Origin: Lantana camara
Taxonomy: Eukaryota > Streptophyta > Magnoliopsida > Lamiales > Verbenaceae
Length of the DNA stretch: 64,000 nucleotides
Assembly: GCA_037501455.1 (NCBI GenBank)
Contig: CM074856.1
Span: 90,284,001-90,348,000, forward strand
Reading direction: 5' to 3'
Shown here in pieces: positions 1 through 64,000 of this stretch. The translations under genes and the position numbers were made by a program. The notes under the pieces are model-generated. The model had not been told where the DNA came from and made no database searches. It worked only from the letters and a program-made list of their open reading frames with translations. Within the stretch, counting starts at the first letter, position 1; each line of letters starts with the position of its first letter.

Positions 1-1251
1 AAAATTGACCACGAAATATTGATCATTTAAAATGATTAATTAGGTAACTAAGAACTAATAAGCTCCACTAGCTATCCCACGACTCGCGGACAATAACCAG
101 CTTTACTTACTAAACTTAAAACCTATTGATGGAATGCTAGGAATTTAATTCAAAATTTGCATCTCGAATTAAACACCTATTTGTTCGAAATTAGCTTAAT
201 ATTTAATGGGAATTTTCGAATCAACCGGAGAGTTGTCCGGTTCGACCTCACCAACATATATGTTATCCAATTTTATTAGTCTTGATTAATGCAAGTACAC
301 TTAAATGCATATCAAGCAAGTACATAAACAGATAACATGTCCTAGCATGATACTAACATGTAATGATCATGGGTTCTACCTATCTTATGCGTGATATGTG
401 GGACTGTGGGAGCCACTCCACAATCACAAGTTCTGACATACATGCCACATAAACAGTTTAAATCACATAAGGGAAAGCGGTAACAAAATACGAGCCCTAT
501 CTCTATTACATTTTACATTTGAGATTCCCCTCCCTAACATTTTGAGGGGTCTTCACTTATGGCCTCCTTGTTACTTGAATGTGGTCCATCTTACTCCATG
601 GGTGCATTGTCTCCAAAATGAAAATAAAACCTCACCACCTATCTCTACTCTCAAATTACAATAAAAGGAAAAAGACATAAAGTAATAAGGCTCAATCTTC
701 ATATTGGCCTTAGACAATTACACGGGCCATACCCCGGCCTCAAAAACAGTAATATGGAAAGCCACATAATAAATCACATAACAGTACGCACATAAGTTAG
801 GCTCCAACCTCAATTGAAAAACGCAACTATAGGGCTCCAACCCCAATTTAAACCATCCATGTGCATAAATTAAAACGATACATAAGTCTAAACCCATGAT
901 CACCTAACATGCTCTTGCGAGAATTTAAATTTAGCCAATAAATTAAAATTCTCGTTTCAAGTCCTAATGACTTAAAACAAGACTTGATGCGAGCCTTATT
1001 TATAAAAGTTTTCAATAAATCCCAAATTACCAAAACAAATAAAATTCCAATTAATTTCTGAAAATTAATAATTTTATCAAAGGTGTATTTTCCCAAAATA
1101 TAAACCGTTTCAATTTCTCAAAATTCCCAATTTCAAGTTTTTATTCAAAATTAAAATAAATATTCAAAAAATAAAATTTTAAAATTAAAAAACAAAAATT
1201 GGGACTGGATTGCACGAAATACGAAAGTTCGGATCAGGAAAACGGGGCCCA
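1..1251 (-). mobile_element. Copia element B, 5' leader segment, left of nested element A
   Basis: This stretch is the reverse complement of the leader of element A (about 4130-5335): same order of blocks, including the 16-bp GTCCGCGAGTCGTGGG motif (here on minus, 76-91). It is non-coding leader between PBS and gag of a minus-strand copia element whose PBS and 5' LTR lie at 11889-13851. Element A is inserted at 1251/11297. The gag-pol of B would lie left of the window. The short ORFs here are not conserved proteins. Confidence 0.8.
1247..1251. repeat. Target-site duplication of element A, left copy (GCCCA)
   Basis: GCCCA precedes the TG of the 5' LTR and is repeated at 11297-11301, directly after the CA of the 3' LTR. 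A 5-bp duplication is the normal product of LTR-retrotransposon integration and fixes both ends of A. Confidence 0.93.
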
Positions 1252-2406
1252 TGTTAGGAATAGTGCCCTAGAAAGCCGATTAGTCATAATCCGTTTTGGG
1301 ACTTTCCTGGTATCACAGACAATCTTTGAATAATATACGATTAATTAATATCATAGGCAAACACTTCTTTATATGCTCTTGTTTGGTATGCGTTTACTTT
1401 AGTTGTGCATGTATGAGAACTCCCCTAATCCTGATGACTTTAGGACTCTACCATTTAGGTGAAATGGTTCATGAAACGAGCCCTATATCACATAAGTCAT
1501 GATTAGTAAAATACTCCAAGCCGATGAGTCCTACAGACAGTGGGAGTGTCAACCTGACTCCTCTAAGGCTTGCTTGTGGGATCACGCCCTTAAGAAGGAC
1601 CACCTTGTTTCACGGAGGTGCAAAGTGTATAGTTGATACGTGCGTGATACATGAGGGTGCTTACTTCAATAAGTAAGTTCACTGAGGTGCCCCGTGTGAG
1701 AAGATTCCTAAATGGGAAAGGAAGTTTCTATTTCAGGAAATGGAAACTTCCAGATTAGGAAATATCTCACGAGTCATTGATGTGATTAATTGATCCTTAG
1801 ACTTGAGGTTCCATGTCACTTTATGAGTTAACTCTATAGTCTTTGGTATAAGCTTTAAAGGGTGTCGCCTTAGACAACTGATTAAAGGCTTATGCTGGGG
1901 CTGCACAAGTGACTCATGAAAGTGAATGAGAATCAAGAAAGGACCTACACTTGCATATGCAAGGTGATCTCTTACTGTGTAAGTCATTCATATGCCATAT
2001 GGAGTCCTTGGCCAAGGCAGTAGATCAAGACATCAAGAAAAGAGTTTCTTGGATTGAGATCCAATGGATATGAAATGTACTTAGCTTTAAGACCGGATTA
2101 TTGGGGTTCTGATTATTCCCTTGCCCTAGATCTTGGTCGAGAGATAGTAAGTAGGAGGATTGTATCTCACATGAATCAATGACTTAAAGGTTCTGTCGAA
2201 TCCGAACATTCCAATTCAGCTATGGGTTAAACACCTGTTGCTAGACTATGGTCATTTAATCTGTGGACTGATTAATTAATTAGTGAATTAATTAATTAGG
2301 GTCACTGCTAATTGAATTGAGAACCTAGAGGGTCACACGCAACAACTTGGTTACATGAGTTGAGGCTTGAAAATGATTAAACGAGTTAATCGGGCCAAGA
2401 GGGTTC

Positions 2407-2478
2407 CACACGTGTGAACCACACGTGTGGCTCACGTGAGTGACACGTGTCCTTGTGACACGTGTATCACACGTGTGT
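2407..2478 (+). promoter_or_regulatory. Cluster of six CACGTG palindromes (G-box cores) in the 5' LTR of A
   Basis: Six CACGTG cores in 72 bp, in contexts such as CACACGTGTG, CTCACGTGAG and GACACGTGTC. CACGTG is the core of the plant G-box bound by bZIP and bHLH factors. The cluster lies about 350-410 bp upstream of the TATA box, so it is a plausible U3 enhancer. Factor binding is inference. The 3' LTR copy (about 10171-10236) has one core changed to CACCTG. Confidence 0.6.
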
Positions 2479-2817
2479 AAATATATGTGTATATTTATTT
2501 ATGTGTTAAATAATTAATGTGATTAATTATTTAATAGGCTTTGGTTTAATTTTGAATTAAAAAGAAAGTCTTATTTTGGAAAAAAATAATCTAGTTAATT
2601 AATTGTGAATTAATTAATTAGATAAAAATAAGTTATTTATTTTAAATAAATAAAGTATAAAATTATCCAAAAATAGTTTGGATATTTTTAGCTCTCTTGA
2701 AAGTTGATTTGAATTTGAATTCAAGGTCAAAGTCAAAATTACTTGATGATCAAGTAATAGGAGAGACGGACCAAAATCCTAAGCCCATAAGGATTAGGGA
2801 TTTTCGGCCACTTCCCT

Positions 2818-2845
2818 CCTATATATAGGGGAGCTCGAGCTCCCC
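2818..2845 (+). promoter_or_regulatory. TATA box and adjoining 18-bp palindrome in the 5' LTR of A
   Basis: CCTATATATAGG is a canonical plant TATA box. It is followed at once by the perfect palindrome GGGGAGCTCGAGCTCCCC (2828-2845). Transcription would start about 30 bp downstream, near 2850, so the palindrome sits at or just before the U3/R boundary. The same pair is at 10573-10600 in the 3' LTR. The TATA call is good; the start site is inferred. Confidence 0.7.
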
Positions 2846-3543
2846 TTAGAGCTAATCGAGAATTCTTTTGGTTCATGTGTTGAACACCATCCTTTCTCCA
2901 AGATAAACGAAACCCTAGGTTAAGCCTAAACACTAACTAGAGAACTAGCATCCTTACTAGTTAGATTGTAGCCAAGTTGGTGGACTATCTCTAGAGAGCT
3001 TCAAGTTAGAAGTTTTGAAGATTCGAGCTTTACCAAAAAGTGGGGATCAAGCAAAACGATCAGAAGGGATGATGAAACGATTCTGAACCCGACATGAAAC
3101 GAATGAAAAAATCGAACCAAAGAAGATGGCGAAAACCGTTCGTCCATATCCTAAAGGATGAATTTTTTCACGAGGGTTTTGTGACTGGCAGTTTTCTACT
3201 TTCGCAAAACTGGTTTTCGAAGGGAGTTTCAATCCTGCTTTTCTCGTTTCATGTTTCTTTCTTTATGTTATATTGTTAAGAACTTCCATAACATGATTTG
3301 AATCTAGGTTGGTTGGATTGTTATCCCTACAATGGATTCTGAAGTAGAAAGAGATTTTGAGGAACGGGTTGCCATTACCGCATGAAACGTGTATGAGGGC
3401 GGCTCAAAACGTGTCAAGAAAGCTACTACCCAAGTGAGTTCCTTGATCTCAACGAATTTGGATACACGATTGCGAGTCTAAGATCCTTTTGTTGGAAAAA
3501 TTTTTAAATTTCCGCTGCTTTCTGATTCCTATTTTCCAACAAG

Positions 3544-3556
3544 TGGTATCAGAGCC
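3544..3556 (+). other. Primer-binding site of A (initiator tRNA-Met)
   Basis: TGGTATCAGAGCC follows the 5' LTR end with a 2-bp spacer (AG). It is complementary to the 3' end of plant initiator tRNA-Met, the usual minus-strand primer of plant copia and gypsy elements. Confidence 0.93.
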
Positions 3557-3774
3557 ACCTCGTTAATCGTGTTTCTGATTCGTCTCAATTATTCTGAATT
3601 TGGTAGAAATTCTTAGGCTTGATGCGATTGAGTAATTGTAATTGTTTTAGAAAGCCTGAATTACGAAACTGTATTTTTTCTGAAAGTTTCTGAAAATTGG
3701 TTTTTGTAAAATTTAATTTTTCAAAACTATTTTAGATTTGAAACTGTATAAACTGTTTTTTTGGATTTCTTGGA

Positions 3775-4135
3775 TTGGTTTTGCTTTTGAACGAAAACAC
3801 GAAACGAAAATACGGAATACGACAAACACGCGTAACCCCGCACGCGAAGGAGTCGCGCGCGCAGGCTTCGCGCGCACCGCCCGCCTGGCCTAGGCGCGCG
3901 CAGGGCGTCCCGCCCAGCACCTCCCGCACGCCGTGCGGGAGCCTTCCGGGCGCTCGCCCAGGGCGGCCGAGACTGGCCGCCCACCGCCGCCCGCAAGCAG
4001 GCGGGAAGACCTCACGCAGTAGCCCACAACGGGCGAGCTGTGCGCGCCTGTCGTGCGTGCGCGCACCGCTTGCATGCCGTCTTCTCCGCGTACGGGTCCC
4101 GTTTTCGTGATCCGGCCTTTTCGTGTTTCGTGCAA
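3775..4135 (+). other. GC-rich structured leader segment of A
   Basis: About 230 bp downstream of the PBS the composition changes abruptly from AT-rich to strongly GC-rich. Hairpins are evident, for example GGCGGCCGAGACTGGCCGCC at 3962-3981. The homologous segment of B (minus strand, 11297-11640) keeps the same hairpin at 11451-11470 while neighbouring bases differ. ORFs of about 80-110 codons here are composition artefacts. A role in packaging, dimerisation or translation is possible but unproven. Confidence 0.6.
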
Positions 4136-5756
4136 TCCAGTCCCAATTTTTATTTTTAATTTTAAAATTTTATTTTTGAATATTTATTTTAATTTTTGAA
4201 TAACACTTAAAATTGGGATTTTTGAGAAATTGAAACGGTTTGTATTTTGGGAAAATACAATCTTTGATAAAATTATTAATTTTCAGAAATTAATTGGAAT
4301 TTTATTTGTTTTGGTAATTTGGGATTTATTGAAAACTTTTATAAATAAGACTCGCATCAAGTCGTGTTTTGAGTCATTAGGACTTGAAACGGGAATTTTA
4401 ATTTATTGGTTAAATTTAAATTCTCGCAAAAGCATGTTAGGTGATCATGGGTTTAGACTTATGTATGGTTTTAATTTATGCACATGGATGGTTTAAATTG
4501 GGGTTGGAGCCCTATAGTTGCGTTTTTCAATTGAGGTTGGAGCCTCACTTATGTGCGTACTGTTATGTGATTTATTATGTGGCTTTCCATATTCCTTTTT
4601 TTGAGGCCGGGGTATGCCCCGTGTAATTGTCTAAGACCAATATGAAGATTGAGCCTTATTACTTTATGTCTTTTTCTTTTTATTGTAATTTGAGAGTAGA
4701 GATAGGTGGTGAGGTTTTATTTTCATTTTGGAGACAATGCACCCATGGAGTAAGATGGACCACATTCAAGTAACAAGGAGGCCATAAGTGAAGACCCCTC
4801 AAAATGTTAGGGAGGGGAATCTCAATTGTAAAATGTAATAGAGATAGGGCTCGTATTTTGTTACCGCTTTCCCTTATGTGATTTAAACTGTTTATGTGGC
4901 ATGTATGTCAGAACTTGTGATTGTGGAGTGGCTCCCACATATCACGCATAAGATAGGTAGAACCCATGATCATTACATGTTAGTATCATGCTAGGACATG
5001 TTATCTGTTTATGTGCTTGTTTGATATGCATTTAAGTGTACTTGCATTAATCAAGACTAATAAAATTGGATAACAAATATGTTGGTGAGGTCGAACCGAA
5101 CAACTCTTCGGTTGATTCGAAAATTCCCATTAAATATTAAGCTCATTTCGAATAATAGGTATTTAATTCGAGATGCAAATTTGAATTAAATTCCTAGCAT
5201 TCCATCAATAGGTTTTAAGTTTAGTAAGTAAAGCTAGTTATTGTCCGCGAGTCGTGGGATAGCTAGTGGAGCTTATTAGTTCTTAGTTACCTGATTGATC
5301 ATTTTAAATGATCAATATTTCGTGGTTAATTTTGGCAAGGGCGATGTCCACGAGTCGTGGGTTGTTCGAACTAAGTTTTGATCATGATCTTATGATTGAT
5401 GGGTCTAGCTTAACGCCTAAGTAAATAAGGATGTCGCACGAGTCGTGGGTCCATATTGAAAGATAGGTGATGCAAAACAATTACTAAGAGTTCTAAATGT
5501 GTTAGAATTGGTAAGTTGTACCTACCTAGGGTTTTACTTAGAATGTCCGCGAGTCGTGGGTTCGAGGTAAAATGCTTAGGATCTTAGTACCCATTGGGAA
5601 AAGCGTTCCTCTTAGATCTTTGGGAATTATAGATCTTTGAAAAACAGTGGGAGCTGCATTAGATTAAAGACCTTATCTTTTGTATATTATAATTCAGCAT
5701 GCTCACATTTTCTCTGCTTAGCATTTAGGTTGTAGTTCTGTGATTCTCTACAATAT
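4136..5756 (+). other. Non-coding 5' leader of A with four dispersed GTCGTGGG motifs
   Basis: An AT-rich leader between the GC-rich segment and the gag start. It contains four copies of the consensus GTCCGCGAGTCGTGGG, at 5243-5258, 5346-5361, 5433-5449 (one base longer) and 5545-5560, about 90-110 bp apart. The leader is repeated inverted at 1-1251 (B) and 53210-54870 (H), and partly at 54874-55313 (L). No conserved protein is encoded. Confidence 0.75.
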
Positions 5757-8700
5757 GAAATGCAAACCCATTCGTATCCATCCTTAAGTCAAATAAGTTG
5801 ACTAAGTCCTGACTAACTCTAAATGGCTTCGGATCCTAAAATTCATTTTAGAATCCGACTAGAGAAAGGCGTTCTCTAAAGGACGAAGTTTTCAATTGTG
5901 AAAAGTCGACCCGGGCCAAAAGAGAAGCAATCTGAGGTGAATGGATTTTTCCAAACCACTTAAGAGCAATTGAACCACCTCATAAAAATGTTACAAGGTA
6001 TAACATTATGGAATTATTCAATATTCCAAATGAGGAAACAAGTGCACACGAACAAGGTCTAAAGATCTTATTTGAAGATCTTATGGTCTCGATCATCAAC
6101 CGAGAAAAGAGTTCTCTATGCACTGATTGCTTACATTGCTTCCACCATCATTCAAACCCTTTATGCTCAACTAGAATGATGCTAATGTAGCATAGTTAAT
6201 CATTTAGTTGATAATGGTTGAGAGAATCCTTAAGAAGGAATAAAAGGTTGAGATGGTTAATTCTTCTTCTAAACTCCCTAAGTTAAAGGCTTGAACGCCT
6301 AAAGAAGAAGAAACCCTTAAGAGCCCAATGGAGGGGCATGTAAGGGGTGCGCCCAAAAGACACTAGAGATCAAATAGGACGTTTGCTTCTATGGTCGCAA
6401 ATAAGGACTTTGAAAGGGAACTGCGAAGAGTATGAGTACTCTGAAATGTTACCTCGTTTAGTAATTCTACTAGGAATAGAATTAACTAGTCTTGAGTCAA
6501 TTCTGCATAATCCGTTGTGCAAAGACTCAAGGCACTAATGTTCTGAACATACAACGAGATAACAAAAGTAAGTGAGATGACAAAGCTTCGAATTACTTTG
6601 GAACGTTGAGATATAAAAGGATTAGCAAGTCAGACACCTTAGGATCATTCTATGAAAATGAACCTATAGAGTTGACTTCCTGTGAATCCTATCTCGAAGG
6701 GAAAACGTTCCCGGAACATTGTTTAGGTGAAACATGGAACGTTCCAAAATTATAGTGGATTTCGATCCATGCTGATGAGTGTAAGATGCTTAATGTAAGC
6801 ACTAGATACAATCATCAGTTTAATCATTATGAATGAATGTACTTGTTAAAGTACAAATTCGAAACTTATATGAAATTCTTAGAATTTCAAAAGGAGGTTA
6901 GGAACCGAAGTAGTCATAAGTTATAGGTAAATCGATATGATCGAGATAAGCCAATATCTTAGCAACTAATTCCTTAGTCATCTTAGAGATAATAGGATTA
7001 TCTCTCAGTAAACTAATTCGAGAACACCTTAGTGTTTCCGAATAAGGGAATGAAACCTTATAGGATATGGTCCATTCCATAGCAAGCTTTACTGACTTAT
7101 AATCATTCTGGGAATAAACTCCCAGAATATGGAGTTAGAGATTTTGAATTTTGCACCTTCCAAAATCAGTCCTTTAGTTGCACTATGCAATGTGGCATAC
7201 TAAATTCCCTAATTATTCTTATCCAAGAATTTAATGGAATCCTCTTAAGTGAAGAGGATAGTGGGAGATAAGCTTGAAATGAGTCCAAGTTTATATTGGA
7301 TACCGTTTCTGCGATTCCCTTAGACAAAGGTTGTTTGTCTCAAGGAATGTATCTTTCTTAAGGAATCGTTCCTATAGAAGAAGAAAGACAAGCAAGCAGA
7401 CCTCAAAGAAATTTAAGAATAAATATCCACGCCACATATAGAAGAAACAATCCCATCTGATAAAACTTAGCCAAATTTTAGAGCATGTACACGTGTGAAA
7501 CCCTTCTCTTAAGACGCGTTTAGAACGCGTTCCTAGATAGCCAAGGAATTACTTGAAGAGGAGACGCTGTCAGATTTGGAATCTGAGTAGTGTAAGCAAG
7601 CCTTGAAATCCAATATGCATTCCATATACTCGAACCAAGTTTTGACCTTGGTTGATCCACCTGATAGGATCAAGCTCGTGCAGCTTCGAGTGAATGAAAG
7701 CATTACAACCTTCTTGACGGTTGAAATGCAAAAGTCCATTTGGATTATGTTTACCACATCCTCATATTCTGACTATGAGATATGATAAATGAATATGAGA
7801 ACTATCTTATTCAATATGAGATTGAAAGAGACTGAAATAAGGTATTTCTGTAAATCTCATATTCAGTGGGAGTATGCATAAGGTATGCGAATCCCTAAAG
7901 TCAATCTGTGGATTGATAAAGGCTTCTAGGAGTTAGACAATTCAATTCCATAGGATAGTCAAATCGTTTGATACAGATGGAAGTCGGATAAGTCTCAAAA
8001 GTGTACATATGACAGTTAGTGATGTAAGAGTCAATTTTGGTTCTTTAGAAGACGATGTCCTTGTCATTAGGAATGTCAAGGATAATGTGAAAGTTACCAA
8101 TTCTTGTTTAAGAAACAATTTGACATGAAAGATCTTAGTGATTATCCTAAATTCTCGACATTGAGATCTATAGAAGATAGATCTAAGAGCATAAATGGAT
8201 TATCACAAAACGAGTACATAACCATAATACTAAAAGGAGTTTAGTATGGACAATGGAACATCTCTTTTGAAGAGTATGTGTCCTAAGATAACTTTAAAAG
8301 GTTAGAATGTCCAAAATCCCTTTAAGTGAAAGGGTGCATAATGTATTAAATGTTATGTACTAGACTTGATATGGCGCAACATTAAGCATAGTGGGTCGAA
8401 TCTAATATGACCTCAGAGAAGGTCATTAGATTTCTGTAAAGAATGTCCTCAGAGTACTTGAGAAGAAATGAGGATATGTATTAGTTTACAGAACCCAAAA
8501 GATCTTGTTGTTAGAAGGATATTTGATGTAACCGTTCATCAAACATAGATGATTATGAAATCATTGAAAGGATACAACTTCTACCAGAATGGTAATGCAA
8601 TGTGTTGGAAAAGGGTTCCAAGGACGGACATTGCAAAACTTGACTATCGTAGTTGAGAACTTAGTCGTATTATATAACGCTAAGTTAAGTGTTTGGGTAA

Positions 8701-8990
8701 GAAACTCCATCTAACTTGTTAGATGAAGTTCCTAGCATGAAAACAACTCCTTTATCATATTGTATGATAAAATGGATGGTTGCTCAAGTAAGAGAACCAA
8801 GACCTCACCAAGAGACTGAACATATGATTACGAATCACTTTATAAGGAAAAGGTGTTTCCTAAGAGATGTGTAAACAAGAGGGTCACATCAGCAGAGAAT
8901 ATAGCAGATCCACTTTGGAAACGCCCAAAGTCAATAGGCTCTCAAAGTGCATCTTGAGAAGATGGGACTTAGAGTACCTAAATGGCTTTT
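5757..8990 (+). pseudogene. Decayed copia gag-pol polyprotein of A
   Basis: Remnants follow the order gag, zinc knuckle, protease/pre-integrase, integrase, RT, RNase H, but no long frame survives. Alignment by eye to the better copies in L and H identifies: the gag start near 5757; a gag middle near 5978-6090; a zinc-knuckle relic near 6379-6450; a GAG-pre-integrase relic near 6672-6710; the integrase core near 6755-6900; a relic of the RT YVDD box near 8041-8076; downstream RT near 8100-8220; an RNase H-proximal block near 8350-8480; and the polyprotein end near 8770-8990. Decay is far heavier than the roughly 1.3% LTR divergence predicts, so the parent was already dead when it was copied. 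Confidence 0.82.
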
Positions 8991-8995
8991 ACGGC

Positions 8996-9006
8996 AAGTG
9001 GGAGAT
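8996..9006 (+). other. Polypurine tract of A
   Basis: AAGTGGGAGAT lies directly before the TG of the 3' LTR. This is the typical plant copia plus-strand primer. Confidence 0.88.
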
Positions 9007-11296
9007 TGTTAGGAATAGTGCCCTAGAAAGCCGATTAGTCATAATCCGTTTTGGGACTTTCCTGGTATCACAGACAATCTTTGAATAATATACGATTGAT
9101 TAATATCATAGGCAAACACTTCTTTATATGCTCTTGTTTGGTATGCGTTTACTTTAGTTGTGCATGTATGAGAACTCCCCTAATCCTGATGACTTTAGGA
9201 CTCCACCATTTAGGTGAAATGGTTCATGAAACGAGCCCTATATCACATAAGTCATGATTAGTAAAATACTCCAAGCCGATGAGTCCTACAGACAGTGGGA
9301 GTGTCAACCTGACTCCTCTAAGGCTTGCTTGTGGGATCACGCCCTTAAGAAGGACCACCTTGTTTCATGGAGGTGCAAAGTGTATAGTTGATACGTGCGT
9401 GATACACGAGGGTGCAAACTTCAATAAGTAAGTTCACTGAGGTGCCCCGTGTGAGAAGATTCCTAAATGGGAAAGGAAGTTTCTATTTCAGGAAATGGAA
9501 ACTTCCAGATTAGGAAATATCTCACGAGTCATTGATGTGATTAATTGATCCTTAGACTTGAGGTTCCATGTCACTTTATGAGTTAACTATGTAGTCTTTG
9601 GTACAAGCTTTAAAGGGTGTCGCCTTAGACAACTGATTCAAGGCTTATGCTGGGGCTGCACAAGTGACTCATGAAAGTGAATGAGAATCAAGAAAGGACT
9701 TACACTTGCATAAGCAAGGTGATCTCTTACTGTGTAAGTCATTCATATGCCATATGGAGTCCTTGGCCAAGGCAGTAGATCAAGACATCAAGAAAAGAGT
9801 TTCTTGGATTGAGATCAAATGGATATGAAATGTACTTAGCTTTAAGACCGGATTATTAGGGTTCTGATTATTCCCTTGCCCTAGATCTTGGTCGAGAGAT
9901 AGTAAGTAGGAGGATTGTATCTCACATGAATCAATGACTTAAAGGTTCTGTCGAATCCGAACATTCCAATTCAGCTAGGGGTTAAACACCTGTTGCTAGA
10001 CTATGGTCGTTTAATCTGTGGACTGATTAATTAATTAGTGAATTAATTAATTAGGGTCACTGCTAATTGAATTGAGAACCTAGAGGGTCACACACAATAA
10101 CTTGGTTACATGAGTTGAGGCTTGAAAATGATTAAACGAGTTAATCGGGCCAAGAGGGTTCCACACGTGTGAACCACACGTGTGGCTCACGTGAGTGACA
10201 CGTGTCCTTGTGACACGTGTATCACACCTGTGTAAATATATGTGTATATTTATTTATGTGTTAAATAATTAATGTGATTAATTATTTAATAGGCTTTGGT
10301 TTAATTTTGAATTAAAAAGAAAGTCTTATTTTGGAGAAAAATAATCTAGTTAATTAATTGTGAATTAATTAATTAGATAAAAATAAGTTATTTATTTTAA
10401 ATAAATAAAGTATAAAATTATCCAAAAATAGTTTGGATATTTTTAGCTCTCTTGAAAGTTGATTTGAATTTGAATTCAAGGTCAAAGTCAAAATTACTTG
10501 ATGATCAAGTAATAGGAGAGACGGACCAAAATCCTAAGCCCATAAGGATTAGGGATTTTCGGCCACTTCCCTCCTATATATAGGGGAGCTCGAGCTCCCC
10601 TTAGAGCTAATCGAGAATTCTTTTGGTTCATGTGTTGAACACCATCCTTTCTCCAAGATAAACGAAACCCTAGGTTAAGCCTAAACACTAACTAGAGAAC
10701 TAGCATCCTTACTAGTTAGATTGTAGCCAAGTTGGTGGACTATCTCTAGAGAGCTTCAAGTTAGAAGTTTTGAAGATTCGAGCTTTACCAAAAAGTGGGG
10801 ATCAAGCAAAACGATCAGAAGGGATGATGAAACGATTCTGAACCCGACATGAAACGAATGAAAAAATCGAACCAAAGAAGATGGCGAAAACCGTTCGTCC
10901 ATATCCTAAAGGATGAATTTTTTCACGAGGGTTTTGTGACTGGCAGTTTTCTACTTTCGCAAAACTGGTTTTCGAAGGGAGTTTCAATCCTGCTTTTCTC
11001 ATTTCATGTTTCTTTCTTTATGTTATATTGTTAAGAACTTCCATAACATGATTTGAATCTAGGTTGGTTGGATTGTTATCCCTACAATGGATTCTGAAGT
11101 AGAAAGAGATTTCGAGGAACGGGTTGCCATTACCGCATGAAGCGCGTTTGAGGGCGGCTCGAAACGTGTCAAGAAAGCTACTACCCAAGTGAGTTCCTTG
11201 ATCTCAACGAATTTGGATACACGATTGCGAGTCTAAGATCCTTTTGTTGGAAAAATTTTTAAATTTCCGCTGCTTTCTGATTCCTGTTTTCCAACA
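9007..11296 (+). repeat. 3' LTR of element A
   Basis: 2290 bp, the same length as the 5' LTR. It keeps TG...CA ends, the TATA box (10575-10582), the 18-bp palindrome (10583-10600) and five of six CACGTG cores. It is followed by GCCCA. With the 5' LTR of B (11904-13851) it forms a tail-to-tail inverted repeat with a 607-bp spacer. Confidence 0.94.
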
Positions 11297-11888
11297 GCCC
11301 ATACGCGAAACGGGGCGCACGCGTCGCAAGCGAGCGCGGACGTGCACGGCAGGCGCGCACTGCACCCGGCCAAGGCCGGGCGAGTGCGCGCACTGCGCAA
11401 GCATGCCGCGCGCCTGGCGCGCGAGCCCTGTCGGGCGATGGTGGGCGATGGGCGGCCAGTCTCGGCCGCCCTGGGCGGGTGCGCCTAGGCGTGCCCGGAA
11501 GGCTCCCGCACAGGTGTACGGGAGGTGCTGGACGGATACCCTGCACACGCCAAGGACAGGCGGGCGGTGGCGCACGAAGCCCGTGCGTGCGACGCCTTTG
11601 CGCGCGGGGTTTCGCGTGTTCGTCGTGATCCGGTTTATCGTTTCGTATTTTCGTTCAAAAGCAAAACCAATCCAAGAAATCCAATAACAGTTTATACAGT
11701 TTCAAATCTAAAATTGTTTTCAAAAATTAAATTTTGCAAAAACCAATTTTCAGAAACTTTCAGGAAAAAATTACAGTTTCGTAATTCAGGCTTTCTAAAA
11801 CAATTACAAATACTCAATCGCATCAAGCCTAAGAATTTCTACCAAATTCAGAATAATTGAGACGAATCAGAAACACGATTAACGAGGT
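11297..11888 (-). mobile_element. Copia element B, PBS-proximal leader including its GC-rich segment
   Basis: Continues B from position 1251 across nested A; 11297-11301 is the right copy of the GCCCA duplication. Read on the minus strand, it runs from the PBS through AT-rich leader into a GC-rich segment (11297-about 11640) homologous to 3775-4135 of A, including hairpin 11451-11470. ORFs of up to 147 codons on either strand arise from GC skew and lack conserved motifs. Confidence 0.82.
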
Positions 11889-11901
11889 GGCTCTGATACC
11901 A
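11889..11901 (-). other. Primer-binding site of B (initiator tRNA-Met)
   Basis: The plus strand reads GGCTCTGATACCA, the reverse complement of the PBS. It is separated by CT from the LTR end at 11904, the mirror image of the A arrangement, and shows that B runs on the minus strand. Confidence 0.92.
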
Positions 11902-11903
11902 CT

Positions 11904-13851
11904 TGTTGGAAAACACGAATCAGAAAGCAGCGGAATTTAAAAAATTTTCCCAACAAAAGGATCTTGAACTCGCAATCGTGTAACCAAATTCGTAAAGATA
12001 GAAAACTTACTTTTCATTTGTTCTTTCTTGAAGCGTTTCAAGCCACCGAAGAACGCTCTTCTCGCGGCCTGATCCCCTTTCCTTGGTAAAGCTCGAATCT
12101 TCAAACTTCTAACTTGAAGTCTCTAGAGAAAGTCCACCAACTTGATCACAATCTAACTAGTAAGGATGCTAGTTCTCCAGTTAGTGTTTAGGCTTAACCT
12201 AGGGTTTAATTTAATCTTGGAGAAAGGAAGGTGTTCAACACATGAACCAAAAGAATTGCCAATTAGCTCTAAAGGGGAGCTCATATAGGAAAGGGAGAGG
12301 GGTGCCGATTCTAATCCTTGTTGGGCAAGGATTCGGTTCCTCTCTCTCCTATTACTTGATCATCAAGTATTTTCCAACTTTGACTTTGAATTCTAATTCA
12401 AGTCAACTTTTAAGAGAGCTAAAAATATCCAAACTATTTTTGGATAATTTTATACTTTATTTATTATAAAATAAATAACTTATTGTTATCTAATTAATTA
12501 ATTCGTAATTAATTAACTAGATTATTTTCTCCAAAATAAGACTTTCTTTTTAATTCAAAATTAAACCAAAGTCTATTAAATAATTAACACATTTAATTAT
12601 TTAATACATATATATAATATATATATATATATTCACACGTGTGTGACACGTGTCACAGTGACACGTGTCACTCACGTGAGCCACACGTGTGATTTCACAC
12701 GTGTGGAACCCTCTTGGCCCGATTAACTCGTTTAATCATTTTAAAGCCTCAACTCATGTAACCAAGTTGTTGTGTGTGACCCTCTAGGTTCTCAATTCAA
12801 TTAGCAGTGACCCTAATTAATTAATTCACTAATTAATTAATCAGTCCACAGATTAAACGACCATAGTCTAGCAACAGGTGTTTAACCCCTAGCTGAATTG
12901 GAACGTTCGGATTCGACAGAACCTTTAAGTCATTGATTCATGTGAGATACAATCCTCCTACTTACTATCTCTCAACCAAGATCTAGGGCAAGGGAATAAT
13001 CAGAACCCTAATAATTAGGTCTTAAAGCTTAGTGCATTTCATATCCATTTGATCTCAATCCAAGAAACCCTTTTCTTGATATCTTGATCTACTGCCTTGG
13101 CCAAGGACTCCACATGGCATATGAATGACTTACACAATAAGAGATCACCTTGCAAATGCAAGTGTAGGTCCTTTCTTGGTTCTCATTCACTTTCATGAAT
13201 CACTTGTGCAGCCCCAGCATAAGCCTTGAATCAGTTGTCTAAGGCGACACCCTTTAAAGCTTATACCTAAGACTACAGAGTTAACTCATAAAGTGACAAC
13301 GAACCTCAAGTCTAAGGATCAATTAATCACATCAATGACTCGTGAGATATTTCCTAATCTGGAAGTTTCCATTTCCTGAAATAGAAACTTCCTTTCCCAT
13401 TTAGGAATGTTCTCACACGGGGCACCTCAGTGAACTTACTTATTAAAGTAAGCACCCTCATGTATTACGCACGTATCAACTATACACTTTCCACCTCCAT
13501 GAAACAAGGTGGTCCTTCTTAAGGGCGTGATCCCACAAGCAAGCCTTAGAGGAGTCAGGTTGACACTCCCACTGTCTGTAGGACTCATCGGCTTGGAGTA
13601 TTTTACTAATCATGACTTATGTGATATAGGGCTCGTTTCATGAACCATTTCACCAAAATGGTAGAGTCCTAAAGTCATCAGGATTAAGGGAGTTCTCATA
13701 CATGCACAGCTAAAGTAAACGCATACCAAACAAGAGCATATAAAGAAGTGTTGCCTTAATTCGTTATTTCATTCAAAGATTGTCTGTGATTACAATAAGG
13801 AAAAGCACAAAGCGGATATACAATCGGCTTTCTAGGGCACTATTCCTAACA
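11904..13851 (-). repeat. 5' LTR of copia element B
   Basis: 1948 bp with TG...CA ends, homologous to the inverted A LTR. It has the CACGTG cluster (about 12637-12710) and a weaker TATA-like CCTATATGAG on the minus strand near 12277-12286. It is about 340 bp shorter than the A LTR and visibly more diverged, so it belongs to another copy or subfamily. It is flanked on the right by AAACA (13852-13856). The partner copy of the target (C 5' LTR) shows the empty site at 29155-29159. Confidence 0.9.
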
Positions 13852-16243
13852 AAACATACAAAGTTGTTGTACGTAGATAGCATGCTTGATATAAATAAAG
13901 AGTGCATTTAATTCACTTAAGATCATACTTTACAACTTCACAACATGTTTGGTACACAAGCTCAAGTCACATTCATAGTTTCGTAAATATTACACTTACA
14001 TCCCCTAAGTTATTTATAAAAGTTTAGAATTATTACACATACATCCCCTTAATTGATTAGTAAGCATAATTGTTCGTTTAAAGTGTTTATACAATTATTC
14101 AACTAGGAATTAATTACTTACAAACATGACAATTATCAATTTATCATAATTCATAATACACCATTTCCGAGTAGTAAGAGTACGTCAAGATAGTACAATT
14201 CTAACTCCTATTACGCATCAAGTCTTAAGTTGTTCAAGCATCTTTCATGTATCTCAATTTTATATTTGAAACACAATTTAAAACAAACATAACATTGAGA
14301 ACGTTTCAAATCCATATAAAGAAATCACAACATGTTCGTTCTTCTAAAATATCATATAAGAGATTAGTTTCTAAATATTACACTAACACCCCTTCGTACT
14401 TAACAAATAGCGTAAATTCATCACATCAGATTCAAATTGTAAATCGAAACATTCATGCATATCACAATCCATTCAATACATGTTTTCGTATATGATTGGA
14501 ATACATCTCGATCAACAAACCAACAATAACCAATTTATTTGCACTTAAAACAATTAATTCAAATAATCACAATTACGCAAAATAATTCGTAATAAATAGA
14601 TCGAGTGTCCGATTAACGAACGGAAAGCGGCGTTGGACTCACCGAGTCGAGACCGACATTCTGTCCGAAAGTTGCCGGAGTGCCGCCACCGGAGCCGCCG
14701 GAAAGTCGCCGGGCCGCCGTCGAAAGTCGTCGGAAAAATCTCGAAAAATCAGTCCTGAATGAAGCCTTCGTACCCATTCCGAATCCTCGATCAATTTCTG
14801 GAAATTCCATGCCCATTGTCCTAGATCTGAAATCTAAGAACACGAAAACCCTAAATCTTCAAACTCAAATTACTTCCAAACCGGTGAACCAAAATGCGAT
14901 CCGTAAAAGGCATTGTCTTACCCGTGACGAGCTCTTCGAAAGCCCTAAGGTAGCTCGCCGGAAAAATCCTCGGAGCTAGCGCCGCGGTTGCACCGCCACT
15001 ATGGCGCTGCGATCCACCGCCAAACCACCGAATCTGGAGTCGCGTGATCGCAGGCCACTAGTTCTCGTCATTCTGAACAACTTTCATGAAGAGCCCGAGA
15101 CCAAAAGATGGCAGGAAAAGGCCCCCGTTGGCAGCCGAAGTTTCTGCAACCGCCCACGTCGCCGGAACCACCACCTACGGCTAAGATCTGGTGAAATTGA
15201 TGCCGGAAATGAACTCAGGGGGTCGAAAAACCTTGGAAACAATCAAGCCCCGTCGAAAACCACCGCCGGAAGGCGGCGAAACCCACCGCTATAGTAACTC
15301 GCGACGCCACCGCGAGCTTTGGGAGGCGCGTGCGGCGCCGTCGCTGCTCCGATGGCTGCGCCGCCGAGGTCAAACGAAGCACCTGGAAGTTTACTTTCTG
15401 GGCATGGGGCGCGTGCATGAAGAAGATGGCCGAAAACCACCGCGAAGGCCGGCGAAGTGGCGGCGGTCTGACAGCTCCGCCGTCGCTACTGAAATCCGGC
15501 AATAACTCCACCACCGTTCGTCGTTAGGCAGTGAAATTGGTACTCTTGCGTCGGTCTCGCCGAGATAATCGAAATGGAGTATTAGTTTGTTGAATTCCGT
15601 CGAGAAACGATCGAGTTATGGGCTCGTAACCGAAGCCGCGCATAGTGACCCGCTGGAGAGAGAGTGGGAGAAGAGAGAGAGAGAGAAAGGAGATATGGGA
15701 GAAATGTGTCTTGTGAACAAGCTATATACAACCGGGTATCCTTATCGCGTAGCAAAGAGTAATATCGCGTACAAATAATCGTAAATAAAATTGGTAAAGT
15801 TACGAATAAACATTCAAGCTCCGAATTAATTTTACAAATTAAAATGAAAGAGAGAGATTTACCAATTAGAGTTTAATTCAATTTAATTTTAGAAACCTTT
15901 CGTACAATGTAATGACACTTCGTAAACGCATGATTGACAATTAATCTCAAGGAATTCAAGTAAACCAAAATTAAACAAGTTAAGTAACATGATGGATTTA
16001 AAATCAACTTGACAATTATTTCATGGAATAAATTTGAATTAAATCAAATTAGACAGTTAGGGTTAAATATGCGCGTAATTAATCAAGTTGACAATTAATC
16101 TTAGAATAATTCGAATGATCAGATATTAAATTGGATTTACATTTAATCACATAATTCAAGAACTCTTAAATTAAACACACACAAGTGTAGAGACTTACTT
16201 GTTGATATCGTCAGGATGCCCTTCGAGAATACGGGGCGTCACA
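13852..16243 (-). repeat. 3' LTR of gypsy-type element C, segment right of the B insertion
   Basis: Matches 29155-31564 of the C 5' LTR almost base for base, apart from a roughly 20-bp indel near 14350/29665 and scattered changes. It ends ...GGGGCGTCACA at 16243, followed by the PPT read on minus. The rest of this LTR lies left of the window, beyond B. A GC-rich core (about 14620-15560) gives many unconserved ORFs on both strands; I see no protein family in it. A GA-rich run lies at 15655-15700. Confidence 0.85.
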
Positions 16244-16283
16244 ACCTTCCCCCCTTAAGAGAACCTGGTCCAACCCTTCTCGA
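16244..16283 (-). other. Polypurine tract and adjoining inverted repeat of C
   Basis: Read on minus, TTAAGGGGGGGAAGGT abuts the LTR. Upstream, GAGAA...TTCTC flanks a GG-rich loop, a weaker form of the PPT-proximal hairpin seen in D, K and J. Confidence 0.75.
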
Positions 16284-16550
16284 GCTGTAGTGCTCCAACC
16301 CTTCTCCCGAACTCGCGTGAGATCATAACTCTAATGGTGAGACTTACTCCTGTCTTCTACACCGAACCTCCTTTCGGATGTCTTGTTATCGTCGAGGTCC
16401 TTGCGAGTACTTGATCCGTTAATTGTTTCGAACTTGGTCGGTCATTCCCATGATCGGATAGCTGCAACTGCACCCAACCTCGATGTCATCTCAGACTCGC
16501 CACTTGCAACCCGTAATCAGATCAACGCGTAACTCAACCACAACAAACAA

Positions 16551-16860
16551 GAGAGAATCCCATCTCTCAACACCCACAAGAGAGAGAACCCCGTCTCTCA
16601 AGCACATAATCGAGAGAACCCCGTCTCTCAACCTAAGTCGGGCAGATTCCAACATCTCCCAACATTCTAGTTTGAGAAAATCCAGCATTCCTCAAACCCT
16701 TAGATTCAAGAGAATCCAGCATCTCCGAATATCTAAGTACAAGAGAATCCAACATCTCTCGAGCACAAAACATAGAAAGATTCCAACATCTTTCTACCAC
16801 ATAAATAGAGAGAATCCTACATCTCTCCGACACATAAAAGAGGGAACCTAAGGTCTCTCT
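16551..16860 (-). repeat. Short-hairpin array in element C (about 10 units)
   Basis: About ten units of roughly 25-35 bp, each an inverted repeat of about 4-8 bp around a 6-10 nt loop. Plus-strand examples: GAGAGAACCCCGTCTCTC, AGAAAG...CTTTCT and AGAGAG...CTCTCT. Different units keep pairing with different bases. The array lies about 300 bp inside the PPT, in the 3' untranslated part of the element. Homologous arrays: D 21464-21834, K 43022-43208 and 48766-48896. Confidence 0.85.
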
Positions 16861-18168
16861 CACACATAAATCCACTGATTAGTTATTCATACATACACAC
16901 ATCATAGTAACGCTTGATGAAAAGTATGTGATGCATGTTTGGTGTACCTTATACAACTGATATCGGTGTCCCTTGAGTATAGATTCAACGCTCATACCTC
17001 AACTCAAGGGGGATATCGCGATGGAATCCCTATAAAACAAGGTTACAGTATGTATGTATGTTATATGAGAAGTTAGGGAGCAATCAAAAGAGTTTTAAAT
17101 CACATAAGCATGAACAGTTCACGTAAGTACATAACTCATTCATTTCAGCAACAGTTCATAACAAGTACAAATTTCAAGTTACAAATACTAGATCAGGTAT
17201 CCAAGTTATCATGATTAAAACAACAATAGTCATCACCCACATCAAGCAAAACAAGGTAAGAGTATTTAAGCGATGCATATATGCAAATGCCATGAATGCT
17301 TGGCGTACCGTTAACCGATGTGTAAAATCTTGACAAGAAAGTCGAGATGAAGCAGTAGGAGTTGATTAAGCCGACAATGATGCAACCCTCGTCATCTAAA
17401 CCTCTAGTCTTAAATCTTTTCATAAAGTAGTAACTCAGCAAAGCTCGTTTATCACCAAACCCTTTACGAGACCATAATCCTTGCTCAACTAGAATCATCC
17501 TCAGTTTCTCCCAAGAATTTCTCATTTATGTGTTAAATCTTAGTCTGCTCATCTTCAAGGAGTTGTTCATGGTTCGTTTGTCAATTAGATATGCACCTCA
17601 GAGTTTCGTTGAGTGATCCTGGTGCTAAGCACTTCCCAAAGCAATCCATGGTATATGATCCTGAAACTTGGATAAAGTCTTTCAGCATCTAAGTGTTCTA
17701 TTCCCACCTCAACAGTGTATTCCATCTCATCTTGAAGAAACACCCAAAGAGCTAACAACCAATCTTCTCTTGTCGTTTGTTAACTCTAAACGGCACCAAA
17801 ACCTTCAACACTCACCGATGGTTTGTAGCTCGTTGTTTAAGTAACATGGTTTCCTATCCACATCCCTTGAACTTGATCGGATCTTATTTGATCGGATTCT
17901 TCTACATTAACTCGTTTCCATCAACAAGGTGACTACTCCCAAATAAAGGAATCATCAAGGCGAAAGCTCATCAAACTTCTTCAAAATGGTTCTACTTGAT
18001 CAGACTCTACTCCATTGACTCATTTCCTCAACAAGGTGACTAATTCCAAATAAACGAATAATCAAGGTTAAAATTTATCAAACTTCATCTTTCCATTGAC
18101 TTTAAGATATTAAGTCAATTTAGCAAATCTCATTCCTTCACTCTGAACCTTTTCATGAACATTGATCT
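16861..18168 (-). other. C interior: 3' untranslated region and decayed gag region
   Basis: No intact protein. GTACCGTTAACC at 17304-17315 is the minus-strand counterpart of GGTGAACGGTAC, which spans the gag stop codon in K, so sequence to its right should be gag-derived. A 110-codon minus frame (17193-17525) overlaps it, but I recognise no domain. The tail 18164-18168 (GATCT) is the target of D. Confidence 0.5.
18164..18168. repeat. Target-site duplication of element D, left copy (GATCT)
   Basis: GATCT precedes the TG at 18169 and recurs at 27077-27081 after the CA of the right LTR, fixing both ends of D. Confidence 0.93.
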
Positions 18169-21150
18169 TGTAGCACCCCAAGCGGTGGGGCACCACACCC
18201 CCGCACTATGACCTGACACGTGGTACGAAATGGAAGGTCCGCACACGCACCAAGTCACAGCGAACGAGTGACTAACGAAAAAATCCAACCTAAGCTAGGC
18301 GGTACCTAACCCTGTACAAATAAAATATGCAAAAACCCGAATGCGGAAGTGATGCAAAATATGAACAAATAAAAATTTTAATCAACAAACATAAATAAAC
18401 GGGTTCAACTAATTCCACGAACCTGTCCTAACCTGTCCCGAATTCAAACATACAACAAAAACGGGTTCTACTACTCCAAGCCCTGTCCTAACCTGTCCCG
18501 AAAATTCATATAATCAAAACATAAACATAATCCTATACAGAACATATTATATACACAATTTTCAAAACATGGTCGTCCCGAGTCTCCCTTACCCACGTCT
18601 CGGGGCCCAACACAACACAATAGAACATAGCATATCAGATCATAACTCGCTACACACCAAACTTATCATATCGTATCAAAATCATACTTACGTACCTTAT
18701 CGGAGCATACCATACCTTGCAACTTAGCATATGCTATAAACGTACCTCTCCGTGTCATCCTAATCCGCAGCTGGTATGAAGACACACAGTTTGGAGCATA
18801 GCCTCGTTGCAAAACATTTCAAGCTTATATATGCTCGTACATATACAGTTCGAAAACCTTTAATCGTATGACAAATTCATAAACATATCATATAAACACA
18901 TATCTATTATATAAATATAATAGAATAATCGCATGCAGGCTTGAAAACAAGCACAAAAGGTTGTAGGTCGTTTTAACTAAACAGAAATCCTAAAACCTCA
19001 CCTTACACCGACGAGAACGGAAAACACAAGCCAGGAAGTCCTACTGGAACCCAAACAGCTGGCAGACACTCCCTGGAAAAACCCTGATCGATTGAGCACA
19101 CAGAAAACAAGACTCAGACTCGAATCACAACCACAAGACGCACGGCCATGCTCGCGAATACAAATGATGCAACATATAATTCACAATTATACAAACAGAT
19201 TATACGAAACATACTATAATTCATATTACATAACAAGAAATGCATAGCTTATAAATTCATAACATTTATTACATAAAATAATTTAAGACATTAAGAATTC
19301 AATTCATATCATGCACTAATTCTCGAAAGGATAAACGCAAAATGCATAACAATTTCACACGTAAATACATATTAACATATTTCACAATATCCAACAATTA
19401 GCATACTTAAATAATTCATTCAAATCGATCATAACTCATACTTTGGTAATTTAATTATTACGAGTCTCATAATTATACGAAAAATTTAAATCCTTAAATT
19501 GCATTAATATCCCTTAAACAAGAAATATTCTCAAGTAGATAGGCTTAAACGAGACAAATAAATTCAATAAATCATGAATCAATTTTTCATACATCATAGC
19601 ATACTTCCAAGTATCATACAACTCAAAATTCCAATTTATATTTCATACAAGATGGAAATTTACAATTAAACAATTAACGAAAATAAATACAATAACTTCA
19701 AGAATTCATATAAAATCAACCGGACATCCGATTGACGAACGGGAAGTGGCGTTGGACTCACCACAACGAAACGGATCTACTGTCCGAAAGTCGCCGGAAT
19801 GCCGCCACCGTAGCCGGCCAAACAGCCACCGGCCGCCACCGGAACACCACTTCCGGTGGTCGTAAAAATCTCCGGAAGGACAGAAACGTGCGCCTCGGCC
19901 TACTCAACAAAAGCCCTCAAACAATTTCAGAAAAAGCTAAACACACCGGACTTCGTTGACGAAAAACCGAATTAAATCCCTAATACGAAAATAGAAATTA
20001 ACCGCAAACCGTAAAACGAAAATGAAATCCGAGCATACCGTTGGAAAGCTTGTAACGAGCCCTTCAAAATCCCCTAGCCAATTTGCCGAAAATATCATCA
20101 GAAAAGGGAACCGCCGGTCCAGGGCCGGTCCGCCACCGGTTCGCCGCCGCCGGCCGGTTCTCGAGTCGGGGCCAACGCCACCCGCTACGTTCCATCATTC
20201 TGAGCAACTTCCGTGAAGGAACCACCAACAAAACCGGCCGGAAAAAGGTCCCACATCATCGCCGAAAGTCCGCCGGTACGCCACTCGCCGGTTCAGCCAT
20301 CTCCGCTGCGATTCGCTAAAAAAGGAGGCCGGAAATGAGTTCAGGGGGTCAAAATAAGTCGCAAACCACCAAGGCTCGTCGGAAAACGCCGCTGGAAAGC
20401 GGCGGAAGAAGCCGCTACAGTAGCGCCGCCGCTTGTCGTGAAGTTCAGGCGGCGCGTGCGGCGCCGTCACGGCCCAGATGGCCGCGCCGCCAACGCCATT
20501 TGAAACTCCGGGAACTCCTTCATCTGGGTAAGGGGCGCGTGTCACCCGAATGTCGCCGGAAACCGCCGCGAAGGGGCGGCGAAGTGGCGGTTCTCCGTTC
20601 CGCCACCGCTGTTGTGCCGTAGCGCCACCACCGCTGACTTTTAGCCTCCGATTCTTGTACCATCGTGACGTGCTCGTCGAGCTGATAAATTTCCATTATT
20701 CACACTTCGAATTCCGTCGAGAAACGAGCGAGAACGGGCTTGTGTGTGTAATTACACCTTGACTGCATGAATAGTGCCAGGGGAACGATGAACGCTGGAG
20801 GAAGAAGCTGGATTGAAATGGCACGGATTACGTGGATTCGGGATATTATATCTCGGGTCCTCGTACACGAAAACGGTCGGAAGAACGGGCTAACGAAGTC
20901 AGAATGGGGCAAACTTAGAGTCTACAGACTCGTTTCGATGCCCCGAACGCAAAGCAGGGGTCAAAAAGGTCGAACTCTCGACCGAACGAGAAATGACCGG
21001 AAAACCCCTTAAAAGAGAAAATTACAAACAAGCCCCTAAACTCTTAAAGAGTTCAAAATAGGGCCACACAAAGCACAAAATCACATAATTAATCACATAA
21101 AAAGGTTGAAACGTGGCGTACCTTATACGTCGAACAAGCGGGGTGTCACA
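18169..21150 (-). repeat. 3' LTR of element D (internally deleted)
   Basis: TGTAGCACCCC... to ...GGGGTGTCACA. Compared with the right LTR it lacks about 670 bp, equivalent to roughly 23822-24498; the join is near 18564-18570. The GC-rich core (19740-20640) has many CCGCCG/CGGCGG runs and short ORFs repeated in the other LTR; none looks like a protein family. Confidence 0.9.
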
Positions 21151-21186
21151 ATCTCACCTCCTTCAAAAGGACCTGTCCTCAGGTCC
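21151..21186 (-). other. Polypurine tract and PPT-proximal hairpin of D
   Basis: On minus, CCTTTTGAAGGAGGTGAGAT leads into the LTR. Immediately upstream is GGACCTG-AGGA-CAGGTCC (21169-21186), a perfect 7-bp stem with a 4-nt loop. Confidence 0.82.
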
Positions 21187-21463
21187 TATTACTGAGTCGT
21201 AAAGTTTTGAACGGGAATACTTCAATCCATCTCCTGAAATCAAGTAGAGTCATATCCCTGGCTGCGAAGTTTACTCTCCTTGCTTGCATCAACTCCCTTC
21301 ACAGTTTCGTGGTCACTAAGGTCTGTTTAAACACTTGACCGTTGGTCGCTTCAAACTCGTTCGATCACCCCACTAGGCTACTGCACCCAAAGCTCGATAC
21401 CATCGCTTCCTCGTCGATTGCAAACCAGCACCAGGCCACACTCAACTCAGCCGCGACAAACAA

Positions 21464-21834
21464 GAGAGAACCCCATCTCTCAGCACGCAAGAGAGAGAGC
21501 CCTGTCTCCCCGCACATCAAAAGAGAGAACCTCGTCCCTCAAGCACAGAATTGAGAGAACCCCGTTTCCCAACCACATAATCGAGAGAGCCCCATCTCTC
21601 AACCTAAGTCTGGCAGACTTCCACATCTTCCAAACCTCCTAGTTTGAGAAAATCCAGCATTTCTCAAACCCTAGATTCGAGAGAATCTAACATCTCCCAA
21701 ACATCTAACTCCAAGAGAATCCAGCATCTCTTGCTCACATAATTTAGAAAGAATCCAACATCTTTCTATCACATAAATAGGGAGAATCCCACATCTCCCT
21801 AACACGTAAATAGAGAGATCTCAACAACTCTCTA
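21464..21834 (-). repeat. Short-hairpin array in element D (12 units)
   Basis: Twelve inverted-repeat units. Plus-strand stems include GAGAGA/TCTCTC, GAGAAA/TTTCTC (near 21654), GAAAGA/TCTTTC (near 21750) and GGGAGA/TCTCCC (near 21780): three different stem positions where both arms changed together. Loops are about 6-8 nt (ACCCCG-like near the PPT, ATCCAGCA-like further away). It lies about 280 bp inside the PPT. Confidence 0.87.
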
Positions 21835-23407
21835 GCACACAAGTTCACTTACTCAGCATTCAAACATACACACGTCAAAATAACACTGGATGCAAAACAT
21901 GGGATGTATGTAAAGTGTACCTTTACACGACTGATATCGGTGTCCCTAGAGTATAGACTCCTCATCCATGCTCAACTCAAGGGGGATATCGCGATGGAAT
22001 CTCAATAAAATAAGATGGCAATGTACTTGTATGTGCATGAAGGGTTAGTGAATAATTAGGAAATTTTAAACACGTAGGCATGACTAATTCTCACAAGCAA
22101 GTTATTCATTCAATTTAGTAGGAATTCACAAACAACAACAAATTCAAGTTATGAAAATTAAATCACTTAATCACATTATTAAAATCAATAACATCCATCG
22201 AGCAAAATAAAATATAATTACTGATGCGATGTATGTGTGCAAATTCCATGAATGTTTAGCGTACCGTTCACCGTAGCAACAGAGTCAAAGTTCGAATTTT
22301 CTTGGATGACAGAGGTCCTAATCCGTAGTAAGCTAGAATTCTGATTTCTGACTCATAACTGCAGTGCTTCTCAAATTCCTAAGTGTTCGTTTGGCCTTAT
22401 TCGGTCGATCCTGCTTTGGTGTACCATCTCGACTAATGTCTTCTAGCAACTATTCCATAATTCCCTCATCTTCAGTATCTGAGGCACGTTTGTATAGTAA
22501 ATCGATCATTTCAACTTTTGTAGATTGCCTTCGTAGGCATGCCCCAAAACACGAGATTGACAATCATTGTCTCGAGTCAACATCAACGACAAGTAAGGAG
22601 GCATCCTATTGTCCAGGCGAGCCACGAGAAATATCCGCGTGAAGAATCAAAGCTGGGACCTTGTGTGGCGCCAAACATTAAGGGACAATTCCAAACCCAA
22701 ATAAATCCATACACTTTCGCAGCTATTCCCCATCTGTCTCCCAACTTTCATCAAATCATTTATGAGGCTACGAGCATCGCATCGTGCAGAGAAATTGACC
22801 ACAGCCCAACGTTCTATCTTACATGCATTCACCCTATATCTTGAAGCTATTAGCCCGATCGTATATTTTCTGGTCAACCCCTGATCAAATTCCGAAGTGG
22901 CTTCAACTAAACAACACTCGGTGGATCAGGTAGATGAACACCTGTTTCCATACTATTAGCATCTAGCTATTGTTGAATTCTTGTAGAGTTTCCTTTGCTT
23001 TTCATCGAAGTAGTCAGAAGATGGAAGTTTCAAATCCTCCTTCACAAAATTATAGAAATGGGAAGTGTTGTCACGATCAACTTCAATTTTTGGCATCGAG
23101 CTAACGCCCTACAATTCATAAATTGAATAAATATATATGCATGTGGGTTAGTACGTGGGTATGTCAAGTAATGAAAGCAATTAAGAGCACCTAATTAATG
23201 CAGATGCAACAAGTAATTTACTAAAATTTAAAGCATAAAAATGATAATTTTGCAAAAATCATAATCATAGTTTGCACACAATCACAGACAAATTGATGCA
23301 GAAAAGTCAGAATTTCACATCAGACAAATGCAATGCACAAGTATTCCTATGTCGTACGACCTAAACTGACACGACACGACTCCAGAACACCAGTTCTGAA
23401 CCTGGTA
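21835..23407 (-). other. D interior between array and PBS: no recognisable protein
   Basis: Contains the gag-stop relic at 22261-22272 and frames of up to about 100 codons on both strands without zinc knuckles or other retroelement motifs. Near the PBS, 23343-23363 carries the conserved block with the palindrome GTCGTACGAC (23351-23360). Confidence 0.5.
23343..23363 (-). promoter_or_regulatory. Conserved PBS-downstream block with a self-complementary core (D)
   Basis: On minus, TAGGTCGTACGACATAGGAAT. The core GTCGTACGAC is a perfect palindrome. The same block follows the PBS in C (27365-27385) and K (40229-40249, 45974-45994), where the flanks have diverged. The position suits a genomic-RNA dimerisation or packaging element, by analogy with retroviral dimer-initiation sites; this is inference. 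Confidence 0.5.
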
Positions 23408-23419
23408 GCTCTGATACCA
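23408..23419 (-). other. Primer-binding site of D (initiator tRNA-Met)
   Basis: Plus strand GCTCTGATACCA, seven bases from the LTR end at 23427. The same 7-bp spacer type occurs in C and K. Confidence 0.9.
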
Positions 23420-23426
23420 CTTAAGA

Positions 23427-26400
23427 TGTAGCACCCCAAGCGGTGGGGCACCACACCCCGGGACTATGACATGACACGTGGTACGAAATGGAAGGTCCGC
23501 ACACGCACCAAGTCACAGCGAACGGGTGACTAACGAAAAAATCCAACCTAAGCTAGGCGGTACCTAACCCTGTACAAATAAAATATGCAAAAACCCGAAT
23601 GCGGAAGCGATGCAAAATATGAACTAACAAAAATTTTAATCAACAAACATAAATAAACAGGTTCAACTAATTCCACGAACCTGTCCTAACCTGTCCCGAA
23701 TTCAAACATACAACAAAGACGGGTTCAACTACTCCAAGCCCTGTCCTAACCTGTCCCGAAAATTCATATAATCAAAACATAAACATAATCCTATACAGAA
23801 CATATTATATACACAATTTTCATACATAATTCTGAACAAAGTACTTAACAAAAATCAAATGGACTGACACAGACTCGACAGACCCGACTCAAAGCCGCCT
23901 AGCTCGAACTCCAACAACTTGTACCTGCAAACTAAAAACATAGGTGGGGCGAGGGTCAGTGCACTGACTGAGTGAGGGGGGCTGAACTCACACACACTAT
24001 ACATAATAAGGAGCAGAGCACGTATCAAAAGAAAGATTATGAACCGGGAGTAGGGTTTTGTATACCAAAACCATTTTTCAAATCAAACCTATACATATCT
24101 TTCCAAATCAAACTTATACGTATCTTATCTTATTCATAACTTAACAAACTGAGCATACTCATATTTTATTAAAAGAGAAAGCTCCTATCCCGTTTCATAA
24201 TCAACATAACATATCATAATCATATACCCGGCGAGTACGGGTCTCCCACCTTACTTCCATATCGTATCATATCAGAAACTAACAAATATCATAAACAATC
24301 CAACCCCAACACCATGTAGTTCGGGGAGCAAACCCTCACTACTCATACAGACACAAACACACACGGGGTAGCTAACCCACACTGTGCCTTCCCCGGTTAT
24401 CCACCGAGGGCTCAAGATACCACGCCTTCCCAACCTCCCTAGGTCGCACGTGAATATCTCAAAGGAGAACGTGCACAGGGGTCATAACCGGCGACCCCAT
24501 GGTCGTCCCGAGTCTCCCTTACCCACGTCTCGGGGCCCAACACAACAGAACATAGCATATCAGATCATAACTCGCTACACACCAAACTTATCACATCGTA
24601 TCAAAATCATACTTACGTACCTTATCGGAGCATACCATACCTTGCAACTTAGCATATGCTATAAACGTACCTCTCCGTGTCATCCTAATCCGCAGCTGGA
24701 ATGAAGACACACGGTTTGGAGCATAGCCTCGTTGCAAAACATTTCAAGCTTACATATGCTCGTACATATACAGTTCGAAAACCTTTAATCGTACGACAAA
24801 TTCATAAACATATCATATAAACACATATCTATTATATAAATATAATAGAATAATCGCATGCAGGCTTGAAAACAAGCACAGAAGGTTGTAGGTCGCTTTA
24901 ACTAAACAGAAATCCTAAAACCTCACCTTACACCGACGAGAACGGAAAACACAAGCCAGGAAGTCCTACTAGAACCCAAACAACTGACAGACACTCCCTA
25001 GAAAAACCCTGATCAATTGAACACACAAAACACAAGACTCAGACTCGAATCACAACCACAAGACGCACGACCATGCTCGCGAATACAAATGATGCAACAT
25101 ATAATTCACAATTATACAAACAGATTATACGAAACATACTATAATTCATATTACATAACAAGAAATGCATAGCTTATAAATTCATAACATTTATTACATA
25201 AAATAATTTAAGACATTAAGAATTCAATTCATATCATGCACTAATTCTCGAAAGGATAAACGCAAAATGCATAACAATTTCACACGTAAATACATATTAA
25301 CATATTTCACAATATCCAACAATTAGCATACTTAAATAATTCATTCAAATCGATCATAACTCATACTTTGGTAATTTAATTATTATGAGTCTCATAATTA
25401 TACAAATAATTTAAATCCTTAAATTGCATTAATATCCCTTAAACAAGAAATATTCTCAAGTAGATAGGCTTAAACGAGACAAATAAATTCAATAAATCAC
25501 GAATCAATTTTTCATACATCATAGCATACTTCCAAGTATCATACAACTCAAAATTCCAATTTATAGTTCATACAAGATCGAAATTTACAATTAAACAATT
25601 AACGAAAATAAATACAATAACTTCAAAAATTCATATAAAATCAACCGGACATCCGATTGACGAACGGGAAGTGGCGTTGGACTCACCAAAACGAAATGGA
25701 TCTACTGTCCGAAAGTCGCCGGAATGCCGCCACCGTAGCCGGCCGAACAGCCACCGGCCGCCACCGGAACACCGCCTCCGGTGGTCGTAAAAATCTCCGG
25801 AAGGACAGAAACGTGCGCCTCGGCCTACTCAACAAAAGCTCTCAAACAATTTCAGAAAAAGCTAAACACACCGGACTTCGTTGACGAAAAAACCGAATTA
25901 AATCCCTAATACGAAAATCGAAATTAACCGCAAACCGTAAAACGAAAATGAAATCCGAGCATACCGTTGGAAAGCTTGTAACGAGCCCTTCAAAAGCCCC
26001 TAGCCAATTTACCGGAAATATCGTCGGAAAAGGGAGCCGCCGATCCAGGGCCGGTCTGCCAACGGTTCGCCGCCGCCGGCCGGTTCTCGAGTCGGGGCCA
26101 ATACCACCCGCTACGTTCCATTATTCTGAGCAACTTCCGTGAAAGAACCACCAACAAAACCGGCCGGAAAAAGGTCCCAAATCATCGCCGAAAGTCCGCC
26201 GGTGCGCCACTCGCCGGTTCAGCCATCTCCGCCGCGATTCGCTAAAAAAGGAGGCCGGAAATGAGTTCAGGGGGTCGAAATAAGTCGGAAACCACCAAGG
26301 CTCGTCGGAAAACGCCGCTGGAAAGCGGCGGAAGAAGCCGCTACAGTAGCGCCGCCGCTTGTCGTGAAGTTCAGGCGGCACGTGCTGCGCCATCACGGCC

Positions 26401-27076
26401 CGGATGGCCACGCCGCCAACGCCATTTGAAACGCCGGGAACTCCTTCATCTGGGTAAGGGGCGCGTGTCACCGGAATGTCGCCGGAAACCGCCGCGAAGG
26501 GGCGGTGAAGTGGCGGTTCTCCGTTCCGCCGTCGCTGTTGTGCCGTAGCGCCACCACCGCTGACTTTTAGCCTCCGATTCTTGTACCATCGTGACGGGCT
26601 CGTGGAGCTGATAAATTTCCATTATTCACACTTCGAATTCCGTCGAGAAACGAGCGAGAACGGGCTTGTGTGTGTAATTACACCTTGACTGCATGAATAG
26701 TGTCAGGGGAACGATGAACGCTGGAGGAAGAAGTTGGATTGAAATGGCACGGATTACGAGGATTCGGGGTATTATATCTCGGGTCCTCGTACACGAAAAC
26801 GGTCGGAAGAACGGGCTAACGAAGTCAGAATGGGGCAAACTTAGAGTCTACGGACTCGTTTCGATGCCCCGAACGTAAAGCAGGGGTCAAAAAGGTCGAA
26901 CTCTCGACCGAACGAGAAATGACCGAAAAACCCCTTAAAAGAGAAAATTACAAACAAGCCCCTAAACTCTTAAAGAGGTCAAAATAGGGCCACACAAAGC
27001 ACAAAATCACATAATTAATCACATAAAAAGGTTGGAACGTGGCGTACCTTATACGTCGAACAAGCGGGGTGTCACA
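23427..27076 (-). repeat. 5' LTR of element D
   Basis: 3650 bp, TG...CA ends, followed by GATCT (27077-27081). It retains the block deleted from the 3' LTR, including a G/C-rich region with GTCCCGAG and GGCGAGTACGGG motifs shared with the C and I LTRs. On minus there is a donor-like AAG/GTGAGG with GT at 24925-24926. The GC-rich core 25660-26560 is unconserved as protein. Confidence 0.9.
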
Positions 27077-27081
27077 GATCT

Positions 27082-27428
27082 TGGTAAAGAATCCTTTCAT
27101 CTTCGGATTACGATGTGTTTTCATTGTAGTACCAATAAGTAGTGTTGACGGAGGGAAATCTTAGTGTTGACTCATAAGGCACCCTGAAATTCAAACACTA
27201 AATTCGATGCATGCGAATTAGGATGCAAATGACATGTAACAAGTATATCACGTAAAATAAGATGTTGCATAATCAAAGTCATAATGTGCACACAATCATT
27301 TAATCACGAAATAATTCATGCCAAATGGTCAAAATATCAAGTCAAACAAACGCAATGCACAGTTATTCCTATGCCGTACGACCTAGACAGACTCAACACG
27401 ACTCAAGAGCTCGGTTTTGCAACCTAGA
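27082..27428 (-). other. C interior, PBS-proximal leader
   Basis: Non-coding stretch between D and the C PBS. It contains the conserved block at 27365-27385 (minus TAGGTCGTACGGCATAGGAAT). No gene seen. Confidence 0.65.
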
Positions 27429-27440
27429 GCTCTGATACCA
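27429..27440 (-). other. Primer-binding site of C (initiator tRNA-Met)
   Basis: GCTCTGATACCA on plus, eight bases before the LTR end at 27449. Confidence 0.9.
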
Positions 27441-27448
27441 CTTAAGGA

Positions 27449-30400
27449 TGTGACACCCTAAACAGAGGATGCCACATCCCCCGCACTAAGACCCAGACCC
27501 GGTCACGAAATGGAAAGTCCATGCCCGAATCCGAATCATAGCGAACGGGAGACCAACTCACACACTAGGCTAGGCGGATCTAACTTGACAAACTCAGAGT
27601 GCGGAAACAATTAAAACCAACAACAATAGATAGTGGAAGCATATAAAACAAAACATGCAAAGCAGGTGACGGGTTCAACTAGCATAGTTACCTAATCCCG
27701 AATTTCGACATACATAATCCAACATAATAAACAACATAAATATCATCAATATCTAGTAACAACCAAATACTTGTTTACTAACCCCATACGGGTTGAAGTC
27801 TAAATAGAACATAAACATAATTTGCAAATGTGAAACATAAATACATAAAATAAGTAGAGTATGCGACAAATGCATCATAACACCTACTAGACTGACAAGT
27901 GTGACTCAGAAGACTCACTTCCGCCTAGCTCAAGCCAAAAGAACCTGCAACTAAAAGATAAAATGAGGTGTCAGTCAACTGACTGAGTGAGGGGGCTAAC
28001 GCACACCCACAATATATATATAGAGCACAACACATATCATAAGGGTGGACTCATGAACCGGGATTAGGGTTTTGCACGCCAAAACAGTTGAAATACCCAA
28101 AATAGTATAAGTTTGGAAAACCATTTAGAGAAGCCTATCCCGTTTCACAAATCCCATACATTCATAACATATACCCGGCGAGTACGGGCTTCCAACCTTT
28201 AATCCTCATATCTGAACAGAACATAAAGCAGAATTAATCCATCCTCTACTCCAATGGTGGAAGAGCCACGCGTTGACCCTAACCATCAATAACATACATA
28301 CACACCCTCAAGGGGTAGCGAACCCACAAGAGTCCTCTCCGGCTATACACCGAAGGCTCAAGATATCACGTCTCCCTCATCGCCCTAAGGTCGCGCAATG
28401 ATATCTCAAATGGAACTACGCACAGGTATATCCCCGACGGCCCTAACCGTCCCGAGGGCTCCTTACCCATAGCTCCTCGGATCCACAAACATACATACAT
28501 ACAAATACCAATATTTCATGGTAACTTGCGACAGAATCATAATATATCAGAGTTTTCCAAAATAGCTTACATATGCCTTAATACTTAATTTTTCTTCAAA
28601 ACCAAGAATGGTCCACAAGGTCATAATCATATCATATCCAACACATATTTAATCTTACATAGTATATAACCGCATGCAAGGATTGAAATCATCATATTAA
28701 GGCCATAGGACGCTTAACTATACAAAATCCTAAACCTCACCTTATGCAAGTAGATCCTGAGAGTGTGAAGGGCCAAACACTCTAAACCTCGGGCCCACCG
28801 GCACCACCAAACTCTGTGATAAGACATACAAAAGCCCAGACTTAGACTCTATATGAACCAAACAAGACGCACGGCGTTGCTCAACATGATCGTGGTTATG
28901 CATAAGTGTTCATGTTGTGCTTGGATGAGGTGTCGTGGTCATTCAAGGTATATCAATGCTCAACAAGGTCATATTTACAAGCAACCATCATGCAATTCCA
29001 TATCCAAAGATGCAAGATCAATTTGGGAAGTCAATGTATTCACAAAATGCATATTAAATCATCCAATGTCACAGGGTTCAATTATAATGTTAGAATTAAG
29101 CATCAAGTTCATGACGAGTTGTAAAGTGCATAAGTAAGAGCAACTTGATCATATAAACATACAAAGTTGTTGTACGTAGATAGCATGCTTGATATAAATA
29201 AAGAGTGTATTTAATTCACTTAAGATCATACTTTACAACTTCACAACATGTTTGGTACACAAGCTCAAGTGACATTCATAGTTTCGTAAATATTACACTT
29301 ACATCCCCTAAGTTATTTATAAAAGTTTAGAATTATTACACATACATCCCCTTAATTGATTACTAAGCATAATTGTTCGTTTAAAGTGTTTATACAATTA
29401 TTCAACTAGGAATTAATTACTTACAAACATGACAATTATCAATTTATCGTAATTCAGAATACACCATTTCCGAGTAGTAAGAGTAAGACAAGATATTACA
29501 ATTCTAACTCCTATTATGCATCAAGTCTTAAGTTGTTCAAGCATCTTTCATGTATCTCAATTTTATATTTGAAACACAATTTAAAACAAACATAACATTG
29601 AGAACGTCTCAAATCCATATAAAGAAATCACAACATGTTCGTTCTTCTAAAATATCATTCAAGTTCATTTAGTCACATAAGAGATTAGTTTCTAAATATT
29701 ACACTAACACCCCTTCGTACTTAACAAATAGCGTAAATTCATCACATCGGATTCAAATTGTAAATCGAAACATTCATGCATATCACAATCCATTCAATAC
29801 ATGTTTTCGTATATGATTGGAATACATCTCGATCAACAAACCAACAATAACCAATTTATTTGCACTTAAAACAATTAATTCAAATAATCACAATTACGTA
29901 AAATAATTCGTAATAAATAGATCGAGTGTCCAATTAACGAACGGAAAGCGACGTGGGACTCACCGCATCGAGACCGATATTTTGTCCGAAAGTCGCCGGA
30001 GTGCAGCCACCGGAGCCGCCGGAAAGTCGCCGGGCCGCCGTCGAAAGTCGTCGGAAAAATCCCGAAAAATCAGTCCTGAATGAAGCCTTCGTGCCCGTTC
30101 CGAATCCTTGATCAATTTCTGGAAATTCCAAGCCGATTGTCCTAGATCTGGAATCTAAGAACATGAAAACCCTAAATCTTCAAACTCAAATTACTTCCAA
30201 ACCGGTGAACCAAAATGCGATCCGTAAAAGGCATTGTCTTACCCGTGACGAGCTCTTCGAAAGCCCTAAGGTAGCTCGCCGGAAAAATCCTCGGAGCTAG
30301 CGCCGCCGTTGCACCGCCACTATGCCGCCGCGATCCACCACCAAACCACCGAATCTGGAGTTGCGTGATCACAGGCCACTAGTTCTCGTCGTTCCGAACA

Positions 30401-31564
30401 ACTTTCGTGAAGAGCCCGAGACCAAAAGATGGCCGGAAAAGGCCCCCGTTAACCGCAGAAGTTTCTGCCGCCGCCCACTTCGCCGGAACCACCACCTACG
30501 GCCAAGATCTGGTGAAATTGATGCCGGAAATGAACTCAGGGGGTCGAAAACTATTGGAAACCATCAAGCCCCGTCGAAAACCACCGCCGGAAGGCGGCGA
30601 AACCCGCTGCTACAGTAACTCGCGCCGCCGCCGCGAGCTTTGGCTAGCGCGTGCGGTGCCGTCGCTGCTCCGATGGCCGCTCCGCCGATGTCAAACGAAG
30701 CGCCTGGAAGTCTAGTTTCTGGGCATGGGGCGCGTGCATCAAGAAGATGGCCGGAAACCGCCGCGAAGGCCGGCGAAGTGGCGGCGGTCTGACAGCTCCG
30801 TCGCCGCTACTGAAATCCGGCTATAACTCCACCACCATTTGTCGTTAGGCAGTGAAATTGTTACTCTTGCATCGGTCTCGCCGAGATAATCGAAATGGAC
30901 TATTCGTTTGTTGAATTCTGTCGAGAAACGATCGAGTTATGGGCTCGTAACCGAAGCCGCGCATAGTGACCTACGGGAGAGAGAGTGGGAGAAGAGAGAG
31001 AGAGAGAAAGGAGATTTGGGAGAAATGTGTCTTGTGCACAAGCTATATACAACCGGGTATCCTTATCGCGTAGCAAAGGGTAATATCGCGTACAAATAAT
31101 CGTAAATAAAATTGGTAAAGTTACGAATAAACATTCAAGCTCCGAATTAATTTTACAAATTAAAATGAAAGAGAGAGATTTACCAATTAGAGTTTAATTC
31201 AATTTAATTTTAGAAACCTTTCGTACAATTTAATGACACTTCGTAAACGCATGATTGACAATTAATCTCAAGGAATTCAAGTAAACCAAAATTAAACAAG
31301 TTAAGTAACATGATGGATTTAAAATCAACTTGACAATTATTTTATGGAATAAATTTGAATTAAATCAAATTACACAGTTAGGGTTAAATATGCGCGTAAT
31401 TAATCAAGTTGACAATTAATCTTAGAATAATTCGAATGATCACATATTAAATTGGATTTACATTTAATCACATAATTCAAGAACTCTTAAATTAAACACA
31501 CACAAGTGTAGAGACTTACTTGTTGATATCGTCAGGACGCCCTTCGAGAATACGGGGCGTCACA
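27449..31564 (-). repeat. 5' LTR of element C
   Basis: 4116 bp, one of the longest LTRs here, from TGTGACACCC to ...GGGGCGTCACA. Its right 2.4 kb equals 13852-16243. It includes the empty target site of B (AAACA, 29155-29159), a donor-like site on minus (GT at 28739-28740), a GC-rich core (about 29940-30860) and a GA-rich run (30975-31015). It is followed by TCCTT (31565-31569), the candidate duplication whose partner lies outside the window. Confidence 0.88.
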
Positions 31565-31833
31565 TCCTTCCTATTCGGATCGTGGTCGCTATTGGTGGAC
31601 TAATTCTCTAGAGGGCTACTATCTTGAAGTCTTGAAAGATTCGAAGGAGCTTTTGGGATCAAGCCGCGTGAAGAGCGTTCTTGGGCGGCTAGAATGTGTC
31701 ATGAAACCTACTATCTAAGTGAGTTTCTAGATCTCTATGAATTTACGAGTATAGGAATTGCAAGATTCAGCCGCCAGAATTTGGGAAAAAAATTTTAAAT
31801 TTCCGTTACGTTTCTGTTTCGTTTTTCCTAACA
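31565..31833 (+). repeat. Copia LTR remnant E, 3' end (+)
   Basis: Aligns with the last part of the A LTR from about 2950 onward (TTGGTGGACTA..., GGGATCAAGC..., AAATTTCCG...) and ends TTTTTCCTAACA. No PBS follows, so it is a solo or 3' LTR. C interrupts it on the left. It is much more diverged from A than B is. Confidence 0.75.
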
Positions 31834-32307
31834 CTTGCCTATTATCTGTGTATGGTGCTCTTTTCCTCCTTATTACTTGCACTTGTGATTACTGTTGCTT
31901 CGTTGTCTTGAGAGACAACTTTGAGAGTACGAGTGTTCTAGGTTTACGGTAAGTCGAGGGTCGTGTTTCTACCGAGCTTCCAAGGTAATTCAACAACCGC
32001 CAGAAGGTGCGAGTGGTGGAAGTCTGGTGATTACGCCATTCGTGTGTCTCTGAGCTCTTGAGTAGCTTGAAATGAATTAAACGGTGGGTGATGAATCTTG
32101 TTTAGACCCTCTCATAGTACGAGACAAACTGAGCTGCTCCTAGCCAGAACTAAGTTCGTGAAGGAGTTCCTCCATCAACACTTGAAGAAATCAAACCCCT
32201 TGTCGGGACGTAATGAACCTCGAACATGGGTGAATACGAGAGAGTTTCTCGCAGTTCTAACCCAAGCGGTCGGACCTAGAGGACCAGGTCCTTTTAAGGG
32301 GGTAGGT
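31834..32307 (+). mobile_element. 3' end of the gypsy element F interior, with PPT
   Basis: No protein recognised. 32237-32251 is a single hairpin (CGAGA...TCTCG) where K has its array. 32272-32291 forms GGACCT...AGGTCC, and CTTTTAAGGGGGTAGGT (about 32291-32307) is the PPT, directly before the LTR at 32308. This is the same order as in K. Confidence 0.7.
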
Positions 32308-32660
32308 TGTAACATCCCGACTTTTTGGCCGTACTGGTACGACGTCACCAGTTTGCTAAGTGCGCATTTAAATTAATTAAGTATTGTATTATATGATTTT
32401 TTTGAATATTTGAATAATTATAATATATTTTAAATTTAAACTTTTAAACGTTTTATACCTTTTTAACTCGTTTTTAATCTGTTTAACTTCGTTTTCAATT
32501 CCGATTGTTGTGATAACTTGTCGTGCAGGAAATATGTGGATTACAAATGTGTTTATACGTTTTATACGTGTTTTAGAGCTTGTTTGTTTTGGTTTTTTTA
32601 ATTGTTTTGGTGTAACGGAACATAAAGGGGGGCTAAAGTGTATTTATCGAACCATGGGTT
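32308..32660 (+). repeat. LTR F1, 5' 353 bp only
   Basis: Starts TGTAACATCCCGACTTTTTG after the F PPT and is cut at 32660 by a second, similar LTR start. AT-rich, non-coding. Confidence 0.65.
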
Positions 32661-34859
32661 TGTAACATCCCGCTCATCCGGCCGTACAGGTACGCTGTTT
32701 CCAGAGTGTTAAGTGCGCATTTAAATAATTTATTTATGTAATTATATGTTTATTGTAATGTTTAAATGATATTCTTGAATTAATTTGAATTATTTCCAAA
32801 GTGTTTAGTTGTGCATTTTGAACGTATATGCTCGTTTGCCGTTGAATTTGAACTGTCTGTATTCGAATTTAATCCCGATTTTCATGAAAATTTGATATGC
32901 ATGAAATATGTGTGTTATTAATTTGTTATAATGTTCGTCTTACATTTTCGGACTTGTTTGATATGGAAACAAACCATATTTTATTTATTAGGGACTAGAG
33001 GGCCTAACTCATTTTAGCGCGCCTTATGTTCCAGAATTTATATCTTGAGCTCAGGAATTTGGATTCAAATTTTGGAAGTGGCGTTGGACTCGTAAAAAGA
33101 TTTGGGAGCTAAGGAACCTAGCCTTGTATGTTTCTAAGCCCGTTTGGACCCCTGTATTTTACCCGAAACTTGAACCCCACGCAGATTCGCCATCTTTTAC
33201 GGTTTTGATCATAACTTATTCGTTCCTTGACCAAATGAGCCGATTTTTAAACCTGTATGACCCTAACTCATTGCCCTACCTAACAATACTCACTCACCCC
33301 ACCATCAGCTGAAGGAACCGAGAGAGAGAAGAGAAAGGGAAGAGAAGGGGAGAAACTTATCACTATTCATCCTTGGTAATTTCAAGCTCGTGTCTTCTTC
33401 GATCCCTCTCGAATTAGAAAGGCATGAATGAGTTTTTATTCTCCATCTTCTTAGATTTCTTTTAACTACCAATTTGCATAATTTCATTGAGTTTTGAGTA
33501 TGCTATGAACATGATGATGAATAGTTAGGTTAAATCTCATTTCTTAAATTCATAGCTTTATTTTCAGATTTCTTGTCGATTAATGCATGAAATATGAGCA
33601 CTCTTGCTTCCTTTAAATGTTCATGGACTTCAATTTGAATTATATGTTGTTTATATGGATCCACCATGGCTGTAACTTGAGTTTTTTTTAGCTTTAGACT
33701 GAATTGCTTCTTTGCTGCTGCCTGTGCTTTGTGGCTGCTGTTGTGCCTTGTTTGATGCTTATTTTTCCTTGATTTAGCTGCTATTTTGTTGCTACGTTCA
33801 TTCCCTTTCGTGTGTTGCTGGTGCTGCTTGTGTGTGGGAGAGGAGAACAGGGGAAACAACAGCTGCTTCGCGAAGAAGAAGCTACTGTGCGCGAGGTAAA
33901 GGGGCGTTACAGGTTTGGAGGCTTTAGGGAGTAACACCTGTTACTCCCTCCTGGGGTGCTGCTGTGTATGTTAATGGGGGTTACCCCCATTTATCTTGGG
34001 GAGGTTAACTCCTGTTACCCCTCAAATTTTCAGCTAGTAATGGCTGATGCGTGAGGGGCTTGTGCTTGGGTTTTCCTTGCGTGTTGTGTGTTTAAGTGTG
34101 TTTTCTTGTTTCGTTTTCAATTGTATTCATTTTCTACCACCCTGATTATGATCCTAACATGTTAATATGTTGAATTATATTATGTTTCGTTATTTCTTTT
34201 AATTTTATGGTTTCGTTTATTAAGTGAAAATGTGATTTGAATGCATGAACGTTTAAATAACTCGTATGAAGCTTTCTTTCCTCTTAAGCCTCTCTCATGT
34301 ATTTTAAACTCATGAGTGCTCATGGTATGTTATAATATGATGTGTTATTCTTGTTATGTTAAACTTATGAATTTATTCGACGTGATTTCGATGCTCTTGT
34401 ACGTGATATATTACAAGATATGCTTTATATTCGTTTAAGTGCTACGTGTGAAACCTTCTTGTGTTTGTTGCATTCTCTATGCAATCCATGCTTATATATG
34501 CATGAATTAAGATATGATATGGAATATATGACGATGTGTTATGTATTGTTTCTTGCCTTGTTTATATGATTTCGACCCTTGAATACGTGTTTGAACTTGA
34601 ACGTATGAATATGCCAACTCTTGTTGTTGCATTGCATCATTTGCATTCATAAGCATTCGCCGAGCGTTTAATTGGTTCATTTGGAGTCTAAGTTCATCAT
34701 TTGTTCTTTGTGTTGACCATAGGTTTGTTCCATGGTTGACGAGGAGGTCTTTTAGAGGTGTTTTGGGTTCGTCTCGTCCGGTTTGGTCGACAAGGTGAGG
34801 TTTCTTTCTTTTAGCTATTATGACCTACAACCCTACATGAGTTTTGAGCTCACATACAA

Positions 34860-34909
<50 letters not shown>

Positions 34910-35564
34910 GTTATGTGTTTGATACGTATTTTGTGGGAATTAACCCGTTTGCTATGAAATCCTTTGAAAACGTTTTTATATATGTATAAGCTACTTTTCG
35001 TTCGTTTGCTTTCGAAAAGGGTTGGTGTGTGTTTTGCACTAGTGAGATGTGACTTTGAAAGATAAGTCTTTAAAAATGTTTATGCATTTTGCACTTCACC
35101 TTGGGCCCCCGAAGATTGGTGCAAAGGAGCCCCGGGACAGTGTTGGCCCGTCGGGTTACTCACGAGCACGATCTCTACTTTGAAAGGATCAACCCGGAAC
35201 CCACTAGGAGGTTAGTGGGGGATGGAATCCTTGGGCGTGAGTGTTATGAAACTCACGACCCTAACAAATTCGCGCGGATGATTAGGGTGTGTATAACCCT
35301 TCCATCACCCGAAATAGAGGTATATATGTGTAACTTTGTTTTCGTTTGCATTTTGATTATGTTTATGAGTTTTGAAAGGAGTTAGGTTAGTTGGAAGCTC
35401 TTACTCGCTGAGTTGTGTGATTTTGATTACGAAATTGGTTCGTAGAACCGGAATGGATTCCTAATTTCTAAAATTTGTTGATTTTGGCCTCTGGCCTTAA
35501 CTCTTTTCTATATAGAATATCATGTGTCAAAATGTTTTAGATTGCAAAAACCATGTCCCGTTTC
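32661..35564 (+). repeat. LTR F2, gypsy-type, 3' end lost
   Basis: Starts TGTAACATCCCGCTCATCCG, like F1. It shares landmarks with the K LTR: a donor-like AAG/GTGAGGTTT (GT at 34795-34796) followed by CCTACAACCCTA, then a GC-rich block (about 35095-35320) with GGGCCC, an ACCCACTAGGAGG-type stretch and CATCACCCG. The 3' terminus is missing; it runs into copia LTR end M1 near 35565. ORFs of up to 135 codons lack known domains. The right boundary is uncertain. Confidence 0.65.
34862..34902. repeat. (TA)n microsatellite, about 20 units
   Basis: Uninterrupted TA dinucleotides inside LTR F2, just downstream of the donor-like site. Confidence 0.95.
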
Positions 35565-35824
35565 TGTTGGTAAACAATAGAAGTTTAAATTTTTTTCCAA
35601 AAGTAGATCTAAAAGACTTGCAATGTTCGTATAGTATCATAGGGTGTAACAAGAAACTCACGTTAATTGAAGCTTTCTTGTGGTCGATATCGCCTATCAA
35701 ACACCCTTCAAGCGGAATGTCCCTCGAACGTCCTTCGATTAGATCCCAAAGTAGGCAATCCTCCAAAGCATATCCACACTAGTCCTAGAACACGATTAAC
35801 CAAGTGAGTATGCTAGTTCTATGG
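35565..35824 (-). repeat. Copia LTR 3'-end remnant M1
   Basis: Begins TGTTGGTAAACAATAG and resembles 36890-37038 (TTTAAA, TTTTCCAAAAG, GACTTGCAAT, ATCGTATCTTAGGGTGT-like blocks). A minus frame of 79 codons is incidental. It is cut by LTR I at 35825. Confidence 0.55.
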
Positions 35825-36889
35825 TGTAGCACCCTGGACGATGGGTTACCACATCCCCCGTACCTAAGCCCAATCCACATACGAGATAGGAACTCGTACA
35901 TGAACCAAGCAGAGGCTAATGGGAGACCGACAGACACTCACCTAAGCTAGGCGGAACGTAGACCCTGTCAATTAAAAACAGACCAAAAAACCAAAAGCCT
36001 ATGTGGAAGCTAAAGAATCAATCAATTATTAAAACACAAACAACAGGTGACGGGTTCAACTAGCATAGATACCTAATCCCGAATATTAACATAAATCATA
36101 CATGCAAACGGGTTCAATCTGGTCCCTAGAAGCATGTCCCAAATTCAAAACATATAACTTAACAAAGTTTACATGGCAAATTAACATACTTATACAAAAT
36201 TTGAATAAAATGAAATGCAACAGATTCGAACAAGACAAAGACTTGACAGACTCCAAGGACTCGACACGCCGCCTAGCTCAAACTCCACGCAACACCTGCA
36301 TACTAAACAAAAGGGGAGAGGGGTCAGTCACATGGACTAAGTGAGGGGCTACCTACACACGCTATGTATGTATAGAGCAGAGCACATTCACATACATTAT
36401 TTGTGAACTCAGGGATAGTTTTTGGACGCTAAAACATTTGCCCATGATACGTACGTATAGGGATTTCTAATTAAAATGAAAAAAGAGACAAGATTCAAAC
36501 GTAACAAACATTCAAAACTAAACTTATTATTTCAAATCATTCCATGCATTAAATTATACTTTCAAAAGATTCACATTTGTATCTTGATTAAAAATCTATC
36601 CCCGTTTCACAAACTTAACAAAGCATGCATACAAACTCGGTGGGTACGAGTACCTAGTCCCATCCTGGGCTTCTCCGACTACTCATAGAAGCATAAAACA
36701 TTCAAACGTAAAATATATTTACACATTAACCTCCTTCTTCGACGATGGAAGGAAAGCGCGACCCTAACCATCCATTACAGGTGAGGGGAGTGCAAGCTAC
36801 TCCAAACCCTCAGGATCTCCATCACTCACCAAACCTCCTGGTGAGATCAGGTTTAATCCAAACTAACTGTGGAGATGTGTACAGGGCCA
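35825..36889 (-). repeat. Gypsy LTR remnant I, 3' part
   Basis: Starts TGTAGCACCCTGGACG, the 3' end of a C/D-type LTR read on plus. It shares CCACATCCCCCGTACC, CTAAGCTAGGCGGA, GACGGGTTCAACTAGCATAG and the GTGAGGGGCTA region with C. No PBS on its left, so it is a solo or 3' LTR. Truncated at 36889 by M2. Confidence 0.7.
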
Positions 36890-37038
36890 TGTTGGAAAAC
36901 GAGAGCAGAAACGCAGCGAAAATTTAAAGCTTTTCCAAAAGATTGATCATGGACTTGCAATTCTCGTATCGTATCTTAGGGTGTTTAGAAACTTATGTAG
37001 ATTGAAGCTTTCTAGTGATGTCAGTACCGCCTACTGAA
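36890..37038 (-). repeat. Copia LTR 3'-end remnant M2
   Basis: 149 bp beginning TGTTGGAAAACGAGAGCAG, related to M1 and interrupted at 37039 by the LTR end of H. CTGAA (37034-37038) is the candidate H target duplication; no partner found. Confidence 0.6.
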
Positions 37039-37388
37039 TGTTGGAAAACATGAAACAGAAAGCAGCGGAATTTAAAAAAATTTCCCAACAAAAGGATCTT
37101 GGACTCGCAATCGTGTATCCAAATTCGTAGAGTTAAGAAACTTACTTTTCTTTTATTCTTTCTTGAAGCGTTTCAAGCCACCCAAGAACGCTCTTCTCGT
37201 GGCTTGATCCCCTCTCCTTGGTAAAGCTCGAATCTTCAAACTTCTAACTTGAAGCTCTCTAGAGATAGTCCACCAACTTGATCACAATCTAACTAGTAAG
37301 GATGCTAGTTCTCTAGTTAGTGTTTAGGCTTAACCTAGGGTTTCGTTTATCTTGGAGAAAGGATGGTGTTCAACACATGAACCAAAAG
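37039..37388 (-). repeat. LTR end of copia element H
   Basis: The last 350 bp of an A-type LTR in reverse orientation, up to ...ATGAACCAAAAG (reverse of A about 2867-3541, with gaps). It is joined directly to integrase sequence at 37389, so the rest of pol, the PPT and the LTR 5' part were deleted. Confidence 0.75.
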
Positions 37389-37531
37389 AGATAATCCCAT
37401 TATCTTTGAGATGATTAAGGAATTCTTCACTAAGATACTCGCCTCCTCGATCAGATCGAAGTGCTTTGATCTTATGACCAGTTTGGTTCTCAACCTCCTT
37501 TTGAAATTCTAAGAATTTCTCAAAAGCTTCA
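37389..37531 (-). pseudogene. Copia integrase fragment of H, left of K
   Basis: The minus frame encodes an integrase stretch with FLEFQKEVENQTGHKIKALR and SDRGGEYLS, the second catalytic-Asp region of copia integrases. It continues the frame ending at 51590 (...MKYKSE) on the other side of K, with CTTCA duplicated at the break. It ends at 37389 by the deletion into LTR sequence. Confidence 0.85.
37527..37531. repeat. Target-site duplication of K, left copy (CTTCA)
   Basis: CTTCA before LTR1 and again at 51585-51589 after LTR3. It shows one integration event for the whole three-LTR array. Confidence 0.94.
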
Positions 37532-40166
37532 TGTAACGCCCCATTTTTCATTTATATATTATGTTACATTATATTAAATTTTATAACATTATATGTATTA
37601 TGTTTTCATAAACTTATATGAAATTAATGTTAATGTGAAATTGATATGAATTAATTGATAATGTGATTAATTGCTCATTTATGACTTTAATTGTTCTTTA
37701 TCTAAATATGAGGACTTAATTGCATAAATCCTTTGGGGTGACTTGATCATATTCCATGAGACAATACTTGATTGCATACACTCATATATTAGAAGGACTT
37801 ATTTGCAAAGATTGATGACTCATGCATATATTTGCAAGACTTTGGATATATCACTTTATCTCTTCCATTTCATTCCATTTTATTCCAAGAACAAAATCAC
37901 ACACACACCCACACACTAAAAACCGACATTTACACCAAGAAGAAGAAGGAAAGATTTCTTCATAATTCAAGCTAGAGTTGAAGAATTGAGAAGCTAGGAT
38001 CATCAACATCGTCATATCTCCATTTCATCCATTTTCTTGGATTCAAGGTAGAACTTGGGGATTTTGTGAAATTCTTGAATTTGTGATTAAGGAGGGTTTA
38101 GGGATTTGATGATGAATTCATGCATGTTGGGAGCTAGATGCATGCTTAGGAATGAAAAGGAATGGAAATTGCATGAATATATTGAATTTCATGGAAGTTG
38201 GAAGCATGTTCATATATGGGGTTTTCATAGTGAATTCTTGAGACTTTGATGTATATTTCATGGTTAGTTTGATGAATAAATGAAGTATAATGTGTATTGG
38301 ATGTGTTAAATTGATTGTTATGGATTGAAGTTGGCTTTGGTTGTGGTTTTGTGGTGTTTTGGCTCGAAACTACCCTGTTTTCCCCTGTTTTGTTGCCGCT
38401 GCGTAACGGGTCGCGACCGTGACCGAAAATAGGCCAAAATTGGTCGCGCCCCCGACCCCATTTTAGCCAAGTTTCGAGTTTTGAAAAAATTGGAGAAAAT
38501 TCGGCCAAAAATACTTGGTCGCGGCCGCGACCATTTTGTGAAGGTTTTTGGTCGCGCCTGCGACCACCCTCCAGAAATTGCATTTTGTCCAACTTCAAAC
38601 CAACTCCATTTTTACCTCGGTTTGACTTAGAAAACGTGCCATATAGAGTTGGAAAGGTCTATGTGTGTACTTTCATTCCCAACAAGCAAAACTCAATTCC
38701 CACTTCTAGAATTGAAGATATTACAGTTTTCCCACAACATGTGCATTTTCCCAAAATTGTCAATTTTGCCAAACTTCACCAAAACCTTTCATATTGCATT
38801 CTTTTCACTTCTATGGCTCCCGTACGTGACCTATATGAGTTATAAACTTGGTTTAGTGATAATTATTCTAATAATTAACATTGCTTGATTGCTATTGCGT
38901 GACATATTGATTAGGACATTGTCGTGCGTCTTAAGTGGTTCATTTGAGTCGTGTCTCACGAACCCTTATCCTTATTGCACAGATTTCCTTCCCGTTGACG
39001 AGGAGCACGCATCATAATTATATCCTTGTCTTGGTCGTCACAGGTGAGGTTATTCCTATTTGTAAAAGAACCCTACAACCCTATGTGATTTTGGACCAAA
39101 ACAAATAATTTTATCTATAGTTTTTCGAAAATTGAATTGTTACTTCATTGACCTATTGATATTGTACCGAGTAATTGTTATTGATATTGAATTGATTTAT
39201 TGATTGTTTTGGCGAGTAAAGCGTGTTCACTTTGGGCCCGAGGGTAGTGTATTGAGTAATCCGGGGAGGCATCAGGCCGACGGTGATCTCTTGGACTATC
39301 CTCACTTATTGTTGGGGTCACCCCTGAATCCACCAGGAGGTTTGGTGGAGGAAGGAGCCCGCCTGGCGTAGGGACTCATGAACCCTATGCCCAGATTGAT
39401 TGGGTGGTGGGGCCTTGCAATCCCACCATCACCCGGAGGAAGAAGGATGGATTGAATGAAATTGTCTAATTGCGCACCGAACTGATTGCTTGATCACCCA
39501 ATTGATAAAATTGAATTATTGTACACTGTCGGAGAAAGTTTGGAGATTTGCCCTCACTCATCGGGCCACTGATCGATGGTATCGAATTGTATTGAAATAA
39601 TTGAATTGAAAATGGAATTGTTGTAATCTCGGGTGAGCACTATATTATTTTAGAATTAATATCGTTTTATGAAAAATCTTACCTGAGATTACAATTTGCA
39701 TGGTACTTGCGCTTTTAAATTATATCCCCTCACTCAGTCTGTGGTAGACTGACACCTCACCATTTTCAGGTCGTGCAGATCGACTGCTAGGCGGGGTTTG
39801 AGTCCAGTTTACCGCTTTTGGGAGTCTAGCATTGATCTTTCATATTGATGCATGTTTTGATCACTTATGAATTTTGGGAATATGATTTGGTACCTGTATG
39901 TATATGATATAGTGGTATACTTGCAAGTGGAATACTTGATAATGTAAATGTTGTATTGGAACGTGAAGCTACGTAATGTATAGTTCTATGCTTCCGCTTT
40001 TACTTTGAATTGTTGTATTATTTGAGGGTATCCCGCCTAGCTAGTGTCGTGTTTTTTAATTGTCACCGGTTCGCCATGAGTCCGGTTCATATATGGACTA
40101 CCCATTTCATGTGTGAGCTAGACTTATGGTGCGGGGGTGTGGCACCTCAGCGTTCCGGGTGCTACA
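37532..40166 (+). repeat. LTR1 of K
   Basis: 2635 bp, TGTAACGCCCC to ...CGGGTGCTACA. Landmarks: four GGTCGCG..CGCGACC palindromes (38409-38565), donor-like CACAG/GTGAGG (GT at 39044-39045), a GC-rich block (39226-39450). LTR2 and LTR3 start TGGTAACG, so LTR1 probably lost one G. Confidence 0.93.
38409..38565. repeat. Four GC-rich 16-bp palindromes in LTR1
   Basis: GGTCGCGACCGTGACC, GGTCGCGCCCCCGACC, GGTCGCGGCCGCGACC and GGTCGCGCCTGCGACC, in AT-rich surroundings. LTR2 (44154-44310) has better-preserved versions; LTR3 (49839-49983) has lost part of the fourth. They give a repeated GRGRDQ pattern in an antisense 150-codon frame, which I regard as incidental. Confidence 0.8.
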
Positions 40167-40173
40167 TCTTAGG

Positions 40174-40186
40174 TGGTATCAGAGCC
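40174..40186 (+). other. Primer-binding site of K body 1
   Basis: TGGTATCAGAGCC, seven bases after LTR1, complementary to initiator tRNA-Met. Confidence 0.93.
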
Positions 40187-41772
40187 CGGTTGCAAAACCG
40201 AGGTTCTAGTGTCGTGTCGTGTCAAGTCTAGGTCGTACGGCATAGGAATTAATTGTTAATTTGAGGGTTCTGCATCTTGTTTGAAATTATTTGATTACTT
40301 GGATCTTTCAAAATTCTTGAGTTATTGAATAATTTGAGCATTGTGTTGAATTATGTTGTTAATTGCCAATTAATTGATCTTGAATTATTTGAAATTATTT
40401 GCCCAACGTGTTTTATTTTAAACATTGATGAATTACCTGTTGCATTTTATATTAAGTTCTTGACATCAATTATGTGACAATCTTGTGACATGAGCATGTC
40501 TTACTCACATGCATTTATTTTCAAAGGAAGTTGTGATTATAGGCTATAAAGATCATGTCAACCCACGGCCAATTTTTAAGACAACTTCAACCTATCGCAA
40601 GATCCCTTCTCTAGCTTTAAAGTTGCGAAGAAGGCACCGGAGGTTAAGAGACATTCGGGAAATTGGTAGTTCTATGGCAAGACTATAGGTTGGGAATTTA
40701 ACTTTGGTATGAAGGATAAATCATACGGGAAGAAGTGGTGCGTAGGAGAAAACGGTATGAATGTGTGATGTTTATAACTTACAAGGTAAACACACGCTTC
40801 TATACTGTGAGCAAAGTTGATCAGCCGGATTTAGGAGTTTCGGTTAACTCAAGGAAAAGAGTGAAGACCTTGAAAGTATTAAGGATCTAATGTCCGAATT
40901 AGAATAAAGAAGAAGAAATGATGAATTTAGAAACTTCGGAATTTGGAAAAGAAAGTGGGTGGATGGGAGGAAGTTAAAAGCACTAATGGTTTCCAGGTCA
41001 TGGAAAATTCAGATGTTAAAGGTTTTATATTCAGACGGGTTGGAGTTCTTTTTCTAGGTTCAAGCCGAATTGTTGTGTTGAGAGCGCGAAGTGGGAGATA
41101 TGGACCAACAAACGGAAACGGTAAAGAAAAACAAAGATTTACTTGGAGAAATTAGCTGCTCAAGTGTAATTCTCATAAGGAATAAACCGAGGACTTCAAC
41201 TGAAGTGATGACTAGGTGAAGATTTAAGACAACATCGAAAGAAGGCAAGGTATCAATTTCATGGAGTTGGAAGCATTTGAGTTCAAGAATCACAATTTCG
41301 GATTTTAAAGTCATGCAAGTCGATACAAGGAAACTTTGATAAAGAAGATATGTAGAGTAAAGGTTTGAGCGACACATAAGAATCAATACTTCAGAAGGAA
41401 TAATGAGGGGAAGGAATAAAGTTCAAGAAATTTCAACTCTCAAGCGAGGGGAATGTACAAGTTGATGTCCGAGAATTCTAAAAATTTAGAAGACTGTGGG
41501 TAACAAGAAATGGCTAACAAATGCAAGGCAAGCTTGTAATTCAACAAACATGGAACGAGTGCCAAGTTAAAGGATGTAACTACGGTGACAGGTTCAATGC
41601 ATCCATAAGCACATGCATCATACGCTACTTTAAATTGTTTAAATTTCTTTAATTATATGTGCTTTCCTAATTGAACTTAATCGTTTCAATGTATTGAATT
41701 TTAGTATTTACTAGTATGTTACGTACATTGGCATATTAATTCAAGATGCATATTCAGTGACTTGATTTCAGG
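40187..41772 (+). other. Non-coding leader of K body 1
   Basis: About 1.6 kb without a recognisable protein. It begins with the conserved block TAGGTCGTACGGCATAGGAAT (40229-40249). It ends TTGATTTCAG/G at 41771/41772, an acceptor-like site one base before the gag ATG. Frames of up to 108 codons recur in body 2 only because the copies are young. Confidence 0.7.
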
Positions 41773-42834
41773 ATGCCCCGAGGTCGTCCTCGTCATGAGC
41801 ACTCTCCAGGTCATAGGAGACATCGTCGTGACCGATCTCCTAGGGCTCCTCCACACCCGTCCCCTCCGGCTCAACCTCAAGATTTTCTTGATTCTATGGT
41901 TCGACTTGTAGATCAGAGAATAAGAAATTATAATCCTCCAGTACCATCGGTGGCACCACAACCAACACAGATTTTTGCCATACTTAGAGAGTTCCAAAAT
42001 CAGCAGCCTCCAAAGTTTTACAAACGAAATGATATTCAGGCAGAGCAGTGGCTTAAGGAGGTTGAGAGGATTTGGGAGTTGATTCCGTGTGAATCAGAAG
42101 AGAAAGCCCGGTACACTATCTCACTAATACAGGGCGAAGCTTATTCTTGGTGGGAAAGTACCAAGATTATCTTAGATGCCACAGGAGGGGTTGTGACATG
42201 GCAGGTGTTTGTAAGGGAATTCAAGAACAAGTTCATTACTCCAGCTTCTCGCACTCGGAGACTTAAGGAATTCACTGAACTCAAGCAAGGAGAAAGATCA
42301 GTTGCCGAGTATATTGCTGAGTTTGAGAGATTGTCTCAGTATGCACCCAACATTGCAAGTGATGACTTCCACAAAGCCATGCAATTTGTGCAAGGATTGA
42401 GGCCGGACATACAAGCAGCAATTGAAGCTGTCAATACTAGTACTTGGAGGAAGGCCACCTCAAAAGCTCTTAAGGTTGAGGACTCGGTGAATGCAAGGAG
42501 GCCTATTGCTTACCCCGTACAGGCTGCAAGTTCAGAATTAGAAAAGGACCTTAACAATGGAAAGGGGTCTATCCAATATCATGCTCCCTTACATCAAGAG
42601 GGGTCTCATAAGAAGAAGAAGAATCGAGCCATTGGAACAGGTTTGAGAGTTTCACGTACCTCGTCCTCAATATTACTTTCGGGGAAGCCTCTATGCACCT
42701 ATTGTGGACGCGATACACATAATTACGACAATTGCAGATGGCACTTGGGCTTATGCTTGTGGTGTGGGAGTGATGAGCATCAAGTGGATATGTGCCCGAA
42801 GCGACGAAAAATACCTACTGGAAATAAACGGTGA
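41773..42834 (+). CDS. gag: Gag protein of K (intact, gag-only element)
   Basis: 353 codons, the only intact retroelement protein in the window. It would assemble cytoplasmic virus-like particles and bind element RNA. The basic N-terminus (MPRGRPRHEH...) is followed by a proline-rich linker, a Retrotrans_gag-type domain from about residue 70 to 235 (REFQNQQPPKFY, EAYSWWES, REFKNKFITP, RLKEFTELKQG, QFVQGLRPDIQ), a basic stretch (KKKK near 283) and two C-terminal zinc knuckles, CTYCGRDTHNYDNC and CLWCGSDEHQVDMC, both CX2CX4HX4C. The Gag of J has nearly the same core, so co-assembly is plausible. No pol frame follows. The ATG is chosen because the homologous start in J encodes a similar MPPRRHHDRSPG. 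Confidence 0.9.
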   Translation: MPRGRPRHEHSPGHRRHRRDRSPRAPPHPSPPAQPQDFLDSMVRLVDQRIRNYNPPVPSVAPQPTQIFAILREFQNQQPPKFYKRNDIQAEQWLKEVERIWELIPCESEEKARYTISLIQGEAYSWWESTKIILDATGGVVTWQVFVREFKNKFITPASRTRRLKEFTELKQGERSVAEYIAEFERLSQYAPNIASDDFHKAMQFVQGLRPDIQAAIEAVNTSTWRKATSKALKVEDSVNARRPIAYPVQAASSELEKDLNNGKGSIQYHAPLHQEGSHKKKKNRAIGTGLRVSRTSSSILLSGKPLCTYCGRDTHNYDNCRWHLGLCLWCGSDEHQVDMCPKRRKIPTGNKR

Positions 42835-43021
42835 ACGGTACACCTAACCATGCATATCACGTGCATCATAGATCTTAATGTTGTTGTATTTAATTTCTTG
42901 TTAGTTGGAAATTGGTTGTTTATGAGTGATGTTTATGCGATTAATATGATTCTACTTGCCTATGTGACATTTATATGAGTGTTTTACAATTTGTTCCCTT
43001 GAATTGCTTTCGTGTGTGTTT
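42835..43021 (+). other. K body 1: spacer between gag and the hairpin array
   Basis: AT-rich, non-coding. The 12-mer GGTGAACGGTAC (42830-42841) spanning the gag stop is conserved in D and, with one change, in C. Confidence 0.6.
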
Positions 43022-43208
43022 GAGAGACGGGGTTCTCTCATTTCTTGTTGAGAGACGGGGTTCTCTCATTTCTTGTTGAAAGACAGGGTTCTTTCATTTC
43101 GTGTTTGAGAGACGGGGTTCTCTCATTTCTTGTTGAGAGATGGGATTCTCTCATTTCTTGTTGAAAGACCGGGTTCTTTCATTTCGTGTTTAAGAGACGG
43201 GGTTCTCT
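43022..43208 (+). repeat. Short-hairpin array of K body 1 (7 units)
   Basis: Seven units of about 26-29 bp: a 6-bp stem GAGAGA...TCTCTC around CGGGGT, then ATTTCTTGTT or ATTTCGTGTTT. Units 3 and 6 read GAAAGA...TCTTTC, a double change that keeps pairing; unit 5 has loop TGGGAT. Units 1-2-3 and 4-5-6 form a roughly 85-bp higher-order repeat. The array lies between gag and the PPT and would be in the 3' UTR of genomic RNA. Confidence 0.92.
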
Positions 43209-43241
43209 TTTGGCTTGTGCATCATTTTAAAACTCGACAGT

Positions 43242-43276
43242 GGACCTGGGGACCAGGTCCTTTTACGGGGGGAGAA
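43242..43276 (+). other. PPT-proximal hairpin and PPT of K body 1
   Basis: GGACCTGGGGACCAGGTCC (43242-43260) is a stem-loop, followed by TTTTACGGGGGGAGAA. Body 2 has TTTTAAGGGGGG, so body 1 carries an A-to-C change in the PPT. Confidence 0.85.
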
Positions 43277-45911
43277 TGGTAACGCCCCATTTTTCATTTA
43301 TACATTATGTTACATTATATTAAATTTTATAACATTATATGTATTATGTTTTCATAAACTTATATGAAATTAATGTTAATGTGAAATTGATATGAATTAA
43401 TTGATAATGTGATTAATTGCTCATTTATGACTTTAATTGTTCTTTATCTAAATATGAGGACTTAATTGCATAAATCCTTTGGAGTGACTTGATCATATTC
43501 CATGAGACAATACTTGATTGCATACACTCATATATTAGAAGGACTTATTTTTAAAGATTGATGACTCATGCATATATTTGCAAGACTTTGGATATATCAC
43601 TTTATCTCTTCCATTTCATTCCATTTTATTCCAAGAGCAAAATCAAACACGTACCCACACACTAAAAACCGACATTTACACTAAGAAGAAGAAGGAAAGA
43701 TTTCTTCATAATTCAAGCTAGAGTTGAAGAATTGAGAAGCTAGGATCATCAACATCATCATATCTCCATTTCATCCATTTTCTTGGATTCAAGGTAGAAC
43801 TTGGGGATTTTGTGAAATTCTTGAATTTGTGACTAAGGAGGGTTTAGGGATTTGATGATGAATTCATGCATGTTGGAGCTAAATGCATGCTTAGGAATGA
43901 AAAGGAATGGAAATTGCATGAATATATTGAATTTCATGGAAGTTGGAAGCATGTTCATATATGGGGTTTTCATAGTGAATTCTTGAGACTTTGATGTATA
44001 TTTCATGGTTAGTTTGATGAATAAATGAAGTATAATGTGTATTGGATGTGTTAAATTGATTGTTATGGATTGAACTTGGCTTTGGTTGTGGTTTTGTGGT
44101 GTTTTGGCTCGAAACTGCCCTGTTTTCCCCTGTTTTGCTGCTGCTGCGTAACGGGTCGCGACCGCGACCGAAAATAGGCCAAAATTGGTCGCGCCCGCGA
44201 CCCCATTTTAGCCAAGTTTCTAGTTTTGAAAAAATTGGAGAAAATTCGGCCAAAAATACTTGGTCGCGGCCGCGACCATTTTCTGAAGGTTTTTGGTCGC
44301 GCCCGCGACCACCCTCCAGAAACTGCATTTTGTCCAACTTCAAACCAACTCCATTTTTACCTCGGTTTGACTTAGAAAACGTGCCATATAGCGTTGGAAA
44401 GTTCTATGTGTCTACTTTCATTCCCAACAAGCAAAACTCAATTCCCCCTTCTAGAATTTAAGATATTACAGTTTTCCCACAACATGTGCATTTTCCCAAA
44501 ATTGTCAATTTTGCCAAACTTCACCAAAACCTTTCATATTGCATTCTTTTCACTTCTTTGGCTCCCGTACATGACCTATATGAGTTATAAACTTGGTTTA
44601 GTGATAATTATTCTCATAATTAACATTTCTTGATTGTTATTGCGTGACATATTGATTAGGACATTGTCGTGCGTCTTAAGTGGTTCATTTGAGTCGTGTC
44701 TCATGAACCCTTATCCTTATTGCACAGATTTCCTTCCCGTTGACGAGGAGCACGCATCATAATTATATCCTTGTCTTGGTCGTCACAGGTGAGGTTATTC
44801 CTATTTGTAAAAGAACCCTACAACCCTATGTGATTTTGGACCAAAACAAATAATTATATCTATAGTTTTCCGAAAATTGAATTGTTACTTCATTGACCGA
44901 TTGATATTGTACCGAGTAATTGTTATTGATATTGAATTGATTTATTGATTGTTTTGGCGAGTAAACCGTGTTCACTTTGGGCCTGAGGGTAGTGTATTGA
45001 GTAATCCGGGGAGGCATCGGGCTGACGGCGATCTCTTGCACTATCCTCACTTATTGTTGGGGTCACCCCTGAATCCACCAGGAGGTTTGGTGGAGGAAGG
45101 AGCCCGCCGGGCGTAGGGACTCATGAACCCTATGCCCAGATTGATTGGGTGGTGGGGCCTTGCAATCCCACCATCACCCGGAGAAAGAAGGATGGATTGA
45201 TTGAAATTGTCTAATTGCGCACCGAACTGATTGCTTGATCACCCAATTGATAAAATTGAATTATTGTACACTGTAGGAGAAAGGTTGGAGATTTGCCCTC
45301 ACTCCCCGGGCCACTGATCGATGGTATCGAATTGTATTGAAATAATTGAATTGAAAATGGAATTGTTGTAATCTCGGGGGACCACTATATTATTTTAGAA
45401 TTAATATCGTTTTATGAAAAATCTTACCTGAGATTACAATTTGCATGGTACTTGCGCTTTTAAATTATAACCCCTCACTCAGTCTGTGGTAAACTGACAC
45501 CTCACCATTTTCAGGTCGTGCAGATCGAGTGCTAGGCGGGGTTTGAGTCCAGTTTACCGCTTTTGGGAGTCTAGCATTGATCTTTCATATTGATGCATGT
45601 TTTGATCACTTATGAATTTTGGGAATATGATTTGGTACCTGTATGTATATGATATAGTGGTATACTTGCAAGTGGAATACTTGATAATGTAAATGTTATA
45701 TTGGAACGTGAAACTACGTAATGTATAGTTCTATGCTTCCGCTTTTACTTTGAATTGTTGTATTATTTGAGGGTATCCCGCCTAGCTAGTGTCGTGTTTT
45801 TTAATTGTCACCCGTTCGCTATGAGTCCGGTTCATATATGGACTACCCATTTCATGTGTGAGCTAGACTTATGGTGCGGGGGTGTGGCACCTCAGCGTTC
45901 CGGGTGCTACA
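43277..45911 (+). repeat. LTR2 of K (shared by both bodies)
   Basis: 2635 bp, TGGTAACGCCCC to ...GGGTGCTACA. It serves as 3' LTR of body 1 and 5' LTR of body 2. It shares several 5'-half variants with LTR3 and some 3'-end variants with LTR1, as expected of a crossover product. Donor-like GT at 44789-44790. Confidence 0.92.
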
Positions 45912-45918
45912 TCTTAGG

Positions 45919-45931
45919 TGGTATTAGAGCC
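45919..45931 (+). other. Primer-binding site of K body 2, one mismatch
   Basis: TGGTATTAGAGCC: a C-to-T change relative to body 1, consistent with methylcytosine deamination. Confidence 0.88.
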
Positions 45932-47516
45932 CGGTTGCAAAACCGAGGTTCTAGTGTCGTGTCGTGTCAAGTCTAGGTCGTACGGCATAGGAATTAATTG
46001 TTAATTTGAGGGTTCTGCATCTTGTTTGAAATTATTTGATTACTTGGATCTTTCGAAATTCTTGAGTTATTGAATAATTTGAGCATTGTGTTGAATTATG
46101 TTGTTAATTGCCAATTAATTGATCTTGAATTATTTGAAATTATTTGCCCAACGTGTTTTATTTTAAACATTGATGAATTACCTGTTCCATTTTATATTAA
46201 GTTCTTGACATCAATTATGTGACAATCTTGTGACATGAGCATGTCTTACTCACATGCATTTATTTTCAAAGGAAGTTGTGATTATAGGCTATAAAGATCA
46301 TGTCAACCCACGGCCAATTTTTAAGACAACTTCAACCTATCGCAAGATCCCTTCTCTAGCTTTAAAGTTGCAAAGAAGGCACCGGAGGTTAAGAGACATT
46401 CGGGAAATTGATAGTTCTATGGCAAGACTATAGGTTGGGAATTTAACTTTGGTATGAAGGATAAATCATACGGGAAGAAGTGGTCGTAGGAGAAAACGGT
46501 ATGAATGTGTGATGTTTATAACTTACAAGGTAAACACACGCTTCTATACTGTATGCAAAGTTGATCAGCCGGATTTAGGAGTTTCGGTTAACTCAAGGAA
46601 AAGAGTGAAGACCTTGAAAGTATTAAGGATCTAATGTCCGAATTACAATAAAGAAGAAGAAATGATGAATTTAGAAACTTCGGAATTTGGAAAAGAAAGT
46701 GGGTGGATGGGAGGAAGTTAAAAGCACTAATGGTTTCCAGGTCATGGAAAATTCAGATGTTAAAGGTTTTATATTCAGACGGGTTGGAGTTCTTTTTCTA
46801 GGTTCAAGCCGAATTGTTGTGTTGAGAGCGCGAAGTGGGAGATATGGACCAACAAACGGAAACGGTAAAGAAAAACAAAGATTTACTTGGTGAAATTAGG
46901 TGCTCAAGTGTAATTCTCATAAGGAATAAACCGAGGACTTCAACTGAAGTGATGACTAGGTGAAGATTTAAGACAACATCGAAGGAAGGCAAGGTATCAA
47001 TTTAATGGAGTTGGAAGCATTTGAGTTCAAGAATCACAATTTCGAATTTTAAAGTCATGCAAGTTGATACAAGGAAACTTTGATAAAGAAGATATGTAGA
47101 GTAAAGGTTTGAGCGACACACAAGAATCAATACTTCAGAAGGAATAACGAGGGGAAGGAATAAAGTTCAAGAAATTTCAACTCTCAAGCGAGGGGAATGT
47201 ACAAGTTGATGTCCGAGAATTCTAAAAATTTAGAAGACTGTGGGTAATAAGAAGTGGCTAACAAATGCAAGGCGAGCTTGTAATTCAACAAACATGGAAC
47301 GAGTGCCAAGTTAAAGGATGTAACTACGGTGACAGGTTCAATGCATCCATAAGCACATGCATCATACGCTACTTTAAATTGTTTAAATTTCTTTAATTAT
47401 ATGTGCTTTCCTAATTGAACTTAATCGTTTCAATGTATTGAATTTTAGTACTTACTAGTGTGATACGTGCATTGGCATATTAATTCAACAAGCATATTCA
47501 GTGACTTGATTTCAGG
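45932..47516 (+). other. Non-coding leader of K body 2
   Basis: Near-identical to 40187-41772, including the conserved block at 45974-45994 and the acceptor-like TTTCAG/G before the gag start. No gene seen. Confidence 0.7.
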
Positions 47517-48578
47517 ATGCCCCGAGGTCGTCCTCGTCATGAGCACTCTCCAGGTCATAGGAGACATCGTCGTGACCGATCTCCTAGGGCTCCTCCACAC
47601 CCGTCCCCTCCGGCTCAACCTTAAGATTTTCTTGATTCTATGGTTCGACTTGTTGATCAGAGAATAAGAAATTATAATCCTCCAGCACCACCGGTGCCAC
47701 CACAACCAACACAGATTTCTGCCTTACTTAGAGAGTTCCAAAATCAGCAGCCTCCAAAGTTTTACAAACGAAATGATATTCAGGCAGAGCAGTGGCTTAA
47801 GGAGGTTGAGAGGATTTGGGAGTTGATTCCGTGTGAATCAGAAGAGAAAGCCCGGTGCACTATCTCACTAATACAGGGCGAAGCTTATTCTTGGTGGGAA
47901 AGTACCAAGATTATCTTAGATGCCACAGGAGGGGTTGTGACATGGCAGGTGTTTGTAAGGGAATTCAAGAACAAGTTCATTACTCCAGCTTCTCGCACTC
48001 GGAGACTTAAGGAATTCACTGAACTCAAGCAAGGAGAAAGATCAGTTGCCGAGTATATAGCTGAGTTTGAGAGATTGTCTCAGTATGCACCCAACATTGC
48101 AAGTGATGACTTCCACAAAGCCATGCAATTTGTGCAAGGATTGAGGCCGGACATACAAGCAGCAATTGAAGCTGTCAATACTAGTACTTGGAGGAAGGCC
48201 ACCTCAAAAGCTCTTAAGGTTGAGGACTCGGTGAATGCAAGGAGGCCTATTGCTTACCCCGTACAGGCTGCAAGTTCAGAATTAGAACAGGACCTTAACA
48301 ATTGAAAGGGGTCTATCTAATATCATGCTCCCTTACATCAAGAGGGGTCTCATAAGAAGAAGAAGAATCGAGCCATTGGAACAGGTTTGAGAGTTTCACG
48401 TACCTCGTCCTCAATATTACTTTCGGGGAAGCCTCTATACACCTATTGTGGACGCGATACACATAATTACGATAATTGCAGATGGCGCTTGGGCTTATGC
48501 TTGTGGTGTGGGAGTGATGAGCATCAAGTGGATATGTGCCCGAAGCGACGAAAAATACCTACTGGAAATAAACGGTGA
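47517..48578 (+). pseudogene. gag: Gag pseudogene of K body 2 (three premature stops)
   Basis: Colinear with the intact copy at 41773-42834 and of the same length, but with in-frame stops at codon 36 (47622-47624, CAA to TAA), codon 263 (48303-48305, GGA to TGA) and codon 268 (48318-48320, CAA to TAA). Two of the three are C-to-T changes, typical of methylated repeats. The core domain (47640-48302) and both zinc-knuckle sequences (48435-48578) are otherwise preserved, so inactivation is recent. No product longer than about 220 residues could be made, and that only from an internal ATG. Confidence 0.92.
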
Positions 48579-48765
48579 ACGGTACACCTAACCATGCATA
48601 TCACGTGCATCATAGATCTTAATGTTGTTGTATTTAATTTCTTGTTAGTTGGAAATTGGTTGTTTATGAGTGATGTTTATGCGATTAATATGATTCTACT
48701 TGCCTATGTGACATTTATATGAGTGTTTTACAATTTGTTCCCTTGAATTGCTTTCGTGTGTGTTT

Positions 48766-48896
48766 GAGAGACGGGGTTCTCTCATTTCTTGTTGAGAGAC
48801 GGGGTTCTCTCATTTCTTGTTGAAAGACAGGGTTCTTTCATTTCGTGTTTGAGAGACGGGGTTCTCTCATTTCTTGTTGAGAGACGGGGTTCTCTT
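48766..48896 (+). repeat. Short-hairpin array of K body 2 (5 units)
   Basis: Same unit as in body 1, but five copies: GAGAGA, GAGAGA, GAAAGA, GAGAGA, GAGAGA stems, each with its matching right arm (the last is one base short). Two units fewer than body 1. Confidence 0.92.
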
Positions 48897-48928
48897 TTGG
48901 CTTGTGCATCATTTTAAAACTCGACAGT

Positions 48929-48963
48929 GGACCTGGGGACCAGGTCCTTTTAAGGGGGGAGAA
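48929..48963 (+). other. PPT-proximal hairpin and PPT of K body 2
   Basis: GGACCTGGGGACCAGGTCC (48929-48947), then TTTTAAGGGGGGAGAA before LTR3. Confidence 0.87.
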
Positions 48964-51584
48964 TGGTAACGCCCCATTTTTCATTTATATATTATGTTAC
49001 ATTATATTAAATTTTATAACATTATATGTATTATGTTTTCATAAACTTATATGAAATTAATGTTAATGTGAAATTGATATGAATTAATTGATAATGTGAT
49101 TAATTGCTCATTTATGACTTTAATTATTCTTTATCTAAATATGAGGACTTAATTGCATAAATCCTTTGGAGTGACTTGATCATATTCCATGAGACAATAC
49201 TTGATTGCATACACTCATATATTAGAAGGACTTATTTGCAAAGATTGATGACTCATGCATATATTTGCAAGACTTTGGATATATCACTTTATCTCTTCCA
49301 TTTCATTCCATTTTATTCCAAGAGCAAAATCAAACACACACCCACACACTAAAAACCGACATTTACACTAAGAAGAAGGAAAGATTTCTTCATAATTCAA
49401 GCTAGAGTTGAAGAATTGAGAAGCTAGGATCATCAACATCATCATATCTCAATTTCATCCATTTTCTTGGATTCAAGGTAGAACTTGGGGATTTTGTGAA
49501 ATTCTTGAATTTGTGATTAAGGAGGGTTTAGGGATTTGATGATAAATTCATGCATGTTGGGAGCTAAATGCATGCTTAGGAATGAAAAGCAATGGAAATT
49601 GCAAGAATATATTGAATTTCATGGAAGTTGGAAGCATGTTCATATATGGGGTTTTCATAGTGAATTCTTGAGACTTTGATGTATATTTCATGGTTAGTTT
49701 GGTGAATAAAAGAAGTATAATGTATATTGGATGTGTTAAATTGATTGTTATGGATTGAACTTGGCTTTGGTTGTGGTTTTGTGGTGTTTTGGCTCGAAAC
49801 TGCCCTGTTTTCCCCTGTTTTGCTGCTGCTGCGTAACGGGTCGCCACTGCGACCGAAAATAGGCCAAAATTGGTCGCGCCCGCGACCCCATTTTAGCCAA
49901 GTTTTGAGTTTTGAAAAAATTGGAGAAAATTCGGCCAAAAATACTTGGTCGCGGCCGCGACCATTTTGTGAAGGAGCGCGACCACCCTCCAGAAACTGCA
50001 TTTTGTCCAACTTCAAACCAACGCCATTTTCACCTCGGTTTGAATTAGAAAACGTGCCATATAGCGTTGGAAAGGTATATGTGTCTACTTTCATTCCCAA
50101 CAAGAAAAACTCAATTCCCACTTCTAGAATTTAAGATAATACAGTTTTCCCACAACATGTGCATTTTCCCAAAATTGTCAATTTTGCCAAACTTCACCAA
50201 AACCTTTCATATTGCATTCTTTTCACTTCTTTGGCTCCCGTACGTGACCTATATGAGTTATAAACTTGGTTTAGTGATAATTATTCTCATAATTAACATT
50301 GCTTGATTGTTATTGCGTGACATATTGATTAGGACATTGCCTTGCGTCTTAAGTGGTTCATTTGAGTCGTGTCTCACAAACCCTTATCCTTATTGCACAG
50401 ATTTCCTTCCCGTTGACAAGGAGCACACATCATAATTATATCCTTGTCTTGGTCATCACAGGTGAGGTTATTCCTATTTGTAAAAGAACCCTACAACCCT
50501 ATGTGATTTTGGACCAAAACAAATAATTATATCTATAGTTTTCCGAAAATTGAATTGTTACTTCATTGACCGATTGATATTGTACCGAGTAATTGTTATT
50601 GATATTGAATTGATTTATTGATTGTTTTGGCGAGTAAAGCGTGTTCACTTTGAGCCCGAGGGTAGTGTATTGAGTAATCCGGGGAGGCATCGGGCCGACG
50701 GTGATCTCTTGCACTATCCTCACTTATTGTTGGGGTCACCCCTGAATCCACCAGGAGGTTTGGTGGAGGAAGGAGCCCACCGGGCGTAGGGACTCATGAA
50801 CCTTATGCCCAGATTGATTGGGTGGTGGGGCCTTGCAATCCCACCATCACCCGGAGGAAGAAGGATGGATTGATTGAAATTGTCTAATTGCGCACCGAAC
50901 TGATTGCTTGATCACCCAATTGATAAAATTGAATTATTGTACACTGTCGGAGAAAGGTTGGAGATTTGCCCTCACTCGCCGGGCCACTGATCGATGGTAT
51001 CGAATTGTATTGAAATAATTGAATTGAAAATGGAATTGTTGTAATCTCGGGTGAGAACTATATTATTTTAGAATTAATATCGTTTTATGAAAAATCTTAC
51101 CTGAGATTACAATTTGCATGGTACTTGCGCTTTTAAATTATAACCCCTCACTCAGTCTGTGGTAGACTGACACCTCACCATTTTCAGGTCGTGCAGATCG
51201 ACTGCTAGGCGGGGTTTGAGTCCAGTTTACCACTTTTGGGAGTCTAGCATTGATCTTTCATATTGATGCATGTTTTGATCACTTATGAATTTTGGGAATA
51301 TGATTTGGTACCTGTATGTATATGATATAGTGGTATACTTGCAAGTGGAATACTTGATAATGTAAATGTTGTATTGGAACGTGAAACTACGTAATGTACA
51401 GTTCTATGCTTCCGCTTTTACTTTGAATTGTTGTATTATTTGAGGGTATCCCGCCTAGCTAGTGTCGTGTTTTTTAATTGTCACCCGTTTGCCATGAGTC
51501 CGGTTCATATATGGACTACCCATTTCATGTGTGAGCTAGACTTATGGTGCCGGGGTGTGGCACCTCAGCGTTCCGGGTGCTACA
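48964..51584 (+). repeat. LTR3 of K
   Basis: 2621 bp, TGGTAACGCCCC to ...GGGTGCTACA, followed by CTTCA (51585-51589). Slightly shorter than LTR1 and LTR2, partly from a deletion in the fourth palindrome near 49975. Confidence 0.93.
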
Positions 51585-52559
51585 CTTCAGATTTATACTT
51601 CATCAAGTATATATAACCATACCGATTGAAGTCATCAGTAAAGGTTATGAAATACTGATGATTGTTTCTTGTGCTTACACTAAGCGGTCCACAAACATCA
51701 GTATGGATCAAATCCAAAACCTTAGTGACACGTTCCATAGTTCCTTTAAAAGGAACTTTGGACATCTTTTCTTTGAGATAGGATTCGCAAGAAGTTAACT
51801 CCTTAAGATCATTTTCAGAGAATGATCCTAAAGTGTTTATCTTGCTAATTCTGTTCTTGGAAATGTGTCCTAATCTAGCGTGCCATAAGGGAGCTGAAAC
51901 TTTGTCATCTCTCTTACGCTTCGTTTCTCGTTGTATATTCATGATATTGATATTCTGAGTTAGATAAAGTCCATTACTTAGAGTACCGATGTGAACGGAA
52001 GAGTTGTTCCGTTTGATAAAGTATTTACCATTCTTAATATAAGTTTCATAACCTTCACAATCTAAAATTGGAATAGAAATTATATTACGAATAATGCTTG
52101 GTGCATAAAGGACTTTATTTAAGACTAACTCAAAACTACCTAAATCTAATCTAATTGTGCCTAAAGCTCGAGCTTCAACGTTTGAGCCATCGCCGATCTT
52201 CAAGACACATTCTCCTTCTTTGAGTTGTTGGACTTCACTTAGCATCTGTACATCATTGCAGTTATGAGTTCCACAACCGGTATCAAGTACCCAAGAACTA
52301 GAATTAATAGAAAGATTTACTTCAACAAGAAAGATACCTTTCTTTAGAGTAGCCTTGTACTCTGGGCAGTTTCTCCTCCAATGTCCCGCTTTGCCACAAT
52401 GGAAGCAAACATCCTCTTTCTAATCACGCTTCTTCTTTTGGGCCTTCCCCGTCGAAACGCCACCAGTGGGCCTAAGGGGTTTCTTCTTCTTCTTTTGGAC
52501 TTTCTTGCCCTTACCTTTAGAAGGCCCAGAAGAGGAAGATGGAGCATTCACCATCAAAA
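51585..52559 (-). pseudogene. Copia protease, pre-integrase and integrase N-part of H
   Basis: Minus strand. A zinc knuckle CFHCGKAGHWRRNC lies near 52375-52420, then the protease region WVLDTGCGTHNCND with its DTG active site near 52290, then a 221-codon frame (52245-51580). That frame holds the GAG-pre-integrase motif (LWHARLGHISKNRISKI) and the start of the integrase core with its first Asp (LIHTDVCGPL, FTDDFNRYGY). A stop lies between the zinc knuckle and the upstream basic linker, in a QKKKRD-stop context. K splits the integrase after MKYKSE. The coding continuation is at 37389-37531. Confidence 0.85.
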
Positions 52560-53168
52560 CCTTATTGTCCTTGTTGATCGTGCTTTAAGCAGTCACAAGC
52601 TGACTAATCAGCTCAGCTACAGTAACACCAGCATGATTCATGTTGAAGTTAAGGACAAATGGGTTGAATGATGGTGGGAGCGAAGCTAGCAACAAATCCT
52701 CTGAAAGCTCATCTTTCAGTGGCATGTCCATGGAAGCAAGTTTCTCAGAAGGGCGAGAAACTTGAGTCCATATTCATGGACACTTAAACCTTCCCTCATT
52801 CTCAAGTGGAACAATTCCTTTGAAGTGTTATACCTTGTAACACGTTCATGAGGGCGGTAAAGTTGCTCTAAGTGGTCGTAAATCTCCCAAGAGAATTCCA
52901 TGGCCTCATGTTGCCTTTGCAAGTCCGGAGACATGTTAGCCAACATAAGGTAACGGGCTTGGAGATTATCATCCTTCCACTTCTGAATCGCATCCCGCTC
53001 GGCCCGAGTGGGAGCCTCCCCTTCGGGACTAGGCTCCCCTTCGAAGAGAACATAAGTTCTCTTCTCAGAATCTAAAATGATTTTTAGATTCCTCAGCCAA
53101 TCAGAATAGTTGGGACCAGTCAACTTGTTTGACTCGAGGATCGATGCAAGAGGGTTTTTGGTTTCCAT
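52560..53168 (-). pseudogene. gag: Copia gag of H (frameshifted)
   Basis: Opens METKNPLASILESN, LTGPNYSDWLRNLKIILDSE: the N-terminal gag domain of plant copia elements, with the ANMSPDLQRQHEAM and VTRYNTSKELFHLRMREG motifs. The first frame is lost after 150 codons (52716) by a shift near 52750; homology continues in another frame to a stop near 52587 (TA-stop-STI). L (55314-55961) is the same gene with a longer frame. Upstream, 53169-53210 matches the A leader. Confidence 0.88.
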
Positions 53169-54873
53169 TTCAAAACACGTAGAGAATCACAGAATCTACG
53201 ACCTAAATGGTGAAACAGAGAACTAGTGAGCATGCAGAATTATAACGATATACAAAAGATAAGGTCTTTAATCTAATGTAGCTCCCACTGTTTTTCAAAG
53301 ATCTATAATTCCCAAAGATCTAAGAGGAACACGTTTCCCAATGGGTACTAAGATCCTAGGCATTTTACCTCGAACCCACAACTCGCGGACATTCTATGTA
53401 AGAACCCCAGGTAGGTACAACTTACCAATTCTAACACTTTTAGAACTTTTAGTAATTGTTTTTTTTTTTTTTTTGCATCACCTATCTTTCAATATGGACC
53501 CACGACTCGTGCGACATCCATATTTACTTAGGCGTTAAGATAGACCCATCCTTGGGCGGGTGGTTTCGAACGACCCACGACTCGCGGACATCGCCCTTGC
53601 CAAAATTGACCATGAAATATTGACCATTTAAAATGATCAATTAGGTAACTAAGAACTAATAAGCTCCACTAGCTATCCCACGACTCGCGGACAATAACTA
53701 GCTTCACTTACTAAACTTAAAACCTATTGATGGAATGCTAGGAATTTAATTCAAAATTTGCATCTCGAATTAAATACCTATTTGTTCGAAATTAGCTTAA
53801 TATTTAATTGGGAATTTTCGAATCAACCGGAGAGTTATCCGGTTCGACCTCACCAACATATATGTTATCCAATTTTATTAGTCTTGATTAATGCAAGTAC
53901 ACTTAAAATGCATTCAAACAAGCACATAAACAGATAACATGTCCTAGCATGATACTAACATGTAATGATCATGGGTTCTACCTATCATATGCGTGATATG
54001 TGGGAGCCACTCCATAATCACGAGTTCTAACATACATGCCACATAAACAATTTAAATCACATAAGGGAAAGCGGTAACAAAATACGAGCCCTATCTCTAT
54101 TAAATTTTTACAATTGAGATTCCCCTCCCTAACATTTTGAGGGGTCTTCACTTATGGCCTCCTTGTTACTTGAATGTGGTCCATCTTACTCCATGGGTGC
54201 ATTGTCTCGAAAATGAAAATAAAACCTCACCACCTATCCCTACTCTCAAATTACAATAAAAAGAAAAAGACATAAAGTAATAAGGCTCAATCTTCATATT
54301 GGCCTTAGACAATTACACGGGGCATACCCCGGCCTCAAAAACAGTAATATGGAAAGCTACATAATAAATCACATAACAGTACGCACATAAGTGAGGCTCC
54401 AACCTCAATTGAAAAACGCAACTACAGGGCTCCAACCCCATTTTAAACCATCCATGTGCATAAATTAAAACCATACATAAGTCTAAACCCGTGATCACCT
54501 AACATGCTTTGCAAGAATTTAAATTTAACCAATAAATTAAAATTCTCGCCTTAAGCTCTAATAGCTTAAAACACGACTTAGATGCAATTCTTGTTCAAGA
54601 GCCTTTTCAATAAAACCCGAAAAACAATAAACCAATAAATTTCCAATTAATTTCCAAAATTAATAATTTTATTCTTTCAATATTTTCAGAAAATAAAGTT
54701 TGCTATTTTTCTCAAAATTTAAATCGATCAATTTCTCAAAAATCCCAATTTAATCAAAATTTTAAAATAATTTTATTTTAGCAAAACTGATTTTAAAAGA
54801 TAAAATTAAAATAAAATTAAATCGGGATTTTCAAGGACCGAAAACACGAAACACGAAAACACGAAAATTGGCC
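53169..54873 (-). mobile_element. 5' leader of copia element H
   Basis: Reverse complement of the A leader, with four GTCGTGGG motifs (53375-53390, 53499-53515, 53574-53589, 53677-53692) and a 16-T run (53459-53474) where A has a few A residues. It continues to AT-rich sequence near 54840. No PBS or LTR follows; the sequence switches to L near 54874. Confidence 0.75.
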
Positions 54874-55313
54874 AGAAACCACCCGCCCAGGGGGGGGGGG
54901 GCACCGCCGCGCGGCATCAGGATATGGATGGGTCTATCTTTACGCCTAAGTAAATATGGATGTCGCACGAGTCGTGGGTCCATATTGAAAGATAGGTGAT
55001 GCAAAAAAAAAAAAAAAAAAAAACAATTACTAAAAGTTCTAAAAGTGTTAGAATTGGTAAGTAGTACCTACCTGGGGTTCTTACATAGAATGTCCGTGAG
55101 TCGTGGGTTCGAGGTAAAATGCCTAGGATCTTAGTACCCATTGGGAAACGTGTTCCTCTTAGATCTTTGGGAATTATAGATCTTTGAAAAACAGTGGGAG
55201 CTACATTAGATTAAAGACCTTATCTTTTGTATATCGTTATAATTCAGCATGCTCACTAGTTCTCTGTTTCACCATTTAGGTCGTAGATTCTGTGATTCTC
55301 TACGTGTTTTGAA
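54874..55313 (+). mobile_element. Partial leader of copia fragment L
   Basis: Starts at the equivalent of about 53568 of H, carries an inserted G12 run plus a GC-rich stretch (about 54889-54928), then matches the leader up to the gag start. It includes a 21-A run (55003-55023), the mirror of the T run of H, and two GTCGTGGG motifs (54962-54978, 55092-55107). Confidence 0.7.
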
Positions 55314-56515
55314 ATGGAAACCAAAAACCCTCTTGTATCGATCCTCGAGTCAAACAAGTTGACTGGTCCCAACTATTCTGATTGGCTGAGGAATCTAAAA
55401 ATCATTTTAGATTCTGAGAAGAGAACTTATGTTCTCTTCGAAGGGGAGCCTAGTCCCGAAGGGGAGGCTCCCACTCGGGCCGAGCGGGACGCGATTCAGA
55501 AGTGGATGGATGATAATCTCCAAGCCCGTTGCCTTATGTTGGCTAACATGTCTCCGGACTTGCAAAGGCAACATGAGGCCATGGAATTCGCTAGGGAGAT
55601 TTACGACCACTTAGAGCAACTTTACCACCCTCATGAACATGTTACAAGGTATAACACTTCAAAGGAATTTTCCCACTTGAGAATGAGGGAAGGTTCAAGT
55701 GTCCATGAAAATGGACTCAAGTTTCTCGCCCTTACTGAGAAACTTGCTTCCATGGACATGCCACTGAAAGATAAGCTTTCAGTGGATTTGTTGCTAGCTT
55801 CGCTCCCACCATTATTCAACCCATTTGTCCTTAACTTCAATATGAATCATACTGGTGCTACTGTAGCTGAGCTGATTAGTCAGCTTGTGACTGCTGAAAG
55901 CACGATCAAGAAGGACAATAAGGTTTCGATGGTGAATGCTCCATCTTTCTGGGCCTTATAAAGGTAAGGGCAAGAAAGCCCAAAAGAAGAAGAAGAAACC
56001 CCTTAGGCCCACTGGTGGCGTTTCGAAGGGGAAGGCCCAAAAGAAGAAGCGTGATCAGAAAGAGGATGTTTGCTTCCATTGTGGCAAAGCGGGACATTGG
56101 AGGAGAAACTGCCCAGAGTACAAGGCTACTCTAAAGAAAGGTATCTTTCTCGTTGAAGTAAATCTTTCTATTAATTCTAGTTCTTGGGTACTTGATACCG
56201 GTTGTGGAACTCATATCTGTAATGATGTACAGATGCTAAGTGAAGTCCAACAAGTCAAAGAAGGAGAATGTGTCTTGAAGATCGGCGATGGCTCAAATGT
56301 TGAAGCTCGAGCTTTAGGCACAATTAGATTAGATTTAGGTAGTTTTGAGTTAGTCTTAAATAAAGTCCTTTATGTACCGAGCATTATTCGTAATATAATT
56401 TCAGTTCCAATATTAGATTGTGAAGGTTATGAAACTTATATTAAGAATGGTAAATACTTTATCAAACGGAACAACTCTTCCGTTCACATCGGTACTCTAA
56501 GTAATGGACTTTACC
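55314..56515 (+). pseudogene. Copia gag-protease region of fragment L, frameshifted and cut by J
   Basis: The gag frame runs 215 codons (55314-55961): METKNPLVSILESN..., ANMSPDLQRQHEAMEF, a C-terminal domain to STIKKDNKVSMVNAPS. A 5-bp deletion near 55947 relative to H shifts the frame. The next frame (55936-56520) carries a lysine-rich linker, zinc knuckle CFHCGKAGHWRRNC (near 56070-56112) and the protease active-site region WVLDTGCGTHICND (near 56187), then ends at NGLYL where the J LTR begins. It is very similar to H in inverted orientation. Confidence 0.88.
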
Positions 56516-59379
56516 TGTAACACCCGAGCGCAAAGTGTCACATCCCCCGCACCGAGACCCGACCCGAATATGAAATGGACTATCCATACCCGAGCCAAAT
56601 CAGGGTGAACGGGGACACACACACACACATCTAAGCCAGGCGTGACTAGCCTATCACTTAAACCCCAATAACCACAACAACCAAAGTAGCAGAGTAATAG
56701 GAAAAGCGGAAGCAATAAGTCATATATCATAATTTGAGCTATATGCTCTAGGTACCAATGGTTATTCCATATATTGAGCTCTACGCTCTATGTGCCAACA
56801 TTTACGTTCCAAATCCTAACCAAAAGCACGAGTATGCAAGTGTAACACCAAAATACAAGAGCTACAAGCGAAAGCAAGACCTAGGACTCGTATTCCCGCC
56901 TAGCTCCCTCAACACCTGCACAAACAACTGAAAACCAAACGGGTTCAGTCCAAAGGGGACTGGTGGGTATAAAACAGGGTATAATAGAATATATAACGGT
57001 AATTAAACAATCACATGCAAGCCATAATCCCAAGTGAGGTTTTGAAGAATTTCCCAAGTGGGTGAATAAAGATCATCAAAAGGGATTATAACGAATCATT
57101 AACATTAGGTCATTATTGGCCCGGCGAGTGGGCGTGCATTATCTCCAACCAACACCTTGTGTAAAACATTTAAACATTCATTCTTTCATTCTTTCATTCT
57201 TTTCATGCAATCATTCTTTTTTGCACATTCATAACATTTACACCTTCTTCCTCCGGGTTGGTGACGGGCTTGCAAGACCCGACCACCCATTCATTGACCA
57301 AAAGGGGTTACACGACTCCCCAGATGGCGCTCAGCGTCCATTCCTCGCTAACTCCTAACGAGGTCCGATTACGCCGTTAATTGGTGGAACTAATAAGACG
57401 GATCATCGTCGGCCCATGCCTCCCTGGATAGCCACTAACACTAAGTCCCTGGGCCCCATTCGTGCATAACATTCATTCTTTCTTTTCTCGCCAAAACATT
57501 TGGTAGGATTTATAAAATAAGAGCTTTACGTTGGAAACATTTACTCTTTGAAAATGACTCTATATTTATATACACTTTGGTCGAAAACTTTTCACGTTAA
57601 AGGTATTTATAGGGTCATGTAGCTAAGTAGAAGAAAAACCCACCTCGAATGGCAAAAGAAGAACACACGAGCCTCACTGACCGGCCTCATCGCCAAAGGA
57701 ATCAAAATCTGTGCAAGACAGGTGAAGTGAGACTCAAAATGACCATATAAGACGCTCGGCAAATCTATGGTTGATATGAATGCTTTAAAACATGTAACGG
57801 ACAAGTTCATGTGCACTATTAATGTCAGAAAGCATATAACCGTGTATAACTTTCATTCTTGCATTTATATAACAATCATAAACATAGCTTAAATGAAGTC
57901 ACGTTCAATGTCATTCACAAATACGAGCCACGCATGCAATCCAAGCAAGAAAAGAGACTTCCCAAGGCTGCCATTTCAAATGACACGGCCGTGTTGAGTT
58001 TTCAAAGGAAACGGATACGGCCGTGTCCGAGGTTTAAAATCAGAAAATTCAAAGTCGATGGCTTGACACGGCCGTGTTACATTTTCAAAGGATTTGGACA
58101 CGACGTGTCCGAGGTTATAATCAGAAAAATTCAAAGTCGATAGCCCAACACGGCCGTGTCCATTTTCAGTTCAAAGCTGACACGGCCGTGTCAGCTCGTC
58201 GTTTTGAAAGAAATAACAGAGCAGCAGCTCTGTTACGCGAGGGAAAAGCTTGCAAAACAGGGCAGCCACCAAGAAGCTCTCAAACCACACTTAGACATGA
58301 TATCAAGCCATAAAATTCATGCAAATCACATAACTCATTCATACAAGCAAGAATTCATCCACAAAGTTGGCAAAAGATCACCCAATAACAAGCTTTCAAT
58401 CATGGAGGTTTCAAGCTTCATCAATGGCATAACATGCTCTAATCATCAAAACTTGAATTTAAACATATAAGAATGATAGAAAGCTTACAAGAATCATTTA
58501 TCAAGAATCAAATTTCACTTTAAATCAAGACAACCAAAGGTCAAGCTCAAACCCTCAATTCATGCTCTAGTCCAACCCATAAGAATTCTCCAGTCTTGCC
58601 AAGCCAATCATAGATGAAAAGATAGAGGAGGAGATGGAGATTACAAATCTTAGCTCACCTTGGAAAAAGATCGTATGGAAGCTAGACTTGAGCTCAAACT
58701 TGGTTGATAAAAAATGAAGGGTTTCTTGAGAGTGCTTCCTTGCTCCTTGCCTTGGTTGCTTTGATCGATCAAAATGGAAGAAAGGGGTAGGAATTGCTGA
58801 CATCTAATAAGGAAATGGGTAGTGTAAGGGTTGGTCCAAGTCCGGTTCGTTTAAGAAAAGGTTCAAACAAGTTATAACGTCGAGGTTATGAAACGGTTCG
58901 TTATCGAAGGTTCAAATGATATTGAAAAGGTACAAGGTCAAGTTCAAAGAATAGGTATCGTCGAAACAAGTTGAACGCCGGTTACGGATGTCGATTTCGA
59001 GGTCCGGAGCTCAAGATATCGCGAAAACCGTTCAGGGTGGCCTATTATACAAATAGGTCCCTAAACTTTCAAAAAGTGGCAATTTAGCCCAAACTCAATT
59101 TCCAATTGAGTCCAAAACATTCAAATACTTTACAATCAAGCCCACGGATTACACGAAACACGTAAGTTCATTCAATTAACACCACATTCACGGAATTTAC
59201 ATTTTCACAAATCCAATCACATATTCATAGCTCATAAAGACAATCATGAGAAATTTTAAACAAATAAATCAAATTATAACGAATTCAATTAACAAATCAA
59301 AATATAAAAAAAATCATATAATTAAATATAAATACGCACGTAACACTTACCTGCACGTGTGAAAACTCGGGTCATCACA
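56516..59379 (-). repeat. 3' LTR of gypsy chromovirus J
   Basis: 2864 bp, TGTAACACCCGAGCGC to ...CGGGTCATCACA on plus; the PPT follows at 59380. The flank TTACC (56511-56515) should recur outside the window. It contains six ACACGGCCGTGT-type palindromes (57982-58195), a GC-rich block (57240-57440) equivalent to that of K, and GAG/GTGGGT (GT at 57642-57643) where other LTRs have GTGAGG. Short ORFs here are not protein genes. Confidence 0.87.
57982..58195. repeat. Six GC-rich palindromes in the J LTR
   Basis: Copies at 57982, 58013, 58065, 58096, 58147 and 58176. The longest is the perfect 20-mer GCTGACACGGCCGTGTCAGC (58176-58195); the one at 58096 is shortened to GACACGACGTGTCC. They are embedded in a loose roughly 80-bp tandem repeat (AAATTCAAAGTCGAT...). 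Confidence 0.85.
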
Positions 59380-59414
59380 ACCTCTCCCCCTTAAGAGAAT
59401 CCGTCCTCGGATTC
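59380..59414 (-). other. PPT and PPT-proximal hairpin of J
   Basis: On minus, GAATCCG-AGGA-CGGATTC (59397-59414), then CTTAAGGGGGAGAGGT and the LTR. The stem begins within the stop codon of the pol frame, so only about 33 bp separate coding sequence from the LTR, and there is no hairpin array. Confidence 0.85.
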
Positions 59415-59712
59415 ATTTATCGACCGGAAACAATTCGGGATGAAATCTTTTCATCTTCTCCTCCGTCTCCCACGTAGCCTCTTCCGACTTATCATTTCTC
59501 CATAAAACTTTAACTAGTGGGATTTGCCGGTTTCTTAATTCTTGAAATTTTCGATCCAAAATTCTAACCGGTTTCTGCACGAAGGTAAGGTTAAGCTCAA
59601 GTTCCACTTCTTCAACGGTTAGGATCTCGGATTCATCCGGATAATATTTCCGAAGCTGAGAAACATGGAATACATTATGAATTCCTGTCAAACTCGGGGG
59701 TAGATCCAAACG
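59413..59712 (-). pseudogene. J integrase C-terminus with chromodomain-like tail
   Basis: A 98-codon frame reading MDLPPSLTGIHNVFHVSQLRKYYPDESE..., then a chromodomain-like end with PVRILDRKFQELRNRQIPLVKV and LWRNDKSEEATWETEEKMKR. In chromoviruses this tail directs integration to marked heterochromatin. It is separated from the integrase frame only by a stop (59713-59715) where related elements have Tyr. The pattern fits a Tekay/Del-type chromovirus; the clade is tentative. Confidence 0.85.
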
Positions 59713-60819
59713 CTAGGTTGTATCTCCAATTCTTTCCAGAATCTCATAAGGTCCCAAATATCGGGGATTTAACTTTCCTCCCCTACCAATTCGAGTGAAT
59801 CCTTTTCGAGGTGAAGCTTTCAGAAACACTCTATCCCCGACAGTAAACTCAAGATCCTTTCTCCGTTTATCTGCATAGCTTTTCTGTCGGTCTTGGGCTG
59901 CTTTCATCCGTTGTCTGATTATTTGGACCTTATCAATTGCTTCCTGCACGGCCTTAGAAGGTTTTTCTTTATTCTCCCCTCGTTTTACACCTTCTTGCTT
60001 CGTCCAATTCCATTCTTCTAAATCAAAGAACAACGGTGATCTGCATTTTCGTCCGTAGAGAGCTTCACATGGGGCCATTTCTATCGATGCTTGAAAACTG
60101 TTATTATAGGCGAACTCAATCAAAGGTAATTGCTCGTTCCACGAACTCGAAAAATCCAATGCACATGCTCTCAACATATCCTCCAAATATTTGATTAATC
60201 TCTCGGATTGCCCATCTATCTGAGGATGGAAAGCTGTGCTGAATTGAAGCCTTGTTCCCAGATTCCTTTGCAATTCTAGCCAAAACCTAGAAGTGAACCT
60301 CGAATCCCGATCTGATACAATGCTGACCGGTACACCATGAAGTCGCACAATTTCATCAACATATTTCTTAGCCAATTTCTTCACCTTATCCGTCATCCTA
60401 ATAGCCAGAAAATGCACCGATTTCGTTAATCGATCCACTATTACCCAAATTCCATCCAAACCACCTCTCACTCGTGGAAGACGCGTAACGAAATCCATCG
60501 CCACTTGCTGCCATTTCCATTCTGGGATAGGTAACGGTTGAAGTAACCCCGATGGTTTCTGATGTTCTACTTTCACAACTTGGCAAGTCAAACAATGCCT
60601 CACGAAATTGATCACATCCCGCTTAAGTCCATTCCACCAATAAAATTTCTTTAAATCCTTATACATCTTATTTCCCCCGGGATGTATGGAATACCCTGAT
60701 CGATGAGCTTCTTCCAACAACAACCGTTTCAATTCTTCCGGAACCACAACTCTGTTCTTGAACCTTAGAAGCCCGGTGTCATCAAACCCGAACGGACCCT
60801 CTGAATCATTTCTAGCTTT
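59713..60819 (-). pseudogene. J integrase
   Basis: The 344-codon frame (60747-59713) contains the HHCC zinc module (HRSGYSIHPGGNK ... CLTCQVVK) and a catalytic core with D in AMDFVTRLP, D in SDRDSRFTSRFW and E in DGQSERLIKYLED, so the DDE residues are present. It ends with the GKLNPRYLGPYEIL module. A short piece to 60819 joins it to the RNase H frame across a stop. The protein would insert element cDNA into chromatin. The domain is complete, but the polyprotein is interrupted on both sides. Confidence 0.9.
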
Positions 60820-62037
60820 CTACACTAACCTCTGAACCTCGGGATCCACTCTTTGCGCTTCAAACAATCTTTGCTGAAGGTCCGGTTGAACCGTAATATT
60901 CTGAATACTAGCTCTTAGCTTGAAAGACTCAGATTCTTCTCCAACTTCCACTTTCACACTAGACACACTAGCCATCCTGCTAAGTGCATCCGCGACCACA
61001 TTAGCTTTTCCGGGGTGGTAACAAATCGTACATTCATAATCCGCCAACATCTCCATCCAACGCCTATGTCTCTTGTTTAATTCCTTCTGAGAGAACAAAT
61101 ATTGAAGACTCTTGTGGTCGGAAAAGATCTCAAAAGAAACTCCGTAAAGATAGTGTCGCCATTTTCCCAAAGCGAAGATCACTGCTGCAAGCTCTAGATC
61201 GTGAGTGGCATAATTCTGTTCATGATCTTTCAATTTCCTCGAGGCATCAGCTATCACCTTACCCTTCTGCATCAAAACACATCCCAACCCTTCTTTCGAG
61301 GCGTCTGTATAAACCATGTATCCTTCAGTGCCCTCGGGAAGTGCTAATACCGGTGCAGTGGTTAATTTTTCCTTCAAGAGTTGGAAACTCGCTTCACATG
61401 CCTCGTCCCACTCAAATTTAGCTTCCTTCTTAGTTAATCGAGTTAAAGGACCAGCTATCTTTGAAAAATCCTTCACGAACCGGAGGTAATAACCTGCCAA
61501 TCCCAAGAAACTTCTTACCTCAGAAGCATTCTTCGGACTCTGCCATTGAGTAACTGTCTCAATCTTTGAAGGATCAACTTCCAAACCCTTACTCGAAATA
61601 ACATGGCATAGAAAAGCAACCCGATCGATCCAAAACTCGCACTTACTAAACTTCGCATACAACCGGTGTTCTCTCAACGTCTCCAATACCAACTTGAGAT
61701 GCCTAGCATGATCTTCCGGAGTCTTTGAATACACGAGAATGTCATCAATGAAAATTACAACGAATTTATCCAAATAAGGCCGAAAAATCCGATGCATCAT
61801 ATCCATAAATGTTGCAGGGGCATTTGTCAATCCAAACGGCATCACTACGAACTCGTAATGCCCATACCGGGTGTTGAATCCTGTCTTTGGTATATCCTCT
61901 TCTCGGATTTTCAACTGGTAGTAGCCTTGCCTTAAATCCAGCTTCGAATAAACCCTTGAACCTTGCAGCATATCAAATAAATCCTCTATGTGGGGCAACG
62001 GGTACTTATTCTTGATAGTCATCCGATTAAGCTCCCG
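60820..62037 (-). pseudogene. J reverse transcriptase and RNase H
   Basis: A 400-codon frame (62022-60820). RT motifs: [27 protein letters not shown] and [10 protein letters not shown] (the active-site DD of Ty3/gypsy). The connection is [15 protein letters not shown]. RNase H motifs: [36 protein letters not shown] and VVADALSRM. All key acidic residues are present. The frame is opened by a stop at 62038-62040 replacing the Tyr of RMCIDY and closed by a stop at 60820-60822. Apart from these point stops the domains look intact, so decay is recent. Reading through both stops would be needed for a polyprotein. Confidence 0.92.
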
Positions 62038-63920
62038 TTAATCTATACACATTCTCAACGACCCATCTTTCTTCTTGACAAAGAGAATCGGAGTACCCCA
62101 CGGAGATGAACTCGGTCGGATATATCCACTCTTGAGTAGTTCCTCGAGTTGAATCTTCAACTCTTTCAACTCTGCCGGAGCCATTCTATAAGGAGTCTTA
62201 GAATAAGGTTCTGATCCCGTATATAAATCAACAACAAATTCAATCTCCCGATCCGGTGGTAGAGAACCCAAATTCTCTGGAAATACATCGGGATATTCCT
62301 TTACCACAGCTGTCTCCTCAAAACTTGATTGATCTTTTGGTTTATTAAGGAGATAGGCTATAAATCCCGTGGCTCCATCCTTCACTAATTTACGAGCTTC
62401 CATAAACGACAATAGAGGTATATTCTTCGACCCAACTTCTCCAATCAACTCATCACCCAATTTTATCTTCTTCTTAAAACAATCCACTTCGGCCCGGTGC
62501 CGATACAACCAATCCATCCCGAAGATTACCCCATACTTCTTCATAGACATCACGATGAAGTCTGCCGGATAATCTCTCCCTTCTATCAAAACTGAACAAC
62601 CCCTAACAACCCGATCTGTCTGCAAACTACCTCCAAGAGGCGAGCTCACATAATAACAAGAATTTGAACAAGTAACAGATAAGCACAGAGGGGCACATAA
62701 ATCAGAAGAAATGAAAGAATGAGTGGCACCTGGATCGAATAATGCGTGAATGCTCATGTTATGAATGCAAACGGTACCTTCCACCACAGTATTTGGATCA
62801 GCTTTAAGTTTCTGCTCCTCACCCTCAAGGGCATAAGCTTGTGCCTGAACCATCGGTCTCGGAGCTCCAGCTTGATACCCTGGTGTCTTGTCCGGGCATG
62901 AAAAAGCCATATGATCCCCTTTTCCACATATCAAGCACAATCTCAATCTCTTTCGACAATTGTTATAAGAATGGGTTGGCCATCCACAATAAGTACACGG
63001 AGGCTGATCATTGCGAGATCCCTTAGGAGCCGGTGGTGCCTCAAGTGGTCGTGGAATGGGTGCACTCTGATCTCCCGCTCTAGGCTTCTTGAAAGGTCCT
63101 TTTGGGGTTGGAGCTGGTAAATTTATCGGCCTCTTCCCTTTGTTAAATCCCGAGCCGAATCCTGACCCTTGTCCCTGGCGGTAAGTTGGTCTCCTAGCAT
63201 TTACAGAATCCTTAACCTTTAAGGCTTTAGAAGTAGCCTTCGCCCAAGTACTCGTGTTAACCGCCTCAAGAGCTGCCTGGATATCTGGTCGCAGTCCCTG
63301 AACAAACGGCATAGCTTTATGAAAGTCATCACCCGCTATATTTGGTACATAGCGAGACAATCTCTCATAATCCGAAATATACTCGGCCATAGATCTCGAT
63401 CCCTGCTTCAATTCGGTGAATTCCCTCAATCTTCGAGTACGGGAGGAGGGAGGAATGAACTTATTCTTGAACTCCCGCGTAAATACTTCCCAGTTAATCT
63501 CTTCTCCAGCTGCTTCCAAGACTATCCGTGTGCTTTCCCACCAAGAGTAGGCCTCCCCTTGTATCAAAGTAAAAGTGCATCGAGCCTTCTCTCGGGACTC
63601 ATACGGAATGAGCCCCCATATCCTCTCGACTTATTTCAACCACATTTCCGCCTGCGCATCTTTCCCTTAAAGAACTTGGGAGGTCTTTGGTTCTGAAACT
63701 CCCTAAGTATAACAGAAAACGGTGCCTCTTGCGGTACAGCAGGTACAGGTGGTGCCGGAGGTGCTGGTGGTACATAATCTCGAAGCCTCTGGTCTATAAT
63801 GTTGATAACCGAATTAACAAAGGCTTATGCTGGCTGTGGCTGTGGAGGAGGAGGTGTAGGAGTACGATCACGATGGTGACGTCGTCCGGGAGATCTATCA
63901 TGGTGTCTACGTGGAGGCAT
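62038..63920 (-). pseudogene. gag-pro: J gag and protease
   Basis: The ATG at 63920 opens MPPRRHHDRSPGRRHHRD, matching the K Gag start, but a stop follows at codon 32. Homology continues (LREFQNQRPPKF) through a frame break near 63660 and another stop near 63630. From 63567 a 509-codon frame holds the Gag core (GEAYSWWES, REFKNKFIPP, LRPDIQAALEAVN) and zinc knuckles CTYCGWPTHSYNNC and CLICGKGDHMAFSC. Next come the protease active-site region (near 62728-62736) and the start of RT (RMCID, then stop). The protease motif reads LFDPGATHSF; DSG or DTG is expected, so the catalytic triplet is altered. Gag similarity to K links the two families. Confidence 0.9.
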
Positions 63921-64000
63921 CTTGTCAATAATTACTGAAAATGCGTGCTAGGTTTAGTTTATGCATGATAATGCAATCAATTCCATCAAAATTCGAAATT
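63921..64000 (-). other. J leader end just upstream of gag
   Basis: On minus, ATTTTCAGTAATTATTGACA precedes the gag ATG: an acceptor-like TTTTCAG (AG at 63935-63936), 14 nt before the ATG. The PBS and 5' LTR lie outside the window. Confidence 0.5.

What the first reader, a model, noticed from the sequence alone, without database searches (positions are those of the whole stretch)
43022..43208. Array of short hairpins with compensatory stem changes in the 3' UTR of a gag-only retrotransposon
Between gag and the PPT, K carries seven tandem units that each fold as GAGAGA-loop-TCTCTC. Units 3 and 6 changed to GAAAGA-loop-TCTTTC: both arms changed together. In D the same array shows GAGAAA/TTTCTC and GGGAGA/TCTCCC, which are different stem positions. 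Covariation at three positions argues that pairing is selected, or copied by a mechanism that preserves pairing, rather than being simple tandem-repeat drift. Tandem repeats in plant gypsy 3' UTRs are known (Tat/Ogre type), but I know of no description of covarying hairpin arrays. A multivalent RNA tag for Gag or a host protein would suit elements lacking pol.
Basis: partly seen in the sequence, partly recalled or inferred. Interest (0 to 1): 0.87.

Follow-up and report, generated by a model that had tools for sequence, protein, structure and literature searches.

The report
Covarying RNA hairpin arrays in retrotransposons
A plant-like genome holds tens of thousands of copies of a short hairpin-forming unit; where looked at, they stand in small rows near the 3' end of retrotransposons that lack most of their own genes, the two sides of each hairpin change together, so the pairing is likely kept by selection on the element's RNA, and the rows would serve as multi-copy grips for a Gag-type RNA-binding protein that these parasites probably borrow.

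Summary
Seven hairpin units lie at 43020-43208; a second copy (48764-48896) and two diverged families (about 16540-16871 and 21462-21840, minus strand) carry like arrays upstream of the polypurine tract. The genome has 29,223 exact hits to one unit pattern, against 2 for the reversed control. In 136 arrays (1,031 units) each of the six stem pairs shows full two-arm changes; arms agree beyond arm-swap controls and rate-matched tree simulations. Mutations private to one copy never hit both arms (0 of 46), which argues for selection, not arm-copying. The loop stays G-rich, and a second hairpin with paired-arm variants sits just before the polypurine tract (75 of 91 anchored loci, and the autonomous relative). 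Array elements have full gag (K), no detectable gag (E1, E2), or a 'mini-Gag' that lost the capsid but kept zinc knuckles (both in 8 of 12) under purifying selection. Best reading, not shown: multivalent nucleocapsid-binding sites that recruit Gag in trans. The strand-specific G.U evidence is weak; binding is untested.

The parts
43020..43208 (+). K array, seven hairpin units (stem 6-7 bp, G-rich 6-nt loop), between gag and the polypurine tract
43242..43260 (+). terminal hairpin GGACCTGG-GGA-CCAGGTCC, just upstream of the polypurine tract (about 43267-43277) and the 3' LTR start
41773..42834 (+). K gag, 353 aa, open; Retrotrans_gag and Ty3_capsid domains, two CX2CX4HX4C knuckles
37533..40170 (+). 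K LTR, first copy (boundaries approximate)
43279..45915 (+). K LTR shared by two tandem internal regions (boundaries approximate)
48966..51587 (+). K LTR, third copy (boundaries approximate)
48764..48896 (+). second K array, five units
48929..48947 (+). terminal hairpin of the second K copy, same stem and loop
47517..48575 (+). second K gag, 96.6% identical by tblastn, frame not open over its length
16540..16871 (-). E1 array, ten units in two sub-arrays (8-nt loops of type TGTTGGAT, then 6-nt loops of type CGGGGT)
21462..21840 (-). E2 array, twelve units by eye (eleven by the detector), same two sub-arrays
21168..21187 (-). E2 terminal hairpin AGGACCTG-AGGA-CAGGTCCT before the polypurine tract
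59397..59414 (-). terminal hairpin GAATCCG-AGGA-CGGATTC of the autonomous element A, before its polypurine tract; A has no array there
59416..63567 (-). element A, pieces of a chromovirus-type gag-protease, reverse transcriptase/RNase H, integrase, chromodomain; its gag is 60% identical to K gag

Best explanation
The feature is an array of short predicted stem-loops in the 3' untranslated part of non-autonomous Ty3/gypsy retrotransposons; the pairing is likely maintained by selection on the element RNA, and the array would act as a multivalent docking site for the zinc-knuckle (nucleocapsid) part of a Gag protein supplied largely in trans. Shown: the arrays, their position in the loci examined, the number of pattern hits in the genome, two-arm changes at all six stem pairs, preserved G-rich loops, the absence of two-arm changes among private mutations, a second hairpin with paired-arm variants before the polypurine tract, and the three coding states (full gag, capsid-less mini-Gag, none found). 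Inferred: that the structure forms in RNA in the cell, that nucleocapsid knuckles bind the G-rich loops, that many copies raise avidity so that non-autonomous RNAs compete for Gag and are packaged or carried to the copying machinery, and that mini-Gag serves this step as an RNA-binding adaptor. Not tested: any binding, packaging or transposition.
For: Copy number: 29,223 exact matches of GARAGAYNGGRTTCTYTC in the genome, 2 for the reversed control; in the 100 places listed 83 are GAGAGA/TCTCTC, 17 GAAAGA/TCTTTC and 0 mixed. Two-arm changes: 136 arrays, 1,031 units, 106 arm types; 5,958 of 6,186 stem cells pair; full compensated changes at all six pairs (the third in 2 arrays only); of 25 types with one change per arm 6 are compensated (1/18 expected by independence, p 0.002), and these hold 237 copies against 25. 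Swapping 3' arms between units of the same array: K 1,449 of 1,494 cells paired (swap 1,377 sd 4.6), E1 1,217 of 1,290 (1,172 sd 3.0), E2 1,093 of 1,116 (1,036 sd 2.9), 0 of 2,000 swaps each, on 34, 19 and 17 arrays with distinct arms; pattern-listed sample of 54 arrays 1,543 of 1,614 (1,490.6 sd 4.0), 0 of 5,000. Rate-matched tree simulation: E-type families, two-arm Watson-Crick cells 12 against 3.8 (10 of 1,000 reach it), unpaired cells 37 against 101.7 (0 of 1,000 as low); K7 20 against 1.9 (0 of 1,000), unpaired 32 against 80.8 (3 of 1,000 as low). Selection, not mutation: 46 private stem changes in 44 E1/E2 copies, 0 two-arm. Loop: GG at the fixed place in 278 of 288 K, 235 of 259 E1 and 203 of 230 E2 units. 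Terminal hairpin: of 142 loci 91 had an anchor (the anchor itself demands GGA), and 75 of these have one of five fully paired stem forms. Mini-Gag: the capsid region is missing at one place in 12 loci; both knuckles intact in 8, one in 4; no Pfam capsid in 4 of 4 scanned; ratio of mean dN to mean dS 0.33 over 36 pairs of 9 loci, 0.13 in the knuckle region over the 20 pairs that could be computed (pairs are not independent). In Ty3 the zinc finger is critical and UTR or POL sequences are needed for RNA packaging, though the packaging sequences are not precisely defined (PMC4974528, passages).
Against: No binding data. Some lineages fix unpaired states: E1 unit 1 GAGAGA/TCCCTC (23 copies in 23 arrays), E2 unit 1 inner T-T (20 copies in 21 arrays), E1 unit 7 G-G unless bulged, and an innermost A-G or A-A in one group of the sample. 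The strand test is mixed: in the listed sample 23 one-substitution units make G.U and 8 make A.C (p 0.011 if units were independent), but private mutations in stems lean the same way (14 to 6), and at the level of types found in 3 or more arrays it is 4 G.U to 3 A.C. At full background rate the simulation shows no excess of two-arm pairs; after rate matching, two-arm broken cells are also not fewer than expected (E-type 5 against 2.5). Units are copied as blocks, so events are fewer than copies. 12 of 18 array places with about 1.3-1.5 kb of upstream sequence had no gag that tblastn finds, so the partner protein must come from elsewhere. The minimum-energy folds pair some arms between units.
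Confidence: 0.5

Rival explanations
1. The hairpins are bound by a host protein: a constitutive-transport-like, stability or localisation element in the 3' part of the RNA that gets unspliced element RNA out of the nucleus or keeps it from decay. Gag plays no part.
For: Position between the last gene and the polypurine tract is where some simple retroviruses carry such elements (recalled, no call). Arrays occur in elements with no gag that tblastn finds.
Against: Does not explain why a capsid-less protein with conserved zinc knuckles goes with arrays, nor the G-rich loops of both array and terminal hairpin.
Confidence: 0.2
2. The array and the terminal hairpin shape the region next to the polypurine tract and help RNase H or the reverse transcriptase to make the plus-strand primer.
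For: The terminal hairpin is a few bases from the tract in 75 of 91 anchored loci, the autonomous A among them. A like role was proposed for an inverted repeat at the tract of Ty1/copia elements (PMC2829016, passages).
Against: Array to tract distance runs from 55 to 357 bases and detected unit number from 3 to 12; a priming aid needs neither many copies nor a free distance. It may hold for the terminal hairpin alone.
Confidence: 0.12
3. The units are palindromic DNA sites for a dimeric protein, as was proposed for the repeated palindromes of Sireviruses.
For: Sirevirus repeated motifs are palindromic, repeated and differ between elements (PMC2829016, passages).
Against: A DNA site keeps its sequence; here seven different stems are kept paired while the sequence changes, and the loop is asymmetric and G-rich. 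The array is not in the LTR promoter region.
Confidence: 0.08
4. No selection: tandem-repeat drift, or a mutation process that copies one arm onto the other (template switch in a palindrome), makes the arms agree.
For: Units are copied in blocks (85-bp period), so concordant arms travel together.
Against: Private mutations would then often be two-armed; 0 of 46 are. Shared one-arm changes mostly leave a pair, and at unit 5 of the E-type arrays A-T, G.T and G-C all occur at one pair. Simulation without selection leaves many more unpaired cells.
Confidence: 0.06

Closest known systems
Tandem repeats in the 3' region of plant Tat/Ogre/Retand Ty3/gypsy elements (PMC11963269, passages)
   Same: Family-specific tandem arrays between the coding region and the 3' LTR; [quoted passage not shown]
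   Different: Those are described as repeats; the word 'hairpin' occurs 0 times in the main text. Here the unit is a covarying stem-loop and the elements are chromovirus-related by gag, not Tat.
Sirevirus repeated motif and polypurine-tract inverted repeat (PMC2829016, passages)
   Same: Repeated short palindromes whose sequence differs between elements while symmetry stays; an inverted repeat at the tract.
   Different: Ty1/copia; motif mostly with a CGG-CCG core, in LTRs and before env, read as a DNA regulatory box; no covariation test in the passages seen.
Retroviral packaging stem-loops with purine or G-rich loops (MMTV purine loop: PMC8096270, title and start of abstract in a listing; HIV-1 SL2/SL3 recalled)
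   Same: Stem-loops that present unpaired purines to Gag or its nucleocapsid.
   Different: There a few distinct stem-loops in the 5' leader (recalled); here 3 to 12 near-identical ones in the 3' part. Binding is not shown here.
TR-GAG elements of plants (name from paper listings; definition recalled)
   Same: LTR elements that encode gag only.
   Different: Many array elements encode a Gag without capsid, or none that was found.
MS2 stem-loop tag arrays of the laboratory (recalled)
   Same: A row of near-identical protein-binding hairpins in a 3' untranslated region.
   Different: Natural, apparently under selection, and the binding protein is only inferred.

Membership tests
Functional (selected) RNA structure | Compensatory changes beyond a relatedness-aware null | tested here: met
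   rate-matched tree simulation (not met at full rate; unit exchange not modelled); the most covarying column pair of the K7 alignment is a stem pair, 6 of 10 testable stem pairs in the top 1.4% of background, 4 of 10 show nothing
Functional (selected) RNA structure | Strand-specific tolerance of G.U over A.C | tested here: inconclusive
   23 to 8; 4 to 3 at the level of shared types; genome-wide count only half done (answered, the matching A.C count never)
Known RNA family (Rfam 15) | Match to a covariance model | tested here: not met
   Searches (three loci, E up to 1; window, gathering score): no match
Retroviral-type packaging signal | Specific binding by Gag/nucleocapsid and need for packaging | not testable with these tools
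   no binding or packaging assay
Retroviral-type packaging signal | Short stems with unpaired G-rich or purine loops | tested here: met
   (predicted structure)
Retroviral-type packaging signal | Location in the 5' leader | tested here: not met
   array is 3' of gag where gag is found
TR-GAG (K only) | LTRs, polypurine tract, gag with capsid, no pol | tested here: met
   primer binding site not tested
TR-GAG (mini-Gag and E1/E2 elements) | gag with capsid domain | tested here: not met
Sirevirus repeated motif | CGG-CCG core palindrome in LTR of a Ty1/copia element | tested here: not met
Tat/Ogre/Retand 3' tandem repeats | Tat-lineage element with long pol-3'LTR region | tested here: inconclusive
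   the gag relative A has SH3_Tf2-1 and chromodomain, a chromovirus mark; K has no pol, so its lineage rests on gag alone

The most novel reading that the evidence does not exclude
A two-part recruitment system of non-autonomous retrotransposons: a portable row of G-loop hairpins, shared among otherwise dissimilar families, and a Gag stripped of its capsid and reduced to a zinc-knuckle adaptor, which together let parasites of parasites seize the copying machinery of autonomous elements by sheer number of binding sites.
Probability: 0.3. Interest if true: 0.9.

Novelty: new variant of a known kind. Interest (0 to 1): 0.74.

Why it matters
What the 3' tandem repeats of plant Ty3/gypsy elements do is recorded as unknown (PMC11963269, passages), and how elements without pol recruit a helper is open. 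Here one such repeat turns out to be a hairpin array with selected pairing, with tens of thousands of unit matches in one genome, next to a Gag that in many copies kept only its RNA-binding end. That makes a concrete test possible: does the knuckle protein bind the array, and does the number of units set the strength?

Tried and rejected
Relatives outside this genome: two unit patterns and the K gag found nothing in viral contigs, the 3' region nothing in plasmids. K gag has four relatives in the protein set, two unnamed ones at 57-62% identity and two celery proteins at 34%; mini-Gag has none.

Counting two-arm pairs in a simulation with full background rate did not separate observed from null (10 against 11.1 in E-type, 6 against 8.5 in K7), because stems change less than the rest; after matching the stem rate it did. 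I report both. Neither simulation models exchange of units. Loop-to-LTR kissing (GGGG with the CCCC of the LTR start) was considered and set aside because the 8-nt loops have only GG; a shared quadruplex was set aside for the same reason; neither was computed. L145, the only one of the 40 loci with integrase and chromodomain hits, has them on the 3' side of the array with a truncated start: likely a nested or recombinant copy, not an autonomous element with an array.

Whole-genome counts: the G.U-side pattern was answered (GAGAGACGGGGTTYTYTY, 22,018 including the unchanged unit); the matching A.C-side and unchanged-unit counts were asked repeatedly and never answered, so no ratio is given.

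Rows dropped: 51 of 142 loci had no anchor; 42 of these are the short E1-like and E2-like stretches, which end before the polypurine tract. In one search, 3 of 57 arrays had the same array sequence as another. Two places were held twice (L022/L108, L036/L114); the counts include them twice, so I recounted without them and give those numbers; keep them, as they are single there. In one search, 9 of the 12 mini-Gag loci were used, and 16 of 36 knuckle-region pairs were left out because dS was not computable or at most 0.02. In one search, 1 of 19 rows was a duplicate.

Full report
What is there. The window holds three kinds of LTR retrotransposon that matter here. K (plus strand) is a tandem LTR-internal-LTR-internal-LTR copy, 37533-51587, whose two units are 98% alike. 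It encodes an open 353-aa gag with capsid domains and two CCHC knuckles, and no pol was found in it. E1 and E2 (minus strand; LTR pairs 13852-16250/29155-31571 and 18568-21154/24498-27081) have no gag that tblastn detects. A (minus strand, from about 63.9 kb down) has gag, protease, reverse transcriptase, RNase H, integrase and a chromodomain, and its gag is 60% identical to K gag.

The array. Between gag and the polypurine tract K carries seven units of about 28 bases, each a 6-7 bp stem with a loop of the form CGGGGT. The second K copy has five. E1 and E2 have ten and twelve (eleven by the detector), in two sub-arrays with 8-nt (TGTTGGAT type) and 6-nt loops.

How common. One narrow unit pattern occurs 29,223 times in the 1.27-Gb genome and 2 times when reversed. 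DNA searches with the K, E1 and E2 arrays had 2,551, 2,781 and 3,951 first-look candidates, of which 40 each were scored. I fetched 38 K-like, 22 E1-like and 20 E2-like further copies, and a sample taken from the first 100 places of the pattern list, all on contig C1 (54 distinct arrays, 269 units). That sample is conditioned on at least one unit matching the pattern. Two of its places were already among the K-like copies; pooled counts leave them out once.

Is pairing kept? In 136 arrays and 1,031 units 5,958 of 6,186 stem cells pair, and all six pairs show changes on both arms to another Watson-Crick pair; the six compensated types hold 237 copies, the 19 other one-change-per-arm types 25. 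Swapping 3' arms between units of one array lowers pairing in each set, with no swap reaching the observed value. In the 100 listed places the fourth pair is G-C in 83, A-T in 17 and mixed in none. In an alignment of K-type arrays the strongest covarying column pair is a stem pair; of 10 stem pairs with both columns variable, 6 rank in the top 1.4% of background and 4 do not stand out. In nine E-type arrays with orthologous units (77-95% identical) unit 5 shows A-T, G.T and G-C at one pair, which looks like a path through a wobble, though it is not polarised. A simulation on the tree at full rate shows far less pairing than observed (0.76 against 0.95; K7 0.80 against 0.96) but no excess of two-arm pairs; with the stem rate matched, two-arm changes are in excess and broken pairs in deficit.

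Selection or mutation? Among 23 E1-like and 21 E2-like copies, private changes fall on core stems at the rate of spacers in E1 (0.167 against 0.152 per site) and somewhat lower in E2 (0.06 and 0.12 against 0.147), and none of the 46 in stems and outer pairs is two-armed. Shared changes on the core 3' arm are zero of 126 sites; on the 5' arm they are mostly between A-T and G.T. So arms do not copy each other in old copies; they more likely agree because of what happened while the lineage was active. The G.U against A.C contrast points the same way in the sample (23 to 8) but is not clean: private mutations show it too, and shared types do not.

Loop and terminal hairpin. The loop keeps GG at a fixed place in 716 of 777 units of the K, E1 and E2 sets. 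A few bases before the polypurine tract lies another hairpin, mostly with a GGA or AGGA loop (AGA in L026, GCA in L041). In a search anchored on GGA, 91 of 142 loci had an anchor and 75 of these have one of five fully paired stem forms (GGACCTGG, GAATCCG, AGGACCTG, GAATCTGG, GGATCTGG with their complements); the other 16 have a mismatch, a wobble or a wrong anchor. The autonomous A has this hairpin and no array there. E1 itself lacks a clean one.

The mini-Gag. In 12 array loci a gag-like frame lacks residues about 118-238 of K gag, the capsid region, at the same place, and keeps the N-terminal part and the knuckle part, with both knuckles intact in 8 and one in 4. Nine of these frames, open over 212-275 codons, have mean dN 0.223 and dS 0.679; the knuckle region has dN 0.143 and dS 1.083 in the 20 of 36 pairs that could be computed. 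Four of four scanned have no Pfam capsid, and the protein search found no relative. In 18 array places with about 1.3-1.5 kb of upstream sequence, 5 have mini-Gag, 1 a capsid gag and 12 neither. By choice of sample the array is present in all; gag is not.

Mechanism. The simplest account of a stem that covaries, a G-rich loop that does not, several copies in a row, and a protein that lost its shell but kept its RNA-binding knuckles is a multivalent binding site for Gag-type nucleocapsid, used in trans. In Ty3 the zinc finger is critical for packaging and UTR or POL sequences are needed (PMC4974528, passages). Everything from binding on is inference.

Known or new. 3' tandem repeats of Retand elements are described with unknown function (PMC11963269, passages). 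Repeated palindromes and a polypurine-tract inverted repeat are described in Sireviruses (PMC2829016, passages). A paper on enod40 RNA links tandem repeats of transposable elements to RNA stem-loops in a host gene, with one Ty1/copia case (PMC10578108, passages). Two full-text searches that demanded all terms, for zinc-knuckle Gag and capsid in plants and for compensatory stem-loops in Ty3-gypsy tandem repeats, returned no paper. Broader searches listed none on this subject by title and abstract start: 15 shown of 138, 20 of 51, 15 of 32, 12 of 157. The library lacks most subscription journals. I call it a new variant of a known kind: retroelement stem-loop signals, in a form (3' array, shared among families, with a capsid-less Gag) that I did not find described.

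Noticed in passing
57981-58195 (minus strand, inside the LTR of A): Six short palindromes of the type ACACGGCCGTGT in an 82-bp period (read by eye), with variants in which both sides differ; possibly a second case of kept symmetry, in an LTR.
   Followed up: no
about 16950-17030 and 21915-21990 (minus strand): Upstream of the E1 and E2 arrays a longer stem (GATATC ... CCCTTGAGT / ACTCAAGGG ... GATATC) is predicted; found in 5 of 9 E-type loci by a simple pattern.
   Followed up: partly
37533-51587: K is a tandem of two internal regions sharing the middle LTR, 98% identical, as after unequal recombination.
   Followed up: partly
18169-18564: A piece 97.5% identical to the E2 interior lies beside E2 inside E1, although E1 and E2 arrays match at only 73-77%.
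   Followed up: no
L006, L090, L100, L105, L124, L128, L130, L134, L136: Capsid-less Gag frames with one or two intact zinc knuckles and low dN/dS; the one queried had no relative in the protein database.
   Followed up: partly
L145:600-1218: An array that abuts truncated integrase and chromodomain sequence on its 3' side; likely nested or recombinant.
   Followed up: partly
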